Origin: Streptomyces sp. SLBN-31
Lineage (GTDB): Bacteria > Actinomycetota > Actinomycetes > Streptomycetales > Streptomycetaceae
DNA length: 64,000 bases
NCBI RefSeq assembly: GCF_006715395.1
Contig: NZ_VFNC01000003.1
Location: 744,001-808,000 of the forward strand
Direction: 5' to 3'
This document shows, piece after piece, positions 1-64,000 of the stretch; within the stretch, counting starts at the first letter, position 1; every line of letters begins with the position of its first letter. The position numbers and the translations under genes are program-made. The notes under the pieces were generated by a model. It saw only the letters and a list, made by a program, of their open reading frames with translations. It searched no databases and was not told where the DNA came from.

Positions 1-379
1 CGGCCGGCGGGGCCTCCTCCGCCTCCGTGGCTGCGGGCCGCTCGCCGGCCGGGTCGGCCACGGCGCGCTCCCACAGGCGCTGCCACTGCGCCAGGTCGTA
101 CAGTCCGGCGGACACCGGTGTGGGCCGCGCGCGCCGCGCCTGGGGGATCAGGATGTGCAGCACGGCGGCGAGGGCGGCGAACTGCGCCGGTACGTTCTTC
201 GCCCGCCGCCAGTCGCTGATCCGCTGCGCGGAGACCCGCACGGGCCGCCCGCGCTCGTCCATCCGCTGCAGCTGTACGACGGCTTCGGCCACGCGCGCGA
301 GGGGAGGGTTGCCGGCCTCCTTGTAGAGCAGCGCGAGGCGCTCCGCGAAGGCTGTGCGTGCCCCTGAATCGGAACGCAA
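1..379 (-). CDS. HTH-type N-terminal region of a larger regulator (C-terminus outside window)
   Basis: This is the N-terminal part of a protein that continues past the left edge. The reading frame runs unbroken from a TTG at 379; a GTG lies in frame at 388. AGGAG sits about 8 bases before the TTG, so I prefer that start. The product begins with a basic, helix-rich segment (ALLYKEAGNPPLARVAEAV, then VRVSAQRISDWRRAKNVP) that looks like a helix-turn-helix, followed by a QWQRLWERA segment and an Ala/Glu-rich stretch. From memory, this N-terminus is typical of large Streptomyces STAND-ATPase/WD40-type regulators, but only the HTH-like part is visible. The function of the full protein cannot be stated from this window. 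Confidence 0.6.
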   Translation of the reverse strand, partial: MRSDSGARTAFAERLALLYKEAGNPPLARVAEAVVQLQRMDERGRPVRVSAQRISDWRRAKNVPAQFAALAAVLHILIPQARRARPTPVSAGLYDLAQWQRLWERAVADPAGERPAATEAEEAPPA

Positions 380-388
380 GGCCTCCAC

Positions 389-823
389 TCCTTACTTCCC
401 CCGCCGTTGAACATCCGGACCGGAAAACTCACCTTATACGCCTGACCTGCGGATTAAGGGTCCGGAACCAGACCGGAATCTCCTCGGTTCAAGCCACAAC
501 TGGCAGGATTCTGCGCTGTAGCGCGCCCGTCACGCTTCGTTCGCGCAGGCCATCGGCTCAGCGCCCGTCCGAGCCCGACTGATCCGTGGAGAGAGTCCCG
601 GCAGTGCCGCTCTCATGCCGACCACGGATCCGGTCCTTCCTCCTTCCGCGTCACCGCGACGTGTGAGGAGGCGCCCGCAGCGTTCGGCGCCGGTCCCCAC
701 GAGGGGAGGGACCGGAGCCGGACGACGCGGGTCTCGCGCGGGGCGTGAAGAGCACGCGGGAGCGCACTGGCTATCTGACTGGTCGTCAGTTATGGTCCCC
801 CCTGCCGTGCAGCTTCCGAAGGG
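389..823. other. intergenic region with a CTGAC/GTCAG inverted repeat
   Basis: This gap of about 435 bases lies between divergent genes. It holds an inverted repeat, CTGAC (775-779) and GTCAG (785-789), inside the 16-mer ATCTGACTGGTCGTCA (773-788), just before the hypothetical gene at 833. The 16-mer resembles one at 27954-27969. A weak minus-strand -10-like TATAAG lies at 433-438 for the gene at 1-379. No coding potential typical of the neighbours is visible. Confidence 0.45.
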
Positions 824-832
824 GTGAGCGCA

Positions 833-1312
833 GTGCCGACACGTCCCCAGAGTCCGCAGCCGTCAGGAACTCCCCGCTGGGTCGCGATGGTCTACCGGCC
901 GTCCTCCGAGGCCTGGGCCGTGTGCGCGGAATCACCGCATCGCTCACCCGTGCAGTACGCGCTCGCGGAGATGGCGCACACGGTACGCGCGCGTGGGGGC
1001 GACCTGGAGGTCGCCCTGTGGGGCCCGGGAGCGGGAGCGTGGGAACGGTTCGACGCCTTCGCCGCTACGACGGCCACGGCGCCGGTGCCGGCGGCCGAGG
1101 CCTCTTCCAGTGGCCCGGAGCGGCCCAGCAGGCTCACGGAACGCATGGACGGCCGGCGTCGGCAGGTGCTCGTGGCGGGCCTCGGCAAGGCGGGCCTGCA
1201 CGACCTCGGTCCGGACGACTTCGGTGCGGTGGAGGCTCTCGCCGAGCGGCTCGACGAGACGACCGTACGCAGGGTGGCCCACTGGCTGGCGCTGGCGGCG
1301 GGCCGGCGCTAG
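833..1312 (+). CDS. hypothetical protein
   Basis: This predicted protein of about 159 residues has Streptomyces-like GC bias and belongs to no family I can name. It starts MPTRPQSPQ and contains a conserved-looking block (RWVAMVYRPSSEAWAVC), an acidic/Ala-rich middle, and a C-terminal helical segment ending HWLALAAGRR. No signal peptide or membrane segment is apparent, so it is probably cytoplasmic. The GTG at 833 has GAAGGGG about 8 bases upstream. The GTG at 824 would add three residues but overlaps the ribosome-binding site. The inverted repeat at 775-789 could be its operator. Confidence 0.65.
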   Translation: MPTRPQSPQPSGTPRWVAMVYRPSSEAWAVCAESPHRSPVQYALAEMAHTVRARGGDLEVALWGPGAGAWERFDAFAATTATAPVPAAEASSSGPERPSRLTERMDGRRRQVLVAGLGKAGLHDLGPDDFGAVEALAERLDETTVRRVAHWLALAAGRR

Positions 1313-1429
1313 AGGGCCTGTCCCGGACGGAAATCCTGGTCGGGGTCCTGGCGGAAGTCCCGGTTGGGCGAGGGTGCCGGCGATGCGGTGAAGTACATGT
1401 GCGGCTGCTTCGGAACGTCGGGCGCTTCA

Positions 1430-1535
1430 AGTCTTCGGGTGTTGCGGGTACTGCGGGTGTTGCGTGTTACCGGTCTTGCGGTGCTGCCGGTGTGTCACGT
1501 CTTCGGTGCTGCGGATACCGCGGGTACTGCGAGGA
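1430..1535. repeat. degenerate GCGGGT/GTGTTGCG low-complexity repeat
   Basis: The stretch reiterates short GTGTTGCGGGT / TACTGCGGGT-like units, then drifts to TTCGGTGCTGCGG and ACCGCGGGTACTGCG. It lies in the gap between convergent genes (1312 and 1566). Translated plus-strand frames give only valine/leucine-rich repeats (e.g. LRVLRVLRVLRV) with no sign of a real protein. I interpret it as non-coding low-complexity DNA. Confidence 0.5.
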
Positions 1536-1565
1536 GTCTCAGGGTGTTCCGTGGCGTCCGTCGGG

Positions 1566-1925
1566 TCACGCGCACGGGGCGGCGGCGGCCGGTTCGGGGG
1601 AGCCGTCCTGCACGGTCGCGTCCGTCTCGTCGAGCGGGCGGTGGCGGCAGCTGGGGGACTTGCCGTGGGCCTCGGCCCCGATGCGCTGCTTCATCGTGGG
1701 CGGCAGGGCCGCGGCGTGGGACCAGGACCACTGGTGCGACGCCGTCGGCATCGTCACGTGGTGTCCCGTGACGCCGGTGCCGGCACCGGCGGTCGTGTTG
1801 CCGGTCGCCTCGGTCCGCGCTACGGACGCGGTGGCGGTGGTCGTGACGAGTCCGAGCGCCGTGCACAGCGCGAGGAAGGCGGTGACGAAGGCGGTCCACA
1901 GCTTCATGACCTGGTTCCGGGCCAT
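1566..1925 (-). CDS. DUF6344-like small secreted protein
   Basis: This 119-residue protein starts MARNQVMKLWTAFVTAFLAL, followed by a hydrophobic run ending CTALGLVTTTATASVA, which reads as a signal peptide or single N-terminal anchor. The rest is Ala/Thr-rich with a short HQWSWSH segment and a Pro/Ala tail containing a terminal Cys. GAGGGA lies 5-6 bases before the ATG and supports the start. The N-terminus matches my memory of Streptomyces DUF6344 proteins, whose role is unknown. It is probably exported. It is a monocistronic gene, convergent with the hypothetical gene ending at 1312. Confidence 0.7.
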   Translation of the reverse strand: MARNQVMKLWTAFVTAFLALCTALGLVTTTATASVARTEATGNTTAGAGTGVTGHHVTMPTASHQWSWSHAAALPPTMKQRIGAEAHGKSPSCRHRPLDETDATVQDGSPEPAAAAPCA

Positions 1926-2188
1926 GGTCCCTCACTTTCGGGTTGGGCGATTTGCGTACTTTCCTCATGATGTGTATGAGGCTCGCGAAGTGGTGGACCG
2001 ACGCCCGTGGCACGTCGATCTTCAGATGAACACCACACGAATGGGTGCAAGGAGCCAGAAAAGTGGAGGAGAATACGCAAGCAGGGACCAAGTGACCGTC
2101 CGTGCGGGTGTGATCACCGTCAGATAGGAGCGGTCGGCTCCGGTTCTACTGCGTTCCCCCGGAGGGAAGTTGGGGGGCGTACACAGGT

Positions 2189-2218
2189 CACCGATCGGTA
2201 TCGGTCGGTGTGTATAGT
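2189..2218 (+). promoter_or_regulatory. imperfect palindrome and -10 element upstream of the DLW-39 gene
   Basis: CACCGATCG (2189-2197) and CGGTCGGTG (2202-2210) form an inverted repeat with one mismatch around GTAT. TATAGT (2213-2218) follows and resembles a sigma-70-class -10 element. The DLW-39 start is 46 bases further on. The palindrome would overlap the -35 region, so a repressor site is plausible. Confidence 0.45.
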
Positions 2219-2263
2219 CGGGCGCCAGAGGTCCCCTACGTCAAGGAAAGACGAGGTCGCGCG

Positions 2264-2392
2264 GTGAAGAAGCTTCTCCTGGTCGCACTGGCCGCCATCG
2301 GCGGGCTCCTCGTGTACCGCCAGATCCAGGCGGATCGCGCCGAGCAGGATCTGTGGACGGAGGCGACCGACTCCGTGCCCACGGGTTCCTGA
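2264..2392 (+). CDS. DLW-39 family protein
   Basis: This 42-residue protein, VKKLLLVALAAIGGLLVYRQ... then ADRAEQDLWTEATD, is one N-terminal hydrophobic helix followed by a short polar tail with the DLW signature. It matches the small actinobacterial DLW-39 family (function unknown), usually encoded near gyrA and the origin. The GTG at 2264 is preceded by AAGGAAAG and GAGG. An upstream in-frame ATG at 2210 overlaps the promoter-like element and is rejected. Probably a tiny inner-membrane protein, transcribed alone and ended by the hairpin at 2418. Confidence 0.8.
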   Translation: MKKLLLVALAAIGGLLVYRQIQADRAEQDLWTEATDSVPTGS

Positions 2393-2417
2393 GCACCGAC
2401 ATCCGATTCTGAGCAGA

Positions 2418-2444
2418 CCCCGGCCGTCCGACGGTCGGGGTTTT
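2418..2444 (+). terminator. Rho-independent terminator after DLW-39
   Basis: CCCCGGCCGTC and GACGGTCGGGG pair with one G-T, separated by a very short loop and followed by TTTT. It lies 25 bases after the DLW-39 stop. Confidence 0.8.
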
Positions 2445-2597
2445 GTGTTGCGGCGAGTCGTCCGAGGGGTTGGGGAAGCCCCTGGAAGCGGGCGTTTCGG
2501 ACGCTCGTACGCAATGCGCGGGTGACGCGCGGCGCCGCGGGGCAGGATGGGCGACGGTCCCGCCTTGGAGGGCCGTGACGACGAGGGGTGGCGCGAG

Positions 2598-3905
2598 ATG
2601 GGGTGGCGTACGGCGGCCGTGGCGGCGGTGCTGTGCACATCGGCGGTCGGCACATCGGCTTTCGCGTCCGAGGTCACGTCCTCCTCGCCGTCCTCCTCGT
2701 ACGGCTTCGCCCCGGACGCCAGGCCGATCGAAGGCGCGACGCAGCCCACGGAGGCCGAGACCCTCCGGCCCGGCGGGAGTTACCGCAGCTCCCTCCCCCG
2801 GGCCGCGACGCGCTACTACCGTCTCGAACTCGACGCCGACTCCAACGCCTACGTCTCCGCCACCGCCGTACCGCGCACCGACGACAAGCTCTCGCTGAGC
2901 GACGGTCTCAAGGTGTCGGTGCGGTCGCCCGAGGGCCACTCCTGTTCCACCCAGACCGTCCGCTTCGGCGCGTCCGGCAGCCCGCACCCCATCACGGCGT
3001 CGGGCGCGCGCACGACCTCCCCGCGCACCCCGCTGTGCACGGACGGCGGTACGTACTACGTCGTCGTCGAACGGCTCGGCACCGCCGACTCCCCGGGCGC
3101 CGACTGGGACCTGGAGCTGACCGCCGCGACCGAGCCGGGCCTGCGGCAGGCCGGGGAGGCGACCGCCCCCCGGTCCTGGGACTCCGCCACGCCCGCTCCC
3201 CCCACCGGCGAGGCCCGGTCCCGCGCGGGCGGCCCGGGGTTCGCCCAGGCGGCCTCCTTGGGCCAAGGGGTCTGGCGCACCGGGCTCTCGCCCGGGCAGA
3301 CGCTCTTCTACCGGGTCCCCGTCGACTGGGGCCAGCAGCTGTCCGCCACGGCCGAACTGGACGCCACCGGCGGCGACGCCCGCGGCTACACGGCCGACGC
3401 CCTGGACCTGACCCTGTACAACCCGGTGCGCGCCACCGTCGAGGACACCGACAGGGGATACGACGGCAGTCGCCGGGCCGCCGCTCTCGCCCCGGTGCCA
3501 CCGGTCGACTACCGCAACCGCTACACCGGCGTCCCCCGGGTCAAGGGCATGCGCTTCGCGGGCTCGTACTACCTCGCCGTGCACCTCTCCGCCGCGGTCG
3601 CCGACGACTTCGGCGACGGTCCCTTCGGACTGACCCTGCGCGTGCGGATCAAGGGCACGGCGCAGGACGGCCCCGGTTACGCGGGACAGTCCGTCCCGCA
3701 GCACCTCTTCCAGGTCAGCCCGCAGGAAAGGGCGACCGGCGCGGACCTCGGGACCGGGGGCGGCGACACCGCCATGAGGGCCCTCGCCGTGGGCGGGATC
3801 GGGGCGGGGACCGTGCTGCTGGTCGTCCTCGGCGTGTGGACCCTGACGGCCCGGCGGCGGGCCGTGGTTCAGATACGGGCCAGGGCCCAGAACCCCACGG
3901 CGTAA
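2598..3905 (+). CDS. secreted membrane-anchored protein, function unknown
   Basis: This 435-residue protein has a signal peptide (MGWRTAAVAAVLCTSAVGTSAFA), a long extracytoplasmic region, and a C-terminal transmembrane helix (AMRALAVGGIGAGTVLLVVL...) followed by a basic tail, TARRRAVVQIRARAQ. The exported part holds two beta-rich repeats of the LSPGQTLFYRVPVDW / LRPGGSYRSSLPRAATRYYRLEL type, with Cys residues that could form disulfides. It is a type I membrane protein of unknown role. The ATG at 2598 is preceded by GAGGGG and begins directly at the signal peptide; upstream in-frame codons lack that logic. Its 3' end overlaps the convergent kinase gene by 37 bases. Confidence 0.75.
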   Translation: MGWRTAAVAAVLCTSAVGTSAFASEVTSSSPSSSYGFAPDARPIEGATQPTEAETLRPGGSYRSSLPRAATRYYRLELDADSNAYVSATAVPRTDDKLSLSDGLKVSVRSPEGHSCSTQTVRFGASGSPHPITASGARTTSPRTPLCTDGGTYYVVVERLGTADSPGADWDLELTAATEPGLRQAGEATAPRSWDSATPAPPTGEARSRAGGPGFAQAASLGQGVWRTGLSPGQTLFYRVPVDWGQQLSATAELDATGGDARGYTADALDLTLYNPVRATVEDTDRGYDGSRRAAALAPVPPVDYRNRYTGVPRVKGMRFAGSYYLAVHLSAAVADDFGDGPFGLTLRVRIKGTAQDGPGYAGQSVPQHLFQVSPQERATGADLGTGGGDTAMRALAVGGIGAGTVLLVVLGVWTLTARRRAVVQIRARAQNPTA

Positions 3906-5464
3906 CAGGCCAGCGCCAGCAGCAGGAGCGGGAACACCACCGTCGCGGGCGGGCCCGGTCGGCGTGCGCGGCGATGGCCGGCACGACGGTCCCGGCGCCC
4001 GGCCCCGCCGGGGACCTCCGGCGCGGAACGGGGAACCAGCGGAACCTCGGCGGTGTACGAAGCCGTGGAGGCCTCGGCGCGCTGATCGGGCGCCGGGGGC
4101 GCGGGCCGGGGGAATGACAGGGCGTACGTGGCCTCGTCGGGGGAGTGGCGGACCGGCGGCGGGACGGAGGGGACCTGGGGCCCGGCGTACAGCGGTGGCT
4201 GTGGGGGGCGCGCCGGAGGTGCGGGAGTGCGCGGGGAGGAACCGGTGTCCTGCGGGGGCGGCAGCTGGAAGCTGCCGGTGTCCGACATGCTCGGCGGCTG
4301 AACGGGAGTGCGGGCCGCCTGCCGGGGCCCGGTGCCTGGGCGAGGGTCGCTGTGCGGCCGTGACCCCGTCGGCGTGGATGCCGTCCCCGGAACCGGCCCC
4401 ACGGGCGACGCCGTCCCCGAGAGCGACGCATGCTCCTCCGCCGGTACCGAGCCGGTCCCGGCGTCCGTCCGCCCGCCCGGCCCCGACGGCGCGTCCCGCT
4501 CGTCCGGCCGGGACGCCGGCCCTCTCCGTACGTCGCCGGTGGCGAAGGTCGCTCCCGGCCTCGCGCCGACCCCCGGCGCCCGTTTGAGGGGACCGTCGGC
4601 GGTGAAACCGGTCGGAAGGGGGCCGAGTTGGTCGAATATCTCGATCAACTCGTCGTCCGGACCGGGCTCCGGCAGGAGCTCCGTGGCCGCGGCGAGCGCC
4701 TTGCGCGCCCCCGTGGCAGTGCGGAACCGCGCCTGCGGATCGGGCTGCAGCAGCGACGCCACGACCTGCCACAGCGGCTCCGGAATGCCCTTGGGCGCGC
4801 TGGGCGTCCCGTGCGCCGCGAAGTACTCCACCAGCGCCTTGGTGTCCGGTTTGGCGCCCTCCAGCAGATACAGCGCGACCAGGCCCACCGCGAACAGGTC
4901 CGCCGGAAAGTCCGGTTCGGCGCCCAGCATCTGCTCGGGGGCCAGGTAACCGGGCGTCCCCACCACGAGGTTGGTCTCCGTCAGCCGCGGCTCGCCCATC
5001 CGCATGGCGATGCCGAAGTCGGAGAGCCTCAGGTGCGGGCGGCCCGTGCCGGTCGCCTCCAGCAGCACGTTGGCCGGCTTGATGTCACGGTGCACGACGT
5101 CCTCCGCGTGCACCGCGGCAAGCCCCGACAGCAACTGGTCGAGCAGCGTGCAGACGAACGCCGGTGGCAGCGGCCCGTAGTCGCCCACCAGGTGGACCAG
5201 TGAGCCGCCCCCCACCAGGTCCATGGTGAACAGGACCTTGTCGTCGTCGGCGGCCCAGCTGGCGGGCGCGAGCACATGAGGGTGGTCGATCCGCAGAGCC
5301 TGCTCGCGCACGAAGCGCAGCAGCGAGTGCGCGTCGCGCTGCTGCAGCACCTTGGCGGCGACGTAGCGGCGACGGCGGTGGTCCCAGGCGCGCCAGACGG
5401 CGCCGACCCCTCCGCGCCCGATCGGGTCGACCAGTTCGTACCGGCCGGCGAAGACCTCACCCAT
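3869..5464 (-). CDS. membrane-anchored Ser/Thr protein kinase
   Basis: This 531-residue Hanks-type kinase has a glycine-rich loop (GRGGVGAVW), a catalytic lysine at about K38 (VAAKVL), HRDIKPAN with Asp about 127, a DFG around residue 149, and GTPGYLAPEQ as activation loop/P+1. Residues from about 280 to 500 form a Pro/Ser/Thr-rich linker without PASTA repeats. The protein ends with one membrane helix, VVFPLLLLALACYAVGFWAL, leaving almost no extracellular domain, so ligand sensing from outside is unlikely. The HTH gene lies 170 bases upstream on the same strand and probably belongs with it. The 3' end overlaps the plus-strand gene ending at 3905. Confidence 0.92.
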   Translation of the reverse strand: MGEVFAGRYELVDPIGRGGVGAVWRAWDHRRRRYVAAKVLQQRDAHSLLRFVREQALRIDHPHVLAPASWAADDDKVLFTMDLVGGGSLVHLVGDYGPLPPAFVCTLLDQLLSGLAAVHAEDVVHRDIKPANVLLEATGTGRPHLRLSDFGIAMRMGEPRLTETNLVVGTPGYLAPEQMLGAEPDFPADLFAVGLVALYLLEGAKPDTKALVEYFAAHGTPSAPKGIPEPLWQVVASLLQPDPQARFRTATGARKALAAATELLPEPGPDDELIEIFDQLGPLPTGFTADGPLKRAPGVGARPGATFATGDVRRGPASRPDERDAPSGPGGRTDAGTGSVPAEEHASLSGTASPVGPVPGTASTPTGSRPHSDPRPGTGPRQAARTPVQPPSMSDTGSFQLPPPQDTGSSPRTPAPPARPPQPPLYAGPQVPSVPPPVRHSPDEATYALSFPRPAPPAPDQRAEASTASYTAEVPLVPRSAPEVPGGAGRRDRRAGHRRARRPGPPATVVFPLLLLALACYAVGFWALARI

Positions 5465-5633
5465 GGCTGTACGTCGCTCCTCCCCCTGCGGCTACCCCCC
5501 TTGCTTCCCCCTCGACGAGCGATACGACTCCCCCTCGCGCCCCCTGCTCCGGAACTCCCCCGCGGCGGCATCGGCATCCGCCTCGTCCGTGGCCCGGTCC
5601 GCCGAACCCCCTTCGGTGGACCGGGCCTTCGGC

Positions 5634-6182
5634 TCAGTTCTGGTGGGACTGGTAGTGCGCGACCGCGTCCGAGGTGCGGCCGGCGCCGTACACGCGCAGG
5701 AACTCCGCCAGTTCGGGGTGGGTCGCGGCGAGCGTGTCCGCGGCGTCGATGATGTCGCCCGCGGCGGCCACGGAACGCAGCAGTGACTGGATCTCGCGGA
5801 CCACCCGCTTGACCGTCGGCGCACCCGAACTGCTGGTCGTGGTCGTGGTGTTGCTGAGCACTGATCCCCCCTGGGACTTCTTGATCTCCTCCATGCGATC
5901 GGTGGCCTCGGCGGCGCTGACACTGCCGTCCGCGACCTGCCCCGCCAGGTCCTGCAGCAGCTGCACCCGCTGAACGACCGCCGGATTGCCGATCTTCGCC
6001 CGCTGACCGCTCATCAGCTGCGACAGCATCGGAGCGGACAGACCGAGTACCCCCGCAAGACGAGCCTGGTTGAGACCGAGATCGTCTATGAGCTTACGGA
6101 AGAGCGCCCCCAAAGGCTCCCCGTACCAGTTCCGCTGCAGTTCCCGCGCTCTCGCGGTCGCTTCCTGCTGTGCGGCGTCCAT
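5634..6182 (-). CDS. XRE-type helix-turn-helix DNA-binding protein
   Basis: This 182-residue protein has a helix-turn-helix near residues 25-65 (LGLNQARLAGVLGLSAPMLS, then QLMSGQRAKIGNP), a helical region and a Thr/Ser-rich linker (NTTTTTSSSG). A C-terminal helical domain (VKRVVREIQSLLRSV...) follows. I chose the ATG at 6182 (MDAAQQEATARARELQ) because GGGGAG lies 6 bases before it. A longer in-frame start at 6242 would overlap the palindrome at 6212-6233. That palindrome, 30 bases upstream, suggests autoregulation. The downstream kinase gene is co-oriented, so the protein could be a kinase substrate or partner; that is inference. Confidence 0.8.
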   Translation of the reverse strand: MDAAQQEATARARELQRNWYGEPLGALFRKLIDDLGLNQARLAGVLGLSAPMLSQLMSGQRAKIGNPAVVQRVQLLQDLAGQVADGSVSAAEATDRMEEIKKSQGGSVLSNTTTTTSSSGAPTVKRVVREIQSLLRSVAAAGDIIDAADTLAATHPELAEFLRVYGAGRTSDAVAHYQSHQN

Positions 6183-6211
6183 TGCGTCTCCCCATCGCTT
6201 CCCCAAGTACT

Positions 6212-6233
6212 GTGGTTCGCTGTAGCGAACCAC
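6212..6233. promoter_or_regulatory. perfect palindrome, candidate operator of the HTH gene
   Basis: The arms GTGGTTCGCT (6212-6221) and AGCGAACCAC (6224-6233) are exact reverse complements separated by GT. The site lies 30-51 bases upstream of the HTH start codon, where an autorepressor would bind. Confidence 0.6.
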
Positions 6234-6281
6234 GCCGAGCATCTTACGGAGCGTGGTCGCCTGCGGGGACCCCCAATCTTT

Positions 6282-6312
6282 TTGCGAGATCCCGGGGGTG
6301 ACCCGGTACTCT
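6282..6312 (+). promoter_or_regulatory. candidate promoter for tRNA-Ala
   Basis: TTGCGA (6282-6287) and TACTCT (6307-6312), spaced 19 bases, lie about 50 bases before the tRNA. The spacing is slightly long for a vegetative promoter, so this is tentative. Confidence 0.35.
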
Positions 6313-6364
6313 GGTCCCCGGCGGCCGCCGGTACGTGGTTCTTCCGGCAGGGCGTCTCGCTCAC

Positions 6365-6437
6365 GGGGCCTTAGCTCAGTTGGTAGAGCGCTGTCTTTGC
6401 ATGGCAGATGTCAGGGGTTCGACTCCCCTAGGCTCCA
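6365..6437 (+). tRNA. tRNA-Ala (anticodon UGC)
   Basis: The 73-base gene folds as a full cloverleaf: acceptor GGGGCCT with AGGCTCC, D arm TAGCTCAGTTGGTAGAGC, anticodon arm CTGTC-TTTGCAT-GGCAG giving UGC, and T arm AGGGG-TTCGACT-CCCCT. The discriminator is A. The 3' CCA is not encoded, as ACTT follows. A strong terminator begins a few bases downstream, so it is a single-gene transcript. Confidence 0.95.
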
Positions 6438-6443
6438 CTTATC

Positions 6444-6483
6444 AACCCCTCCGACCTGGCACGACGCGGTCGGAGGGGTTTTT
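6444..6483 (+). terminator. Rho-independent terminator after tRNA-Ala
   Basis: AACCCCTCCGACC (6444-6456) pairs exactly with GGTCGGAGGGGTT (6468-6480), followed by TTT. Confidence 0.9.
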
Positions 6484-6852
6484 CGTGCCGTCGGCCGCAC
6501 CGCCGGGCGGGAAGCGGGCCTCCACGCGGCGGAGCCGGGGAGGCGACAGGCGGTCATCAAGGGGCGGCCACGGTCTCCCGGGCGCTGCGGCCACCCCGCG
6601 CGGTCCGGCCGCGGAGCTGCCCGCTCCCGGTCTCCGCTCCCGGGCGGGAGCCGGCGCTCCTGCCGCCGGGTTCGGCCACCCGGACGGCCCATGGGCGTGA
6701 CGTGCGTCACGGGCCTGGACCCGCAGCCGTCATGTCGATTTGCGCAAACGTCATGGGTGGGCCGGGTCCGTGGGATCGCGGTGCAGGTCGCGTAGGGCGC
6801 TCGTAGGTACTGGTCGTTGCAAACGTCATCGCGAACGGACGGCGTTGAGGGA
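6484..6852. other. non-coding gap after tRNA-Ala
   Basis: No convincing gene is present in these 370 bases. Open frames here show no codon bias or start signals. The only pattern seen is the 11-mer GCAAACGTCAT at 6744-6754 and again at 6819-6829. Confidence 0.5.
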
Positions 6853-6868
6853 TGTTCCACGTGAAACA
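6853..6868. promoter_or_regulatory. parS-like site (ParB binding)
   Basis: TGTTCCACGTGAAACA differs by one base from the perfect 16-bp palindrome TGTTTCACGTGAAACA. The core GTTTCACGTGAAAC is the known ParB site clustered around Streptomyces origins. The site overlaps the 5' edge of the long hairpin at 6866. Confidence 0.75.
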
Positions 6869-6915
6869 ACGCCGTGGGGCGGGAGACCCTCAAGTCTCCC
6901 GCCCCACGGCGTTGT
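6866..6915 (-). terminator. perfect 22-bp hairpin terminator for the DUF5324 gene
   Basis: The bases at 6866-6887 and 6894-6915 are exact reverse complements over 22 positions, with the loop CCTCAA. The hairpin starts 16 bases beyond the stop of the minus-strand DUF5324 gene. No long U tract follows, as is common for Streptomyces terminators. Confidence 0.8.
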
Positions 6916-6930
6916 CGGCGTGGAAGGCCG

Positions 6931-7632
6931 TCAGTTTCCCTCGTCGTGCCGAGCGGCCTCTTCCTCGGCTTCCTTGACCTGGACCTCGGGGTCCAGAGCG
7001 GCCTGGCCGCTGCCGTCCACCGACGTCAGCCGGCTCGACTCCGGAACCTCCGTCGCGGCCGGCGGCTCCACCAGCCAGTCGGGGTTGGCCTGCTTGTCCC
7101 ACCACTTCCAGGCGGCGAAGGCACCGCCTGCGACGGCGCCGAGCACCAACAGCACGCGTGCGGCCCGACCGGCCCGCGCCCGCCGCTCGTGCTTGCGGAC
7201 CAGCTTCTGGATCTCCTTCGGCGAGACCTGGCCCCGCAGCGCCGCCAGTGCGGCGACACCGCGGGCGGTGGCCTCGTCCCTGACTGGCCCGGCCGCGGCC
7301 ACGGCCTGCTCGATCTTCGGCCGGGAGTACTCGGCGGCCTGCCGGGCCGCCTTGCGGGTACGAGCGGCGGCCTCATGAGCGGCCTGGTCGACCTTGGGCG
7401 GCACATGTGTACGGGCCTGTTCGATGCGCGGTGCGACGTGGGCGCCGTACTGGACGCGGGCCTGACCGGCGGCCTGCGTCACTACCGGCGCAAGCCGTAC
7501 GCGGGCCTCCTGTGCGTAGTACGCGGTCCTGTCCTTGGCCGTCTCGGCGTAGGGCGCCACCACTTCCGCGGCGTGCAGCACGCTGTCCTTCGCCGAACCG
7601 GTCGCGGCGCGCACGCTGTCGATGCGGGTCAC
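6931..7632 (-). CDS. DUF5324 family membrane protein
   Basis: This 233-residue protein is mostly a long Ala-rich amphipathic helix (about residues 1-130, resembling apolipoprotein/LEA-like segments such as AAEVVAPYAETAKDRTAYY and VAPRIEQARTHVPPKVDQAA). One transmembrane helix follows near 160-178 (VLLVLGAVAGGAFAAWKWW), then a short acidic tail. It matches my memory of the Streptomyces DUF5324 family, with no known function. A strong GGAGGAGGA Shine-Dalgarno precedes the GTG start. It is probably membrane-anchored with the helical part in the cytoplasm. Monocistronic, divergent from the cyclophilin gene. Confidence 0.8.
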   Translation of the reverse strand: MTRIDSVRAATGSAKDSVLHAAEVVAPYAETAKDRTAYYAQEARVRLAPVVTQAAGQARVQYGAHVAPRIEQARTHVPPKVDQAAHEAAARTRKAARQAAEYSRPKIEQAVAAAGPVRDEATARGVAALAALRGQVSPKEIQKLVRKHERRARAGRAARVLLVLGAVAGGAFAAWKWWDKQANPDWLVEPPAATEVPESSRLTSVDGSGQAALDPEVQVKEAEEEAARHDEGN

Positions 7633-7935
7633 GGGTTCCTCCTCCTCGGTGGCGTACGGTAATTCGACTTTCCACCCTTTTACGGATCATGCCTGCCAAC
7701 GAATCACCAGGCATGCGAGGGCGGGCATCCGGGTCATGAGGATGAATACGGGGCAACGAGAGCTTGTCGTCGACAATGCCACGGATCGCCGCGCAGCGCT
7801 TCGGTACCCGGGGGTACGAGCCGGTTTTCCGCAACCGGATACCCCGGATCTCCCACGGGAAGCAGGTGCCGGGCGACGCGGGGCGCGTAGCGTGCGAGGA
7901 TCGGGGGGTCACAGGAAGACAACGGAAGGCAGATC
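7633..7935. other. divergent intergenic region DUF5324/cyclophilin
   Basis: These 303 bases hold the promoters of both genes. Two short perfect inverted repeats are visible: GTACCC/GGGTAC at 7804-7817, and CCGGTT/AACCGG at 7821-7838 around TTCCGC. I cannot identify a confident -35/-10 pair. Confidence 0.4.
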
Positions 7936-8469
7936 GTGGCTGAGCAGCTTTACGCCACCCTGAAGACCAACCACGGCGACATCGAAGTCCGGCTCCTGCC
8001 GAACCACGCCCCGAAGACGGTCCGGAACTTCGTCGAGCTCGCCCAGGGCGAGCGTGAGTGGGTCAACCCCGCCACCGGCGCCAAGTCCACGGACCGGCTC
8101 TACGACGGTACGGTCTTCCACCGGGTGATCAGCGGTTTCATGATCCAGGGCGGCGACCCCCTGGGCAACGGCACCGGCGGTCCCGGTTACCAGTTCGAGG
8201 ACGAGTTCCACCCGGACCTCTCCTTCAACAAGCCCTACCTGCTGGCCATGGCCAACGCCGGTCCGGGCACCAACGGCTCGCAGTTCTTCATCACCGTCGC
8301 GCCCACGACGTGGCTGAACCGCAAGCACACCATCTTCGGCGAGGTCACCGACGCGGCGAGCCAGAAGGTCGTGGACGCCATCATCAACACGCCGACCAAC
8401 CCGCGCACCGACCGTCCGGTCAACGACGTCGTCATCGAGTCCGTCGTCGTCGAGACCCGCGAGGGCTGA
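7936..8469 (+). CDS. ppiA: cyclophilin-type peptidyl-prolyl cis-trans isomerase
   Basis: This 177-residue single-domain cyclophilin would catalyse cis-trans isomerisation of X-Pro peptide bonds in the cytoplasm. Key motifs are FHRVISGFMIQGGDP (catalytic Arg and Gln) and MANAGPGTNGSQFFIT, plus the C-terminal HTIFGEVT strand. There is no signal peptide. The GTG start follows GGAAGGCAG at good spacing. The length is usual for the family. A hairpin at 8521 ends the transcript. In actinobacteria a cyclophilin gene commonly lies near crgA and the rhomboid gene by the origin, as here. Confidence 0.95.
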   Translation: MAEQLYATLKTNHGDIEVRLLPNHAPKTVRNFVELAQGEREWVNPATGAKSTDRLYDGTVFHRVISGFMIQGGDPLGNGTGGPGYQFEDEFHPDLSFNKPYLLAMANAGPGTNGSQFFITVAPTTWLNRKHTIFGEVTDAASQKVVDAIINTPTNPRTDRPVNDVVIESVVVETREG

Positions 8470-8520
8470 GACCGCGAGGGACGACTCCCCACAGGCGAGT
8501 CCCCGCACGGCAGGAACCAA

Positions 8521-8553
8521 ACGCCCCGCTCATCCGTAAAGATGGGCGGGGCG
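8521..8553 (+). terminator. hairpin terminator after the cyclophilin gene
   Basis: CGCCCCGCTCATC pairs with GATGGGCGGGGCG across the loop CGTAAA, allowing one G-T. It lies 50 bases after the stop. Confidence 0.7.
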
Positions 8554-8596
8554 GTGCATTCGTGCCCGGCACCAGGACGACGACCTAGGGGATGTC

Positions 8597-9481
8597 ATGG
8601 AACACGCGGCAGGCAGCTCGCAGGACGCCCAGAGCGTGCCCGGCTGCTACCGCCACCCGGACCGCGAGACCGGCATCCGCTGCACCCGCTGCGAGCGCGC
8701 CATCTGCCCCGAGTGCATGGTCAACGCCTCCGTGGGCTTCCAGTGCCCCGAATGCGCCCGCGGCGACTCCGGTACGGGCCATGCCCCGGCCGCCTCCCGG
8801 CCCCGCACCGTGGCCGGCGGTACTGTCACCGCCGACCCGCGGCTGTGCACCAAGATCCTCATCGGCATCAACGTCGCCGTGTTCATCGCGGTGCACGTGC
8901 GGTCTTCGCTGCTGAACGACCTGGTTCTCCTCGGCGCCTGGCCACCGGCCCCCTACACGCCCAACCAGGGCGTCGCGGGCGGTGAGTGGTACCGCATGGT
9001 CACCTCGATGTTCACGCACCAGGAGATCTGGCACATCGCCTTCAACATGCTGAGCCTGTGGTGGCTGGGCGGACCGCTCGAGGCCGCACTCGGCCGCGCC
9101 CGCTACCTGACCGTCTACTTCGTCTCCGGTCTGTCGGGCAGCGCCCTGGCCTACCTCCTGGCCTCCCCGAACACCGCCACCCTCGGTGCCTCCGGCGCGA
9201 TCTTCGGCCTCTTCGGCGCCACCGCCGTGCTGATGCGCCGGCTCAAATACGACATGCGGCCGATCATCGCCCTGCTGGCCATCAACCTGGTCATCACCTT
9301 CGGCTGGGGCGGCATCTCCTGGCAGGCCCACATCGGCGGCCTGGTGGCCGGCGTCGTCACGGGGTACGGGATGGTCCACGCCCCACGCGAGCGCCGCGCC
9401 CTCGTGCAGTACGGAACCAGCGCGCTCGTGCTGGCCGCCGTGGTGGTGGTCACCCTGCTCAGGACGGCTCAGCTCACCTGA
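8597..9481 (+). CDS. rhomboid-family intramembrane serine protease with zinc-finger N-terminus
   Basis: The 294-residue protein starts with a Cys/His-rich B-box-like finger (CYRHPDRETGIRCTRC, then CPECMV and CPECA), likely binding zinc. About six transmembrane helices form the rhomboid core. Visible rhomboid features are the WYRMVTSMFTHQEIWHIAFN segment, the catalytic-serine motif GASGAIFG, and the catalytic-histidine motif QAHIGGLVAG. It would cleave membrane-protein substrates within the bilayer; the substrate is unknown. The ATG at 8597 is preceded by AGGGGATGTC. It converges with crgA across the DnaA-box-containing gap. Confidence 0.93.
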   Translation: MEHAAGSSQDAQSVPGCYRHPDRETGIRCTRCERAICPECMVNASVGFQCPECARGDSGTGHAPAASRPRTVAGGTVTADPRLCTKILIGINVAVFIAVHVRSSLLNDLVLLGAWPPAPYTPNQGVAGGEWYRMVTSMFTHQEIWHIAFNMLSLWWLGGPLEAALGRARYLTVYFVSGLSGSALAYLLASPNTATLGASGAIFGLFGATAVLMRRLKYDMRPIIALLAINLVITFGWGGISWQAHIGGLVAGVVTGYGMVHAPRERRALVQYGTSALVLAAVVVVTLLRTAQLT

Positions 9482-9490
9482 CGTGCCCGG

Positions 9491-9703
9491 TTGTCCACAG
9501 CCTGTGGCGAATCTTGTGCATGATGCGCGGGAACAGCTGTGCCCCCTGTCACTGAGCGGTGTTTCCGCAGCTCAGGCAGGGGGCGAACAAGCTTGCGATG
9601 ATGGGTGCGACAGTCGTACCGGCGTCAATGGCGGACTGGTTATCCACAGATCGTCGTTCTTTATCCCCAGGGCTCCTGTGGATATTTCGCGGGCTGTGGA
9701 TAA
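9491..9703. promoter_or_regulatory. DnaA-box cluster between convergent genes
   Basis: Five DnaA-box-like 9-mers occur in 213 bases. They are TTGTCCACA (9491-9499, +), TTATCCACA (9640-9648, +), TTATCCCCA (9661-9669, +, one mismatch), TGTGGATAT (9677-9685, the complement of ATATCCACA) and TGTGGATAA (9695-9703, the complement of TTATCCACA). Four lie within 64 bases. The rhomboid and crgA genes converge on this region, so no promoter is needed here and a replication role is more likely than gene control. A DnaA-binding cluster outside oriC with an effect on replication has been described in S. coelicolor, as I recall. Confidence 0.75.
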
Positions 9704-9727
9704 CTCAGCGCATACCCCTGGGCAGAG

Positions 9728-9982
9728 CTACTTCCACTGGGTGGAGACACCGAATCCGGCGGCAATGAAGCCGAAGCCCACCACGATGTTCCAGTTGTCC
9801 AGTGCGTCGATGGGCAGTGAACCGTCCGTCACGTAGAAGACGACGATCCAGGCGAGCCCGATGACGAACATGGCCAGCATGACGGGCGCCACCCAGGCGC
9901 GGTTGGTCAGCTTGATGGCGGTCGCCTGCTTCGCCGGGGGCGGCGTGTAGTCGGCCTTCTTGCGGATACGTGACTTCGGCAC
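9728..9982 (-). CDS. crgA: cell division protein CrgA
   Basis: This 84-residue protein has a basic cytoplasmic N-terminus ([16 protein letters not shown]) and two transmembrane helices (about 30-52, [22 protein letters not shown], and 64-82, [18 protein letters not shown]). Size and sequence fit CrgA, which restrains FtsZ-ring formation in Streptomyces aerial hyphae and interacts with divisome proteins in mycobacteria. Its place near ftsW, pbpA and pknB matches the actinobacterial arrangement. It is divergent from the DUF881 gene. Confidence 0.96.
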
Positions 9983-10124
9983 GAGGGTCTCTCCTGTCGA
10001 TGCGCTGCGTGGCCGCGCAGGGAACTGTGGCTGGCTCCGGAGCAGCGTACAAGGGGACTCTTAGTGCTCCCCCGGGCGTCCGTTAGCGTAGTGCTTCCGC
10101 GGTGCCGAAGGAGATAAGGGTACG

Positions 10125-10904
10125 TTGAGCAATTCTGCCGACTCCCCCCGGTCCGGATCCAGTGCTGCCCCAGGCCGCCGTTTCCGGCCCGTACGGGTGC
10201 TCACAGTGGCCGTCTTCGCCCTCGCGGGGCTCATTTTCTTCACCAGTTTCAATACGGCCAAGGGCACCAATATCCGGACGGACACGTCCTTGCTGAAGCT
10301 TTCGGACCTCATCCAGGAGCGCAGCCGGAAGAACAAGGAACTGGACGACTCCAACGCCTCCCTGCGCGGTGACGTCGAGTCGCTCGCCGAACGCGACGAC
10401 GGCAGCAGCAAGGCGCAGGACGAGAAGCTGTCGGCCCTGGAGAAGAGCGCCGGCACGCAGAAGGTCAAGGGCACGGCGATCACCGTCACCCTCAACGACG
10501 CCCCGCCGAACGCCACCGCCAAGCTCCCCGGCTATCCCGATCCGCAGCCGGACTACCTGGTCATCCACCAGCAGGACCTGCAGGCCGTGGTGAACGCCCT
10601 GTGGCAGGGCGGCGCCAAGGGGATCAAGGTCATGGACCAGCGGCTGATCTCCACCAGCGCCGTGCGCTGCGTCGGCAACACGCTGATCCTGCAGGGCCGG
10701 GTCTACTCACCGCCGTACAAGATCACCGCGGTGGGGGACCCGGACAAGCTGAACAAGGCGCTGTCCGACTCCGCCGCGATCCAGAACTACATGGTCTACG
10801 TGAACGTCTACGGCCTCGGCTGGAAAGTGACGCAGGACGGGACGGTGACTCTTCCCGGCTACTCGGGCACAGTGGATGTGCACTACGCCCAGCCCGTGGA
10901 GTGA
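10125..10904 (+). CDS. DUF881 family membrane protein
   Basis: This 259-residue protein has a short basic cytoplasmic tail, one transmembrane helix (VLTVAVFALAGLIFFTSF), a coiled-coil segment (LSDLIQERSRKNKELDDSN...) and an extracytoplasmic alpha/beta domain (TAITVTLNDAP, then DLQAVVNALWQGGAKGIKV and STSAVRCVGNTLILQG). The arrangement matches DUF881/YlxW-like proteins found beside division genes in Gram-positive bacteria; a scaffold role is inferred. TTG is the start, with AAGGAG 11 bases and AAGGG 4 bases upstream. It precedes the sortase gene by 23 bases and is probably co-transcribed with it. Confidence 0.85.
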   Translation: MSNSADSPRSGSSAAPGRRFRPVRVLTVAVFALAGLIFFTSFNTAKGTNIRTDTSLLKLSDLIQERSRKNKELDDSNASLRGDVESLAERDDGSSKAQDEKLSALEKSAGTQKVKGTAITVTLNDAPPNATAKLPGYPDPQPDYLVIHQQDLQAVVNALWQGGAKGIKVMDQRLISTSAVRCVGNTLILQGRVYSPPYKITAVGDPDKLNKALSDSAAIQNYMVYVNVYGLGWKVTQDGTVTLPGYSGTVDVHYAQPVE

Positions 10905-10927
10905 ACTGAGCGGTTCGGGAGCTGCCG

Positions 10928-11626
10928 GTGCGCGTTGTCGTCAGGACCCTCAGCGAGCTGTGCATCACCGTCGGGACCCTGATCTGCCTCTTCGTCGTCT
11001 ACGTGCTGTTCTGGACCGGCGTGCGCGCGGACGGCGCGATGAACCACCAGATCGACGTGTTGCACGACCAGTGGTCGAAGCAGACGGCACGGCCGAAGTC
11101 GACCGCCGGGGCCGCGAGCGGACGCTCCACCGCTCCCGCCCGGCCCGCTCCGTATGTGGCGGGCCGACCCTTCGCGATCATGTACATCCCGCGGCTCGGT
11201 TTCACGTGGAACAAGCCGGTGCTGGAGAACACCGAGGTGAACACCCTGAAGAAGGGCCTCGGGCACTACGCGGACACCGCGCGGCTCGGCGAGGTGGGCA
11301 ACTTCGCGGTCGCCGGGCACCGGCGCACGTACGGCGATCCGTTCGTGGACTTCCCCAGGCTGCGGCCCGGGGACGCCGTCGTCCTGACCGACGGGACGAC
11401 CTGGTTCACGTATCGGATCGACAAAGGCCCCTACAAAACCGTTCCCACCGACGTTGAGGTGATCGACCCTGTCCCACGTAAGTCGGGGTATACGCGTGCG
11501 GGCCGGTATCTCACGCTGACCACGTGCGATCCCGAGTGGGGGCACAGTCACCGGCTCATCGTGTGGGCGCACCTGGACGGCACACAGCCTGTGGAGGAAG
11601 GCGAACCGGCGGCGCTGCGCCGTTAG
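10928..11626 (+). CDS. class E sortase
   Basis: This 232-residue protein has one N-terminal membrane helix (LCITVGTLICLFVVYVLFW), a variable Ala/Pro linker and a sortase beta-barrel. The catalytic triad is visible: His in FAVAGHRRTYG, Cys in LTLTTCDPEW, and Arg in HRLIVWA. Class E sortases anchor LAXTG-type surface proteins such as chaplins to peptidoglycan in Streptomyces. It is the first of three sortases in about 3.5 kb. The GTG start follows GGGAGCTGCC. A parS-like sequence lies inside the coding region at 11199. Confidence 0.93.
   Translation: MRVVVRTLSELCITVGTLICLFVVYVLFWTGVRADGAMNHQIDVLHDQWSKQTARPKSTAGAASGRSTAPARPAPYVAGRPFAIMYIPRLGFTWNKPVLENTEVNTLKKGLGHYADTARLGEVGNFAVAGHRRTYGDPFVDFPRLRPGDAVVLTDGTTWFTYRIDKGPYKTVPTDVEVIDPVPRKSGYTRAGRYLTLTTCDPEWGHSHRLIVWAHLDGTQPVEEGEPAALRR
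11199..11212. promoter_or_regulatory. parS-like site inside the sortase gene
   Basis: GTTTCACGTGGAAC has one mismatch to GTTTCACGTGAAAC. It is the same variant as the site at 6853 read on the other strand. It encodes part of GFTWNK in the sortase. Confidence 0.65.
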
Positions 11627-11679
11627 TCTGGTGCGGATACGGCGTGAGTATGGAGCCGTGGCGGAACGGAAGGGACGGC

Positions 11680-11841
11680 ATGTACGGCTGGATCTGGCGG
11701 CATCTGCCGGGGAACGTGTGGGTGAGGGCGCTGATCGCGCTCGCACTCGTGCTGCTGGTGGTCTATGTCCTCTTCCAGTACGTCTTCCCGTGGGCCGAAC
11801 CGCTGCTGCCCTTCAACGATGTGACGGTGGACAACCAGTGA
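11680..11841 (+). CDS. small single-pass membrane protein
   Basis: This 53-residue protein, MYGWIWRHLPGNVWVRALIA followed by LALVLLVVYVLFQYVFPW and the polar tail LPFNDVTVDNQ, is one membrane helix with an aromatic N-terminus. I know it only as a conserved small Streptomyces protein between a sortase and the amidotransferase; no function is known. GGAAGGGA lies 5 bases before the ATG. An in-frame ATG at 11650 has a poorer ribosome-binding site. The stop overlaps the next start as GTGA, so translation is coupled with the amidotransferase. Confidence 0.75.
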   Translation: MYGWIWRHLPGNVWVRALIALALVLLVVYVLFQYVFPWAEPLLPFNDVTVDNQ

Positions 11842-12476
11842 GCGCCCGCATTCTCGTCGTCGACAACTACGACAGCTTCGTCTTCAACCTGGTCCAGTAC
11901 CTGTACCAGCTGGGCGCCGAGTGCGAGGTGCTGCGCAACGACGAGGTGGCGACCGCGCACGCCCAGGACGGCTTCGACGGAGTGCTGCTGTCGCCGGGCC
12001 CGGGCACGCCCGAGGAGGCCGGCGTCTGCGTCGAGATGACCCGCCACTGCGCCGCCACCGGTGTGCCCGTCTTCGGCGTGTGCCTGGGCATGCAGTCGAT
12101 GCAGGTGGCGTACGGCGGTGTCGTGGACCGCGCGCCGGAGCTGCTGCACGGCAAGACCTCGCTGGTGGAGCACGAGGGCAAGGGCGTCTTCGCCGGCCTG
12201 CCCAGCCCCTTCACCGCGACCCGCTACCACTCCCTGGCGGCGATGCCCCTGACCGTGCCCGCCGAGCTGGAGGTCACGGCCCGCACGCACGACGGCATCA
12301 TCATGGGCCTGCGTCACCGCGAACTCCCGGTCGAGGGCGTGCAGTTCCACCCCGAGTCCGTGCTCACCGAGCACGGGCACCGGATGCTGGCCAACTGGCT
12401 GGTCGAGTGCGGCGACGAGGGCGCGGTGGCGAGGTCGGCGGGGCTCGCCCCGGTGGTGGGCAGGGCCACGGCGTGA
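11838..12476 (+). CDS. trpG: glutamine amidotransferase (anthranilate / aminodeoxychorismate synthase component II)
   Basis: This 212-residue class I glutamine amidotransferase releases ammonia from glutamine for chorismate amination. Motifs are VVDNYDSFVFNLVQYL at the N-terminus, SPGPGTPEEAG as oxyanion strand, nucleophilic Cys82 in GVCLGMQS, and the His/Glu pair in EGVQFHPES. No component I gene is nearby, so it may act for anthranilate (trpG), p-aminobenzoate (pabA), or both. The GTG start overlaps the previous stop, and its own stop overlaps the next sortase start as GTGA, placing it inside a sortase operon. Confidence 0.93.
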   Translation: MSARILVVDNYDSFVFNLVQYLYQLGAECEVLRNDEVATAHAQDGFDGVLLSPGPGTPEEAGVCVEMTRHCAATGVPVFGVCLGMQSMQVAYGGVVDRAPELLHGKTSLVEHEGKGVFAGLPSPFTATRYHSLAAMPLTVPAELEVTARTHDGIIMGLRHRELPVEGVQFHPESVLTEHGHRMLANWLVECGDEGAVARSAGLAPVVGRATA

Positions 12477-13639
12477 CCGCACTGCGCCCCGAGCGCGAGA
12501 CCGACGCCTCGTACGGGCAGCAGCCCTACGAGGCGTCCGGTGCGTTCGAGGAGTGGTACGGGGATGCGGCGGGACGGCACGCGGACCAGGCGGGGCGGCA
12601 CGGGAGACACGCGGCACCGGCCGAAGAGCCGTACGCGGCGCCGGTGACGGAGGAGCCGTACCGACCGTACGAGCCGTACCTGCCGCCGATCGACGAGGAG
12701 ACGGTGGCGCTGCGGATCCCCGATCCGCCGCCGGGCGCGTCCAGAACGCCCTCTGACGCCTCAACAGCAACACCGGCATCGGGAACCCCTTCGGGCGGAC
12801 GAGCGGCCCGCAGAAAGGCCGCCAAGCGCCGTGGTGGGCGTCATGGGGGCGCACACGCGGCATCGGAGTCGCCGGAGAGCGCCGAATCGCCTGATTCCTC
12901 CGGTTCGTCCGGTTCCGGCGGGCCCCTCTCCCGCGTCGAGGCCCGTCGGCAGGCCCGCGCCCGCAAGCCGAGTCCGGGCGTCATCGCGAGCCGGGCCGTC
13001 GGGGAACTGTTCATCACCACCGGTGTGCTGATGCTGCTGTTCGTGTCCTACCAGCTGTGGTGGACGAACGTCCGGGCGCACGCGCAGGCGGACAAGGAGA
13101 CGAGCAGCCTGCAGAAGGACTGGGCGAGCGGGAAGCGCGAGCCGGGGGAGTTCCAGCCCGGTCAGGGCTTCGCCATCCTCCACATCCCCGAGCTCGACGT
13201 CGTCGTACCCATAGCCCAGGGCGTCAGCAACAAGAAGGTCCTGGACAAGGGCATGGTCGGCCACTACAGCGAGGGCAAGCTGAAGACGGCGATGCCCTCG
13301 GACAAGACCGGCAACTTCGCGCTCGCCGGCCACCGCAACACGCACGGCGAGCCGTTCCGCTACATCAACAAGCTCAAGGCGGGCGACGAGATCGTCGTGG
13401 AGACGCAGGACGACTACTACGTCTACAAGATGACGTCCATGCTGCCGGTGACGTCGCCGAGCAACACCAGCGTGATCGACCCCGTGCCGCCGCAGTCCGG
13501 CTTCACCCGGCCGGGCCGTTACATCACCCTCACCACCTGCACGCCGGAGTACACGAGCAAGTACAGGTTGATCGTCTGGGGCAAGATGGTCGAGGAACGG
13601 CCGCGCAGCAAGGGCAAGCCGGATGCGCTCGTCCAGTAG
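12473..13639 (+). CDS. srtE1: class E sortase with long N-terminal cytoplasmic extension
   Basis: This protein has 388 residues, of which about 165 are a Tyr/Pro/Glu-rich and Ser/Gly-rich cytoplasmic extension (EEPYRPYEPYLPPIDEET, then SPESAESPDSSGSSGSG). A membrane helix (ELFITTGVLMLLFVSYQLWW) and the sortase domain follow. Catalytic residues are His in FALAGHRNTHG, Cys in ITLTTCTPEY and Arg in KYRLIVWG. Class E sortases attach LAXTG proteins to the wall; in S. coelicolor a tandem pair acts on chaplins. I match this to srtE1 by its order before the shorter sortase. The GTG start overlaps the amidotransferase stop. Confidence 0.92.
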   Translation: MTALRPERETDASYGQQPYEASGAFEEWYGDAAGRHADQAGRHGRHAAPAEEPYAAPVTEEPYRPYEPYLPPIDEETVALRIPDPPPGASRTPSDASTATPASGTPSGGRAARRKAAKRRGGRHGGAHAASESPESAESPDSSGSSGSGGPLSRVEARRQARARKPSPGVIASRAVGELFITTGVLMLLFVSYQLWWTNVRAHAQADKETSSLQKDWASGKREPGEFQPGQGFAILHIPELDVVVPIAQGVSNKKVLDKGMVGHYSEGKLKTAMPSDKTGNFALAGHRNTHGEPFRYINKLKAGDEIVVETQDDYYVYKMTSMLPVTSPSNTSVIDPVPPQSGFTRPGRYITLTTCTPEYTSKYRLIVWGKMVEERPRSKGKPDALVQ

Positions 13640-13645
13640 GGACAG

Positions 13646-14398
13646 ATGAACGTGGCAGCGACCACCGACGGCACACAAGAGGACACCGACGCGCCCGCGG
13701 CGCCCCCGGCACGGCGCCGGCGCCCGGGCCGTATCGCCATGGCGGTGAGCGTCTTCGGCGAACTCCTCATCACCGCCGGCCTGATCCTCGGGCTCTTCGT
13801 CGTCTACTCGCTGTGGTGGACGAACGTCATCGCCGACCGGGCGGCGGACAGGCAGGCGGACAAGGTGCGCGACACCTGGGCCCACGAGCCCGGCGGCCCC
13901 GGCGCCCTGGACACCAAGAACGGCGTCGGCTTCCTGCGTGTCCCCGCCATGAAGAACGGCGAGGTCCTGGTCGAGAAGGGCACCTCGACGGACGTCCTCA
14001 ACGAGGGCGTGGCCGGCTACTACACGGACCCGATCAAGGCGACGCTCCCGATGACGGGCAAGAAGGGCAACTTCACCCTCGCCGCCCACCGGGACGGCCA
14101 CGGCGCCAAGTTCCACAACATCGACAAGCTGCGCAAGGGCGACCCGATCGTCTTCGAGACGCGGGACAAGTGGTACGTCTACAAGGTCTACGACATCCTC
14201 GACGAGACCTCGAAGTACAACGTCAAGGTCCTCTCCCAGATCCCGAAGGAGTCCGGCCGCAACAAGGCCGGCCACTACATCACCCTGACGACCTGCACCC
14301 CGGTGTACACCTCGCGTTACCGGTACGTGGTGTGGGGCGAGCTGGTCCGGGTGGAGAAGGTCGACAGCAAGCGGACCCCACCGAAGGAACTCCGCTGA
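13646..14398 (+). CDS. srtE2: class E sortase
   Basis: This 250-residue protein has a short basic tail, one membrane helix (ELLITAGLILGLFVVYSLWW) and the sortase barrel. The catalytic His sits in FTLAAHRDGHG, Cys in ITLTTCTPVY and Arg in RYRYVVWG. It starts 6 bases after the srtE1 stop, so it is co-transcribed. Its similarity to srtE1 (WWTNV after the helix, near-identical active-site strands) indicates a tandem duplication. It is likely to share LAXTG substrates with srtE1. The hairpin at 14403 terminates the operon. Confidence 0.92.
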   Translation: MNVAATTDGTQEDTDAPAAPPARRRRPGRIAMAVSVFGELLITAGLILGLFVVYSLWWTNVIADRAADRQADKVRDTWAHEPGGPGALDTKNGVGFLRVPAMKNGEVLVEKGTSTDVLNEGVAGYYTDPIKATLPMTGKKGNFTLAAHRDGHGAKFHNIDKLRKGDPIVFETRDKWYVYKVYDILDETSKYNVKVLSQIPKESGRNKAGHYITLTTCTPVYTSRYRYVVWGELVRVEKVDSKRTPPKELR

Positions 14399-14402
14399 GT
14401 GC

Positions 14403-14433
14403 CGGGCGCCCCTTCCTGAGGAACGGGCGCCCG
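14403..14433 (+). terminator. hairpin terminator after the sortase operon
   Basis: CGGGCGCCC (14403-14411) pairs with GGGCGCCCG (14425-14433). It starts 5 bases after the srtE2 stop and 20 bases before the convergent gene's stop. Confidence 0.7.
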
Positions 14434-14453
14434 TGCCGTATTTCCGACTCCTG

Positions 14454-14912
14454 TTACGACTTCGGGGCGTAGTCCGAGCACTGGAACTCGGCCCAGTCGG
14501 ATGTGTTCACCCGCGCCTCGATGAAGATCACCTTCAGGCCCTTGGGCTGCTGGAGGGTGAGGTCGCTGAAACTGCTGACGACGCTCCTTCCCTGGGCACC
14601 CTTGTGCCAGGGGAAGTTGGTCACCGATCCGTCTTTGTTGGCGGACTTGAACCTGATCTGCGGGGCGCGAGTGTCGTCGATGAGGTCGATGACCTTGAGC
14701 GCGGCGTCGTACTTCGCGGTGGGAGCGCCGCTCCCCTCAAGGGTTCCGTAGGCCTTGAACGTGTTGTGCTTGTCGTGGCACGACATCTTGATGACGACGT
14801 CGGCCGCCTGGGCCGGGGACGCCGCGAGCGTGGCGGTGGCCATCGCCGTCAGGCTCAAGGCGAGTGAGGTGGCTATGTGTCGTTTGCGCTTCTTGGTCGC
14901 CGCAAGCGGCAT
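14454..14912 (-). CDS. small secreted protein, unknown function
   Basis: This 152-residue protein has a signal peptide: basic MPLAATKKRKRHIATS, a hydrophobic run, then SPAQA as an AXA-type cleavage site. The mature part is about 115 residues and begins ADVVIKMSCHDKHN. It contains two Cys residues (MSC and FQCSDY) that could form one disulfide, and a beta-rich pattern ending SDWAEFQCSDYAPKS. I do not recognise the family. The ATG at 14912 has GGGGGAA before it; the longer frame to 14951 adds a non-signal-like segment. It is monocistronic between the sortase terminator and the pknB terminator. Confidence 0.75.
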   Translation of the reverse strand: MPLAATKKRKRHIATSLALSLTAMATATLAASPAQAADVVIKMSCHDKHNTFKAYGTLEGSGAPTAKYDAALKVIDLIDDTRAPQIRFKSANKDGSVTNFPWHKGAQGRSVVSSFSDLTLQQPKGLKVIFIEARVNTSDWAEFQCSDYAPKS

Positions 14913-14992
14913 GGGATTCCCCCGTAAGGGTTGGAGCTGTGGTCGACACACATTCGATCATGCTGTGCGGAGCGCTACAACGCCTTGACGAA

Positions 14993-15026
14993 GAAGCCTT
15001 GGTACTCCGGGGAGTACCAAGGCTTC
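14993..15026 (-). terminator. hairpin terminator after pknB
   Basis: GAAGCCTTGGTACT (14993-15006) pairs exactly with AGTACCAAGGCTTC (15013-15026) around CCGGGG. It lies 19 bases beyond the pknB stop. Confidence 0.85.
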
Positions 15027-15044
15027 GACGAAGGTCGGCAGACG

Positions 15045-17027
<1,983 letters not shown>

Positions 17028-17195
17028 GCTTCCTACCAGCCCTCTCCGTCGGTCCCGACCGACACGGGTGTGCGGTCGGAGGCTGCCGTCCGGGCCTACC
17101 GTACCCGGCTAGCTTTGTGTGACCTGGCCAAGTGCGTCACCCGATACAGGACCGGTATCGCAACGTGCACCGATGTGAAGGCGACGTGAGCGGGG

Positions 17196-18683
17196 TCACT
17201 TCTTGGAGCCGATGACCGCCTCCATCACACTCTTCGCGATCGGGGCGGCCAGACCGCCACCGGAGATGTCGTCACGGTTGGCTTTGTCGTCCTCGATGAC
17301 CACGGCCACGGCGACGGGCTTCGAGCCGTCGCCGAGCTTGGCGTAGGAGATGAACCAGGCGTACGGGTTCTCGCTGTTCTCCACACCGTGCTGGGCGGTA
17401 CCGGTCTTGCCGCCCACGGTGACGCCGTTGATCTGCGCCTTCGTACCCGTGCCCTGCTTGACGACCGTCTCCATCATGGACTGCAGGACCTGAGCGTTCT
17501 TCGCCGACAGGGGCTGGCTCATCTCCTGCGGCTCGGTCTGCGAGAGCGTGTCCAGGTTGGAGGACTGCAGCTTGTCGACCATGTACGGCTTCATCAGCTT
17601 GCCGTCGTTGGCGACCGCGGAGGCGACCATCGCCATCTGCAGCGGGGTCGCGGCCGTGTTGAACTGGCCGATCGAGGACAGCGCGGTCTGCGACGAGTTC
17701 ATGTTGTCGGAGAAGACCGAGGCGCTGGAGCGGACCGGCGTGAACTGCTCGGAGTCGAAGCCGAACTTCTTCGCCTCCTCGAGCATCTTGTCGTTGCCGA
17801 GGTCGGAGCCGATCTTGCCGAAGACGGTGTTGCAGGAGTAGCGCAGGGCGACCCGCAGCGTCGCGTCCTTGCAGGGGATGTTCCCCTCGTTCTTCAGCTC
17901 GGTCGTGGTGCCCTTCATGATGTAGGGCAGCGGCGAGTCGGTCTTCTCGTCGGCCGTGGAGTACAGCCCGTTCTCCAGCGCGGCCGCGGCCGTGACCACC
18001 TTGAAGGTGGAGCCCGGCGGGTAGGTCTCGCGCAGCGCCCGGTTGAGCATCGGGTCGGACGGGTTGTTCTTCTTCTGCAGCGCCGTCCAGGCCTTGGAGT
18101 CCGTCGACGTCGAGTTGCCCGCGAACGTCGAGGGGTCGTACGACGGGTACGAGGCCAGCGCCAGGATCTTGCCGGTGGACGGGTCGAGCGCGGCGACCGC
18201 GCCCTTGCCGCCCTGGGCCTTCAGACCGTCGTAGGCGGCCTTCTGCGCGGCGGCGTTGAGGGTGGTGACGACGTTGCCGCCCTGCCGCTGCTTGCCCGTG
18301 ATCATGTTGAAGGTGTTGCGGAAGAACAGCCGGTCGTCGTTGCCGGTGAGGATGCCGTCCTCGATCGACTCCAGCTGGTTGGCGCCGAAGGCCTGGGAGG
18401 CGTACCCGGTGACCGGCGCCCACATGGGGCCGTTCTTGTAGGTGCGCTTGTACTTCAGGTCGTTCAGGCCGCTCCTGCTGGACTCGGTGGAGCCGGTGAT
18501 CGGGTCTCCGTCGACGATGATGTCGCCGCGCGGGGTGGAGTAGCGGGCGATGGTGACGCGGCGGTTCTTCGGGTCGTCCTTGAGGCTGTCGGCCTTGACG
18601 TACTGGAGCCAGTTGTCGCGGATCAGCAGGGCGAGGACCAGAAGACCGCAGAAGATCGCGATCCGGCGCAGGGGCTTGTTCAT
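17196..18683 (-). CDS. pbpA: penicillin-binding protein PbpA (class B transpeptidase)
   Basis: This 495-residue protein has one N-terminal membrane anchor (IAIFCGLLVLALLIRDNW), a pedestal region and a C-terminal D,D-transpeptidase domain that cross-links peptidoglycan. Active-site motifs are the SxxK serine in PPGSTFKVV, SCN in RYSCNTVFGK, and KTGT in VGGKTGTAQHG. A longer open frame exists upstream, but the ATG at 18683 overlaps the ftsW stop as ATGA and fits the anchor helix. It acts with the adjacent FtsW/RodA glycosyltransferase. This is the usual actinobacterial rodA-pbpA pair. Confidence 0.96.
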   Translation of the reverse strand: MNKPLRRIAIFCGLLVLALLIRDNWLQYVKADSLKDDPKNRRVTIARYSTPRGDIIVDGDPITGSTESSRSGLNDLKYKRTYKNGPMWAPVTGYASQAFGANQLESIEDGILTGNDDRLFFRNTFNMITGKQRQGGNVVTTLNAAAQKAAYDGLKAQGGKGAVAALDPSTGKILALASYPSYDPSTFAGNSTSTDSKAWTALQKKNNPSDPMLNRALRETYPPGSTFKVVTAAAALENGLYSTADEKTDSPLPYIMKGTTTELKNEGNIPCKDATLRVALRYSCNTVFGKIGSDLGNDKMLEEAKKFGFDSEQFTPVRSSASVFSDNMNSSQTALSSIGQFNTAATPLQMAMVASAVANDGKLMKPYMVDKLQSSNLDTLSQTEPQEMSQPLSAKNAQVLQSMMETVVKQGTGTKAQINGVTVGGKTGTAQHGVENSENPYAWFISYAKLGDGSKPVAVAVVIEDDKANRDDISGGGLAAPIAKSVMEAVIGSKK

Positions 18684-20122
18684 GACGGGCGGACCACCTG
18701 GGTCATCTCGGCGTCGGGGTTGATGGCGGGGGTGGGCGCCGGGCGGCGTGCGGTGTCGCTGATTCTGATCAGGATGCCGATGAGGGCCCAGTTGGCGAGC
18801 ACAGAGGAGCCGCCGTAGGCCAGGAACGGCATGGTCATACCGGTCAGCGGGATGAGGCCCATGACACCGCCGGCCACGACGAAGACCTGGAGGGCGAAGG
18901 CGCCGGACAGGCCCACCGCGAGGAGCTTGCCGAAGGGGTCGCGGGCGGCGAGGGCGGTGCGCACGCCGCGCTCCACGATCAGGCCGTAGATGAGCAGGAT
19001 CGCCATGATGCCCGCCAGGCCGAGCTCCTCGCCGAAGGTGGCGAGGATGAAGTCGGAGTTGGCGGCGAACCGGATGAGGTCGGAGTGGCCCTGGCCGAGG
19101 CCGGAGCCGAGGGTGCCGCCTGAGCCGAAGGCCCACAGCGCCTGCATTGACTGCTCGGAGTGGCCGGCCACGCCGGCCTGGCTGAGCTTGTACTCCTTCA
19201 TCGGGTCGAGCCAGGCCTGGACACGCTGCTGGACGTGCGGTTCGAAACTGGCCACGCCGACGGCGCCGGCCGCGGACATCAGCAGACCGAAGACGATCCA
19301 GCTGGTCCGCTCGGTGGCGACGTACAGCATGACGACGAACATGCCGAAGAACAGCAGCGAGGTACCGAGGTCGGTCTCGAAGACCAGGATGAGGATCGAC
19401 AGCGCCCAGACGACCAGGATCGGGCCGAGGTCGCGGCCGCGCGGCAGGTACAGGCCCATGAAGCGGCGGCTGGCGAGCGCGAGGGCGTCGCGTTTGACCA
19501 TCAGGTAGCCCGCGAAGAAGATCGCCAGGGCGATCTTCGCGAACTCACCGGGCTGCAGGGAGCCCAGGCCCGGGACCCGGATCCAGATCTTGGCGCCGTA
19601 GATGTTGGCGCCCAGGCCCGGCACCAGCGGCAGGATGAGCAGCACCAGCGCACCGAACATCGAGATGTACGTGTAGCGCTGCAGGACGCGGTGGTCCTTG
19701 AGGAAGATCAGCACGACCACGAACAGGCCGATGCCCAGCGCGGTGTAGAGCAGCTGGCGCGGCGCGGCCGTGAAGTAGTTCGGCAGCGACTGCAGCAGCT
19801 TGGACTGGTCGAGCCGCCAGATGACGACGAGTCCGAGACCGTTGAGCAGTGTGGCCAGCGGCAGCAGCAGCGGGTCCGCGTACGGGGCGAACTTCCGTAC
19901 CGCGAGATGGCCGATGGCCGCGAGCAGTCCGAGCCCGAGGCCGTAGCTGAGCAGGCCCGCGGGCACCTTGTCGTCAATGGCGAGGCCCACGTTGGCGTAG
20001 GCGAACACGGGGATGACGACGGCGAACACCAGCATCGCAAGCTCGGTGTTCCGTCTGCTCGGTGCGCCGATCGCGCCGATCGTGGACGTGTGGTGCGTCG
20101 GTGTGTTGGTAGTACTGCTCAT
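18680..20122 (-). CDS. ftsW: FtsW/RodA-family SEDS peptidoglycan glycosyltransferase
   Basis: This 480-residue polytopic protein has about ten membrane helices and polymerises lipid II into glycan. SEDS-family features include IRVPGLGSLQPGEFAKIAL, the large extracytoplasmic loop around FEPHVQQRVQAWLDP, GHSDLIRFAANSDFILATFGEE and the C-terminal GLIPLTGMTMPFLAYGGSS. It could equally be called rodA, the name used for the mycobacterial neighbour of pbpA. Its stop overlaps pbpA and its start lies 27 bases after the pstP stop, so the genes are co-transcribed. Confidence 0.95.
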   Translation of the reverse strand: MSSTTNTPTHHTSTIGAIGAPSRRNTELAMLVFAVVIPVFAYANVGLAIDDKVPAGLLSYGLGLGLLAAIGHLAVRKFAPYADPLLLPLATLLNGLGLVVIWRLDQSKLLQSLPNYFTAAPRQLLYTALGIGLFVVVLIFLKDHRVLQRYTYISMFGALVLLILPLVPGLGANIYGAKIWIRVPGLGSLQPGEFAKIALAIFFAGYLMVKRDALALASRRFMGLYLPRGRDLGPILVVWALSILILVFETDLGTSLLFFGMFVVMLYVATERTSWIVFGLLMSAAGAVGVASFEPHVQQRVQAWLDPMKEYKLSQAGVAGHSEQSMQALWAFGSGGTLGSGLGQGHSDLIRFAANSDFILATFGEELGLAGIMAILLIYGLIVERGVRTALAARDPFGKLLAVGLSGAFALQVFVVAGGVMGLIPLTGMTMPFLAYGGSSVLANWALIGILIRISDTARRPAPTPAINPDAEMTQVVRPS

Positions 20123-20149
20123 CGTGTGACAGGGCCTCTCACGGCTTGC

Positions 20150-21739
20150 CTACTGCTTACCGCACATCGAGACGACCTTCTGCTCTTCCTCCGAGAGGCT
20201 GGGGCCGGGGCTGGGAGTGGCGGTGGTCGCGGACGGGGTCGGGCTCGGGGACTTCGACTTCGGCGACGCCGTCGACGACGGCGTCGGTGACGACGTGGCC
20301 TTGGACGTGAGGGAGGTGCTGCTGGTTCCCGTGGTGCCGCCCGCCTGGCCTTCTCCGGTCTTGGAGTTCTTCTGGCTCTCCGCCGTCTCCTGCGCGGCCT
20401 GCTTCTTGCACGCGGAGGCCTGTACGGCGAGCTCGTCGACCTTCTTCCGGGCGTCCGTCAGGCCGCCCTCGGCGATCGTGTTCTTGACCTGCTTCTGCTG
20501 GTACGGCGGCAGGTACTTGAGTTCGATCTCGGGGTGGTCCTTCTCCACCTTCGACAGGGAGACCCAGGCCAGGTCCTGGCTGATGCCCCGGTACAGCGCG
20601 ACGTGCTCGCCGTTGGTGCCGACGTAGTACTGGGTCTGCGTCCAGCGGTAGCCGCCGTACAGACCGCCGCCGATGACGGCGAGCGCGAGCACGCTGTAGA
20701 AGGATCGCTTCAGCCACCTGCGGCCCTTGCGGGGCTTGACGAAGTCGTCGTCGGTGTAGTCGCCGAAGCTGCCCGCCGGGATGTAGCCGGTGGTGTCGCC
20801 GGAGCCGGGCGGCCCGAACTCGCCGCCTCCGCCGCCCTGTCCGGGCACCTGGCGGCCGAGGCCGGAGGCGCGGCCCGCGGGCGTCTGCATGATCCCGGGG
20901 TCGTGGTGGAGGTGGTTCTGGTTCTCGGCGACGGCGCCGACCACGACCGGGGTGTCGGAGAGCTGCCCGGCGAGGGTGTCACCGGTGTCCAGGTCGAGGA
21001 CGTCGGCGATGATGACCGTGATGTTGTCGGGACCGCCGCCGCGCAGCGCGAGCTGGATGAGCTCCTGGACGGTCTCCTGGGGGCCCTGGTAGCTGGCCAG
21101 GGTGTCCTCGAGGGTCTGGTGCGAGACGACGCCGGAGAGGCCGTCGGAACAGATCAGGTAGCGGTCGCCGGCCCGGACCTCACGGATCGACAGGTCCGGC
21201 TCGACGTGCTCGCCGCTGCCCAACGCCCGCATCAGCAGGGAGCGTTGGGGGTGGGTGGTGGCCTCTTCCTCGGTGATGCGGCCCTCGTCGACCAGCCGCT
21301 GCACCCAGGTGTGGTCCTGCGTGATCTGAGTGAGGACGCCGTCGCGCAGCAGGTACGCGCGCGAGTCGCCGACGTGCACGAGGCCGAGCCGCTGGCCCGT
21401 CCACAGCAGGGCGGTGAGCGTGGTGCCCATGCCCTCCAGCTGCGGGTCCTCCTCGACCATCGAGCGCAGCTGGTCGTTGGCGCGCTGCACGGCCGCGCCG
21501 AGGGAGGTGAGGATGTCGGAGCCGGGCACGTCGTCGTCGAGGGCGACGATGGTGGAGATGGCCTCCGAGGAGGCGACCTCGCCGGCGGCGGCGCCGCCCA
21601 TGCCGTCGGCGATCGCGAGCAGACGCGGGCCGGCGTATCCGGAGTCCTCGTTGCCCTCCCGGATCATGCCTTTGTGCGATCCGGCGGCGAAGCGCAGTGA
21701 CAGACTCATGCGCACCTCGCCCGTCGGCTCCGGGTACAT
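20150..21739 (-). CDS. pstP: PP2C-type Ser/Thr protein phosphatase PstP
   Basis: This 529-residue phosphatase has an N-terminal PP2C domain (about 10-245) with the metal-binding residues in NEDSGYAG, AIADGMGGAAAGE, VGDSRAYL, SDGLSG and GGPDNITVI. A Gly/Pro linker, one membrane helix near 330-350 (SFYSVLALAVIGGGLYGGY), and an extracellular region ending in a Ser/Thr/Pro-rich tail follow. It reverses phosphorylation by PknB-type kinases. The start is uncertain: ATG at 21739 (MYPEP), GTG at 21745 with GGAGG 9 bases upstream, or ATG at 21709 (MSLSLRF), where homology to PstP begins. Confidence 0.92.
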   Translation of the reverse strand: MYPEPTGEVRMSLSLRFAAGSHKGMIREGNEDSGYAGPRLLAIADGMGGAAAGEVASSEAISTIVALDDDVPGSDILTSLGAAVQRANDQLRSMVEEDPQLEGMGTTLTALLWTGQRLGLVHVGDSRAYLLRDGVLTQITQDHTWVQRLVDEGRITEEEATTHPQRSLLMRALGSGEHVEPDLSIREVRAGDRYLICSDGLSGVVSHQTLEDTLASYQGPQETVQELIQLALRGGGPDNITVIIADVLDLDTGDTLAGQLSDTPVVVGAVAENQNHLHHDPGIMQTPAGRASGLGRQVPGQGGGGGEFGPPGSGDTTGYIPAGSFGDYTDDDFVKPRKGRRWLKRSFYSVLALAVIGGGLYGGYRWTQTQYYVGTNGEHVALYRGISQDLAWVSLSKVEKDHPEIELKYLPPYQQKQVKNTIAEGGLTDARKKVDELAVQASACKKQAAQETAESQKNSKTGEGQAGGTTGTSSTSLTSKATSSPTPSSTASPKSKSPSPTPSATTATPSPGPSLSEEEQKVVSMCGKQ

Positions 21740-21829
21740 CCGCACGGTGCCCACCCTCCGGTCGGGAGCGCGCCGGGGCCCGTCGTGGGGGCCGCCGCTG
21801 CGTGCTCGCTCCGCTCGCTCATTGTCGTA

Positions 21830-22351
21830 CTACTTCCGCAGCTCGATGACTGTCTTGCCGATGCGGATCGGCGCGCCCAGCGGAATCGGCGTGGGGGTCG
21901 TCAGCCGGCTCCGGTCGAGGTACGTGCCGTTGGTGGAGCCCAGGTCCTCGACGATCCAGTTGCCGTCGCGGTCCGGGTAGATCCTGGCATGGCGGCTGGA
22001 GGCGTAGTCGTCGTCCAGCACGATCGTGCTGTCGTGCGCCCGGCCCAGGGTGATGGTCTGGCCCTGCAGCGCGACGGTGGTGCCGGTGAGGGTGCCCTCG
22101 CTCACGACGAGCTTGGTGGGGGCGTTGCGGCGCTGACGGCCGCCGCCGCCCTGCTGGCGCTGCGGCGGCGGTGCCGCCTGCTGCTGCTGTCGGGCGGCCT
22201 GCTGGGGCCGGTTGGCCTCCCGTCGCGAGCCGCGCTGGGTGACGCGCGTACCGAACAGGTCGCTGCGGATGACCTGCACGGCCACGATCACGAACAGCCA
22301 CAGTACGGCCAGGAAACCCAGCCGCATGACCGTGAGGGTCAGCTCTGACAT
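21830..22351 (-). CDS. fhaB: FHA-domain protein FhaB
   Basis: This 173-residue protein has an N-terminal membrane helix (VMRLGFLAVLWLFVIVAVQVI), a Gln/Arg/Gly-rich linker and a C-terminal forkhead-associated domain. The FHA signature is visible in ITLGRAHDSTIVL, YASSRHARIY and DLGSTNGTYLDRSRL, which bind phosphothreonine on kinase targets. It corresponds to mycobacterial FhaB (FipA), which links the PknB system to division. The ATG at 22351 follows GAAGCGGGGG. It lies 10 bases after fhaA. Confidence 0.94.
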   Translation of the reverse strand: MSELTLTVMRLGFLAVLWLFVIVAVQVIRSDLFGTRVTQRGSRREANRPQQAARQQQQAAPPPQRQQGGGGRQRRNAPTKLVVSEGTLTGTTVALQGQTITLGRAHDSTIVLDDDYASSRHARIYPDRDGNWIVEDLGSTNGTYLDRSRLTTPTPIPLGAPIRIGKTVIELRK

Positions 22352-22361
22352 TGCCCCCGCT

Positions 22362-23216
22362 TCACCCTTCGGCTTGCCGGTAAATGATGGTGGTGCTGCC
22401 CACGACGATCCGCGAGCCGTCGCGGAGCGTAGCGCGGGTGGTGTGCTGCCCGTCCACCACGATGCCGTTGGTGGACCCGAGATCCTGGATCGTCGAGGGC
22501 GTTCCGGTCCGGATCTCACAGTGCCGGCGCGAGACGCCGGGGTCGTCGATCCGCACGTCGGCTTCGGTGCTGCGGCCCAGCACCAGAGTCGGGCGGGAGA
22601 TCTGATGGCGGGCGCCGTTGATCTCGATCCAGTAGCGGGTGCGCCCGCCGGCCGCCGGGGCCGCCGGGGGACGCTGAAGGTAGGGCGCGCTGCCGCCGCG
22701 GCCGCCGGGCGGCGGTGCGGCCGGCATGGGCGGGGCCCCCGCCGGGGCGGCGGCCGGCGGGTAGCCGTAACCGCCGGGACGGCCCGCGGCCGGGGCCGCG
22801 GGAGCCGCCGGGGCCGGGGCTCCGGGGGCCTGCTGGTTGGTGGAGGAGGCGAGCGTACGGCTGCGCACCCGGTACAGGCCGGTGTCGAGGTCGTCGGCCT
22901 TCTCCAGGTGGACCTTGATGGGGCCCATGAAGGTGTAGCGCTGCTGCTTGGCGTAGTCGCGCACCATGCCGGCGAGCTCGTCACCGAGCTGGCCGGAGTA
23001 GGGGCTGAGCCGCTCGAAGTCCGGCGTGCTCAGCTCCACGATGAAGTCGTTGGGTACGACGGTCCGGTCGCGGTTCCAGATCGTCGCGTTGTTGTCGCAC
23101 TCGCGCTGCAGCGCGCCGGCGATCTCCACGGGCTGGACCTCGGACTTGAACACCTTGGCGAAGGTGCCGTTGACCAGACCTTCGAGACGCTGCTCGAACT
23201 TCTTCAGGACTCCCAT
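22362..23216 (-). CDS. fhaA: FHA-domain protein FhaA (DUF3662 + FHA)
   Basis: This 284-residue protein has an N-terminal DUF3662 domain (about 1-125, beginning MGVLKKFEQRLEGLVNGTFA), a Pro/Ala/Gly linker and a C-terminal FHA domain (LVLGRSTEADVRID, VSRRHCEI, DLGSTNGIVVDG). In mycobacteria FhaA binds phosphorylated MviN and PknB, connecting the kinases to lipid II export. It is the first gene of the fhaA-fhaB-pstP-ftsW-pbpA-pknB block, which lacks the pknA found in mycobacteria. GGAGGTGCCCC precedes the ATG. Confidence 0.94.
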   Translation of the reverse strand: MGVLKKFEQRLEGLVNGTFAKVFKSEVQPVEIAGALQRECDNNATIWNRDRTVVPNDFIVELSTPDFERLSPYSGQLGDELAGMVRDYAKQQRYTFMGPIKVHLEKADDLDTGLYRVRSRTLASSTNQQAPGAPAPAAPAAPAAGRPGGYGYPPAAAPAGAPPMPAAPPPGGRGGSAPYLQRPPAAPAAGGRTRYWIEINGARHQISRPTLVLGRSTEADVRIDDPGVSRRHCEIRTGTPSTIQDLGSTNGIVVDGQHTTRATLRDGSRIVVGSTTIIYRQAEG

Positions 23217-23630
23217 GGGGCACCTCCTCCGTAGTCTCTGTCGTCCTGCGCCCCGCCTCGCGGGTACTGCACTGCCTGGTACTGCTTACTGATCGTATCC
23301 ACGCGCCGGGTAATCGGCTGGTTCCCCCTGTCGGCCCCGTCGACGGGTGTCGACGCCTGTCGAGGTTCCCTCCGGAGGTTCCCTCCGAAGCTCCCCTTCG
23401 AACTCGTCCCTCGAACTCCTTCTGCCCAGGATCGTAGAGGTGGCCGCAGACAAGTGTCCCGCACCTGACTGTGGACCCGGTCCGGCTCCTGTGGAGACGG
23501 GCCGTACCGGTACGAGGTTGATACGAGAACCGGTACTCCTTGATACGGAGCGGAGCGCTCCGATGATCGACCGGGGCGCGGCCGGATCGGGAGAGCTCCC
23601 TGGTCGGCGGCTGCCCCGGGGTAAGGGACG
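23217..23630. other. promoter region of the fhaA operon, no gene seen
   Basis: About 410 bases upstream of fhaA lack a believable gene. A 12-base perfect palindrome CGGAGCGCTCCG lies at 23551-23562, and the words TTGATACGAG and TTGATACGGAG are repeated nearby. I cannot place the fhaA promoter with confidence. Confidence 0.45.
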
Positions 23631-23659
23631 TGAACCCACCCCCGCCAGCGTGCTAATGT
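23631..23659 (+). promoter_or_regulatory. candidate promoter for tRNA-Leu
   Basis: TGAACC (23631-23636) and TAATGT (23654-23659) are 17 bases apart and lie about 58 bases before the tRNA. Confidence 0.45.
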
Positions 23660-23716
23660 TCTGCGTGTCGGAAGGCGCCAACCCCGCAGGGGAAGGAGCC
23701 GGAGGACACACCCAAT

Positions 23717-23803
23717 GCGCGGGTGGCGGAATAGGCAGACGCGCTGGATTCAGGTTCCAGTGCCCGCAAGGGCGTGGGGGTTCAACTCCCCCCTCGCGCA
23801 CCA
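23717..23803 (+). tRNA. tRNA-Leu (anticodon CAG)
   Basis: This 87-base type II tRNA has acceptor GCGCGGG with CTCGCGC, anticodon arm CTGGA-TTCAGGT-TCCAG giving CAG, a long variable arm (TGCCCGCAAGGGCGT) and T arm GGGGG-TTCAACT-CCCCC. The 3' CCA is encoded. A perfect 16-bp hairpin follows. Confidence 0.95.
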
Positions 23804-23805
23804 GC

Positions 23806-23840
23806 CGGAAGCCCCCAGGTCTCGGACCTGGGGGCTTCCG
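23806..23840 (+). terminator. perfect hairpin terminator after tRNA-Leu
   Basis: CGGAAGCCCCCAGGTC (23806-23821) pairs exactly with GACCTGGGGGCTTCCG (23825-23840) around TCG. Confidence 0.88.
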
Positions 23841-23927
23841 CGTTGTCTGAGGCGTGTGAGCCGTATTACCTGGTGAGGACAATCACACGGATGTGACTCG
23901 GGTCCGGTCCGGGGTCGGCGGCCGGAG

Positions 23928-23954
23928 TTTTCCACAGGGTGAGAGTTGTCCACA
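23928..23954 (+). promoter_or_regulatory. pair of DnaA boxes upstream of the DUF2252 gene
   Basis: TTTTCCACA (23928-23936) and TTGTCCACA (23946-23954) lie in the same orientation 18 bases apart. TTGTCCACA is the preferred Streptomyces box as I recall. They lie about 95 bases before the GTG at 24048, so they could either titrate DnaA or regulate that gene. Confidence 0.55.
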
Positions 23955-24047
23955 GGGGTCTGACGCGTTTCGGCCACCGGCTGTACGGTCTCCACGAGTT
24001 GATGTTCGTGGGCGCGCGTGCGCGGATGTGCGGGGGAGGCGGTCGGT

Positions 24048-25460
24048 GTGACTGAAGGTGTTGCGGGGACGGACGTGCGCCGGTTGCCCCGGGTGCGCGG
24101 CTTCGCCGAGTGGCCCGCTGAGGGTTCGCCCAAGCAGGAGGGCAAGGCGCTGCGCGGGGCTGTTCCGCGCAGTGCGCACGCCGCGCTCGACCTGGACGAC
24201 TCCCGGCCGGACGCCGTGGGGGCGATCGAGGAGTCGCATCGAGGCCGCATCCCCGAGCTCACGCCGATACGGGCGGGCCGGATGGCCGCCACGCCCTTCG
24301 CCTTCCTGCGCGGCTCGGCGGGCCTGATGGCATACGACCTCGCGCGTACACCCATGACGAGGATCCGCGCGCAGATCTGCGGAGACGCGCATGCCGCGAA
24401 CTTCGGTCTGTACGGGGACGCGCGCGGTGGTCTGGTCATCGATCTGAACGACTTCGACGAGACGGTCAGCGGCCCCTGGGAGTGGGACCTCAAGCGGCTC
24501 GCCGCCTCCCTGGTGCTCGCGGGCCGCGAGGCCGGCGCGGACGAGGACTGCTGCCGCAAGGCGGCGTACGACGCGACCGGCGCCTACCGCCGCACCATGC
24601 GGCTCCTGGCCAGGCTGCCCGTGCTGGACGCGTGGAACGCGATCGCGGACGAGGAGCTCGTCTCCCACACCGACGCCCATGACCTGCTCGGCACCCTGGA
24701 GCGGGTCTCGGAGAAGGCTCGGGCCAACACCAGCGGGCGGTTCGCGGCGAAGGCGACGGAGGAGACCGCGGAGGGCGGGCGCCGCTTCGTGGACGCGGCG
24801 CCGGTGCTGCGGCGGGTGGACGACGAGGAGGCGGCCGCGGTCGCGGCGGCCCTCGAACAGTACGTGGGGACGCTCTCCGAGGACCGGCTGCCGCTGCTGG
24901 CCCGGCACGCGGTGCACGACGTGGCCTTCCGCATCGTCGGAACGGGCAGCGTGGGCACGCGCTCCTACGTCGTCCTGCTCCTGGACCACCGGGGCGAGCC
25001 GCTGGTGCTGCAGGTGAAGGAGTCGCGGCCGTCGGCCCTCGTCCCGCACCTGGTGACCGCCGGCTTCGAGGCGCCGGCCGTCGAGCACGAGGGTCGCCGG
25101 GTGGTGCTCGGCCAGAAGCGGATGCAGGTGGTCAGCGACATCCTGCTGGGCTGGACGTCGGTGGACGGCCGGCCCTTCCAGGTACGGCAGTTCCGCAACC
25201 GCAAGGGCAGCGTCGACCCCGCGGCTCTGGCCGCCGACCAGATCGACGACTACGGCCGCATGACCGGAGCCCTGCTGGCCCGGGCCCATTCCCACAGCGC
25301 CGACCCGCGGCTGGTCGCCGGTTACTGCGGCAAGAACGACGAACTGGACGAGGCCATCGCCGACTTCGCGGTCGCGTACGCCGACCGCACCGAGGCGGAC
25401 CACGCGGATCTGGTGGCGGCGGTGCGGGCGGGGCGGGTCGCGGCGGAGATGGGGGTCTGA
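24048..25460 (+). CDS. DUF2252 family protein
   Basis: This 470-residue protein carries the DUF2252 pattern: RMAATPFAFLRGSAGLMAYDL, then ICGDAHAANFGLYGDA, LVIDLNDFDETVSGPWEWDL and a C-terminal QYVGTLSEDRLPLL...RQFRNRKGSVD. HAANFG and DLNDFDE resemble the HGDxxxxN and D residues of aminoglycoside-phosphotransferase-like folds, which suggests a kinase-like enzyme with unknown substrate. No signal peptide, so it is cytoplasmic. The GTG at 24048 follows GGGGGAGG by 8 bases; the longer frame to 24018 is less well supported. Confidence 0.88.
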   Translation: MTEGVAGTDVRRLPRVRGFAEWPAEGSPKQEGKALRGAVPRSAHAALDLDDSRPDAVGAIEESHRGRIPELTPIRAGRMAATPFAFLRGSAGLMAYDLARTPMTRIRAQICGDAHAANFGLYGDARGGLVIDLNDFDETVSGPWEWDLKRLAASLVLAGREAGADEDCCRKAAYDATGAYRRTMRLLARLPVLDAWNAIADEELVSHTDAHDLLGTLERVSEKARANTSGRFAAKATEETAEGGRRFVDAAPVLRRVDDEEAAAVAAALEQYVGTLSEDRLPLLARHAVHDVAFRIVGTGSVGTRSYVVLLLDHRGEPLVLQVKESRPSALVPHLVTAGFEAPAVEHEGRRVVLGQKRMQVVSDILLGWTSVDGRPFQVRQFRNRKGSVDPAALAADQIDDYGRMTGALLARAHSHSADPRLVAGYCGKNDELDEAIADFAVAYADRTEADHADLVAAVRAGRVAAEMGV

Positions 25461-25516
25461 GGGCGGGAAGGGTCGCGGCGGACCGGTCCGCACCGGCCGT
25501 GGCCTAGGCTGGTCGG

Positions 25517-26362
25517 GTGACGAGCCCGGAAGCTGAGCAGGGTGGGGTCGCCGGCGAGGCGCAGGCGACGCCCGAGGACGGTGCGCCGCGCCCCGAGGAG
25601 CGCCTGGAGCGGGCCGTGCGCGCCGCCGAGCAGGCGCTGATCGAGTACGAGATCGCGGTGGAGACCTTCCGGGTGGAGGTCGAGAACTTCTCCCGGCTGC
25701 ACCACCAGAAGCTCGGCCCGATGTACGCCCGCCTGGACGAGCTGGACGCCCAGATCGCCGAGGCCAGGGCCGAGCGGTCCGGCGACCCGGAGGACCGGCG
25801 CCGCGCGGACGAGGCCCGGGCGCGGGTCATGCCCATGCCGGGGGTCGAGGAGCTGTTCCACGGCTGGATGGACGGCGAGGGGCTGTTCCCGGAGGCGGCC
25901 GCGATGCTCACCGACCAGCCGGTGCGTCCCCCGCAGCGGGTCCGCCCGAGCGACGAGGCCCGCAAGCTCTACCGCGAACTGGCCCGCAAGGCGCACCCCG
26001 ACCTGGCGCCGGACGACACCGAACGGCAGCGGCGTGAGGAGTTCATCACCCGGGTCAACGCCGCCTACGCCCGCGGTGACGAGACGCTGCTGCGGGAACT
26101 GGCCGAGGAGTGGGCCAAAGGCCCGGCGCCGGCCGAGCGCGGCCCGAGCCGCAGCGAGGAGCTCTACGCCCGCCTCGAATGGCTGGCCCAGCGCAAGGAG
26201 CTGCTCTCGCTGGTCGCCAAGGAGCTGGAGGAGGGCGCGATCGGCTCGATGCTCCGGCTGGCCCCCGACGACCCCGACCGCCTCCTCGAGGAGATCGCCG
26301 AGCAGCTGCTGGCGGACGTGGCCCAGCGGGAGCGCGAGCTGGCGGAACTGCTGGGCGGCTAG
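25517..26362 (+). CDS. J-domain-containing protein
   Basis: This 281-residue soluble protein has a coiled-coil N-terminal half (RLERAVRAAEQALIEYEIAV...) and a central J domain with the HPD motif in KLYRELARKAHPDLAPDD. Helix IV of the J domain follows as FITRVNAAYARGDE, then a C-terminal helical region rich in Glu and Leu. The J domain would stimulate an Hsp70 (DnaK) partner; no Gly/Phe region or zinc fingers are present, so it is not a canonical DnaJ. The GTG start is 56 bases after the DUF2252 stop, so co-transcription is possible. Confidence 0.82.
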   Translation: MTSPEAEQGGVAGEAQATPEDGAPRPEERLERAVRAAEQALIEYEIAVETFRVEVENFSRLHHQKLGPMYARLDELDAQIAEARAERSGDPEDRRRADEARARVMPMPGVEELFHGWMDGEGLFPEAAAMLTDQPVRPPQRVRPSDEARKLYRELARKAHPDLAPDDTERQRREEFITRVNAAYARGDETLLRELAEEWAKGPAPAERGPSRSEELYARLEWLAQRKELLSLVAKELEEGAIGSMLRLAPDDPDRLLEEIAEQLLADVAQRERELAELLGG

Positions 26363-26428
26363 CCGGGCCGGTCCCCGCCGGTCGGTCGGTCACTTTCGTG
26401 TCCGGTGGCGTCGGGTAGCGTCGGGGGC

Positions 26429-26776
26429 ATGAGTTTCGGAGCTGGTGTGCCCACCGTCGAGGTCGGTGACCTGAAGGACGGCGACTTCCTGCTGGACGTC
26501 CGCGAGGACGACGAGTGGAAGGCGGGTCACGCCGAAGGCGCGCTGCACATCCCCATCAGCGAGTTCGTGGCCCGTTACGGCGAGCTCACCGAGGCCGCGC
26601 CGCAGGACGGGCGCGTCAACGTGATCTGCCGCTCCGGCGGCCGCTCGGCCCAGGTCACCATGTACCTGGTCCAGCAGGGCATCGACGCGGTGAACGTCGA
26701 CGGCGGCATGCAGGTGTGGGCGGCCGCCGGCCGGCCCGTCGTGACGGACGAGGGCACGCCCGGGTTCGTGCTGTAG
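26429..26776 (+). CDS. rhodanese-like domain protein
   Basis: This 115-residue single rhodanese domain has FLLDVREDDEWKAGHAEGAL at the N-terminal side and the active-site loop VICRSGGRSAQVT with the catalytic Cys. It would carry sulfane sulfur as a persulfide in the cytoplasm; the acceptor is unknown. The ATG at 26429 (MSFGAGVPTVEV) is chosen, with GGGGG upstream; the in-frame extension to 26405 adds MASGSVGG. It lies 67 bases after the J-domain gene and converges with the acyl-CoA dehydrogenase gene. Confidence 0.9.
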   Translation: MSFGAGVPTVEVGDLKDGDFLLDVREDDEWKAGHAEGALHIPISEFVARYGELTEAAPQDGRVNVICRSGGRSAQVTMYLVQQGIDAVNVDGGMQVWAAAGRPVVTDEGTPGFVL

Positions 26777-26792
26777 GAGGCGCGGCGGGCGC

Positions 26793-27926
26793 TCAGCCCA
26801 GCGGGTGTGCCGCCAGCAGGTCGCCGAGGGCCTCCTCGTGCGCCGCCGCCGGGCCGAGCGACAGCTCCAGGTGCTTGGCCCAGGCGTGGTACCGGTGCAG
26901 CGGGTACTCCACGTCCGCGCCGAAGCCGCCGTGCAGATGCTGCGCCGTCTGCACGACCCGGCGCACCCCTTCCGACGCCCAGATCTTGGCGACGGCCACG
27001 TCCCCGGAGGCGGGCAGCGCACCGGACGCGCCGGAGGCGATCCGCCAGGCCGCCTGCCAGAGCGTGGCCTCCATGGCCCGCAGGTCGATGTAGCGGTCGG
27101 CGGCCTGCACGGCCACCGCCTGGAACGTGGCGATCGGGTGCCCGAACTGCTCCCGCTTGCCCGCGTATTCGCTGGTCATCGCGAGGACGCGCTCGCCCAG
27201 CCCGAGAGCCAGGGCGCAGGTCCCGGTGGTCAGCAGATCACGCAGCCACTCCCAGGCGCCGTCGGCGTCCATGACGTCGCGGGCCGGAACGCGCACGGAG
27301 TCCAGGCGCAGTTCGCCGAGCCGCTCGCCGGACGTGGAGACCTGCTCGGCGAGTGCGACCCCCTCGTGGCCGGGCGGCACCACGGCGAGCAGCGTCCGGT
27401 CCGTGGCGGTGCGGGCGGGCAACAGCACGAAGTCGGCGTTGTGCGCCCAGGGCACCGCGGTCTGCACACCGTCCAGAAGCCAGCCGTCGCCGTCCTGCCG
27501 TGCGCTCACGGCGAGTTCGGCCGGGTCGTGCCCGGTGCGGCCGTGTGCGGCGACGGTCAGCACCAGCTCCCCACGGGCCGCCCCCGGCAGCAGCGCCGAC
27601 CTCAACTCCTCACTGCCGTAGGCCTGTACGGCAGCGGAGGCGGCGCTGCTCTCCAGCAGCGGCACCCGGGCCAGCTTCCTCGCCGACTCCCGCAGCACCA
27701 GGCACAGCGCGATCGCGTCCAGGCCCGCCCCGCCGTATCGCGGGTCGAGGAGCAGGCTCAGCAGGTCCGCCTCGGCGAGCTTCGCCCACAGCGCCCGGTC
27801 CAAGTCGTCGGCGACGGCGCCCGCGACGAGCGAGGGAGAGGGCACCGTGTCCGGCGCCACCCCGGCGAACACTCCGCGCGCCGCCTCGGCCGCCGCCTGC
27901 TGCTCCTCGGTGAAGGTGAAGTCCAC
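26793..27926 (-). CDS. acyl-CoA dehydrogenase family protein
   Basis: This 377-residue flavoprotein begins MDFTFTEEQQAAAEAARGVF, with the middle beta domain (WLLDGVQTAVPWAHNADFVLLP) and C-terminal helical domain (KREQFGHPIATFQAVAVQAAD, then QHLHGGFGADVEYPLHRY). Such enzymes desaturate acyl-CoA thioesters using FAD. The usual catalytic-Glu context is not obvious, and the sequence resembles the sterol/FadE-like subgroup that often works as heteromers, yet no partner gene is adjacent. Two operator-like palindromes, one matching the KstR consensus, lie 31-60 bases upstream. The paa operon ends upstream on the same strand. Confidence 0.87.
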   Translation of the reverse strand: MDFTFTEEQQAAAEAARGVFAGVAPDTVPSPSLVAGAVADDLDRALWAKLAEADLLSLLLDPRYGGAGLDAIALCLVLRESARKLARVPLLESSAASAAVQAYGSEELRSALLPGAARGELVLTVAAHGRTGHDPAELAVSARQDGDGWLLDGVQTAVPWAHNADFVLLPARTATDRTLLAVVPPGHEGVALAEQVSTSGERLGELRLDSVRVPARDVMDADGAWEWLRDLLTTGTCALALGLGERVLAMTSEYAGKREQFGHPIATFQAVAVQAADRYIDLRAMEATLWQAAWRIASGASGALPASGDVAVAKIWASEGVRRVVQTAQHLHGGFGADVEYPLHRYHAWAKHLELSLGPAAAHEEALGDLLAAHPLG

Positions 27927-27953
27927 GGTCCTGTCCCTCCGGAGGGTCCGCTG

Positions 27954-27969
27954 ATCTGACGGACCGTCA
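27954..27969. promoter_or_regulatory. palindromic operator TGACGGACCGTCA upstream of the acyl-CoA dehydrogenase
   Basis: TGACGG (27957-27962) and CCGTCA (27964-27969) are perfect arms around one base. The enclosing 16-mer ATCTGACGGACCGTCA matches ATCTGACTGGTCGTCA at 773-788 except in four central positions. Confidence 0.5.
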
Positions 27970-27972
27970 AGA

Positions 27973-27986
27973 TAGAACAGGTTCTA
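27973..27986. promoter_or_regulatory. KstR-type operator TAGAACAGGTTCTA
   Basis: The 14-mer is a perfect palindrome (TAGAAC, AG, GTTCTA) that fits TNNAACNNGTTNNA, the KstR consensus known from mycobacterial sterol catabolism. It lies 47-60 bases upstream of the acyl-CoA dehydrogenase start. Confidence 0.6.
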
Positions 27987-28053
27987 GGAGAAGGGAACGG
28001 GCCCGTCGGCCACGAGCGGGCCGACGGTGTTCAGGAGGGCGCGGCGCCGGCGT

Positions 28054-29118
28054 TCACCTGTCGAAGTCCAGCTCCACCTTCTCCGTCACCGGATGCGACT
28101 GGCAGGCCAGCACGTAGCCCGCCTCGGTCTCCTCCTTCTCCAGCGCGAAGTTGCGGTCCATGCGCACCTCGCCGGAGACCAGGAACGCCCGGCACGTCCC
28201 GCACACCCCGCCCTTGCAGGCGTAGGGCGCGTCGGGACGGTTGCGCAGGACCGTCTCCAGCAGGGACTCGCCGTCGCGGACGGGCCAGGTGCCGCCGCGG
28301 CCGTCGAGGCGCGCGGTGACCGAGCTGTGGACCGGGGCGGAGACGGGGGTGGCGGCCGGGGCGGCGCTGTCCACGTGGAAGATCTCCTCGTGGATGCGGG
28401 CGCGCGGGACGCCGAGCGCGCGCAGCGTCCGCTCCGCCCCCTGCACCAGCCCGAACGGCCCGCACAGGAACCACCCCGCCACCTGACCCACCGGCAGCAG
28501 CGCCGGGAGCAGTCCGGTCAGCCGCTCCTGGTCGAGCCGGCCGGACGGCAGCCCCGCCTGCTGTTCCTCCCGGGACAGCACCGTCACCAACTGCAGCCGG
28601 TCGGGATAGCGGTCCTTGAGGTCGGCGACCTCCTCCAGGAACATCGTCGAGGCGGCGGTACGGTCGCTGCGTATCAGGCAGAACCGGGCCCCGGGTTCGC
28701 GCGCGAGCAGTGTCGAGACGATCGACAGCACCGGGGTGATGCCGCTGCCGCCGACGACGGCCGCGTACAGGCCGGGCGCCGGATCGAGGGTGAAGCGGCC
28801 GGCCGGTGTCATCACCTCCAGCTCGTCGCCGAGGTCGATCTCCTTGAGCGCGTACGTCGAGAAGGCCCCGCCCTCGACCAGCCGCACCCCGACCCGAAGG
28901 ATGGCCGGGCCCTCGTCGCCGGGGGCCGGTGCCGGGGAGCAGATCGAGTACGTGCGCCGGATCTCCGTGCCGTCGACCCTCCGGCGCAGCGCGAGGTGCT
29001 GGCCCGGGGCGTGCCGGTACTCCTCGCGCAGTTCCGGCGGAACGGCGAGGGTGAGGGCCACGGAGTCGTCGGTGAGCCGTTCGACCGCAGCCACGGGGAG
29101 CGAGTGGAAGCGGGCCAT
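28054..29118 (-). CDS. paaE: phenylacetyl-CoA epoxidase subunit PaaE (reductase)
   Basis: This 354-residue flavin and iron-sulfur reductase passes electrons from NAD(P)H to the PaaABC oxygenase. It has an FNR-type FAD domain (RRTYSICSPAPAPGDEGP), an NAD-binding domain (AAVVGGSGITPVLSIVSTLL, then FLCGPFGLVQGAERTL) and a C-terminal plant-type 2Fe-2S domain (YACKGGVCGTCRAF with the fourth Cys in VLACQSHPV). It starts directly after the paaD stop, with no spacing, and is the last gene of paaABCDE. Confidence 0.95.
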   Translation of the reverse strand: MARFHSLPVAAVERLTDDSVALTLAVPPELREEYRHAPGQHLALRRRVDGTEIRRTYSICSPAPAPGDEGPAILRVGVRLVEGGAFSTYALKEIDLGDELEVMTPAGRFTLDPAPGLYAAVVGGSGITPVLSIVSTLLAREPGARFCLIRSDRTAASTMFLEEVADLKDRYPDRLQLVTVLSREEQQAGLPSGRLDQERLTGLLPALLPVGQVAGWFLCGPFGLVQGAERTLRALGVPRARIHEEIFHVDSAAPAATPVSAPVHSSVTARLDGRGGTWPVRDGESLLETVLRNRPDAPYACKGGVCGTCRAFLVSGEVRMDRNFALEKEETEAGYVLACQSHPVTEKVELDFDR

Positions 29119-29691
29119 CTACAGCTCCTTGAAGTGGTCGAAGGGTTCACGGCAGGCGAGGCAGCGGCGCAGCGCCTTGCACGCCGTGGAGGAGAAGCGG
29201 CTGAGCAGCTCGGTGTCGGGGGAGCCGCAGTGCGGGCAGTGGACGGGGTCGGCGTCGAGGGACCGGTGCGGGACCGAGCCGGCCTGCGGACCGTCGCCCG
29301 CCGTCCGCGTCGGGCCCAGTGGCAGCGGGACCGGTCCGGCCGCCGCTCGGGTGCGCGGCGGCGCGATCCCGAACTCCCGCAGCTTGCGCCGTCCTTCGTC
29401 CGTGATGTCGTCGGTCGACCAGGCGGGCACGAGCACCGTGCGGACCTCGACCTCGCGCACGCCGTGCGCGTGCAGCGCCCGTTCTATGTCCAGGGACATG
29501 GTCTCCAGCGCCGGGCAGCCGGTGTACGTCGGCGTCAGCTCCACCTCGACCGAGTCCGCGCCGCGCAGGTGCACCGCGCGGACTACGCCGAGCTCCCGCA
29601 GGGTGAGCGCGGGCAGTTCGGGGTCGGGAACCGAACCGGCGATCCCCAGGAGCTCCGCCTCCAGTGCCGTCGTCCCGGTGGCCGTCACCAT
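29119..29691 (-). CDS. paaD: PaaD, iron-sulfur assembly factor for phenylacetyl-CoA epoxidase
   Basis: This 190-residue protein has a MIP18/DUF59 domain (VPDPELPALTLRELGVV, then LTPTYTGCPALETM) with the conserved Cys, and a C-terminal zinc-ribbon-like region (HCPHCGSPDTEL, then CLACREPFDHF). PaaD is needed to mature the epoxidase, probably its Fe-S clusters. The ATG at 29691 overlaps the paaC stop by 7 bases. Translationally coupled within paaABCDE. Confidence 0.94.
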   Translation of the reverse strand: MVTATGTTALEAELLGIAGSVPDPELPALTLRELGVVRAVHLRGADSVEVELTPTYTGCPALETMSLDIERALHAHGVREVEVRTVLVPAWSTDDITDEGRRKLREFGIAPPRTRAAAGPVPLPLGPTRTAGDGPQAGSVPHRSLDADPVHCPHCGSPDTELLSRFSSTACKALRRCLACREPFDHFKEL

Positions 29692-30416
29692 GACGCCCCC
29701 GGGTGGCTGCGGTGCAGGTACTGCATCTCGGCGAGCATCCGGCCGAAGGGTTCGGTGTGCACGCCCTGCCGGCCCGCGCCGGCCGTCCAGGCGCCGGACC
29801 GGGGTCCCTCGGGGACCGTGAGGGTCGCCCGGCGCAGCACGCCCCCGACCGCGTCCAGCCAGGCCGCCTCCAGCGCGGACGGGTCGACGTCCAGTCCTTC
29901 CACCGGCTGGAACATCTCGCCGGTGAACCGCCACAGGGCCGCCGTCGCCCGCAGCATCCGCTCGCGACTGGACTCGGTGCCGTCGCCGATCCGCAGGGTC
30001 CACTGCTCGGCGTGGTCGCGGTGATAGGCGACCTCCTTGACGGCCTTGGTGGCGAGACCGGCGAATAGGCCGTCACCGGCGGCCAGTTCGGTGTACAGCA
30101 GGTGCTGGTAGGTGGAGAAGTAGAGCTGGCGGGCGATGGTGTGGGCGAAGTCGCCGTTGGGCTGCTCGACCAGCTGGAGGTTGCGGAAGGACCGTTCCTC
30201 GCGCAGGTACGCCAGCTCGTCCTCGTCGCCGACCATGGACAGCAGCACGCGGGCCTGGCCGAGCAGGTCCAGCGCGATGTTCGCGAGGGCGACCTCCTCC
30301 TCCAGGACGGGGGCGTGGCCCGCCCACTCCCCCAGGCGGTGGGAGAGCACCAGGGCGTCGTCGCCGAGGGCGAGGGCGGCGGTCGTGGGGACGGGCGTCG
30401 TCCGTGGTGCCGTCAC
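29685..30416 (-). CDS. paaC: phenylacetyl-CoA epoxidase subunit PaaC
   Basis: This 243-residue ferritin-like structural subunit pairs with PaaA in the epoxidase core. Recognisable segments are LGDDALVLSHRLGEWAGHAP, ANIALDLLGQARVLL and KAVKEVAYHRDHAEQW; PaaC lacks the full diiron ligand set of PaaA. The GTG at 30416 overlaps the paaB stop as GTGA; the longer upstream frame runs through paaB and is excluded. Confidence 0.95.
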   Translation of the reverse strand: MTAPRTTPVPTTAALALGDDALVLSHRLGEWAGHAPVLEEEVALANIALDLLGQARVLLSMVGDEDELAYLREERSFRNLQLVEQPNGDFAHTIARQLYFSTYQHLLYTELAAGDGLFAGLATKAVKEVAYHRDHAEQWTLRIGDGTESSRERMLRATAALWRFTGEMFQPVEGLDVDPSALEAAWLDAVGGVLRRATLTVPEGPRSGAWTAGAGRQGVHTEPFGRMLAEMQYLHRSHPGASW

Positions 30417-30700
30417 AGGTGCTTCACCCCTTCCGGGATCTCGTAGAACGTGGGGTGCCGGTACGGCTTGTCGGCGGCCGGATCGAAGAACGGGTCCTTC
30501 TCGTCCGGTGAGGACGCGGTGATCGCCGCGGACGGGACGACCCAGATGGAGACGCCCTCGCCGCGCCGGGTGTACAGGTCGCGGGCGTTGCGCAGGGCGA
30601 ACTCGGCGTCCGGCGCGTGCAGGCTGCCGGCGTGGGTGTGGGCGAGGCCCCGGCGCGAGCGCACGAAGACCTCCCACAGGGGCCAGTCGGTGTTCGTCAT
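30413..30700 (-). CDS. paaB: phenylacetyl-CoA epoxidase subunit PaaB
   Basis: This 95-residue small subunit bridges the epoxidase hetero-oligomers. It reads [20 protein letters not shown], then [18 protein letters not shown] and [13 protein letters not shown], which is the usual PaaB pattern and length. It overlaps paaA (ATGA) and paaC (GTGA) by 4 bases each. Confidence 0.95.
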
Positions 30701-31692
30701 GCCTGCATCGCTCCCGTGATGTCGTTGTGCTTGGCCGCGTAGGCGGCGGCCGCCTCCCGCACCCACGCGCCCTCTTCGTGGGCCCGCCTGCGCTGGGTGA
30801 GCCGCTGTTCGTTGCACGGTCCGTTGCCCTTGAGGACTTCCTTGAACTCCGTCCAGTCGATCGGGCCGAAGTCGTAGTGCTGCCGCTCCTCGTTCCACTT
30901 CAGGTCGGGGTCGGGGAGGGTGAGACCCAGTGACTCGGCCTGGGGGACGCAGATGTCGACGAAGCGCTGGCGCAGCTCGTCGTTCGAGTGCCGCTTGATC
31001 TTCCACGTCATCGACTGTGCGGAGTGCGCCGACTCGTCGTCGGGCGGGCCGAACATCATCAGCGACGGCCACCACCAGCGGTCGACGGCGTCCTGCGCCA
31101 TCGCGTGCTGCTCCGCGGTGCCACGGCTCAGGGCGAGCAGCAGCTCGTAGCCCTGGCGCTGGTGGAAGGACTCCTCCTTGCAGATGCGGATCATCGCGCG
31201 CGCGTACGGGCCGTAGGAGCAGCGGCACAGCGGCACCTGGTTGGTGATCGCTGCGCCGTCCACCAGCCAGCCGATCGCGCCGACGTCCGCCCAGGTCAGG
31301 GTCGGGTAGTTGAAGATCGAGGAGTACTTCTGGCGGCCGGCGTGGAGCTTGTCGAGCAGCTCTTCGCGGCTGGTGCCCAGCGTTTCGGCCGCGCTGTACA
31401 GATACAGGCCGTGCCCCGCCTCGTCCTGGACCTTGGCCATCAGGATGGCCTTGCGGCGCAGCGAGGGGGCGCGGGTGATCCAGTTGGCCTCCGGCTGCAT
31501 GCCGATGATCTCGGAGTGGGCGTGCTGGGCCATCTGCCGCACCAGCGTCGCGCGGTAGGCGTCCGGCATCCAGTCCCGCGGTTCGATGCGCTCGTCGGCG
31601 GCCACGGCGGCGTCGAAGGCGCGCTCGTACGCGGTGGTGTCGGCGCCCGCCTTCTCGGCGCCGTACGTCTGGTGCGCGGCTGCTGTCGCCAT
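30697..31692 (-). CDS. paaA: phenylacetyl-CoA epoxidase catalytic subunit PaaA
   Basis: This 331-residue diiron oxygenase epoxidises the ring of phenylacetyl-CoA. Helices with the carboxylate/His ligands are seen in [40 protein letters not shown] and DDESAHSAQ. The ATG at 31692 is preceded by GAGGGGG; a much longer upstream frame shows no family similarity. It is the first gene of paaABCDE; the operator at 31734-31747 and a TTGACA (complement at 31783-31788) lie upstream. Confidence 0.96.
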
Positions 31693-31733
31693 GTGGCCCC
31701 CTCGACCTGGGCTCTGCCCGGAACTGTCTACCG

Positions 31734-31747
31734 ACCGATCGTTCGGT
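31734..31747. promoter_or_regulatory. PaaR-like operator upstream of paaA
   Basis: ACCGATCGTTCGGT fits ACCG-NNCGNN-CGGT exactly and is the reverse complement of the site at 36874-36887. It lies about 42-55 bases upstream of the paaA start. Confidence 0.65.
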
Positions 31748-31984
31748 CCGTGCGATTCCATGGTGGGTCGGGCGCCGTAAGGTGTCAACCGCTGTGGATA
31801 ACCCGCGGCCGTGCCCTGTGGACCACGCCCCTGCGGAGCATGGGAATGGGGCGGGTGGGGGCTGTGCGTCGCATGCGGGTCTGAGTACCGTTCCGTGCGA
31901 CTGCGGTGGAGCGGCACATGCGGGCGACTCGGCGCCCGCGGCCGGACAGCCGGAAGACGGACACGGAACGGGAAACGGGGCGGA

Positions 31985-33088
31985 ATGGACGCGTACGACA
32001 CTGGCTCGCACGCCCGGCACGGGCTGGACGGGCCCGACGGGGCGCCCGAGCCGGCCGGTGGGGCGGAGCCGGGTGGGGGCTCGGATTCCGGCGGTGGTGT
32101 GGGGTCCGGCGGGGCCTCGGAGTCGGGCGGTGGCGTGGGGTCCGGCGGGGGCTCGGACTCCGCCGGTGCAGTGGGGTCCGCCGGTGCGAGTGAGTCTGGC
32201 GGTGCGAGTGAGGCTGGCGTTGCCAATGAGCCCGGCGGGGCCGCCGAGAGCACCGGTGGCGTGGAGGCAGACGGTTCGACCGAGCCTGACGGCTGCCCTG
32301 CTCCCATGCCTCGAGGGGACCGGGTCGCCGGGCTGCCCGGCCCGCGGTCGGAGGCGTCCGTGGCCGATGACGGCCCGGCGGCGGGCGGAGCCGGTTCCGG
32401 GCCGCTCACCGTCGTCGTCACCGACACGTTCCCCGAACCCCGCCGCGGTGTCGCCGCCCTGTCGTTCCGCTATCGGATAGCCGCCGCGGTGGCCGTGGCC
32501 GTCGTCGCCGTCACGGTGTTCGTGCACATCGGCATGGTGTTCCTGCACGTCGCGCCGTCGAACACGCTCACCAAGGAGCACGGCAAGGCGATCGACGACT
32601 GGATCTACCCGGAGTTCGAGCAGAACTGGAAGCTGTTCGCGCCCAACCCGCTGCAGCAGAACATCGCGGTCCAGGTCCGTGCCGAGGTGAAGACGGCGGA
32701 CGGCGATGTGCGCACCACCGGCTGGTACGACCTGTCCGCCGAGGACGGCCGGGCCATCGACGCCAACCCGGTGCCGAGCCACACCCAGCAGAACGAACTG
32801 CGCCGTGCCTGGGACTTCTTCGTCGCCACGCACGACGCCTCAAACCGCGCGACGGGCACGCGCGGCTCCCTCGCCGAGACGTACATGCGGCGCATCGTGG
32901 CGCTGCGGCTGGACCGCGACGACGCGGCCGGAAAGAACGGCACGATCACCCGGGTCCAGGTCCGTTCGAGCACCACGAACGTGCCCCCGCCGCCATGGAG
33001 CACGGAGAGGGTCTCGAACCAACCGATGTACCGCATGCTGCCCTGGTGGCCCGTGACGGCCGCCGACACCGCCGGGGGTGCCGAGTGA
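31985..33088 (+). CDS. DUF5819 family membrane protein
   Basis: This 367-residue protein has a Gly/Ser/Ala-rich low-complexity N-terminus (about 20-90) containing tandem 12-residue repeats. One membrane helix follows near 165-190 ([20 protein letters not shown]), then an extracytoplasmic domain with [20 protein letters not shown], the hallmark I associate with DUF5819. Function is unknown. The ATG at 31985 follows GGGGCGGA; the frame upstream to 31811 is poor. Its stop overlaps the HTTM gene's GTG, so the two are made together and probably form a membrane complex. Confidence 0.82.
32087..32194 (+). repeat. three tandem 36-bp repeats in the DUF5819 gene
   Basis: The repeats encode [24 protein letters not shown] and [12 protein letters not shown], followed by a half unit SGGASE to 32212. 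The DNA copies have diverged at several positions. Such repeats can change copy number between strains. Confidence 0.75.
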
Positions 33089-34299
33089 ACCGTTTCGCCC
33101 TGTCGGTCTCCGCCGGCATCGCCCGCATCACCGAGTCGGCGCTCGGCCCGTACCAGTCCGCCGTGATCCGTATCGGCTTCAGCGCGACCTGGCTGCTGTT
33201 CCTGCTGCGGGAGTTCCCGCACCGCCAGGAGATGTATGGACCCGACGCACCGTGGAGCTGGGGCCTGGCCCACCAGCTCGTCGCCTCCAACGGCGCCTTC
33301 ACGGCCCTGATGTGGTCCGACACCCAGATCTGGTTCGAGCTGCTCTTCGCGCTCGCCGTCCTGGCGAGCGCGCTGCTGCTGTTCGGCTGGCGCACCCGCG
33401 CCATGTCCGTGCTGTTCATGGTCGGGGTCGTCTCGCTGCAGAACCGCAGCGTCTTCATGGGGGACGGCGGCGACAACGTCCTGCACCTGATGTCCGTCTA
33501 CCTGGTCTTCACGCGGTGCGGCCAGGTGTGGTCGCTGGACGCGCGGCGCAAGCGGCTCGCCGACGAGGCACGCGCGCGTGGAGAGCGCGTGGTGGACCGG
33601 ACCGGCCCCGCCCTGTGGGCGGTGTTCGGGTTCGCGCTGGTCGCGGTGACCGCCGGGGGCCGCTTCGACGGGATGGACCCGACGGTGCCCGTCATCCTGT
33701 GGCTGACGTGGGTGGCGCAGGCCGTGTGGTGGGTGGTGGCACGCCGGGCGAAGGGCCGGGAGCCGCGCATCCTGCTGGACGTCGTCGCCAACCTCGCGCA
33801 CAACGGCGCCCTGCTGGTGGTCATGGCCGAGGCCTGCATGATCTACTCCACGGCCGGCTGGTACAAGATCCAGGGCACGCGCTGGCAGGACGGCACCGCC
33901 GTCTACTACCCGCTCCACCTGGACTACTTCTCGCCCTGGCCGGCCCTCGGCGACCTGATGTCGTCCAGCGGCACCATGGTGATGCTCGTGACCTACGGGA
34001 CCGTCATCGTGCAGGTCGCCTTCCCCTTCACGCTGCTCAACCGGCGGCTCAAGAACGTCCTGCTGGCGGTGATGATGACCGAGCACGCGGTGATCGCCGT
34101 GGTCCTCGGGCTGCCGTTCTTCTCGCTGGCGATGATCGCGACGGACGCGGTCTTCCTGCCCACGCCGTTCCTGCTTCTGCTGGGTGGAGTGGTGGCACGC
34201 GCGCGTGACCGCGTCGGCGCGAGGACCGGCCGGACACCGCTGCCCGAGCCGCGGGCCGCGGAGAGCGCCGAACCCACGCACGCGAGCTCCACGGCGTGA
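33085..34299 (+). CDS. HTTM-domain (vitamin K-dependent gamma-carboxylase-like) membrane protein
   Basis: This 404-residue polytopic protein has horizontally transferred transmembrane (HTTM) features: PYQSAVIRIGFSATWLLFL, RSVFMGDGGDNVLHL, MIYSTAGWYKIQGTRWQDGT and YYPLHLDYFSPWP. HTTM proteins resemble the membrane part of gamma-glutamyl carboxylase, but bacterial versions have no proven reaction. It is translationally coupled to the DUF5819 gene (GTGA overlap). The pair recurs in Streptomyces to my recollection, suggesting DUF5819 is its partner. Confidence 0.85.
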   Translation: MNRFALSVSAGIARITESALGPYQSAVIRIGFSATWLLFLLREFPHRQEMYGPDAPWSWGLAHQLVASNGAFTALMWSDTQIWFELLFALAVLASALLLFGWRTRAMSVLFMVGVVSLQNRSVFMGDGGDNVLHLMSVYLVFTRCGQVWSLDARRKRLADEARARGERVVDRTGPALWAVFGFALVAVTAGGRFDGMDPTVPVILWLTWVAQAVWWVVARRAKGREPRILLDVVANLAHNGALLVVMAEACMIYSTAGWYKIQGTRWQDGTAVYYPLHLDYFSPWPALGDLMSSSGTMVMLVTYGTVIVQVAFPFTLLNRRLKNVLLAVMMTEHAVIAVVLGLPFFSLAMIATDAVFLPTPFLLLLGGVVARARDRVGARTGRTPLPEPRAAESAEPTHASSTA

Positions 34300-34330
34300 A
34301 CGCCGTCCGCGCGCACGTAGGCTGCACGTC

Positions 34331-35095
34331 ATGACCGACCCCGCCCCGGACCCGCTGAGCACCTGGCGCCGGCTCGCGGAGGGCGCCGTCCTGCTGGACG
34401 GCTTCCACGCCCTCAAGCACGCCGTCCGCTTCGGTGCCGAGGTTCCGGTGGCGGTCACCGCCGACCGGCGAGCGGCGCTGGCCCTCGCCGACGAGTTGGC
34501 GTCCGACGTACGCGAGACGCTGGCCGCGCTCCTGACGGAGGTGCCGGAGTCGACGTACCGGAGCCTGGTCCCGCGCCCGCATCCCACCGCCGTGGCCGCA
34601 CTCGCGGTCCGGCCCTCGCGGGAGGCGAATCTCCGGAAGCTGGCGCACACCCCGCGCGCCACTCCCGTCGTGGTCCTCGACAACCCGCGCAACCTCGGCA
34701 ACGCGGGCGCGGTGATCCGTCTGGCCGCCGGCTTCGGCGCGACGGGGGTCGTCACCACCGGCACGCTCGACCCCTGGCACCCCACGGTCGTGCGCGGCGG
34801 CGCGGGACTGCACTTCGCGACCGCGGTGGAGCGGATGTCCGTCGAGGAACTGCCGCCGGGACCGCTGTTCGCCCTGGACCCGGAGGGCGACGACGTCCGG
34901 GGCATCAAGCTCCCGGACGACGCCGTCCTCGCCTTCGGCTCCGAGCGAAGCGGCCTGTCCGCCGAACTGCGCGGGCGTGCCGACCACTTGGTGGCCCTGC
35001 CGATGCGCCCGCAGGTCTCCAGCTACAACCTGGCGACGAGCGTCGCCATGACGCTGTACCACTGGAGCCTGACCGGCTTCGACGCCGAGGCCTAG
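34331..35095 (+). CDS. TrmH/SpoU-family RNA 2'-O-methyltransferase
   Basis: This 254-residue SPOUT methyltransferase has the family motifs PVVVLDNPRNLGNAGAVIRLA (motif 1), AFGSERSGLS (motif 2) and MRPQVSSYNLATSVAMTLYHW (motif 3), which form the AdoMet-binding knot. It would 2'-O-methylate ribose in rRNA or tRNA; the target is unknown. ATG at 34331 starts after a 31-base gap from the HTTM gene. It overlaps the convergent paaN stop by 4 bases. Confidence 0.9.
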   Translation: MTDPAPDPLSTWRRLAEGAVLLDGFHALKHAVRFGAEVPVAVTADRRAALALADELASDVRETLAALLTEVPESTYRSLVPRPHPTAVAALAVRPSREANLRKLAHTPRATPVVVLDNPRNLGNAGAVIRLAAGFGATGVVTTGTLDPWHPTVVRGGAGLHFATAVERMSVEELPPGPLFALDPEGDDVRGIKLPDDAVLAFGSERSGLSAELRGRADHLVALPMRPQVSSYNLATSVAMTLYHWSLTGFDAEA

Positions 35096-36783
35096 GCCTC
35101 CCTGCGGACCTCGACCACCCGGAAGCGGTTCGCCACGAAGGCTCCGTCGCACAGGGCGGCGTTCGCCGCCGGGTTGCCGCCCGAGCCGTGGAAGTCGGAG
35201 AACGCGGCCGTCTGGTTGACGTACACCCCGCCCGTCAGGTTCAGCGACAGCTGGGCCGCCTCTTCCAGGCAGACCTCCTGGACGGCCTGCTCGACCTCCT
35301 CGTCGGTCGTGTACGCGCCGACCGTCATCGCGCCCTTCTCACGGACCGTGCGCCGCAGCAGCTCCACCGCGTCGGCCGTGGAGTCCATCGCGACGGCGAA
35401 GGAGACCGGTCCGAAGCACTCGCTCATGTAGGCCGCCTCGTCGTCCGGCTTGGCGCCGTCCAGCTTGACGATCACGGGAGAGCGCACGACCGCGCCGGGG
35501 AACTCGGGGTTGGTGATCTCCCGCGAGGCGAGGGCGACTTCGCCGAGTCCGGCCGCCGCCTCCAGACGGGACTTCACGTCCGGGTTCACGATCGCGCCGA
35601 GCAGCGCGTTCGCGCGGGCGTCGTCGCCGAGCAGGCCGTCGACGGCGCGGGCGAGGTCGGCGACCACCTCGTCGAAGGTCTTGGGGCCCTCGTCGGTGCG
35701 GATGCCGTCGCGGGGGATCAGCAGGTTCTGCGGGGTGGTGCACATCTGGCCGCTGTAGAGGGACAGCGAGAAGGCGAGGTTGGCGAGCATGCCCTTGTAG
35801 TTCGCCGCCGAGTCCACCAGCACGGTGTTGACGCCGGCCTTCTCCGTGTAGACCTCCGCCTGACGGGCGTTGGCCTCCAGCCAGTCGCCGAACGCCGTCG
35901 AACCCGTGTAGTCGATGATGCGGATCTCCGGGCGGGTGGCCAGGGCCTTCGCGATGCCCTCGCCGGGCCGTTCGGCCGCCAGCGCCACCAGGTTCGGGTC
36001 GAAGCCCGCCTCGGCGAGCACCTGGCGCGCCACCAGCACGGTCAGCGCGAGCGGCAGCACCGCGCGCGGGTGGGGCTTGACCAGGACGGCGTTGCCGGTG
36101 GCCAGGGAGGCGAACAGGCCCGGATAGCCGTTCCACGTCGGGAAGGTGTTGCAGCCGATCAGCAGCGCGATCCCGCGCGGGACGGGCGTGAACTGCTTGT
36201 TGAGCGCCAGCGGGTCCCGCTTGCCCTGCGGTTTGGTCCACTCCGCGGTGTCGGGCGTGCGGACCTGCTCCACGTACGCGTAAGCCACCGCCTCCAGACC
36301 GCGGTCCTGCGCGTGTGGGCCGCCCGCCTGGAACGCCATCATGAACGCCTGTCCGGAGGTGTGCATGACCGCGTGCGCGAACTCGTGCGTGCGGTCGCTG
36401 ATCCGCTTGAGGATCTCCAGGCACACCACCGCGCGCACCTCCGCGCCCGCGTCCCGCCACGCCTTCTGGCCCGCCTTCATGGCCGGCAGCAGCACGTCCA
36501 CGTCCGCGTGCGGGTACTCCATGCCCAGCTCGATGCCGTACGGCGACACCTCGCCGCCCACCCAGTCGTCCGTACCGGGCTGGCCGAGGTCGAGGCGAGT
36601 GCCCACCAGCGCGTCGAAGGCGGCCTTGCCCGCGGCCATGTCCAGGCTGCCGTTCTCCCCGTAGGCCTTGGGGTGTTCGGGGTGCGGGGACCAGTACGCG
36701 CGTGTGCGGATCGCCTCCAGCGCCTGATCGAGGGTGGGCCGGTGCTCGGCGATCAGCTCGTGCGCGGTCAGTTCGGCGGCCAT
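35092..36783 (-). CDS. paaN: phenylacetic acid degradation protein PaaN (aldehyde dehydrogenase family)
   Basis: This 563-residue aldehyde-dehydrogenase-fold protein matches the PaaN group: PVPRGIALLIGCNTFPTWNG, GNAVLVKPHPRAVLPLALTV, DYTGSTAFGDWLE, and the catalytic-Cys region LSLYSGQMCTTPQNLLIP. It oxidises the semialdehyde formed on ring opening in phenylacetate breakdown. It lacks the C-terminal hydratase (MaoC) domain of PaaZ, so the ring-opening hydrolase must be separate. Divergent from paaH, with an operator between them. Confidence 0.9.
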   Translation of the reverse strand: MAAELTAHELIAEHRPTLDQALEAIRTRAYWSPHPEHPKAYGENGSLDMAAGKAAFDALVGTRLDLGQPGTDDWVGGEVSPYGIELGMEYPHADVDVLLPAMKAGQKAWRDAGAEVRAVVCLEILKRISDRTHEFAHAVMHTSGQAFMMAFQAGGPHAQDRGLEAVAYAYVEQVRTPDTAEWTKPQGKRDPLALNKQFTPVPRGIALLIGCNTFPTWNGYPGLFASLATGNAVLVKPHPRAVLPLALTVLVARQVLAEAGFDPNLVALAAERPGEGIAKALATRPEIRIIDYTGSTAFGDWLEANARQAEVYTEKAGVNTVLVDSAANYKGMLANLAFSLSLYSGQMCTTPQNLLIPRDGIRTDEGPKTFDEVVADLARAVDGLLGDDARANALLGAIVNPDVKSRLEAAAGLGEVALASREITNPEFPGAVVRSPVIVKLDGAKPDDEAAYMSECFGPVSFAVAMDSTADAVELLRRTVREKGAMTVGAYTTDEEVEQAVQEVCLEEAAQLSLNLTGGVYVNQTAAFSDFHGSGGNPAANAALCDGAFVANRFRVVEVRREA

Positions 36784-36873
36784 GCGGGACCAACTCCTCG
36801 TCTTGTGAACTCTCCGTCGAGCTCATGACCTGGGCAGAAATATGGGCAGGAACAGCCGGTCAGAGTTAGAGTA

Positions 36874-36887
36874 ACCGAACGATCGGT
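36874..36887. promoter_or_regulatory. PaaR-like operator between paaN and paaH
   Basis: ACCGAACGATCGGT is a perfect fit to ACCG-NNCGNN-CGGT and the exact reverse complement of the paaA-promoter site. It overlaps AGAGTA (minus-strand TACTCT, a possible paaN -10) at 36868-36875. A DnaA-like TGTGGAAAA lies at 36912-36920. Confidence 0.65.
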
Positions 36888-36943
36888 CGGGACAAGGGGG
36901 TCCGCCGCATCTGTGGAAAACCCCGTGCGGGAGGATCGCGCAC

Positions 36944-38461
36944 ATGACAGCACTGGACCTCAGCAGCCCCGTGGCCGTCGTCGGTACCGGCACCATGGGC
37001 CAGGGCATCGCCCAGGTCGCGCTGGTCGCCGGCCACCGCGTACGGCTGTACGACGCCCTCCCCGGGCGGGCCGGGGACGCCGCCGACGCGATCGGCGCCC
37101 GCCTCGACCGGCTCGTCGAGAAGGACCGGCTCACCGCTGCCGAGCGCGACGCGGCACGGGAGCGTCTGCTGCCCGCCGCGGACCTCGCCGAGCTCGCCGA
37201 CTGCTCCCTGGTCGTCGAGGCGGTCCTGGAGCGGCTGAACGCCAAGCAGGACCTGTTCCGGGCGCTGGAGGACATCGTCGACGAGGACTGTCTGCTCGCG
37301 ACCAACACCTCGTCCCTGTCGGTCACCGCGATCGGCGGGGCCCTGCGCCACCCCGGCCGCTTCGTCGGCCTGCACTTCTTCAACCCCGCGCCGCTGCTGC
37401 CGCTGGTCGAGGTCGTCTCCGGGTTCGCCACCGACGTCACCTCGGCCACACGCGCGTACGAGATGGCGCGCGCCTGGGGCAAGACGCCGGTGGCCTGCGC
37501 CGACACCCCCGGCTTCATCGTCAACCGCATCGCCCGGCCGTTCTACGCCGAGGCCTTCGCGGTCTACGAGGCCCAGGGCGCCGACCCCGCCACCATCGAC
37601 GCGATCCTGCGCGAGTCGGGCGGCTTCCGTATGGGCGCCTTCGAGCTGACCGACCTCATCGGCCAGGACGTCAACGAGTCCGTCACTCACTCGGTGTGGC
37701 AGAGCTTCTTCCAGGACGTGCGCTTCACGCCCTCGCTGGCCCAGCGCCGCCTGGTCGAGTCCGGCCGGCTGGGCCGCAAGAGCGGGCACGGCTGGTACGA
37801 CCACTCCGACGGCGCCGAGCGCGCCGAACCGCACACCGCCGAGAAGGCGCAGGCGCCCGCGTACGTCGTCGTCGAGGGCGACCTGGGCCCCGCCTCCGAA
37901 CTGCTCGCGCTGATCCGCGAGGCGGGCATCCAGGTCCGCGAGGAGGACGAGGACCACGGCACCCGGCTGGTGCTGCCGAGCGGCGGCCAGCTCGCGCTCG
38001 CCGACGGCCAGACCTCGGTCGAGTTCCGCGACGTCGTCTACTTCGACCTCGCCCTGGACTACCGCCGCGCCACCCGTATCGCCCTGTCCGCCTCCCAGGA
38101 CACCGCCCCGCAGACCCTCGCCGAGGCCACCGGCCTCTTCCAGGCGCTCGGCAAGGACGTCAGCATCATCGGGGACGTGCCCGGGATGATCGTGGCGCGC
38201 ACGGTCGCCCGCATCGTCGACCTCGCGCACGACGCGGTCGCCAAGGGGGTGGCCACCGAGGAGGACATCGACACCGCGATGCGCCTGGGCGTCAACTACC
38301 CCCTCGGCCCCTTCGAATGGAGCCGCCGGCTGGGCCGCAACTGGGCCTACGCCCTCCTCGACGACCTGCACCTGCGCGACCCCTCCGGCCGCTACGCGCC
38401 CTCCCTCGCGCTGTACCGCCACGCGTACGCCTCCGACAAGCGGGAGGGCAGCCAGTCATGA
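36944..38461 (+). CDS. paaH: 3-hydroxyacyl-CoA dehydrogenase PaaH
   Basis: This 505-residue NAD-dependent dehydrogenase has the Rossmann nucleotide-binding motif VAVVGTGTMGQGIAQVAL at the N-terminus, NTSSLSVTAIGGAL and GLHFFNPAPLLPLVEV in the catalytic domain, and a second C-terminal helical domain (NYPLGPFEWSRRLG). Length and duplication fit PaaH, which oxidises the 3-hydroxyadipyl-CoA intermediate of phenylacetate degradation. It overlaps the TetR gene by ATGA and so is co-transcribed with its likely regulator. Confidence 0.92.
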   Translation: MTALDLSSPVAVVGTGTMGQGIAQVALVAGHRVRLYDALPGRAGDAADAIGARLDRLVEKDRLTAAERDAARERLLPAADLAELADCSLVVEAVLERLNAKQDLFRALEDIVDEDCLLATNTSSLSVTAIGGALRHPGRFVGLHFFNPAPLLPLVEVVSGFATDVTSATRAYEMARAWGKTPVACADTPGFIVNRIARPFYAEAFAVYEAQGADPATIDAILRESGGFRMGAFELTDLIGQDVNESVTHSVWQSFFQDVRFTPSLAQRRLVESGRLGRKSGHGWYDHSDGAERAEPHTAEKAQAPAYVVVEGDLGPASELLALIREAGIQVREEDEDHGTRLVLPSGGQLALADGQTSVEFRDVVYFDLALDYRRATRIALSASQDTAPQTLAEATGLFQALGKDVSIIGDVPGMIVARTVARIVDLAHDAVAKGVATEEDIDTAMRLGVNYPLGPFEWSRRLGRNWAYALLDDLHLRDPSGRYAPSLALYRHAYASDKREGSQS

Positions 38462-39045
38462 CGACGGCCAAGCGCGACACGTACACCCCGGAGACGCTGC
38501 TGTCCGTCGCCGTGCAGGTCTTCAACGAGCGCGGCTACGACGGCACCTCCATGGAGCACCTGTCCAGGGCGGCCGGCATCTCCAAGTCGTCGATCTACCA
38601 CCACGTGGCCGGCAAGGAGGAGCTGCTGCGCCGCGCCGTCAGCCGCGCGCTGGACGGTCTCTTCGGCATCCTCGACGAGGAGCACGCGCGCGTGGGGCGG
38701 GCCTCCGGCCGGCTGGAGTACGTCGTACGGCGCATGGTCGAGGTGCTGATCGGCGAGCTGCCGTACGTCACCCTGCTGCTGCGGGTGCGCGGCAACACCG
38801 ACACCGAGCGGTGGGCCCTGGAGCGCCGCCGCGACTTCGACCACCGGGTCGCCGGACTGCTGAAGGCCGCGGCCGCCGACGGGGACGTGCGCGGCGACGT
38901 GGAGGTGCGGCTCGCCACCCGGCTGGTCTTCGGGATGATCAACTCCATCGTGGAGTGGTACCGCCCGGACGGGCGGGGGATGAACGAACGCGAAGTGGCT
39001 GACGCGGTCGTGCAGTTGGTGTTCTCGGGGCTGCGCCGCCCCTGA
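38458..39045 (+). CDS. paaR: TetR-family regulator, PaaR-like
   Basis: This 195-residue protein has an N-terminal TetR HTH (YTPETLLSVAVQVFNERGYD, then SMEHLSRAAGISKSSIYHHV) and a helical ligand-binding C-terminus. Co-transcription with paaH, and the ACCG-NNCGNN-CGGT sites at paa promoters, make it the likely phenylacetyl-CoA-responsive repressor. A PaaR site with this core was, as I recall, reported for Corynebacterium glutamicum. The gene ends 2 bases from the convergent bkdR stop. Confidence 0.82.
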   Translation: MTTAKRDTYTPETLLSVAVQVFNERGYDGTSMEHLSRAAGISKSSIYHHVAGKEELLRRAVSRALDGLFGILDEEHARVGRASGRLEYVVRRMVEVLIGELPYVTLLLRVRGNTDTERWALERRRDFDHRVAGLLKAAAADGDVRGDVEVRLATRLVFGMINSIVEWYRPDGRGMNEREVADAVVQLVFSGLRRP

Positions 39046-39047
39046 GG

Positions 39048-39551
39048 TCAGCCCCCCTGCGGCTCCAGGTCCTCCTCCTCGAACACCAGCAGCGTGCGGG
39101 TGCTCAGCACCTCGGGCATGGCCTGCAGACGTGTGAGGACCAGCTCGCGCAGGGCCCTGTTGTCCGACGTGTGAACCAGCAGCAGCACGTCGAAGTCGCC
39201 GCCCACCAGGGCGATGTGCGAGGCGCCGGGCAGCTGTCTGAGCTGCTCGCGCACCGTGCGCCAGGAGTTCTGGACGATCTTCAGGGTGATGTACGCCGAG
39301 GTGCCCTGACCGGCGCGCTCATGGTTGACGCGGGCGCCGAAACCGCGGATGACGCCGTCCTCGATGAGACGGTTGATGCGGGCGTAGGCGTTGGCGCGCG
39401 AGACGTGGACCCGTTCGGCGACCGACCGTATCGATGCCCGGCCGTCGGCCTGGAGCATCTGCAGGATGTCCAGATCGATCGCGTCGAGGGGACGCGGCGG
39501 CGGCAGGGGGACCGTGCTCTCCGGTCCCTCGGCCATTTGTTCAGGTGCCAT
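39048..39551 (-). CDS. bkdR: Lrp/AsnC-family regulator BkdR
   Basis: This 167-residue protein has an AsnC-type HTH (LDILQMLQADGRASIRSVAE, then RVHVSRANAYARINRLIEDG) and a C-terminal RAM ligand-binding domain (TLKIVQNSWRTVREQLRQL, then VGGDFDVLLLVHTSD). It is divergent from the bkd operon, as is BkdR in S. coelicolor, a regulator of branched-chain keto-acid dehydrogenase reported to affect development. The ATG at 39551 follows GGAGGCGGGGGGAC; in-frame upstream starts lack a ribosome-binding site. Confidence 0.85.
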   Translation of the reverse strand: MAPEQMAEGPESTVPLPPPRPLDAIDLDILQMLQADGRASIRSVAERVHVSRANAYARINRLIEDGVIRGFGARVNHERAGQGTSAYITLKIVQNSWRTVREQLRQLPGASHIALVGGDFDVLLLVHTSDNRALRELVLTRLQAMPEVLSTRTLLVFEEEDLEPQGG

Positions 39552-39652
39552 GTCCCCCCGCCTCCCTACCATGGACGTACTGCGTTCATTTAGGGCTGTG
39601 CAGAACCGATTGTCCACAGCCTGAAGGGGCCTGTAGCCAAAATGTGCCGACG

Positions 39653-39666
39653 ACCGAACAATCGGT
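39653..39666. promoter_or_regulatory. PaaR-like operator (one mismatch) upstream of the bkd operon
   Basis: ACCGAACAATCGGT differs from ACCG-NNCGNN-CGGT in one base and from the paaN/paaH site in one base. It lies in the bkdR/bkdA divergent gap, 61-74 bases before the E1alpha start. A DnaA box TTGTCCACA is at 39610-39618. Confidence 0.55.
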
Positions 39667-39726
39667 AGGTGAGGCGGGTCACAGCCGACACGCCTCCCGT
39701 AGCCACTCCCACGAGGAGGTGCCGTC

Positions 39727-40860
39727 ATGACGGTCATGGAGCAGCGGGGCGCGTATCGGCCATCGCCGCCGCCCGCCTGGCAGCCCCGCACCGACCCCGC
39801 GCCGCTGCTGCCGGACGCGGAGCCCTACCGCGTCCTCGGCACCGAGCGGGCGGCGAAGGCCGACCCGGCGCTGCTGCGCCGCCTGTACGCCGAGCTGGTG
39901 CGCGGCCGCCGCTACAACGCGCAGGCCACCGCGCTGACCAAGCAGGGCCGGCTGGCCGTCTACCCCTCCACCACCGGCCAGGAGGCCTGCGAGGTCGCCG
40001 CCGCGCTCGCCCTGCAGGAGCGCGACTGGCTCTTCCCCAGCTACCGCGACACCCTCGCCGCCGTGGCCCGCGGCCTGGACCCCGTCCAGGCGCTCACCCT
40101 CCTGCGCGGCGACTGGCACACCGGCTACGACCCGCGCGAGCACCGCGTGGCGCCCCTGTCGACGCCGCTCGCCACCCAGCTCCCGCACGCCGTGGGCCTC
40201 GCGCACGCCGCCCGCCTCAAGGGAGACGACGTCGTCGCGCTCGCCATGGTCGGCGACGGCGGCACCAGCGAGGGCGACTTCCACGAGGCGCTGAACTTCG
40301 CCGCCGTCTGGCAGGCCCCGGTCGTCTTCCTGGTCCAGAACAACGGCTTCGCGATCTCCGTCCCGCTCGCCAAGCAGACCGCGGCCCCGTCGCTGGCCCA
40401 CAAGGCCGTCGGCTACGGCATGCCCGGCCGCCTGGTCGACGGCAACGACGCGGCCGCCGTGCACGAGGTCCTCACCGACGCCGTACGGCGCGCGCGAGAG
40501 GGCGGGGGACCCACGCTGGTCGAGGCGATCACCTATCGCATCGACGCCCACACCAACGCCGACGACGCCACCCGCTACCGGGGCGACTCCGAGGTCGAGG
40601 CCTGGCGCGCGCACGACCCGATCACCCTTCTGGAGCACGAGCTGACCGAGCGCGGCCTCATCGACGAGGAAGGCATCCGGCAGGCGCGCGAGGCCGCCGA
40701 GACCATGGCCGCCGACCTGCGCGAACGCATGAACCAGGACCCGGTGCTCGACCCCATGGACCTCTTCGCCCACGTCTACGCCGAGCCCACCCCGCAACTG
40801 CGCGAACAGCAGGCCATGCTGGCGGCCGAGCTCGCGGCGGAACAGGAAGGCGGCCACTGA
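39727..40860 (+). CDS. bkdA: branched-chain keto-acid dehydrogenase E1 alpha
   Basis: This 377-residue thiamine-diphosphate enzyme subunit decarboxylates branched-chain 2-oxo acids. The TPP motif is seen in MVGDGGTSEGDFHEALNF...QNN, with E1-alpha features STTGQEACEVAAALAL and FPSYRDTLAAVARGL, and the phosphorylation-loop-like TYRIDAHTNADDATRYR. GAGGTGCC precedes the ATG. It is the first gene of an E1alpha-E1beta-E2 operon with 1-base overlaps. The bkdR gene is divergent. A second, more distant complex is at 54820. Confidence 0.92.
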   Translation: MTVMEQRGAYRPSPPPAWQPRTDPAPLLPDAEPYRVLGTERAAKADPALLRRLYAELVRGRRYNAQATALTKQGRLAVYPSTTGQEACEVAAALALQERDWLFPSYRDTLAAVARGLDPVQALTLLRGDWHTGYDPREHRVAPLSTPLATQLPHAVGLAHAARLKGDDVVALAMVGDGGTSEGDFHEALNFAAVWQAPVVFLVQNNGFAISVPLAKQTAAPSLAHKAVGYGMPGRLVDGNDAAAVHEVLTDAVRRAREGGGPTLVEAITYRIDAHTNADDATRYRGDSEVEAWRAHDPITLLEHELTERGLIDEEGIRQAREAAETMAADLRERMNQDPVLDPMDLFAHVYAEPTPQLREQQAMLAAELAAEQEGGH

Positions 40861-41864
40861 TGACCACCGTCGCCCTCAAGCCGGCCACCATGGCGCAGGC
40901 CCTCACGCGCGCGTTGCGCGACGCCATGGCAGCCGACCCGTCCGTGCACGTCATGGGCGAGGACGTCGGCACCCTCGGCGGCGTCTTCCGCGTCACCGAC
41001 GGGCTCGCGAAGGAGTTCGGCGAGGACCGCTGCACCGACACCCCGCTCGCCGAGGCCGGCATCCTGGGCACCGCGGTCGGCATGGCGATGTACGGTCTGC
41101 GCCCCGTGGTGGAGATGCAGTTCGACGCGTTCGCCTACCCGGCGTTCGAGCAGCTCATCAGCCACGTCTCCCGCATGCGCAACCGCACCCGCGGCGCCAT
41201 GCCCCTGCCGATCACCATCCGCGTCCCCTACGGCGGCGGCATCGGCGGCGTCGAGCACCACAGCGACTCCTCCGAGGCGTACTACATGGCGACTCCGGGG
41301 CTCCATGTCGTCACGCCCGCCACCGTCGCCGACGCCTACGGCCTGCTGCGCGCCGCGATCGCCTCCGACGACCCGGTCGTCTTCCTCGAACCCAAGCGGC
41401 TGTACTGGTCCAAGGACACATGGAACCCCGAGGAGCCGGCGGCCGTCGAGCCGATAGGCCGAGCGGTGGTGCGGCGCCCGGGCCAAAGCGCCACGCTCAT
41501 CACCTACGGACCGTCGGTGCCCGTCTGCCTGGAGGCCGCCGAGGCGGCGCGGGCCGAGGGCTGGGACCTCGAAGTCGTCGACCTGCGCTCGCTGGTGCCG
41601 TTCGACGACGAGACCGTCGCCGCCTCGGTACGGCGCACCGGGCGCGCGGTCGTCGTGCACGAGTCGGGCGGGTTCGGCGGCCCGGGCGGGGAGATCGCGG
41701 CCCGCGTCACGGAGCGCTGCTTCCACCACCTGGAGGCGCCCGTGCTGCGCGTGGCCGGGTTCGACATCCCTTACCCGCCGCCGATGCTGGAGCGTCACCA
41801 CCTGCCCGGCGTGGACCGGATCCTGGACGCCGTCGGGCGTCTGCAGTGGGAGGCCGAGAGCTGA
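40860..41864 (+). CDS. bkdB: branched-chain keto-acid dehydrogenase E1 beta
   Basis: This 334-residue subunit has VHVMGEDVGTLGGVFRVTDG and TPLAEAGILGTAVGMAMYGL at the N-terminal half, VPYGGGIGGVEHHSDSSEAY in the middle and a transketolase C-terminal domain (LEVVDLRSLVPFDDETV). It pairs with E1alpha to form the TPP site. The ATG shares its first base with the E1alpha stop, so translation is coupled. Confidence 0.94.
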   Translation: MTTVALKPATMAQALTRALRDAMAADPSVHVMGEDVGTLGGVFRVTDGLAKEFGEDRCTDTPLAEAGILGTAVGMAMYGLRPVVEMQFDAFAYPAFEQLISHVSRMRNRTRGAMPLPITIRVPYGGGIGGVEHHSDSSEAYYMATPGLHVVTPATVADAYGLLRAAIASDDPVVFLEPKRLYWSKDTWNPEEPAAVEPIGRAVVRRPGQSATLITYGPSVPVCLEAAEAARAEGWDLEVVDLRSLVPFDDETVAASVRRTGRAVVVHESGGFGGPGGEIAARVTERCFHHLEAPVLRVAGFDIPYPPPMLERHHLPGVDRILDAVGRLQWEAES

Positions 41865-43222
41865 TGGCACAGGTGCTGGAGTTCAAGCTCCCCGACCTCG
41901 GGGAGGGGCTCACCGAGGCGGAGATCGTGCGCTGGCTGGTGCAGGTCGGCGACGTCGTCGCCGTCGACCAGCCGGTCGTCGAGGTCGAGACGGCCAAGGC
42001 GATGGTCGAGGTGCCCTGCCCCTACGGCGGCGTGGTCACCGCCCGCTTCGGCGAGGAGGGCACGGAACTGCCCGTCGGCGCCCCGCTGCTGACGGTGGCG
42101 GTGGGCCCGCAGTCCTCCGCCGACCAGGCCGAGGGCTCCGGGAACGTGCTGGTGGGATACGGCACCGGGGCACCTCCGGCGCGCAGGCGGCGGGTGCGGC
42201 CGACGGTGCCCGGCCGGCCGGCCGGGGGCCCCGCCGACGACGGAGCCGACGGCAGGGTCGCGCCCGCCGTGGGACGGGGGCCGCAGCGGCACGACGGGAC
42301 GGTGGCGACGGCCGTCGTCGCGGACCCGGTCAGGCCCGAGGGCCCCGTACCGGTCATCTCGCCCCTCGTCCGCCGCCTCGCCCGCGAGAACGGCCTGGAC
42401 CTGCGGGAGTTGACCGGCTCCGGCCCCGACGGACTGATCCTGCGCGCCGACGTCGAGTACGCGCTGCGTGCCGCCGCACAACGCCCTGTGGCACCGGTCC
42501 CGGCCGCCCCGATGACCGGACCGGCCGCCTCCGGGGAAATCCGTATCCCCCTCAAGGGCATCCGCGGTGCCGTCGCCGACAAGCTCTCCCGCAGTCGGCA
42601 CGAGATACCGGACGCGACCTGCTGGGTGGACGCCGACGCGACCGAGCTCATGCGGGCGCGCGCCGCGATGAACGCGGCGGGCGGGGCCAAGATCTCCCTG
42701 ATCGCCCTTCTGGCCAGGATCTGCACCGCCGCGCTCGCCCGTTTCCCGGAGCTCAACTCCACGGTCGACACGGCGGCCAGGGAGGTCGTCCAGCTCGACC
42801 ACGTGCACCTCGGCTTCGCGGCGCAGACCGAACGCGGCCTGGTCGTGCCGGTCGTCCGGGACGCCCACGCGCGCGACGCCGAGGCGCTCACCGCGGAGTT
42901 CGCCCGGCTGACCGAGGCGGCCCGCACCGGCGGCCTCACGCCCGGGGAACTCACCGGCGGCACCTTCACGTTGAACAACTACGGAGTGTTCGGCGTCGAC
43001 GGCTCCACGCCGATCATCAACCACCCCGAGGCCGCCATGCTCGGCGTCGGCCGCATCGTCCCCAAGCCGTGGGTGCACGAGGGCGAGCTGGCGGTGCGCC
43101 AGGTCGTCCAGCTCTCGCTCACCTTCGACCACCGGGTGTGCGACGGCGGCACGGCGGGCGGCTTCCTGCGGTACGTCGCGGACTGTGTGGAACAGCCCGC
43201 GGTGCTGCTGCGTACGCTGTGA
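41864..43222 (+). CDS. bkdC: dihydrolipoamide acyltransferase E2 of the branched-chain keto-acid dehydrogenase
   Basis: This 452-residue protein has one lipoyl domain (Lys45 in VETAKAMVEV), an Arg/Gly/Pro linker, a subunit-binding domain (VISPLVRRLARENGLDLREL) and a catalytic domain with the HxxxDG motif in FDHRVCDGG. It transfers the acyl group to CoA. No E3 (lipoamide dehydrogenase) gene is present, so E3 is supplied elsewhere. ATG overlaps the E1beta stop by one base. Confidence 0.94.
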   Translation: MAQVLEFKLPDLGEGLTEAEIVRWLVQVGDVVAVDQPVVEVETAKAMVEVPCPYGGVVTARFGEEGTELPVGAPLLTVAVGPQSSADQAEGSGNVLVGYGTGAPPARRRRVRPTVPGRPAGGPADDGADGRVAPAVGRGPQRHDGTVATAVVADPVRPEGPVPVISPLVRRLARENGLDLRELTGSGPDGLILRADVEYALRAAAQRPVAPVPAAPMTGPAASGEIRIPLKGIRGAVADKLSRSRHEIPDATCWVDADATELMRARAAMNAAGGAKISLIALLARICTAALARFPELNSTVDTAAREVVQLDHVHLGFAAQTERGLVVPVVRDAHARDAEALTAEFARLTEAARTGGLTPGELTGGTFTLNNYGVFGVDGSTPIINHPEAAMLGVGRIVPKPWVHEGELAVRQVVQLSLTFDHRVCDGGTAGGFLRYVADCVEQPAVLLRTL

Positions 43223-43276
43223 CGCAGGGACCACCCGCACGTTCCCTGTGATCGCGACGGCACGCATACTCATGGG

Positions 43277-44194
43277 GTGACCTCGTACGAGCGCTCGGAC
43301 GTCCTCGGCACGGCGTACGACGCCGTCGTGCTCGCCGGGGGCGCCGCGCGGCGGCTCGGCGGCGCGGACAAGCCCGGTGTGCACGTCGGCGGGCGCGCGC
43401 TGCTCGACCGCGTGCTCGCCGCCTGCGCCGACGCGCGCACCACCGTCGTCGTGGCCGACCCCCGCCCCACCCCGCGGCCCGTGCGGTGGACCCGCGAGGA
43501 CCCACCGGGCGGAGGCCCGCTCGCCGCGCTCGACGCAGGCCTGCGCCACACCACGGCCGAACAGGTCGTCGTCCTCTCCGCCGACCTGCCCTTCCTCGGG
43601 GCGCCGACGGTACGGCGGCTGCTCGCCGCCCTGCGCGCGGGCAGCGCCGACGGCGCCCTCCTCACCGACGCCGGCGGCCGCGACCAACCCCTCGTGGCCG
43701 CCTACCGCAGGCCCGCGCTGCACCGCGGACTGTCCACGCTCACCGAGGAGCACACCGGCCTCACCGGCCTTCCCCTCCGCCGGCTGACCGCCGGCCTCGA
43801 CCTCACCCGCGTCCCCGACCCCGTCGCGTCCTTCGACTGCGACACCTGGGACGACATCGCCACCGCCAGGGCACGCATCAGGGAGCATGGGCACGTGTTG
43901 GATGAATGGATTTCCGCAGCCAAGGACGAGCTGGGCATCGACCTCGACGTCGACACCGGCGTCCTCCTCGACCTCGCCCGCGACGCCGCCCACGGCGTGG
44001 CCAGGCCCGCGGCACCGCTGACCACCTTCCTCGTCGGCTACGCGGCCGGACGGGCCGGAGGCGGCCCCGAAGCCGTCGCCGAGGCGGCCCGCAAGGCCGC
44101 CGCCCTCGCCCTGCGCTGGGCCGACGAGGCCGCCGACGCCGAGGCCGACGCCGCCTCCGACGGCACGCCCGACAGCCGACCGGACGCCGGATGA
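43277..44194 (+). CDS. mobA: molybdenum cofactor guanylyltransferase fused to DUF6457
   Basis: This 305-residue protein has a MobA-type nucleotidyltransferase domain (about 15-200): AVVLAGGAARRLGGADKPGV is the NTP-binding loop and VLSADLPFL the metal-binding region. It would attach GMP to molybdopterin. The C-terminus (DEWISAAKDELGIDLDVD, then ARDAAHGVARPAAPLTTFLV) is a DUF6457 domain, found separately in other actinobacteria, so this is a natural fusion. The stop overlaps the moeA start as ATGA. Confidence 0.88.
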   Translation: MTSYERSDVLGTAYDAVVLAGGAARRLGGADKPGVHVGGRALLDRVLAACADARTTVVVADPRPTPRPVRWTREDPPGGGPLAALDAGLRHTTAEQVVVLSADLPFLGAPTVRRLLAALRAGSADGALLTDAGGRDQPLVAAYRRPALHRGLSTLTEEHTGLTGLPLRRLTAGLDLTRVPDPVASFDCDTWDDIATARARIREHGHVLDEWISAAKDELGIDLDVDTGVLLDLARDAAHGVARPAAPLTTFLVGYAAGRAGGGPEAVAEAARKAAALALRWADEAADAEADAASDGTPDSRPDAG

Positions 44195-45561
44195 CCGCCC
44201 GCTCCGCCCGGACCGGCGAGGACGCCGAGGACCTCGACGTCGAGGAGGTGCTGGCGCTCGTGAACGAGCACAACGGCCCCGGCGGCCACGTGCCCTCGCC
44301 CGCCGCGCAGCACACCCGCCCGGCCGGCCCCGGCACACCGGACGCCCAGCACAGGGCCACCCCCTGGCCCGAGGCCCGCGCGATCGCCGCCCGCGCGGCC
44401 CGCTCCGGCACTCACGCGGGGCGTCGCGAACCGGTCTCCGTCCCCCTCGACGCGGCCCTCGGCCTCACCCTCGCCGCCCCCCTCGACGCCCTCACCGACC
44501 TGCCCTCCTTCGACACCTCGGCGATGGACGGCTGGGCGGTCGCCGGCCCCGGCCCCTGGGACGTACGGGACGAGGGGGTGCTGGCCGGGCAGGCCGAACC
44601 GCAGCCGCTCACCGACGGCGAGGCCGTCCGTATCGCCACCGGCGCCCGGGTCCCCCCGGACACCACCGCCGTGCTGCGCACCGAGCACGGCCGCACCGAC
44701 GCCCAGGGCCGACTGCACGCCCTCCGCGACATGCACCACGGCCAGGACATCCGCCCGCGCGGCCAGGAGTGCCGCTCCGGCGACCAGCTGCTGCTCGTCG
44801 GCACCGTCGTCACCCCGGCCGTCCTCGGTCTCGCCGCGGCCGCCGGCTACGACACCCTCGCCGCCGTACCCCGCCCCCGCGTCGAAGTCCTCGTCCTCGG
44901 CGACGAGTTGCTGACCGAGGGGCGCCCGCGCGACGGCCTGATCAGGGACGCCCTCGGCCCGATGCTCCCGCCCTGGCTGCGGGCGCTCGGCGCGGAGGTC
45001 ACCGCCGTACGCCGGCTCGGCGACGACGCCAAGGCCCTGCACAAGGCCGTCACCGGCTCCACCGCCGACCTGATCGTCACCACCGGCGGCACCGCGGCCG
45101 GCCCGGTCGACCATGTCCATTCCATCCTCGAACGCGTCGGCGCCGAACTCCTCGTGGACGGCGTCAAGGTGCGCCCCGGCCACCCCATGCTGCTGGCCCG
45201 CGTCGGCGACGGACGGCATCTCGTCGGCCTCCCCGGCAACCCCCTGGCCGCCATCTCCGGCCTGCTCACGCTCGCCGAGCCTCTGCTGCGCACCCTGGCG
45301 GCCCGCCCCGCCCCGGAGCCGTACACGCTGCCGCTGCGGGACGAGGCCCACGGACACCCGTACGACACCCGGCTCATCCCCGTCGTCCTGCGCGGCGACC
45401 GGGCCGTGCCGCTGCACTACAACGGTCCGGCCATGCTGCGCGGCATCGCGGCGGCCGACGCGCTCGCCGTCGTACCGCCCGGCGGTGCCCGTGCGGGTGA
45501 GGAGCTCGAACTCCTCGACCTGCCCTGGGCGTCCGCCGGAATCGGGGTGTGTTTCACGTGA
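44191..45561 (+). CDS. moeA: molybdopterin molybdotransferase MoeA
   Basis: This 456-residue protein inserts molybdate into the cofactor. MoeA signatures are DTSAMDGWAVAGPG, VRIATGARVPPDTTAVL, VLVLGDELLTEG, DLIVTTGGTAAGPVDHV, and VRPGHPMLLARVG with the GLPGNPLAAISGLL loop. An N-terminal extension of about 60 residues (EDAEDLDVEEVLALVNEHN) is longer than the usual enzyme. Translation is coupled to mobA. The end overlaps the K+ channel gene and a parS site. Confidence 0.92.
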   Translation: MTARSARTGEDAEDLDVEEVLALVNEHNGPGGHVPSPAAQHTRPAGPGTPDAQHRATPWPEARAIAARAARSGTHAGRREPVSVPLDAALGLTLAAPLDALTDLPSFDTSAMDGWAVAGPGPWDVRDEGVLAGQAEPQPLTDGEAVRIATGARVPPDTTAVLRTEHGRTDAQGRLHALRDMHHGQDIRPRGQECRSGDQLLLVGTVVTPAVLGLAAAAGYDTLAAVPRPRVEVLVLGDELLTEGRPRDGLIRDALGPMLPPWLRALGAEVTAVRRLGDDAKALHKAVTGSTADLIVTTGGTAAGPVDHVHSILERVGAELLVDGVKVRPGHPMLLARVGDGRHLVGLPGNPLAAISGLLTLAEPLLRTLAARPAPEPYTLPLRDEAHGHPYDTRLIPVVLRGDRAVPLHYNGPAMLRGIAAADALAVVPPGGARAGEELELLDLPWASAGIGVCFT

Positions 45562-46655
45562 AACTTCCGGGCCATGACGCGATCGCCCGCCAGGCGGACG
45601 AACATCTCGTGACCCATCGGGTGAAACTTCCGCGCAAGGTGGTCGAACGGCCGATCCGGCAGGTCGCCAAGCGGCTGTCCCTGGCACTGCTGGTCCTGGT
45701 CGCGACCGCCTTCATCGTCTACGCCGACCACGACGGCTACAACGACAACTCCGACGGCTCGGTCGACCTGCTCGACGCCTTCTACTACGCGACCGTCACC
45801 CTCTCCACCACCGGGTACGGCGACATCACCCCGGTCAGCGACGCCGCCCGGCTCACCAACATCTTCGTCATCACGCCCCTGCGCGTGCTCTTCCTGATCA
45901 TCCTGGTCGGCACCACCCTCGAGGTCCTCACCGAACGGACCCGGGATGACTGGCGCCTGAGCCGCTGGAGGTCCGCCTTGCGCGATCACACCGTCGTCGT
46001 CGGCTTCGGCACGAAGGGGCGCTCGGCGATCCAGACCGTCTGCGCGACGGGGCTGCGGAAGGAGCAGGTCGTCGTGGTCGACCCCAGCGCCAAGGTGATC
46101 GACGCCGCGACGGCCGACGGCTACGCGGGTGTCATAGGCGATGCGACGCGCAGCGAGGTGCTGAAGCGGGCCGAGGTGCAGCGGGCGCGGCAGATCATCA
46201 TCGCGACCCAGCGCGACGACACGGCGGTGCTGGTGACGCTGACGGCCCGCCAGCTCAACCGGGGGGCGAAGATCGTGGCCGCGGTGCGCGAGGAGGAGAA
46301 CGCCCCGCTGCTGCAGCAGTCCGGCGCCGACGCGGTCATCACCAGTGCCAGCGCGGCCGGCCGGCTGCTCGGCCTGTCCGTGCTCAGCCCCGCCGCCGGC
46401 ATGGTGATGGAGGACCTCATCCAGCAGGGCAGCGGGCTCGACATCGTCGAACGGCCGGTGGTGAAGGCCGAGGTGGGCAGGGGACCGCGGGAGACGGACG
46501 ACCTGGTGGTGAGCGTCGTACGCGGGCACCGGGTGCTCGGATACGACGATCCCGCGGTCGGCACGCTGCAGTTGACGGACCGTCTGATCACGATCGTGCG
46601 GGCGACGCCCGACGCGAAGGTCACGCCCGACGTGCGTCCCATACCGCAGGACTGA
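45549..46655 (+). CDS. potassium channel with TrkA-N (RCK) domain
   Basis: This 368-residue protein has a transmembrane segment (LSLALLVLVATAFIVYA), the pore helix with selectivity filter TLSTTGYGDITPV, a second helix (TPLRVLFLIILVGTTLEVL) and a cytoplasmic RCK/TrkA-N domain with the Rossmann-like VVVGFGTKGRSAIQTV. It is a two-helix K+ channel gated by a nucleotide or ion at the RCK domain. The start is the GTG at 45549 or the GTG at 45558. It overlaps moeA by 13 bases, so it may be translated with it. Confidence 0.9.
   Translation: MFHVKLPGHDAIARQADEHLVTHRVKLPRKVVERPIRQVAKRLSLALLVLVATAFIVYADHDGYNDNSDGSVDLLDAFYYATVTLSTTGYGDITPVSDAARLTNIFVITPLRVLFLIILVGTTLEVLTERTRDDWRLSRWRSALRDHTVVVGFGTKGRSAIQTVCATGLRKEQVVVVDPSAKVIDAATADGYAGVIGDATRSEVLKRAEVQRARQIIIATQRDDTAVLVTLTARQLNRGAKIVAAVREEENAPLLQQSGADAVITSASAAGRLLGLSVLSPAAGMVMEDLIQQGSGLDIVERPVVKAEVGRGPRETDDLVVSVVRGHRVLGYDDPAVGTLQLTDRLITIVRATPDAKVTPDVRPIPQD
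45551..45564. promoter_or_regulatory. perfect parS site at the moeA / K+ channel junction
   Basis: GTTTCACGTGAAAC matches the Streptomyces parS core exactly. It overlaps the last codons of moeA and the first codons of the channel gene. Confidence 0.85.
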
Positions 46656-46681
46656 GACGACCGAGGGGTAGCGTCGCCTTC

Positions 46682-47659
46682 ATGCATGCGATCACGATTC
46701 CCGAACCTGGTGGACCCGAGGCGCTGGTGTGGGACGAGGTCCCCGATCCGGAGGCCGGTGAGGGCGAGGTCCTGGTCGAGGTGGTGGCCAGCGCCGTCAA
46801 CCGCGCCGACATCCTGCAGCGGCAGGGCTTCTACGACCCGCCGCCCGGCGCGTCCCGGTATCCGGGCCTGGAGTGCTCCGGCCGGATCGCCGCGCTCGGC
46901 CCGGGCGTCTCCGGATGGTCCGTCGGTGACGAGGTGTGCGCGCTGCTCTCGGGCGGCGGTTACGCCGAGAAGGTCGTCGTTCCCGCCGGCCAGCTGCTGC
47001 CGGTGCCCGACGGGGTGGAGCTGCGGCAGGCGGCCGCGCTGCCGGAGGTGGTGTGCACCGTCTGGTCGAACGTCTTCATGATCGCTCACCTGCGGCCGGG
47101 GGAGACGCTGCTGGTGCACGGCGGCTCCAGCGGCATCGGCACGATGGCCATTCAGCTCGCCAAGGCCGTCGGCGCCAAGGTAGCCGTGACCGCGGGCACC
47201 AAGGAGAAGCTGGACCGCTGTGCCGAGCTGGGCGCCGACATCCTGGTCAACTACCGGGAGCAGGACTTCGTCGAGGAGATCGGGCGGGCCACGGACGGTG
47301 CCGGTGCCGACGTCATCCTCGACAACATGGGCGCCAAGTACCTCGACCGCAACGTCAAGGCCCTCGCCGTCAACGGCCGGCTCGCGATCATCGGCATGCA
47401 GGGCGGTATCAAGGGTGAGCTGAACATCGCGGCGCTGCTGAACAAGCGTGCCGCCATCAGCGCGACCTCGCTGCGGGCCCGTCCGCTCGGGGAGAAGGCG
47501 GCGATCGTGGCGGCCGTACGCGAACACGTCTGGCCCCTGCTGACCGCCGGCCACGTCCGTCCGGTCGTCGACCGCGAAGTGCCGATGAGCGACGCGGCGG
47601 CCGCGCACCGGGTGGTGGAGGAGAGCGGCCACATGGGGAAGGTCTTGCTGGTGGTGTGA
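46682..47659 (+). CDS. NAD(P)H:quinone oxidoreductase (zinc-free MDR family)
   Basis: This 325-residue medium-chain reductase resembles the quinone oxidoreductase PIG3 group: ASAVNRADILQRQGFYDPPP at the N-terminus, the nucleotide-binding LVHGGSSGIGTMAIQLAKAVGA, and VDREVPMSDAAAAHRVVEE at the C-terminus. No zinc-binding Cys motif is visible. It would reduce quinones or enones using NADPH. It starts 26 bases after the channel gene; co-transcription is possible but unproven. Confidence 0.9.
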   Translation: MHAITIPEPGGPEALVWDEVPDPEAGEGEVLVEVVASAVNRADILQRQGFYDPPPGASRYPGLECSGRIAALGPGVSGWSVGDEVCALLSGGGYAEKVVVPAGQLLPVPDGVELRQAAALPEVVCTVWSNVFMIAHLRPGETLLVHGGSSGIGTMAIQLAKAVGAKVAVTAGTKEKLDRCAELGADILVNYREQDFVEEIGRATDGAGADVILDNMGAKYLDRNVKALAVNGRLAIIGMQGGIKGELNIAALLNKRAAISATSLRARPLGEKAAIVAAVREHVWPLLTAGHVRPVVDREVPMSDAAAAHRVVEESGHMGKVLLVV

Positions 47660-47681
47660 CGTCCGTGGGCGGCTGAACGCG

Positions 47682-48368
47682 CTACGCCCGCCGCAGCCGT
47701 AGTCCGACGAATGCGAGGCCCAGGCCGAGACCGATCAGGACCAGGCCGCTGCCCAGCGGCAGGATCCGCAGGACCGGCTCGGCGGGGGCCACCGCGCGCG
47801 TGACGGCCTGCCGGTCCCGCCCGGACGAGGCCGCCGGGGTGGCCGGCACGGCCGGCGCCGATCCGACGGCCTCCGGGCTCTCGGCGGCACCTGTGTCGTC
47901 CGCGTTCTCCTGCGGATCGGCCGTGTTCGCCTCGTCCTGCTGCTGCTGCTGTTCCTGTTCCTGATCCGTCGGATCGGCCGTGGGCGTCTTCTCCTCCGGC
48001 CGGCCGGGGCGCTGCCGCCCCTCCCCGGCGACACTCCCGGCCCGTGACGGTTCGGACGCCCGCGCGTCCCAGGAAGGCACGGGGACGGGCACCCGTACGG
48101 CCTCGTGCGGCCCGTCGCGGTGCGCGGGTGCTCCGGGCCGCGCCGACGCGCTCCCGTGCGCCCGGGCCGTCTCCCGCGCCCACGGCGTCGAACTGCCGTC
48201 GCCCCACCGCGGCGCCGTGGTGGCATACGGCCCGGGAACCCCGAAGCCGCCCCCCGCTCCGGCCGTCGGCACACCCGCGTACGACACCCCGCCCGCGTTC
48301 AGCGGCCCCAGCACCCCCACCGCCACCAGCAGTCCTGTCGCCCCCGCGTCACGCAGCCATCGAGTCAC
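47682..48368 (-). CDS. secreted, C-terminally anchored Pro/Gln-rich protein
   Basis: This 228-residue protein has a signal peptide (LRDAGATGLLVAVGVLGPLN) and a low-complexity extracytoplasmic region with a Gln/Glu stretch (TDQEQEQQQQQDEAN). It ends with a membrane helix (LPLGSGLVLIGLGLGLAFVG) and basic tail LRLRRA. There is no LAXTG motif, so it is not a clear sortase substrate. Function unknown. Its promoter faces the PadR gene in the 80-base divergent gap. Confidence 0.7.
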   Translation of the reverse strand: MTRWLRDAGATGLLVAVGVLGPLNAGGVSYAGVPTAGAGGGFGVPGPYATTAPRWGDGSSTPWARETARAHGSASARPGAPAHRDGPHEAVRVPVPVPSWDARASEPSRAGSVAGEGRQRPGRPEEKTPTADPTDQEQEQQQQQDEANTADPQENADDTGAAESPEAVGSAPAVPATPAASSGRDRQAVTRAVAPAEPVLRILPLGSGLVLIGLGLGLAFVGLRLRRA

Positions 48369-48447
48369 GTGACCAGCGTCACACTACGGTGGCCGTCCGG
48401 CATTCCGGGATCCGCCAAACAAGCCGGACCCGCTGCACAATCCGGGT

Positions 48448-48999
48448 ATGTCGATACGTCACGGGCTCCTGGCGCTCCTGGAACGCGGCCCCCGCTACGG
48501 CTCGCGGCTGCGGACCGAGTTCGAGGAGCGCACGGGGGCGACCTGGCCGCTCAACATCGGGCAGGTCTACACGACGCTCGGCCGGCTGGAGCGGGACGGG
48601 ATGGTCGCGCAGGAGGGCGAGGACGAGGCCGGGCGGGTGCTGTACGCGCTGACCCCGGCCGGACGGGCCGAGCTGCGGGCCTGGTTCACCCGGCCGGTGG
48701 AGCGGGCCAGTCCGCCGCGCGACGAGCTGGCGATCAAGCTGGCCATGGCGGTCGGGGCGCCCGGCGTCGACATACGGAAGGTCGTCGAGGCGCAGCGCCG
48801 GCACGTGACGGACGCGCTGCACGAGTACGTACGGCAGCGGGCCCAGGTGCTGTCCCGGACGGCCGCCCGCACGGACGAGGTGGCGCGGCTGCTGGTGCTG
48901 GAGCAGCTGATCTGCCACACCGAGGCCGAGATCCGCTGGCTGGAGCACTGCGAGACCCGGCTGCTGCGCCTGACCGTCACGAAGGACGGGGGCGCGTGA
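48448..48999 (+). CDS. PadR-family transcriptional regulator
   Basis: This 183-residue regulator has a PadR winged helix (RHGLLALLERGPRYGSRLRT, then NIGQVYTTLGRLERDGMV and VLYALTPAGRAELRAWF) and a C-terminal dimerisation coiled coil. The target is unknown; it is divergent from the anchored protein gene ending at 48368, which may be regulated. Confidence 0.88.
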   Translation: MSIRHGLLALLERGPRYGSRLRTEFEERTGATWPLNIGQVYTTLGRLERDGMVAQEGEDEAGRVLYALTPAGRAELRAWFTRPVERASPPRDELAIKLAMAVGAPGVDIRKVVEAQRRHVTDALHEYVRQRAQVLSRTAARTDEVARLLVLEQLICHTEAEIRWLEHCETRLLRLTVTKDGGA

Positions 49000-49084
49000 C
49001 GGAATCCTCGTGTCGGAAACGGTGGATCACCCTGCACGGGGGGCACCACGGTGATGAGATGCACGGGTGCGAGAGAATGGCGGC

Positions 49085-49627
49085 ATGGAGATGCCGAGGA
49101 ACGAACGGTCGCCGGAGAATCCACAGATCCTGGTCGTGGGCCAGGACGGCATGGCGATTGGCGGCGGAGGCGACGACGACTCCCGCGAGATTCCGGTGAC
49201 GGAGCAGGTCGAGCAGCCGGCCAAGGTGATGCGGATCGGCAGCATGATCAAGCAGCTCCTGGAGGAGGTGCGCGCGGCCCCTCTGGACGAGGCGAGCCGC
49301 GCCCGGCTGAAGGACATCCACCGCAGCTCGGTCAAGGAGCTGGAGGACGGTCTGGCGCCGGAGCTGGTGGAGGAGCTGGAGCGGCTGTCCCTGCCGTTCC
49401 AGGACGAGGGCACCCCCAGCGACGCCGAACTGCGGATCGCGCAGGCCCAGTTGGTGGGCTGGCTGGAGGGCCTCTTCCATGGCATCCAGACCACGCTGTT
49501 CGCCCAGCAGATGGCCGCGAGGGCCCAGCTGGAGCAGATGCGCCGCGCCCTCCCGCCGGGCGTCGGCGGTCAGGAGATGGGCGAGGACGGCCACGCGCAG
49601 GGCCGTTCGGGCGGACCGTATCTGTAA
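49085..49627 (+). CDS. bpa: bacterial proteasome activator Bpa
   Basis: This 180-residue helical protein (VEQPAKVMRIGSMIKQLLEE, then DEGTPSDAELRIAQAQLVGW and AARAQLEQMRRALPP) ends in GGPYL, the C-terminal penetrating motif by which Bpa opens the 20S proteasome gate without ATP. I chose the ATG at 49085 (MEMPRNE); an in-frame ATG at 49067 adds MRENGG. It converges with the kinase gene across a strong hairpin. Confidence 0.9.
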   Translation: MEMPRNERSPENPQILVVGQDGMAIGGGGDDDSREIPVTEQVEQPAKVMRIGSMIKQLLEEVRAAPLDEASRARLKDIHRSSVKELEDGLAPELVEELERLSLPFQDEGTPSDAELRIAQAQLVGWLEGLFHGIQTTLFAQQMAARAQLEQMRRALPPGVGGQEMGEDGHAQGRSGGPYL

Positions 49628-49667
49628 GGACGTACCGGCCGGCGAGGACTCACGGACGTACAAGCAC

Positions 49668-49699
49668 AGGGCCCGGCGGCCAGAGGCTGCCGGGCCCTT
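49668..49699. terminator. bidirectional terminator between bpa and the kinase gene
   Basis: AGGGCCCGGCGGCC pairs with GGCTGCCGGGCCCT around AGA with one mismatch. It lies between convergent stops at 49627 and 49715. Confidence 0.75.
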
Positions 49700-49714
49700 C
49701 GTCCGTGCGCGGGG

Positions 49715-51343
49715 TCAGGAGGGGTTGCCGGTCGAGACCTGGAGGGTGATCGTCGGCATGCTGTCCGGGTCGACGTCCGTGTCGGCGGCCGGGTCCTGGT
49801 CGATGACCGCGCCCTCGCCGTAGGTGTTCTCGTCGTAGTTCTCGACCTTGTACGACCAGCCGGCCGCGTCCAGGCAGGCCTTCACCGAGTCGATGTACTT
49901 GAACCGGAAGTCCGGCACCTCGATCTTGTTCTCGTCGGTGTACGACTCCTGCGGGTCGGTGCACTCCGTCTTGTCGATCACCTTGGTCTTGTCCGGTCCG
50001 CGGTAGTCCGCCGCGTGGGTGGTCGACGTGGTCGGCTCGCTGCTGGAACCGCCGCTGCCGCCGCTGTTGTTGTCGTTGTTGCTCCCGCCGCCGTACAGCA
50101 GGGCGGCCAGCAGGCCGGTGACGGCGACGATCCCGGCGATGATCGAGACGACGATCACCGGCTTGTTGCCCCGGTCGCCCGACGAGGGGACGGGCGTCGA
50201 GGGCGGCGTGAGGTTGTACGGCGGCGGGGTCTGCGGCTGCTGGCTGTAGGGCGCCGGGGTCTGGTAGCCGCCCTGCTGCGGATAGCCGTACGACGGGGTC
50301 GGCGCGGGCGTGCCGTACGGGTTGGGCGCCGGGGTCGGCTGGTACGGCGTCTGGACCGGGGCCGGCGGCGGGGTCGCGTGGCTGACCGGCGGGAACACCG
50401 CGGCCCCGACACCGGCGCCGCTCGCGCTCGGCGCGCCGGTGACGATGCTCGGCGGGGCGGCCTGGAAGGATGCGGCCACGCGCAGGCACTCGTCGCGCAT
50501 GGCGACGGCGTTCGGAAAGCGTTCGTTCGGGTTCTTCTTCAGCGCGCGGGCGATCAGCGCGTCCACCGCGGGCGGCAGCGAGCGGTTGATGGAGGAGGGC
50601 GCGACCGGCTCCTCCTGCACGTGCGCGTAAGCGATCGCCAGCGGCGAGTCCGCGTCGAACGGAAGCCGCCCGGTGACCAGTTGGAACAGCATGATGCCGA
50701 CCGAGTACAGGTCGGAGCGGGCGTCGACCCCGCGGCCGAGGGCCTGCTCGGGCGAGAGGTACTGCGGGGTGCCGACGACCATGCCGGTCTGCGTCATGGA
50801 GGTGACGCCGGACTGCATGGCGCGGGCGATGCCGAAGTCCATCACCTTGACCACGCCGCGCTTGGTCACCATCACGTTGCCCGGCTTGATGTCCCGGTGG
50901 ACCAGGCCCATCTCGTGGCTGATCTCCAGCGCGGCCAGCACGTCGGCGGTGACCTTGAGCGCCTTGTCGGCGGGCATCGCGCCGAACTGCCGTACGTCCT
51001 CGTCGAGCACGGAGCCGAGCGGGCGGCCCTCGACGTACTCCATGACGATGTACGGCGTCGTGGCGTCGGCGACGGTGTCCTCACCGGTGTCGAAGACGGA
51101 GACGATGTTGGTGTGCGTGAGCTTGGCCACCGCCTGCGCCTCACGGCGGAAGCGCTCGCGGAAGGCCTGCTCCCGGCCCAGTTCGGTGTGCAGGGTCTTG
51201 ATCGCGACCTGCCGGTCGAGCACCGAGTCGTAGGCGAGATGCACGGCGGCCATGCCACCCTGGCCGAGCAAGTCGCGCAGCTGATAGCGGCCGCCGGCGA
51301 GCGACTGACCCGCGTACCGGTCCTGTGCGCCGTCCTGGCTCAT
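49715..51343 (-). CDS. membrane Ser/Thr protein kinase with a single PASTA-like extracellular domain
   Basis: This 542-residue kinase has glycine loop GQGGMAAVHL, Lys49 (VAIKTL), HRDIKPGNV, MDFGIARAM and VGTPQYLSPEQA. A Pro/Gln/Tyr-rich linker and one membrane helix near 410-430 (VIVVSIIAGIVAVTGLLAALL) follow. The outside part holds one PASTA-like unit with two Cys residues (TECTDPQE and VKACLDAAGW) that could form a disulfide, ending ITLQVSTGNPS. Start: ATG at 51343 after GGGGGAC. It is head-to-head with another kinase gene at 51681. Confidence 0.92.
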   Translation of the reverse strand: MSQDGAQDRYAGQSLAGGRYQLRDLLGQGGMAAVHLAYDSVLDRQVAIKTLHTELGREQAFRERFRREAQAVAKLTHTNIVSVFDTGEDTVADATTPYIVMEYVEGRPLGSVLDEDVRQFGAMPADKALKVTADVLAALEISHEMGLVHRDIKPGNVMVTKRGVVKVMDFGIARAMQSGVTSMTQTGMVVGTPQYLSPEQALGRGVDARSDLYSVGIMLFQLVTGRLPFDADSPLAIAYAHVQEEPVAPSSINRSLPPAVDALIARALKKNPNERFPNAVAMRDECLRVAASFQAAPPSIVTGAPSASGAGVGAAVFPPVSHATPPPAPVQTPYQPTPAPNPYGTPAPTPSYGYPQQGGYQTPAPYSQQPQTPPPYNLTPPSTPVPSSGDRGNKPVIVVSIIAGIVAVTGLLAALLYGGGSNNDNNSGGSGGSSSEPTTSTTHAADYRGPDKTKVIDKTECTDPQESYTDENKIEVPDFRFKYIDSVKACLDAAGWSYKVENYDENTYGEGAVIDQDPAADTDVDPDSMPTITLQVSTGNPS

Positions 51344-51680
51344 GTGTCCGTGTCCCCCATCGGCCTTCCGGCGCCGGCCCGCTCGTTGCTGATCGAATGG
51401 CTCATTCCCGGCCAAGTCTGCCCCAGGGCACTGACACGTCAAGCGCGGTGCCCGTTCCGTGACCGTACGCGAAAGAAGCGTCGCGCGAGCGTTACAGAGG
51501 CTGTACGGCCGGTACACGAAATTTGCACGTAGGCATCGTGTGACGGTTTGATGGCCGGTCCGTCTCGTGCCGGTTCCGGCCCCCTTCTCGGACCGGCGGC
51601 TTGCGTTGAGGCTGTAGCGTGGCCGACGGAGACCGTAACAACACCGCGCGCACCGCGGGCAGAAACGACGGCGAGGACTG
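51344..51680. other. divergent promoter region of two kinase genes
   Basis: These 337 bases separate divergent kinase starts. I see TGTAC/GTACA arms near 51500-51520 (one short inverted repeat), and no convincing promoter pair or gene. Confidence 0.4.
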
Positions 51681-53249
51681 ATGGAGCAGCAGCAGCGCGC
51701 TCAGGGCCCGTCCGACCCCGAGGCGACTGGCGGCGGTATGTCAGATGCGCCGGAGATGTGGGGCAACGGCGGCCTGGTCGGCGACGGCCGATATCGGCTG
51801 ACCCGCAGACTCGGCCGGGGCGGCATGGCGGAGGTGTTCGCCGCCGAGGACGTGCGTCTGGGGCGCACCGTCGCGGTGAAGCTGCTGCGCGCCGACCTCG
51901 CCGAGGATCCGGTCTCCAAGGCCCGCTTCACGCGCGAGGCACAGTCGGTCGCCGGCCTCAACCACCACTCCATCGTCGCCGTGTACGACTCCGGCGAGGA
52001 CTACGTGGGCGGCCAGAGCGTCCCCTACATCGTGATGGAGATCGTCGAGGGCCGCACCATCCGCGACCTCCTGATCAACGCCGAGGCGCCGGGCCCCGAG
52101 CAGGCCCTGATCATCGTCTCCGGTGTCCTGGAGGCGCTGGCCTACTCGCACCAGCACGGCATCGTGCACCGCGACATCAAGCCGGCGAACGTCATCATCA
52201 CCAACAACGGCGCCGTCAAGGTGATGGACTTCGGCATCGCCCGCGCCCTGCACGGCGCGTCCACGACGATGACGCAGACCGGCATGGTCATGGGCACGCC
52301 GCAGTACCTCTCCCCGGAGCAGGCGCTCGGCAAGGCCGTCGACCACCGCTCCGACCTGTACGCGACCGGCTGCCTGCTCTACGAACTCCTCGCCCTGCGG
52401 CCCCCGTTCGTCGGCGAGACCCCGCTGTCGGTGGTTTACCAGCACGTCCAGGACATCCCCGTGCCGCCGTCGCAGGTCTCCAACGGCGGCTGCCCGCCGG
52501 AGTTGGACGGCCTGGTCATGCGCTCCCTCGCCAAGGAGCCCGACGACCGCTTCCAGACCGCGGAGGAGATGCGCGGGCTGGTCCAGTACGGCCTGCAGAT
52601 GCTCTACGACCAGGGCGGCCACACCGGCACCTGGAACACCGGCCCGGTGGACATGCACGAGGGCCGTCACACCCCGGCCGCGGGCTTCGCCGGTACGACC
52701 GTGATGCCCCACCCCGCCGACTCGGGCGCCGGCACCACGCAGATCCCGCAGCCGATCCTGCCCCAGGGCTACGGCGGCGGGGACGAAGGCGGTTTCGAGG
52801 GGCAAGGCAACCGGGGCAGCGGCCGCGGCAAGCTGTGGATCCTGGCCGTCCTCGCGGTGATCGCGATCGCCGCGGGCGTCGCGCTGGCGCTGCAGAACGC
52901 CGGCGGCTCGGGCGGCGGCAAGCCCACGAAGTCGCCGACCAGCTCGCAGTCCACCAAGGACGACACGGCGTCCGAGACGCCCAGCGACGAGTCGACCGAC
53001 CAGCCCACGGACACCAACACGGACAACGGCACCTCGGGCAACGGATCGGGCGACTACACGCCCTCCTACACCCCGTCGTCCACGCCGTCCGCCTCCAAGA
53101 GCTACGAGCCGACCGAGGAGCCGACGACGAGCGACCCGACGCCGTCCGCGCCCACGTCGAGCGCGCCGCCGGCGCCGTCGGACACGGCGACGGCCCCGAC
53201 GGCCGGCGCCGACAACGGCGGCACCTCCGGCCTCGGGGGCGGTCTCTGA
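51681..53249 (+). CDS. membrane Ser/Thr protein kinase without PASTA domains
   Basis: This 522-residue kinase has GRGGMAEVFAAEDVR, Lys67 (VAVKLLRADL), HRDIKPANVI, MDFGIARALH and MGTPQYLSPEQALG. One membrane helix near 390-410 (LWILAVLAVIAIAAGVALAL) leads to an extracellular Ser/Thr/Pro/Asp-rich region that looks like a wall-spanning stalk. No PASTA repeat is seen. The kinase domain resembles the pknB and 49715 kinases, suggesting paralogy. The ATG follows GGCGAGGACTG. It converges with the phosphotransferase gene with only 7 bases between the stops. Confidence 0.92.
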   Translation: MEQQQRAQGPSDPEATGGGMSDAPEMWGNGGLVGDGRYRLTRRLGRGGMAEVFAAEDVRLGRTVAVKLLRADLAEDPVSKARFTREAQSVAGLNHHSIVAVYDSGEDYVGGQSVPYIVMEIVEGRTIRDLLINAEAPGPEQALIIVSGVLEALAYSHQHGIVHRDIKPANVIITNNGAVKVMDFGIARALHGASTTMTQTGMVMGTPQYLSPEQALGKAVDHRSDLYATGCLLYELLALRPPFVGETPLSVVYQHVQDIPVPPSQVSNGGCPPELDGLVMRSLAKEPDDRFQTAEEMRGLVQYGLQMLYDQGGHTGTWNTGPVDMHEGRHTPAAGFAGTTVMPHPADSGAGTTQIPQPILPQGYGGGDEGGFEGQGNRGSGRGKLWILAVLAVIAIAAGVALALQNAGGSGGGKPTKSPTSSQSTKDDTASETPSDESTDQPTDTNTDNGTSGNGSGDYTPSYTPSSTPSASKSYEPTEEPTTSDPTPSAPTSSAPPAPSDTATAPTAGADNGGTSGLGGGL

Positions 53250-53256
53250 CCCGCGC

Positions 53257-54297
53257 TCACCCCGCGAAGGCCTCGCACACCGCGTCGTACTCCCGCGTCC
53301 ACCACACGACGAGCGCCGAGGCGGCCGGGAACTGGGGGTCGGCGCGGGTGTCGCCGCGTTCGTAGTGCCAGCGCAGCATCCAGAAGTCGTTCAGCCGCTC
53401 CCACCACACGCGGTGCACGGCCGCCGCGAGCTGGGAGGGCGTGGCCCCTGCCGTGCGCCGGTACGCGCGCGCGTACGCCCGCACCTTCGGCAGGTCGAGC
53501 GCGCCGACGGGTCGTACGAAGAAGATCGCGGCGGCGCGCACCGCCTCCTCGGCGCGCGGACGCAGGCCGAGCCGGTCCCAGTCCACGATCGCGGCCGGGG
53601 CGTCGCCCTTGTAGAGCAGGTTGAACGGGTGGAAGTCCCCGTGCACCCAGCCCACCGAGCCCCCGCGCGGCGGACGCCGGTCGGCGTGCTGCTCCAGCAG
53701 CGCCCGCCGCTCCAGGAGCCGGTGGCGGGCCAGTTCGTCGAAGGAGTCGGCGGGGTGGTGGCGCCGTACCCGGCCGAGCAGGTCGTCGATGAGCGTGAAG
53801 GTGTCGGCGGGATCGGCGCTGTCGGCGGCCTCCGGCGCCTCGGCGCACGCCCGTGCGTGCGCCGGCATCACCCGCTCCAGGCTCGCGTGGACGACCCCCA
53901 GGAGCGCCCCCAGCCGCTCGCACTGGCCGGCGGTGAGCTGACCGCCGTGCCGGTGCCGCCCCTCGATCCAGGGATGCAGGGCGTAGGCGTGCCCGCCGAC
54001 CACGGCGACCGTGCGCCCGTCCCGGCCGGGCAGCGGCGGCGCCACCGGGACACCGAGGTCGGCCAGGCGCTGGGTGGCGCGGTGCTGGCGGGCGATCGCG
54101 GCCGGGTCGGCGGTCTCGGGGTCGAAGTGGTGCTTGAGGAAGTACCGGCCGCGGGTGGTGCACAAGCGGTAGCCGCGGTTCAGCAGGCCCTGGTCGACGG
54201 GCTCGCAGACGACGGCGCTGCCGGCCGCGTACTGGCGCAGCAAGGCGCCCAGCGGGGGCGCGTGAGGCACGTGGGGTGGTACATGGGAGCGCGGCAC
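53257..54297 (-). CDS. APH-family phosphotransferase
   Basis: This 346-residue soluble enzyme has the aminoglycoside/choline-kinase-like fold: YFLKHHFDPE (ATP-lysine strand), HPWIEGRHRH, the catalytic WVHGDFHPFNLLY and metal-binding IVDWDRLGLRP. Family members phosphorylate small hydroxyl substrates such as homoserine, choline or antibiotics; its own substrate cannot be told. There is no adjacent biosynthesis gene. Confidence 0.87.
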   Translation of the reverse strand: MPRSHVPPHVPHAPPLGALLRQYAAGSAVVCEPVDQGLLNRGYRLCTTRGRYFLKHHFDPETADPAAIARQHRATQRLADLGVPVAPPLPGRDGRTVAVVGGHAYALHPWIEGRHRHGGQLTAGQCERLGALLGVVHASLERVMPAHARACAEAPEAADSADPADTFTLIDDLLGRVRRHHPADSFDELARHRLLERRALLEQHADRRPPRGGSVGWVHGDFHPFNLLYKGDAPAAIVDWDRLGLRPRAEEAVRAAAIFFVRPVGALDLPKVRAYARAYRRTAGATPSQLAAAVHRVWWERLNDFWMLRWHYERGDTRADPQFPAASALVVWWTREYDAVCEAFAG

Positions 54298-54579
54298 GCG
54301 CCAGATGGTAGGGCACCGGCCAGGGCTGTGAGCTGGGCGTTGTCACAGGCAGTCGCATTTGGTCACGGGACGTGCTCGAAGTGGCGATCCAGGGCACCGT
54401 CCGTGGAACGGACGGTCCGGACCGCGGCCCCCGGGCCCGGCAACCGTTTTCATCCGGTGAGCGGATCTCCCGGCACGAAAATGGACCCTTCCCGTGACCT
54501 GGGTCACCGGGATAACGTGCCGTTGTTCCGGCCCCCTGCAAGGCTGTGACCAGGACTTGTTCCCGCCTTCTGCGATTTA

Positions 54580-54593
54580 CTTGGAAATCCAAG
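54580..54593. promoter_or_regulatory. palindrome CTTGGAAATCCAAG upstream of the second dehydrogenase operon
   Basis: CTTGGA and TCCAAG are perfect arms around AA, in an AT-rich island rare for this genome. The site lies about 230 bases before the E1alpha GTG. Confidence 0.55.
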
Positions 54594-54740
54594 CAAAAAC
54601 GCAGGTCAGGAGGGGTTTCACAGAAATGTGGAGCACTGGGTAACGTGCCTTCTGCAGGGCGCTCGCCGGGGCACCTGTCACGCCTGTTCCCGACCGGGCG
54701 CACCCACCCTGTGCGTCCGTAGGGCTTCAGGTGAGCCGCT

Positions 54741-54768
54741 CCCCCAGGCTCCTGAACGGAGCTGGGGG
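54741..54768 (+). repeat. CCCCCAG...CTGGGGG intergenic hairpin
   Basis: CCCCCAG (54741-54747) and CTGGGGG (54762-54768), extended by CTCC/GGAG, form a hairpin with one bulged G. It resembles the C-rich/G-rich repeats that recur between Streptomyces genes; a leader role is possible. Confidence 0.5.
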
Positions 54769-54819
54769 GACCCCAGGCATCCGGCGAACCCGGGTGGCCG
54801 GACCGACGGAGGAGCACAC

Positions 54820-55998
54820 GTGACCGTGGAGAGCACTGCCGCGCGCAAGCCGCGACGCAGCGCCGGGACCAAGAGCACGGCCGGCAAGCGAACGACCGCG
54901 AGCAACGCGCCGGGCGCCGAGCCCGAGCTGGTACAGCTGCTGACGCCCGAGGGCGAGCGCGTCAAGAACGCCGAGTACGACAAGTACGTCGCCGGCATCA
55001 CCCCCGATGAGCTGCGCGGCCTGTACCGCGACATGGTGCTCACCCGCCGCTTCGACGCCGAGGCCACCTCACTGCAGCGCCAGGGCGAGCTGGGACTGTG
55101 GGCCTCGCTGCTCGGCCAGGAGGCCGCCCAGATCGGCTCCGGCCGGGCCACTCGCGAGGACGACTACGTCTTCCCCACCTACCGCGAGCACGGCGTCGCC
55201 TGGTGCCGCGGCGTCGACCCGGCCAACCTGCTCGGCATGTTCCGCGGCGTCAACAACGGCGGCTGGGACCCCAACAGCAACAACTTCCAGCTCTACACGA
55301 TCGTCATCGGCTCCCAGACCCTGCACGCCACCGGCTACGCCATGGGCGTCGCCAAGGACGGCGCGGACAGCGCGGTGATCGCCTACTTCGGCGACGGCGC
55401 CTCCAGCCAGGGCGACGTCGCGGAGTCCTTCACCTTCTCCGCGGTCTACAACGCCCCGGTGGTGTTCTTCTGCCAGAACAACCAGTGGGCGATCTCCGAG
55501 CCGACCGAGAAGCAGACCCGCGTCCCGCTGTACCAGCGCGCGCAGGGCTACGGCTTCCCGGGCGTGCGGGTCGACGGCAACGACGTCCTCGCCGTCCTGG
55601 CCGTCACCAAGTGGGCGCTGGAGCGGGCCCGCACCGGTGAGGGGCCGACGCTGGTGGAGGCCTACACGTACCGCATGGGCGCCCACACCACCTCCGACGA
55701 CCCCACCCGCTACCGGGGCGACGAGGAGCGGCTGGCCTGGGAGGCGAAGGACCCGATCCTGCGGCTCCGCCGGTACCTGGAGGCCTCAAACCACACGGAC
55801 GAGGGATTCTTCACGGAACTCGAGGAAGAGTCCGAGGCGTTGGGCAAACGAGTGCGCGAGGCGGTCCGTGCCATGCCGGACCCGGACCACTTCGCCATCT
55901 TCGAGAACGTGTACGCGGACGGGCACGCGCTCGTCGACGAGGAGCGCGCCCAGTTCGCCGCCTACCAGGCGTCGTTCGCCGACGGAGAGGGGGCCTGA
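54820..55998 (+). CDS. 2-oxo acid dehydrogenase E1 alpha (second complex)
   Basis: This 392-residue E1alpha has TPP motif YFGDGASSQGDVAESFTF...QNN, FPTYREHGVAWCRGV and TYRMGAHTTSDDPTRYR. The N-terminus is basic and Ala/Lys/Thr-rich (TAARKPRRSAGTKSTAGKRT). The GTG at 54820 sits 5 bases after GGAGGAG. It begins the E1alpha-E1beta-E2 operon. By position it matches what I recall as a second bkd set in S. coelicolor; annotation pipelines often call it pyruvate dehydrogenase. The keto-acid preference cannot be told from sequence alone. Confidence 0.9.
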   Translation: MTVESTAARKPRRSAGTKSTAGKRTTASNAPGAEPELVQLLTPEGERVKNAEYDKYVAGITPDELRGLYRDMVLTRRFDAEATSLQRQGELGLWASLLGQEAAQIGSGRATREDDYVFPTYREHGVAWCRGVDPANLLGMFRGVNNGGWDPNSNNFQLYTIVIGSQTLHATGYAMGVAKDGADSAVIAYFGDGASSQGDVAESFTFSAVYNAPVVFFCQNNQWAISEPTEKQTRVPLYQRAQGYGFPGVRVDGNDVLAVLAVTKWALERARTGEGPTLVEAYTYRMGAHTTSDDPTRYRGDEERLAWEAKDPILRLRRYLEASNHTDEGFFTELEEESEALGKRVREAVRAMPDPDHFAIFENVYADGHALVDEERAQFAAYQASFADGEGA

Positions 55999-55999
55999 C

Positions 56000-56980
56000 A
56001 TGGCAGCCGAGAAGATGGCTCTGGCCAAGGCGATCAACGAGTCGCTGCGCCGCGCCCTGGAGTCCGACCCCAAGGTCCTCGTCATGGGCGAGGACGTAGG
56101 CAAGCTCGGCGGCGTGTTCCGGGTGACGGACGGGCTGCAGAAGGACTTCGGCGAGAGCCGGGTGATCGACACCCCGCTTGCCGAGTCCGGCATCGTCGGC
56201 ACCGCGATCGGCCTCGCCCTGCGCGGCTACCGCCCGGTGGTGGAGATCCAGTTCGACGGCTTCGTCTTCCCCGCCTACGACCAGATCGTCACGCAGCTCG
56301 CGAAGATGCACGCGCGCTCGCTGGGCAAGGTCAAGCTCCCGGTCGTCATCCGCATCCCCTACGGCGGCGGCATCGGCGCGGTCGAGCACCACTCCGAGTC
56401 CCCCGAGTCGCTGTTCGCGCACGTGGCCGGCCTGAAGGTGGTCTCCCCGTCGAACGCGTCCGACGCGTACTGGATGATGCAGCAGGCCATCCAGAGCGAC
56501 GACCCGGTGATCTTCTTCGAGCCCAAGCGGCGCTACTGGGACAAGGCCGAGGTCAACCCCGAGGCGATCCCCGGCCCGCTGCACAGGGCGCAGGTCGTCC
56601 GCGCGGGCACGGACCTCACCCTGGTCGCCTACGGCCCCATGGTGAAGCTCTGCCAGGAGGTCGCCGACGCGGCCGCCGAGGAGGGCAAGTCCCTGGAGGT
56701 GCTGGACCTGCGCTCGGTCTCCCCGCTGGACTTCGACGCCATCCAGGCGTCGGTGGAGAAGACCCGCCGGCTGGTGGTCGTGCACGAGGCACCGGTGTTC
56801 TTCGGCTCGGGCGCGGAGATCGCCGCCCGGATCACCGAGCGCTGCTTCTACCACCTGGAGGCCCCGGTGCTGCGGGTGGGCGGCTACCACGCCCCGTACC
56901 CGCCGGCCCGCCTGGAAGAGGAGTACCTGCCTGGCCTGGACCGGGTACTCGATGCCGTCGACCGCGCCCTGGCGTACTGA
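56000..56980 (+). CDS. 2-oxo acid dehydrogenase E1 beta (second complex)
   Basis: This 326-residue subunit has VLVMGEDVGKLGGVFRVTDG, TPLAESGIVGTAIGLALRGY, IPYGGGIGAVEHHSESPES and the C-terminal LEVLDLRSVSPLDFDAI. It is closely similar to the E1beta at 40860, showing that the operons are paralogous. The ATG begins one base after the E1alpha stop. Confidence 0.92.
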   Translation: MAAEKMALAKAINESLRRALESDPKVLVMGEDVGKLGGVFRVTDGLQKDFGESRVIDTPLAESGIVGTAIGLALRGYRPVVEIQFDGFVFPAYDQIVTQLAKMHARSLGKVKLPVVIRIPYGGGIGAVEHHSESPESLFAHVAGLKVVSPSNASDAYWMMQQAIQSDDPVIFFEPKRRYWDKAEVNPEAIPGPLHRAQVVRAGTDLTLVAYGPMVKLCQEVADAAAEEGKSLEVLDLRSVSPLDFDAIQASVEKTRRLVVVHEAPVFFGSGAEIAARITERCFYHLEAPVLRVGGYHAPYPPARLEEEYLPGLDRVLDAVDRALAY

Positions 56981-56990
56981 GGAGAGGGTC

Positions 56991-58406
56991 GTGACGACGA
57001 TGACGGAAGCATCCGTTCGCGAGTTCAAGATGCCGGACGTGGGCGAGGGGCTCACCGAGGCGGAGATCCTCAAGTGGTACGTCCAGCCCGGTGACACGGT
57101 CACCGACGGACAGGTGGTGTGCGAGGTCGAGACCGCCAAGGCGGCCGTCGAACTGCCCATCCCGTACGACGGGGTCGTCAGGGAGCTGTGCTTCCCCGAG
57201 GGCACCACGGTGGACGTGGGCACGGCGATCATCTCGGTCGACGTGTCGGGCGGCGCCGCCCCTGCGCAGGAGGCCCCGGCCCAGAGCGCCGCCCCCGCCA
57301 CCTCGGCCCCCGCCGAGGAGAAGAAGCCCGAGGGCCGCCAGCCGGTCCTCGTCGGCTACGGCGTTGCCACGTCCTCCACCAAGCGCCGCCCGCGCAAGGG
57401 CCCGGAGGTCGCGGTCGCCCAGGCGTCGACGGCGATCCAGACCGAGCTGAACGGCCACGGTCCGGCGGCCGCCGCGCCGGCGGTGACGGACGACCGGCCG
57501 CGCCCGCTGGCCAAGCCGCCGGTGCGCAAGCTGGCCAAGGACCTGGGCGTGGACCTCGCCACGGTGATCCCGTCCGGCCCGGACGGCATCATCACGCGGG
57601 ACGACGTGCACGCGGCGGTGGCACCGCCGGCCCCCGCGGCCGCACCCGCCCCGGCGGAGACGCCGGCCGCGGCGGCTCCCGCGCCGGCCGCGTCGTACGA
57701 CACGGCCCGTGAGACCCGGGTGCCGATCAAGGGCGTGCGCAAGGCGACGGCCCAGGCGATGGTCGGTTCGGCGTTCACGGCGCCGCACGTCACGGAGTTC
57801 GTGACGGTGGACGTGACGCGCACCATGAAGCTGGTCGAGGAGCTCAAGCAGGACAAGGAGTTCGCGGGCCTGCGCGTGAACCCCCTACTGCTGATCGCCA
57901 AGGCCCTGTTGGTCGCCGTCAAGCGCAACCCGGACATCAACGCGTCCTGGGACGAGGCGGCCCAGGAGATCGTGGTCAAGCACTACGTCAACCTGGGCAT
58001 CGCGGCGGCCACCCCGCGCGGTCTGATCGTGCCGAACGTCAAGGACGCCCACGCCAAGACGCTGCCGCAACTGGCACAGTCCCTGGGCGAACTGGTGTCG
58101 ACGGCCCGTGAGGGCAAGACCTCGCCCGCCGCGATGCAGGGCGGCACGGTGACCATCACCAACGTCGGCGTCTTCGGCGTCGACACCGGAACGCCCCTGC
58201 TCAACCCCGGTGAGTCCGCGATCCTCGCGGTCGGCGCGATCAAGCTCCAGCCGTGGGTGCACAAGGGCAAGGTGAAGCCGCGTCAGGTCACCACCCTGGC
58301 CCTGTCCTTCGACCACCGCCTGGTCGACGGCGAACTCGGCTCGAAGGTCCTGGCCGACGTGGCGGCGATCCTGGAGCAGCCGAAAAGGCTGATCACCTGG
58401 GCGTGA
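56991..58406 (+). CDS. 2-oxo acid dehydrogenase E2 (second complex)
   Basis: This 471-residue acyltransferase has a single lipoyl domain (Lys50 in EVETAKAAVEL), long Ala/Pro linkers, a subunit-binding domain (PVRKLAKDLGVDLATVIPSG) and a catalytic domain with FDHRLVDGELG. GGAGAGGG lies 3 bases before the GTG. It ends the operon at the hairpin 58432-58474. No E3 gene follows, as in the first complex. Confidence 0.92.
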   Translation: MTTMTEASVREFKMPDVGEGLTEAEILKWYVQPGDTVTDGQVVCEVETAKAAVELPIPYDGVVRELCFPEGTTVDVGTAIISVDVSGGAAPAQEAPAQSAAPATSAPAEEKKPEGRQPVLVGYGVATSSTKRRPRKGPEVAVAQASTAIQTELNGHGPAAAAPAVTDDRPRPLAKPPVRKLAKDLGVDLATVIPSGPDGIITRDDVHAAVAPPAPAAAPAPAETPAAAAPAPAASYDTARETRVPIKGVRKATAQAMVGSAFTAPHVTEFVTVDVTRTMKLVEELKQDKEFAGLRVNPLLLIAKALLVAVKRNPDINASWDEAAQEIVVKHYVNLGIAAATPRGLIVPNVKDAHAKTLPQLAQSLGELVSTAREGKTSPAAMQGGTVTITNVGVFGVDTGTPLLNPGESAILAVGAIKLQPWVHKGKVKPRQVTTLALSFDHRLVDGELGSKVLADVAAILEQPKRLITWA

Positions 58407-58431
58407 CCGCTGCGGCAGGATAGATTGAACG

Positions 58432-58474
58432 GTGAAGGGACGGCCGCAAGTTCGAGTTGCGACCGCCCCTTCAC
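58432..58474. terminator. hairpin terminator between the E2 and BRO-like genes
   Basis: The arms GTGAAGGGACGGCCGCAA (58432-58449) and TTGCGACCGCCCCTTCAC (58457-58474) pair with two mismatches around GTTCGAG, followed by TTATTT. It serves convergent genes. Confidence 0.8.
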
Positions 58475-58495
58475 TTATTTCCCCCGCCCTCCGGC

Positions 58496-59455
58496 TCAGG
58501 GCCGGTCGAGCACGTACACCGGCGCACCGTCCTCGCTCGCACCCCGGGGATGGATGCACGCGTGCTTGCGCAGCAGACGCAGGCACTCGTTGACACGCTG
58601 GACCGTGAGGCCGGTGCGAGCGGCGATCGACTCGAGCGGCTGCCGCAGTTCGCCCTGCTCCACGAGAACCGGCGCGATGACCACGGCCACCGCCCACACG
58701 TCCGACGTCACGGACAGCCGCTGCCGCCAGTCGGCCAGTACGGATTCCGTCGTCGGCTGCGCGGAGAGGGCGGCGGAGGGCGCCGGACGGTCGAGCGTCA
58801 GGACGTCGAGCCGGTCGGCGATGCGCTCGATGGCCTGGGCGATGGCCTGCTGGGCGACGAGGTTCTGCCGCTGCGTCTCCGCCATCTCCTTTTGCAGGGC
58901 CAGGGATTGCTGTTGCACATCGGCGAGCCGTTCGTCCAGCTGGAGATTGTGTGCCTCGAGCCGGACGATGGCCTCCACGACCTGCTCGGGCATCACGTAG
59001 GCGGTCGGCGCACCCGGGTCGGACGGCTGGATCTCCGCTTCCTCGAGGGTGTAGGAACCCTCCCGCTGCACGGTCTCGATCACTTCGGCGACCCACTGCT
59101 TGAAGGGCGCACACTCTGGCTTGGTACAGGCGCTGACGAGAAGGATCAGTCCCTGGAGACTGATCAGATTCAAGTCTCGCCGCCACTCCCTACCTGCGGG
59201 AACGCTGAGACCGTAACCTCCAGTTACGGTCTCGAGAATCTCTCGGTGCGCCTCGGGGACATGGTCGGCCAGAGCCTTTCGGGCGTTGGTGTGGCCGAGT
59301 TCCTTGCAGACGTCCACCGCCGGGAACCAGTGCGTCCCGTCCGGCATGGTCAGCCTTCGGACGCGGGCTCCGGTGGCCGCGTAGACGAAGTCGCTGACGT
59401 CGATCGCGTCTTGCCGTGCCTGCGGGCTGGGCTGGTGCTTGCTGGGTTCGATCAT
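58496..59455 (-). CDS. BRO-N/antirepressor-type DNA-binding protein
   Basis: This 319-residue protein starts with a BRO-N/antirepressor-like domain (GTHWFPAVDVCKELGHTNAR, then KALADHVPEAHREILETV and NLISLQGLILLVSACTKPEC). A helical coiled-coil segment (VQQQSLALQKEMAETQRQNL) and a C-terminal winged-helix-like region (LESIAARTGLTVQRVNECLR) follow. BRO-N is usual in phage antirepressors, but no other phage gene is near, so it is probably a domesticated regulator. Start: ATG at 59455 after GGAGGTGG. Confidence 0.8.
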   Translation of the reverse strand: MIEPSKHQPSPQARQDAIDVSDFVYAATGARVRRLTMPDGTHWFPAVDVCKELGHTNARKALADHVPEAHREILETVTGGYGLSVPAGREWRRDLNLISLQGLILLVSACTKPECAPFKQWVAEVIETVQREGSYTLEEAEIQPSDPGAPTAYVMPEQVVEAIVRLEAHNLQLDERLADVQQQSLALQKEMAETQRQNLVAQQAIAQAIERIADRLDVLTLDRPAPSAALSAQPTTESVLADWRQRLSVTSDVWAVAVVIAPVLVEQGELRQPLESIAARTGLTVQRVNECLRLLRKHACIHPRGASEDGAPVYVLDRP

Positions 59456-59544
59456 GTGAACCACCTCCGCTGCGGAACCTAGGGCGGAGGAATTCGAATT
59501 TGCCAGTCGGCGCAATGATGTTCACTTATGCGAGCGAAGTTCGC

Positions 59545-59973
59545 CTATTCGGCTTGAACGTCCGCGAGCTTTCGTGCCAGCAACGTCACGAACCTGCACC
59601 GGGTGCGAGGGTGCGGTGGAACTCGGCGTAGAGGACGGGGAGTTCGCGCGGTGAGGTGCGGATGTGCGCGTCGGGCCAGTTCGACCATCCTCGGCGACAG
59701 GTCGACGCCGAAGGCGGGGGCGCCCAGGCCGGCCAGATGGGCCGTCACGAAACCGGGGCCGCAGCCGAGGTCGGCGAGTGGGCCGAGGTTGGTGTCTCGT
59801 ACCGTCTCGGCGAACATGCCGAGCAGGGTACGGGGAAGCGGATCCAGGTCCGGCGGCCGTGGTACCTGCTCGGCATAGGCGTCGGCGACGGTGTCGTAGG
59901 ACTTCCGGACGGCGGCGAGACAGGAAGGCTCGCTCACCCCGGGGTCCCGCGGACCGTCGCCCGTCGCAGTCAC
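59545..59973 (-). pseudogene. truncated, frameshifted SAM-dependent methyltransferase
   Basis: The frame starts as a normal class I methyltransferase: SYDTVADAYAEQVPRP, the AdoMet motif LADLGCGPGFVTAHLAGLG, then GVDLSPRMVELARRAHPHL. After HPHL the frame turns into Arg/Pro-rich junk (TARTPRPLRRVPPHPRTRC). In the neighbouring frame the same DNA reads PRELPVLYAEFHRTLAPGA, a segment that normally comes about 25-30 residues later in these enzymes. This indicates an internal deletion plus frame change and loss of the C-terminus, leaving no active enzyme. The GTG at 59973 is 10 bases from the carboxypeptidase stop. Confidence 0.7.
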
Positions 59974-59982
59974 AGCTGAAGG

Positions 59983-60885
59983 TCAGCTGATCTTCGCGTA
60001 GCCGTAGTTGATGAGCTTCTTCACGTCCGACGTGCGGTCGGTCGCGGAGGGGGCGGTCAGGACGGCGCCGATGACCGACTCGCCGTTCAGCGTGGCGGCG
60101 AAGACGAGGCAGTAGTGGGCGTCGGGGCCCGAGCCGGTCTTGATGCCGAGCGTGCCGTTCCAGCCGAGCAGCGTGTTGGTGTTCGTCCACGTGCTCATCG
60201 TGCGCGTGGACCCGGAGCTCGTGATCGTCTTCGCCGTGTACGACTTGGTCTTCACGACGGTCTTGAACGTGGTGCTCTTCATCACGCTCCGGGCGACCTT
60301 CGTCAGGTCGCGCGGCGTCGAGTAGTTGTTGCCGTTGCTGAGGCCGTCGAACGAGTCGAAGTGCGTGTTCGTCATGCCGAGGCTCTGGGCCATCGTGTTC
60401 ATCTTGCCGATGAAGTTCTTGGTCCGGGCGGAGGACGTCGTGCCGGAACCGAATTTGTCGGCCAGCGCGAACGCGGCGTCGCAGCCGGACGGCAGCATCA
60501 TCCCGTACAGCAGCTGACGGACGGTGACCTTGTCGCCGACGATCAGGTGGGCCGACGAGGGGTAGCCCTTGGCGACCATGTAGTCGCTGACGGCCTTCTT
60601 GATCGTGACCTTGGTGTCCAGGTTCAGGTTCGACTGCGAGAGCACGACCTTCGCGGTCATGATCTTCGTCGTGGAGGCCGTGAGCCGCTTGGTGTCGGCG
60701 GACTTGGTGAACAGGGTCTTGCCGGTGGCGCTGTTCATCAGGTACCCGCCCTTGGCGGTGATGGTGGGCGTGGTGACAGCCTGCGCCGGTGCCGCGGTGA
60801 GGGCTCCGGTGGCGAGCACTGCGCCGGCCGTGACGGCGACGGCTGCGGCTCTGCGGACACGGAAGCCCTTGATGGCGGTTTTCAA
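59983..60885 (-). CDS. dacA: D-alanyl-D-alanine carboxypeptidase (PBP5-type)
   Basis: This 300-residue enzyme has a signal peptide (basic KGFRVRRAAAVAVTAGAV, ending APAQA). The penicilloyl-serine transferase motifs are SxxK in TASTTKIMTAK (Ser71), SGC in LPSGCDAAF in place of SxN, and KTG in LGIKTGSGPD. It removes the terminal D-Ala from peptidoglycan stem peptides outside the cell. I place the start at TTG 60885 (MKTAIKGF), where the signal peptide begins; a longer frame to 60957 adds non-signal sequence. No C-terminal amphipathic anchor is seen. Confidence 0.9.
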   Translation of the reverse strand: MKTAIKGFRVRRAAAVAVTAGAVLATGALTAAPAQAVTTPTITAKGGYLMNSATGKTLFTKSADTKRLTASTTKIMTAKVVLSQSNLNLDTKVTIKKAVSDYMVAKGYPSSAHLIVGDKVTVRQLLYGMMLPSGCDAAFALADKFGSGTTSSARTKNFIGKMNTMAQSLGMTNTHFDSFDGLSNGNNYSTPRDLTKVARSVMKSTTFKTVVKTKSYTAKTITSSGSTRTMSTWTNTNTLLGWNGTLGIKTGSGPDAHYCLVFAATLNGESVIGAVLTAPSATDRTSDVKKLINYGYAKIS

Positions 60886-61042
60886 CTCAAATACCCCGAT
60901 TACGTCGAATGCCCATGAAATGCGGCCGAGTTGGAGGGGGGGGGAGCGGGGCCGCACATGTGTGACACGTAATTAGCACAGATGGTTGTGCGCCTGCTGA
61001 GTCAGGGCTCCCTACTGTGACGACCTTGGTACAGAAGGGTCC

Positions 61043-61067
61043 GCATGATGGACGGGGATCATCATGC
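61043..61067. promoter_or_regulatory. inverted repeat upstream of the GntR gene
   Basis: GCATGATG (61043-61050) and CATCATGC (61060-61067) are perfect arms separated by 9 bases. The site ends 26 bases before the GntR start, consistent with autoregulation. Confidence 0.55.
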
Positions 61068-61093
61068 GTACGTGTTGTATCTATGCTGTTCGC

Positions 61094-61756
61094 ATGACCG
61101 GCCCCGGCACCCTGACCACCAAGCAACCACCCGCCGCCGACCGCGTGTACACCCACGTCAAGCAGGGCGTCCTGGAGCGCCGTTACGAGGGCGGGACCCT
61201 GCTGACCGAGGGTGAACTCGCCGAGGCCGTCGGGGTTTCGCGCACACCGGTGCGCGAGGCGCTGCTGCGCCTGGAGGTCGAGGGGCTGATCAGGCTCTAC
61301 CCGAAGAAGGGAGCGCTGGTCCTGCCCGTCTCAGCCCAGGAGATCGCGGACGTGGTCGAGACCCGCCTGCTCGTCGAGGAGCACGCCGCCCGCAAGGCCG
61401 TACCGGCACCCGCCGGGCTGATCGGCCGTCTCGAGGAGCTGCTGGCCAGGCAGAAGGAGCAGGCCGCCGCCGGCGACCTGGCCGGGGCCGCCGTCACCGA
61501 CCGCTGCTTCCACGCCGAGATCGTCCGCAGCGGCGGCAACGAGATCCTCTCCCGCCTCTACGACCAGCTCCGCGACCGCCAGTTGCGCATGGGCGTGGCG
61601 ATCATGCACTCGCATCCGGACCGGATCGCCAAGACCCTCGCCGAGCACGAGGAGATCCTGGAGGCACTGCGGTCCGGGGACCCGGAGGCAGCGGTCGGGG
61701 TGGTCCACCGGCACGTCGGCTGGTTCTCGCACCTCGCCCGGGGTGAGGTCCGATGA
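61094..61756 (+). CDS. GntR-family regulator (FadR subfamily)
   Basis: This 220-residue regulator has a GntR winged helix (DRVYTHVKQGVLERRYEGGT, then LAEAVGVSRTPVREALLRLE) and an all-helical FCD ligand domain (VVETRLLVEEHAARKAV, DRCFHAEIVRSGGNEIL, LAEHEEILEALRSGD), whose His residues often bind metal. The ATG at 61094 is chosen over the in-frame 61064 because the latter overlaps the operator. It overlaps the MFS transporter gene as ATGA, so it likely controls that transporter. Confidence 0.9.
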   Translation: MTGPGTLTTKQPPAADRVYTHVKQGVLERRYEGGTLLTEGELAEAVGVSRTPVREALLRLEVEGLIRLYPKKGALVLPVSAQEIADVVETRLLVEEHAARKAVPAPAGLIGRLEELLARQKEQAAAGDLAGAAVTDRCFHAEIVRSGGNEILSRLYDQLRDRQLRMGVAIMHSHPDRIAKTLAEHEEILEALRSGDPEAAVGVVHRHVGWFSHLARGEVR

Positions 61757-63066
61757 GCCGCTCCTCCTCGTCCGCGACGATCACCCTCCCGGGTGATCCG
61801 CCGGGCGGCCGGCGTGCCATGGCCGTCTGGGCGGTCGGCGTCTCCGTCTACTTCGTCGCCGTCATCTTCCGTACGTCCCTGGGCGTGGCCGGCCTGGACG
61901 CCGCCGACCGTTTCCATGTGAACGCCTCCGCGCTGTCGACCTTCTCGATCCTGCAACTGCTGGTCTACGCCGGCATGCAGATACCGGTCGGGCTGCTGGT
62001 GGACCGGCTCGGCACCAAGAAGGTGCTGACCATCGGGGTCGTGCTGTTCACCGCGGGCCAGCTCGGATTCGCCTTCTCCCCCTCGTACGGCACGGCCCTC
62101 GCCTCCCGCGCCCTGCTCGGCTGCGGTGACGCGATGACGTTCATCAGCGTGCTGCGGCTCGGCACCCGCTGGTTCCCGGCCCGGCGCGGTCCGTTGGTCG
62201 CCCAGCTCGCGGGCCTGGTCGGCATGGCCGGCAACCTGGTCTCCACCCTGGTCATCGCCCGGCTGCTGCACGGCGTCGGCTGGACCGCGGCGTTCGCGGG
62301 CAGCGCGCTCGCCGGCGTCGTCGTCCTCGTCCTGATGCTGCTCTTCCTCCGGGACCACCCCGAGGGGCATGAGCCGGAGCCCGTGCCGCACCAGGGAGCG
62401 GCCTACGTCCGCCGTCAGATCGCCGCCTCCTGGCGGGAGCCGGGGACCCGCCTCGGCCTGTGGGTGCACTTCACCACCCAGTTCCCGGCGATGGTGTTCC
62501 TGCTGCTGTGGGGCCTGCCGTTCCTGGTCCAGGCGCAGGGCCTGTCCCGGGCCACGGCGGGCGAACTGCTGACCCTGGTCGTGCTGTCGAACATGCTGAT
62601 CGGGCTCGTCTACGGCCAGATCGTCGCCCGGCACCACGCGGCCCGGCTGCCGCTGGCGCTCGGCACGGTCGGCGCGACGGCGCTGATGTGGGCGGTGACG
62701 CTGGCCTGGCCGGGCGAGCACGCGCCGATGTGGCTGCTGGTCGTGCTGTGCGCGGTGCTCGGGGCCTGCGGACCGGCGTCGATGATCGGCTTCGACTTCG
62801 CCCGCCCGGCCAACCCGCCCGAGCGGCAGGGCACGGCCTCCGGCATCACCAACATGGGCGGTTTCGTGGCCTCGATGACCACGCTGTTCCTTATCGGCGT
62901 CCTGCTGGACGCGACCGGCGACGACTACACCGTCGCCTTCTGCGCGGTGTTCGTGCTCCAGGCGCTGGGCGTCGGTCAGATCCTGCGGCTGCGCGGGCGG
63001 GTGGCCCGGCGGGAGCGGGAGCGGCTGGTGGCCAGCCGGGTGGAGACGGTGCACGTGCCCGCCTGA
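61753..63066 (+). CDS. MFS transporter
   Basis: This 437-residue protein has about twelve membrane helices. Typical MFS features are the loop GLLVDRLGTKKVLTIG between helices 2 and 3, ALLGCGDAMTFISVLRLGTR and the C-terminal half beginning LGLWVHFTTQFPAMVFLLLW. Substrate unknown; the adjacent GntR regulator suggests an inducible carboxylic or sugar-acid-like ligand, but that is a guess. ATG overlaps the GntR stop. Confidence 0.9.
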   Translation: MSRSSSSATITLPGDPPGGRRAMAVWAVGVSVYFVAVIFRTSLGVAGLDAADRFHVNASALSTFSILQLLVYAGMQIPVGLLVDRLGTKKVLTIGVVLFTAGQLGFAFSPSYGTALASRALLGCGDAMTFISVLRLGTRWFPARRGPLVAQLAGLVGMAGNLVSTLVIARLLHGVGWTAAFAGSALAGVVVLVLMLLFLRDHPEGHEPEPVPHQGAAYVRRQIAASWREPGTRLGLWVHFTTQFPAMVFLLLWGLPFLVQAQGLSRATAGELLTLVVLSNMLIGLVYGQIVARHHAARLPLALGTVGATALMWAVTLAWPGEHAPMWLLVVLCAVLGACGPASMIGFDFARPANPPERQGTASGITNMGGFVASMTTLFLIGVLLDATGDDYTVAFCAVFVLQALGVGQILRLRGRVARRERERLVASRVETVHVPA

Positions 63067-63102
63067 CGCGCACGGCCCACCTGCGGGTTCTGCCCGGGGG
63101 GA

Positions 63103-63128
63103 CCGGCACAGGGCGCATCCTGTGCCGG
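63103..63128. terminator. bidirectional terminator between the MFS and MDMPI genes
   Basis: CCGGCACAGG (63103-63112) pairs perfectly with CCTGTGCCGG (63119-63128) around GCGCAT, in the 85-base gap between convergent genes. Confidence 0.8.
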
Positions 63129-63151
63129 TGGAGCCGGCCCCACGCGTCGTC

Positions 63152-63976
63152 CTACCGGGTGACCGCGAAGTTCCGCAGGATCGCCGCCGTCAGCTGGGGG
63201 TCGCCCTCCGCCTTCACCCGGTCCGCCACCGCGTCCGCCGTCACCCGGCCGCAGGCCAGGCGCACAAACGTCTCCCAGTCGAGGGTGAGGGTGGCGGCGG
63301 GACCGAGCGCGGGGGCCGTCTCCAGGGTGCCGCGGCCCTGGATGTCGACCCGGATGGTGCGCAGGAACTCGATGGGGCCGTGCACGTCGAAGACGATCGC
63401 CGAACTGCGCGGCGCGTCCGCCCGTTCGGCCACGACCACGGGCAGCTCGCCGAGCAGGACGTCCCGCGCGATGTGCGCGCCGGGGGAGTCCAGGTTGCCC
63501 GGACGGCCGAGGGCCGCGCGCAGGTCCTGCTCGTGCACCCACACGTTGAACGCGTGGGACCGCATGGACTCCTCCAGCGTCAGCTCCGTGCCGAGCGGGC
63601 CGCGCACCTTGGTCCCCGGGTCCCGGGACTCGTTGCGCAGCTGGCGGTTGCGGCGGATGATCACGTACTCGAGCTCGGAGGTCATCTCCGGCGCCGTGTG
63701 GTGGCGGCGCACGTCGACCTGCATCTCCATGTAGCGCTGGTGGTCGTTGGTGACGTGGAACAGATCGCGCGGCAGCGTGTGGATGGGCCGCGGGTCGCCG
63801 AGCATCTCGCAGTCCAGTCCCATGACATGGGAGACGATGTCGCGGACCGACCAGCCGGGGCACGGCGTCCGCCGGTTCCACTCTCCCTCCACAAGTGGCC
63901 CGACCAGCTCGGATATCGCTTCGATGGAATGCGTCCAGGCGTCGGCGTAGGGCTGGAGGGTGGGATGCAGACTCAC
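63152..63976 (-). CDS. maleylpyruvate isomerase-family mycothiol-dependent enzyme
   Basis: This 274-residue protein has the DinB-like MDMPI N-terminal domain (LQPYADAWTHSIEAISELVG, then NRRTPCPGWSVRDIVSHVMG with the family PCPGWSVRD motif) and a second His near ESMRSHAFNVWVHEQDLR. A C-terminal SCP2-like domain follows (GPAATLTLDWETFVRLACGR). Family members use mycothiol, or bind metal, to isomerise or transfer thiols; this one's substrate is unknown. The GTG start at 63976 lies close to the window end, so upstream context is missing. Confidence 0.85.
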   Translation of the reverse strand: MSLHPTLQPYADAWTHSIEAISELVGPLVEGEWNRRTPCPGWSVRDIVSHVMGLDCEMLGDPRPIHTLPRDLFHVTNDHQRYMEMQVDVRRHHTAPEMTSELEYVIIRRNRQLRNESRDPGTKVRGPLGTELTLEESMRSHAFNVWVHEQDLRAALGRPGNLDSPGAHIARDVLLGELPVVVAERADAPRSSAIVFDVHGPIEFLRTIRVDIQGRGTLETAPALGPAATLTLDWETFVRLACGRVTADAVADRVKAEGDPQLTAAILRNFAVTR

Positions 63977-64000
63977 GGAACGGGACCCCTCGGCGGTCGG

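Follow-up and report, generated by a model that had tools for sequence, protein, structure and literature searches.

The window analysed here, a 64,000-nucleotide stretch of DNA from Streptomyces sp. SLBN-31, holds paa genes on both strands and the gene of a TetR-family regulator:

28054..30700, minus strand: paaB-paaC-paaD-paaE, assigned from the layout of the reading frames and tblastn of the frames to other paa clusters
30697..31692, minus strand: paaA, phenylacetyl-CoA epoxidase subunit (NCBIfam TIGR02156, E 9.6e-159)
31730..31747 (core 31734-31747), minus strand: putative PaaR-type operator of paaA (sequence; 44/44 paaA loci)
35092..36783, minus strand: paaN (NCBIfam TIGR02288)
36874..36891 (core 36874-36887), plus strand: putative PaaR-type operator between paaN and paaH-paaR (sequence; 111/111 loci)
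36944..38461, plus strand: paaH-type 3-hydroxyacyl-CoA dehydrogenase (NCBIfam NF006124, above cut-off)
38458..39045, plus strand: paaR, SCO3833-like TetR-family regulator (closest solved relative; survey at E<=1e-60)

The product of the paaH-type gene scored 581 bits against TIGR02279 (PaaH), under the cut-off of 669. The paaR gene adjoins paaH and paaN in the window, and its ATG overlaps the stop codon of paaH, which fits the co-transcription of the two genes proposed in the first-pass annotation. No NCBIfam model names this TetR protein, its best match lying far under cut-off, and the nearest relative with a solved structure is SCO3833 (PDB 2IAI, E 3.3e-101, residues 1-194), for which a literature search found nothing. 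A match at E<=1e-60 was present in 389/393 Streptomyces genomes. Since 12 of the 20 homologue loci fetched outside the order also hold paaA, the regulator looks like PaaR: its relatives are encoded with paa genes, and the operator ACCG-N2-CG-N2-CGGT lies at paa promoters.

Beyond paaR lies the bkd operon with its own regulator gene, and the window holds a second set of dehydrogenase genes that serves as an internal contrast:

39048..39551, minus strand: bkdR, Lrp/AsnC-type regulator, SCO3832-like by position and family (family match)
39610..39639, plus strand: putative bkdA promoter, TTGTCC-18-TAGCCA, predicted from a conserved block
39653..39670 (core 39653-39666), plus strand: putative PaaR-type operator of bkdA (sequence; 110/111 loci)
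39727..40860, plus strand: bkdA, E1-alpha (NCBIfam TIGR03181, named pyruvate dehydrogenase E1 alpha, 429 bits, cut-off 411)
40857..41864, plus strand: bkdB, E1-beta, exact start uncertain (NCBIfam E1-beta matches under cut-offs)
41870..43222, plus strand: bkdC, E2, exact start uncertain (Pfam PF00198, PF00364, PF02817)
54628..58406, plus strand: second E1-alpha/E1-beta/E2 set

Among the PDB relatives of BkdA, pyruvate dehydrogenase E1 alpha came out on top and 2-oxoisovalerate dehydrogenase alpha lower. The family models thus name the E1-alpha a pyruvate dehydrogenase, which weighs against a firm assignment of its substrate. The ACCG-N6-CGGT pattern was absent from 53991-54720, at the second set.

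The 14-mer core at the paaA and paaN/paaH promoters is ACCGAACGATCGGT, and its counterpart before bkdA is ACCGAACAATCGGT. The first-pass annotation had described the cores at 31734-31747 and 36874-36887 as exact reverse complements and that at 39653-39666 as different from them by one base; its coordinates and letters were correct, and the one-base difference was found as described. The likeness extends past the core, as seen at 31730-31747 (minus strand, ACCGAACGATCGGTCGGT), 36874-36891 (ACCGAACGATCGGTCGGG) and 39653-39670 (ACCGAACAATCGGTAGGT). A PaaR motif with the core ACCG-NNCGNN-CGGT has reportedly been described for Corynebacterium.

Searching the 9,466,072-base genome for ACCGAACRATCGGT with at most one mismatch gave six places, while the reversed-pattern control gave none. 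Three of the six are the paaA, paaN/paaH and bkdA sites, all within 8 kb; when a site before a remote paaK is included, four lie at paa or bkd genes, and two are without an assigned role. In 60 third-order Markov copies of the window, the mean number of matches was 0 with no mismatch and 0.017 with one mismatch, against 2 and 1 observed. Across 80 named Streptomyces loci (1.52 Mb), the search at up to one mismatch returned 123 paa-type sites, 80 bkd-type sites (one per locus) and 7 others. Chance as the source of the three sites is ruled out by this rarity in the genome (six places versus none for the control) together with the conservation of the sites. The loose pattern ACCGANCNNTCGGT with two mismatches was found 45 times in the window for a mean expectation of 35.8, and 10 of 100 shuffles reached 45; this motif is not rare and therefore proves nothing alone, and it was not used as evidence.

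Among the 114 Streptomyces loci surveyed, the core was found at paaA in 44/44, at paaN/paaH/paaR in 111/111 (with an identical core in 110) and at bkdA in 110/111. A loss of conservation at bkdA alone, which the first-pass annotation had named as evidence against its proposal, was thus not seen, and the predicted co-control of the paa and bkd genes by PaaR is supported by a bkdA site as conserved as the paa sites. In 27 dereplicated bkdA loci, information reached 2.0 bits per core position versus 1.18 upstream and 0.23 downstream, the rows of this alignment having been selected by a pattern that requires most of the core. A pattern that required a start codon at a fixed spacing from the site was matched in 82/393 genomes; the window itself fails this pattern, so 82 does not tell how many genomes bear the site.

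The bkdA core agrees with the paa core at 13/14 positions and carries a fixed central A (CA replacing CG) wherever it is present in Streptomyces. The operator at paaK in this genome, ACCGAATGATCGGT, has a central TG, the equivalent of the bkdA change, as does the paaN/paaH site of a genome from a related family (G150, ACCGAATGTTCGGT), and because of these two sites the central departure at bkdA looks tolerated. A central TG/CA was found at paaK in 7/7 loci of the close paaK group. ACCG-N6-CGGT lay within 300 bp upstream of 9/20 paaK loci, that is, 7/7 in the close group (85-90% identity) versus 2/13 among the others, and paaK control is therefore lineage-dependent.

The fixed central base could also mean that the bkdA operator belongs to another TetR regulator, one whose half-site is near-identical, and that PaaR is confined to the CG-centred paa sites. 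The central A in 110/111 bkdA loci, against G in the paa cores, agrees with such a division, and the TetR proteins PccD and AccR are reported over BCDH and acyl-CoA genes in relatives (available text of PMC8176718 and PMC10933834). However, the same type of central change occurs at paaK and at the G150 paaN/paaH site, and the AccR site given in the latter source, GTTAA-N6-TTAAC, is unlike the bkdA operator. An autoregulated protein of this kind would be expected to leave a second exact bkd-type core in the genome; there was none, and the sole place with one mismatch to the bkd-type core (L193) is inside a long reading frame. We consider a separate TetR regulator unlikely.

The bkdA operator begins 13 nt downstream of the putative -10, after a block, TTTGTCCACAG...TGTAGCCAAAATG, that is conserved in the 27 dereplicated bkdA loci. 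A second half-site, ACCGATTGTCC (39605-39615), was rejected: it is unconserved, most of the listed loci differing from it, often with ACCGTTTGTCC, and it was taken as part of the promoter-like block. The position of the operator in the bkdR-bkdA spacer, adjoining this block, would suit a site for BkdR (Lrp/AsnC) or a core promoter element whose likeness to PaaR sites is accidental. However, the operator lies downstream of the -10-like block, and the expected number of accidental matches in the spacer, allowing one mismatch, is about 5e-5. A PaaR-type palindrome also precedes the paaR-near bkdA of four genomes (G153, G157, G158 and G162) in loci where no bkdR was found, while G162, G263 and eight genomes of genus g3 lack it before their bkdR-linked bkd copies, although these are other bkd lineages and the contrast bears on the point indirectly. 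A BkdR site or promoter element is, in our estimate, very improbable.

The same operator is kept at bkdA almost unchanged, which makes PaaR control of bkdABC very probable; we put the probability that PaaR acts at bkdA in Streptomyces at about 0.85, a value that does not apply to the substrate of the enzyme. PaaR would be a TetR repressor with operators at paaA, paaN/paaH-paaR, the remote paaK and bkdA, and its operator at paaN/paaH-paaR makes autoregulation of paaR probable. When phenylacetyl-CoA is missing, PaaR would occupy the bkdA operator just 3' of the promoter and hinder initiation; phenylacetyl-CoA would free PaaR, and bkdABC and the paa genes would rise together, while BkdR would provide another input within the bkdR-bkdA spacer.

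The distribution of the site in other genera gave results on both sides. A PaaR-type site before bkdA was found in Streptomyces, in family f2 (1/1) and in the paaR-linked copies of genera g4 and g5 of family f3 (4/4); G150, from another family, has ACCGACCGAACAATCGGTAGGC before bkdA. In genus g3 of family f3, a PaaR homologue was present in 8/8 genomes, and the 400 bp ahead of the BkdA match contained no ACCG-N6-CGGT in any of them, an absence that counts against PaaR action at bkdA. The finding of a BkdA match in 0/20 PaaR loci fetched outside the order also counts against it. In a tree of BkdA and BkdB, those f3 bkd genes that have a PaaR-type site formed a clade of their own, unjoined to the Streptomyces operon, with weak deep branches (support 39-71); these f3 sites are therefore no plain orthologous footprint.

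None of the four PaaR-less Streptomyces genomes carries an orthologue of the native bkd operon. In three of them (G036, G284 and G377), bkdABC and paaABCDE are co-directional in one cluster, and a paaK search at E<=1e-100 gave no match. In the tree their bkd genes join the second copies carried by G162 and G263 at support 100 and stand away from the native operon; because of this separate lineage, loss of the bkdA site along with PaaR was dropped as support. G284 carries a one-mismatch site, ACCGAACAGCCGCT, about 100 bp before its BkdA match despite the absence of PaaR, which counts against the proposed link.

These three genomes, with bkdABC-paaABCDE and no paaK match, led us to infer that BkdABC may convert phenylpyruvate to phenylacetyl-CoA. 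The 2-oxo-acid dehydrogenase would then supply both the substrate of PaaABCDE and the inducer of PaaR, in a feed-forward loop starting from phenylalanine, and the coupling may serve less to connect Leu/Ile/Val than to supply phenylacetyl-CoA made from phenylpyruvate. In its broadest form, offered tentatively and at odds well short of even, the Streptomycetales SCO3829-SCO3831-type complex would be mainly an aryl-2-oxo-acid (phenylpyruvate) dehydrogenase, passing phenylacetyl-CoA straight to PaaABCDE and bypassing PaaK, with PaaR as product sensor; the three PaaR-less Streptomyces would have the same coupling through another bkdABC lineage that heads the paa cluster.

PaaR could also bind at bkdA where the enzyme is an ordinary branched-chain keto-acid dehydrogenase, so that control balances the acyl-CoA pool and phenylpyruvate is irrelevant. 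This reading, compatible with PaaR acting there, is a serious possibility that we rate a little under even odds. The literature, in the text available, names the operon and bkdR (SCO3829-SCO3832) for branched-chain metabolism; SCO3832 is called bkdR in PMC8176718 and PMC12323332, and the S. albus bkdR work treats the system as branched-chain catabolism (PMC8176718), which counts against the phenylpyruvate reading. On the other side, a related bkdABC heads the paaABCDE cluster in the three genomes where no paaK match was found, and deletion of bkdR in S. albus is described, in the part of the account available, as leaving valine-degradation gene expression without major change. The main valine complex according to PMC8176718 is 'BCDH II', for which its available text gives no locus.

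Work on the bkdR-linked bkd system of Streptomyces concerns it as a supplier of polyketide building blocks. If bkd is under PaaR control, phenylacetate/phenylalanine status would set the supply of these precursors, with phenylglycine antibiotics competing at that switch. A PaaK-independent path from phenylalanine to phenylacetyl-CoA is also suggested.

PaaR control of paa genes in Streptomyces is already published: PaaR of S. pristinaespiralis (Zhao et al. 2015) is given as a TetR repressor of the paa cluster in the available text of PMC10933834 and PMC7089894. Its putative site in a review table, AACGA-N4-TCGGT (PMC10933834), fits the paa operators of the window, such as that of paaA. It is described for the paa cluster only, and 'bkd' has 0 occurrences in the text available from PMC10933834, as in that from PMC13186573, which surveyed the contexts of paa genes in 2026. 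Among titles and abstract starts, a literature search found no report of PaaR on bkd; the primary papers on PaaR of S. pristinaespiralis and on BkdR of S. coelicolor were outside its scope. In Burkholderia cenocepacia, a distant bacterium, PaaR operators are ACCGACCGGTCGGTT at paaA and paaZ and ACCAACCGGTCGGTT at paaH, no bkd operon being among the promoters named in the available part of PMC9493321; the same source has PaaR proteins other than that of the window responding to phenylacetyl-CoA, that of B. cenocepacia being released by it. PglB/PglC of pristinamycin biosynthesis are a pyruvate-dehydrogenase-like E1 suggested to convert phenylpyruvate to phenylacetyl-CoA, which speaks for the reaction proposed for BkdABC; unlike the bkd genes of the window, they belong to a biosynthetic cluster (PMC7089894, in part). 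BkaR (Rv2506) of mycobacteria is also a TetR repressor of branched-chain keto-acid genes, but its motif as excerpted, GTTA-N-T-N4-A-N-TAAC, differs from that of the window (PMC3920632). BkdR (SCO3832) is adjacent and concerns the same bkd operon, but it is of the Lrp type, a protein family unlike that of the TetR-type PaaR.

One palindrome was found in three copies in the window, in the paaA promoter (31734-31747), the paaN/paaH spacer (36874-36887) and the bkdR-bkdA spacer (39653-39666), with its centre located 48.5 bp, 63.5 bp and 67.5 bp upstream of the starts of paaA, paaH and bkdA, respectively.

Genes adjoining the three operator copies in the window
paaABCDE, minus strand, paaA starting at 31692
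paaN, minus strand
paaH-paaR, plus strand, overlapping at their ends; paaR (TetR family) at 38458-39045
bkdR (Lrp/AsnC-type regulator), minus strand, 39048-39551
bkdABC (E1-alpha, E1-beta and E2 of a 2-oxo-acid dehydrogenase), plus strand, 39727-43222

The first-pass annotation had proposed one operator type at three promoters, and this was borne out, the palindrome being present at all three and rare genome-wide. In 60 copies of the window randomised by a third-order Markov model, the strict core averaged 0 exact and 0.017 one-mismatch matches per 64 kb, while the real window holds two exact matches and one with a single mismatch. With up to one mismatch, ACCGAACRATCGGT occurs at six places in the whole 9.47-Mb genome (reversed-pattern control in the same genome: 0 matches). 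Three are the paaA, paaN/paaH and bkdA sites, and the fourth, ACCGAATGATCGGT, lies upstream of a remote PaaK gene (NCBIfam TIGR02155, 709 bits, cut-off 646; site at 1501-1514 and gene at 1552-2850 of locus L192, contig C2 near 784613) and was also found in 7/7 close paaK relatives. The fifth and sixth are loci L191 and L193, the latter within a long reading frame. An extended 18-mer, itself derived from the three window sites, ranked these three highest genome-wide.

Two other features of the window were observed. Degenerate repeats rich in GGC/GGT codons were seen by eye at 31990-32300, close to the start of a gene that lies between paaA and paaN. A second E1-alpha/E1-beta/E2 set is located at 54628-58406; its E1-alpha is 43% identical to bkdA, and no PaaR-type site was found upstream of this set.

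Among proteins of solved structure, SCO3833 comes closest to the TetR protein (2IAI, E 3.3e-101), which no NCBIfam model names. The TetR protein was matched in 389 of 393 Streptomyces genomes (E<=1e-60) and in 35 of the 118 genomes of a class-wide sample (E<=1e-45), of which 25 belong to other genera. Among 20 loci fetched from these 25 genomes, several cut by contig ends, 12 carried paaA and none a BkdA match. The paaA neighbours and the likeness to SCO3833 thus point to PaaR as the most likely identity of the protein. A tie between it and bkd was seen only in the order of Streptomyces.

With BkdR as query, one bkd-type site per locus, before bkdA, was found in 80/80 Streptomyces loci, which were the best 80 of at least 495 confirmed and all close relatives. 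The sample was then widened to divergent Streptomyces, mostly with low BkdR identity, and to further members of the order. The count set (the window, L026-L128, L140-L145 and L171-L174) comprised 114 Streptomyces loci, with three genomes counted twice and further repeats possible; PaaR-less, second-copy and non-Streptomyces loci were kept outside it. Presence was counted where a locus held the gene plus its upstream DNA. Conservation of the paa sites without the bkdA site, which would have spoken against a shared regulator, was not what we found: the core was present at paaA in 44/44 loci, at paaN/paaH/paaR in 111/111 (110 identical) and at bkdA in 110/111, the sole exception, L142, reading AGCGAACAATCGGT. 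Every paaA core and 110 of the 111 paaN-side cores read ACCGAACGATCGGT, and every bkdA core found read ACCGAACAATCGGT. Dereplication (<70% ungapped flank identity) left 27 bkdA loci, with 2.0 bits at each of the 14 core positions, a value partly due to construction since rows were chosen with a pattern requiring most of the core (presence counts are unaffected), 1.18 bits in the upstream flank and 0.23 in the downstream flank. The upstream conservation in these loci is due to TTTGTCCACAG and TGTAGCCAAAATG, which together resemble a promoter (TTGTCC-18-TAGCCA), and the operator begins 13 nt downstream of this pair, where a bound repressor would be expected to meet initiating polymerase. The operator is real and strongly conserved, and through it the bkd operon very probably joins the targets of a known regulator.

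At its centre the bkd core has CA where the paa core has CG. PaaR probably tolerates this change, because the paaK operator and the paaN/paaH site of G150, a genome of the related family f2 (ACCGAATGTTCGGT), have a TG centre, the same change on the opposite strand. A PaaR-type site was also seen at 17660-17681 of locus L029, in which no PaaA match was found; it lies upstream of a gene (17796-18944) resembling, by eye, the acyl-CoA dehydrogenase (Pfam) after paaE at window 26793-27926.

In other genera of the order, ACCGACCGAACAATCGGTAGGC lies upstream of bkdA in G150, ACCGACCGAAGGTTCGGTAGGT in G158 and G162, and CCCAACCGAACCTTCGGTCGGG in G153, while G157 has two overlapping CG-centred palindromes there; about 0.08 ACCG-N6-CGGT matches are expected by chance per 400-bp upstream region, at the rate in loci of family f3. 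The site-bearing bkdA of G153, G157, G158 and G162 is near paaR, with no bkdR found in these loci, and a second, bkdR-linked bkd copy of G162 lacks such a site upstream. Counting against the link, ACCG-N6-CGGT precedes bkdA in 0/8 genomes of g3, a genus of f3, all eight having a PaaR homologue. CCGAACAAASAATCGGC is located upstream of bkdA in the four g3 loci whose spacer was read (L162, L163, L164 and L170), and resembles the bkd operator with four extra central bases. In a tree of BkdA plus BkdB, the site-bearing f3 bkd genes form their own clade (support 100), sister to the g3 genes (71), which does not join the Streptomyces operon; since this clade stands apart and deep branches are weak (39-71), the site may have been inherited or gained twice.

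Four of the 393 Streptomyces genomes (G036, G118, G284 and G377) gave no PaaR match (E<=1e-60). G118 had no match to PaaA or BkdR either (E<=1e-20); in each of the other three, paaA-B-C-D-E comes after bkdA-bkdB-bkdC.

Co-directional bkdABC-paaABCDE clusters of PaaR-less genomes
L161 (G036), 5326-13359, with an enoyl-CoA hydratase gene between bkdABC and paaABCDE
L185 (G284), 7104-15137
L186 (G377), 4750-12728

In these three, the 400 bp preceding the BkdA match contain no ACCG-N6-CGGT; in G284, ACCGAACAGCCGCT, with one mismatch, lies about 100 bp upstream of that match. In the tree their bkd genes group with the second bkd copies found in G162 and G263 (support 100) and not with the native Streptomyces operon, so these clusters say nothing on site loss. 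They do give separate evidence of bkd-type and paa genes joined in one co-directional cluster. PaaK was matched (E<=1e-100) in 0/4 PaaR-less genomes versus 20/24 others of the chosen set, and if PaaK is indeed lacking, the epoxidase of these clusters would need another source of phenylacetyl-CoA. In G036, paaN and bkdR are sited elsewhere (L160), without paaR; a gene with a nitric oxide synthase oxygenase domain (Pfam PF02898, 11134-12351) adjoins paaN, in the place that paaH-paaR has in the window.

Judged from sequence, PaaR acts at bkdA with a probability of roughly 0.85. It would repress paa, paaK and bkdABC until phenylacetyl-CoA accumulates, the ligand that releases PaaR proteins elsewhere (PMC9493321). 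BkdABC may itself make phenylacetyl-CoA from phenylpyruvate; the NCBIfam family models do not fix its substrate. This chemistry is plausible by analogy, since it was suggested for PglB/C, a pyruvate-dehydrogenase-like pair of S. pristinaespiralis (PMC7089894). That phenylpyruvate is a main substrate of BkdABC is a tentative proposal, on the doubtful side.

That PaaR controls paa in S. pristinaespiralis (via PMC10933834 and PMC7089894) and that BkdR (SCO3832) regulates bkd (via PMC8176718 and PMC12323332) is already published. No PaaR-bkd link was found in the literature searched, partial texts whose scope did not include the primary PaaR and BkdR reports, and priority is uncertain. The bkd operon is very probably an addition to the set of an already known regulator, and would be a weightier one if the phenylpyruvate reading is true.
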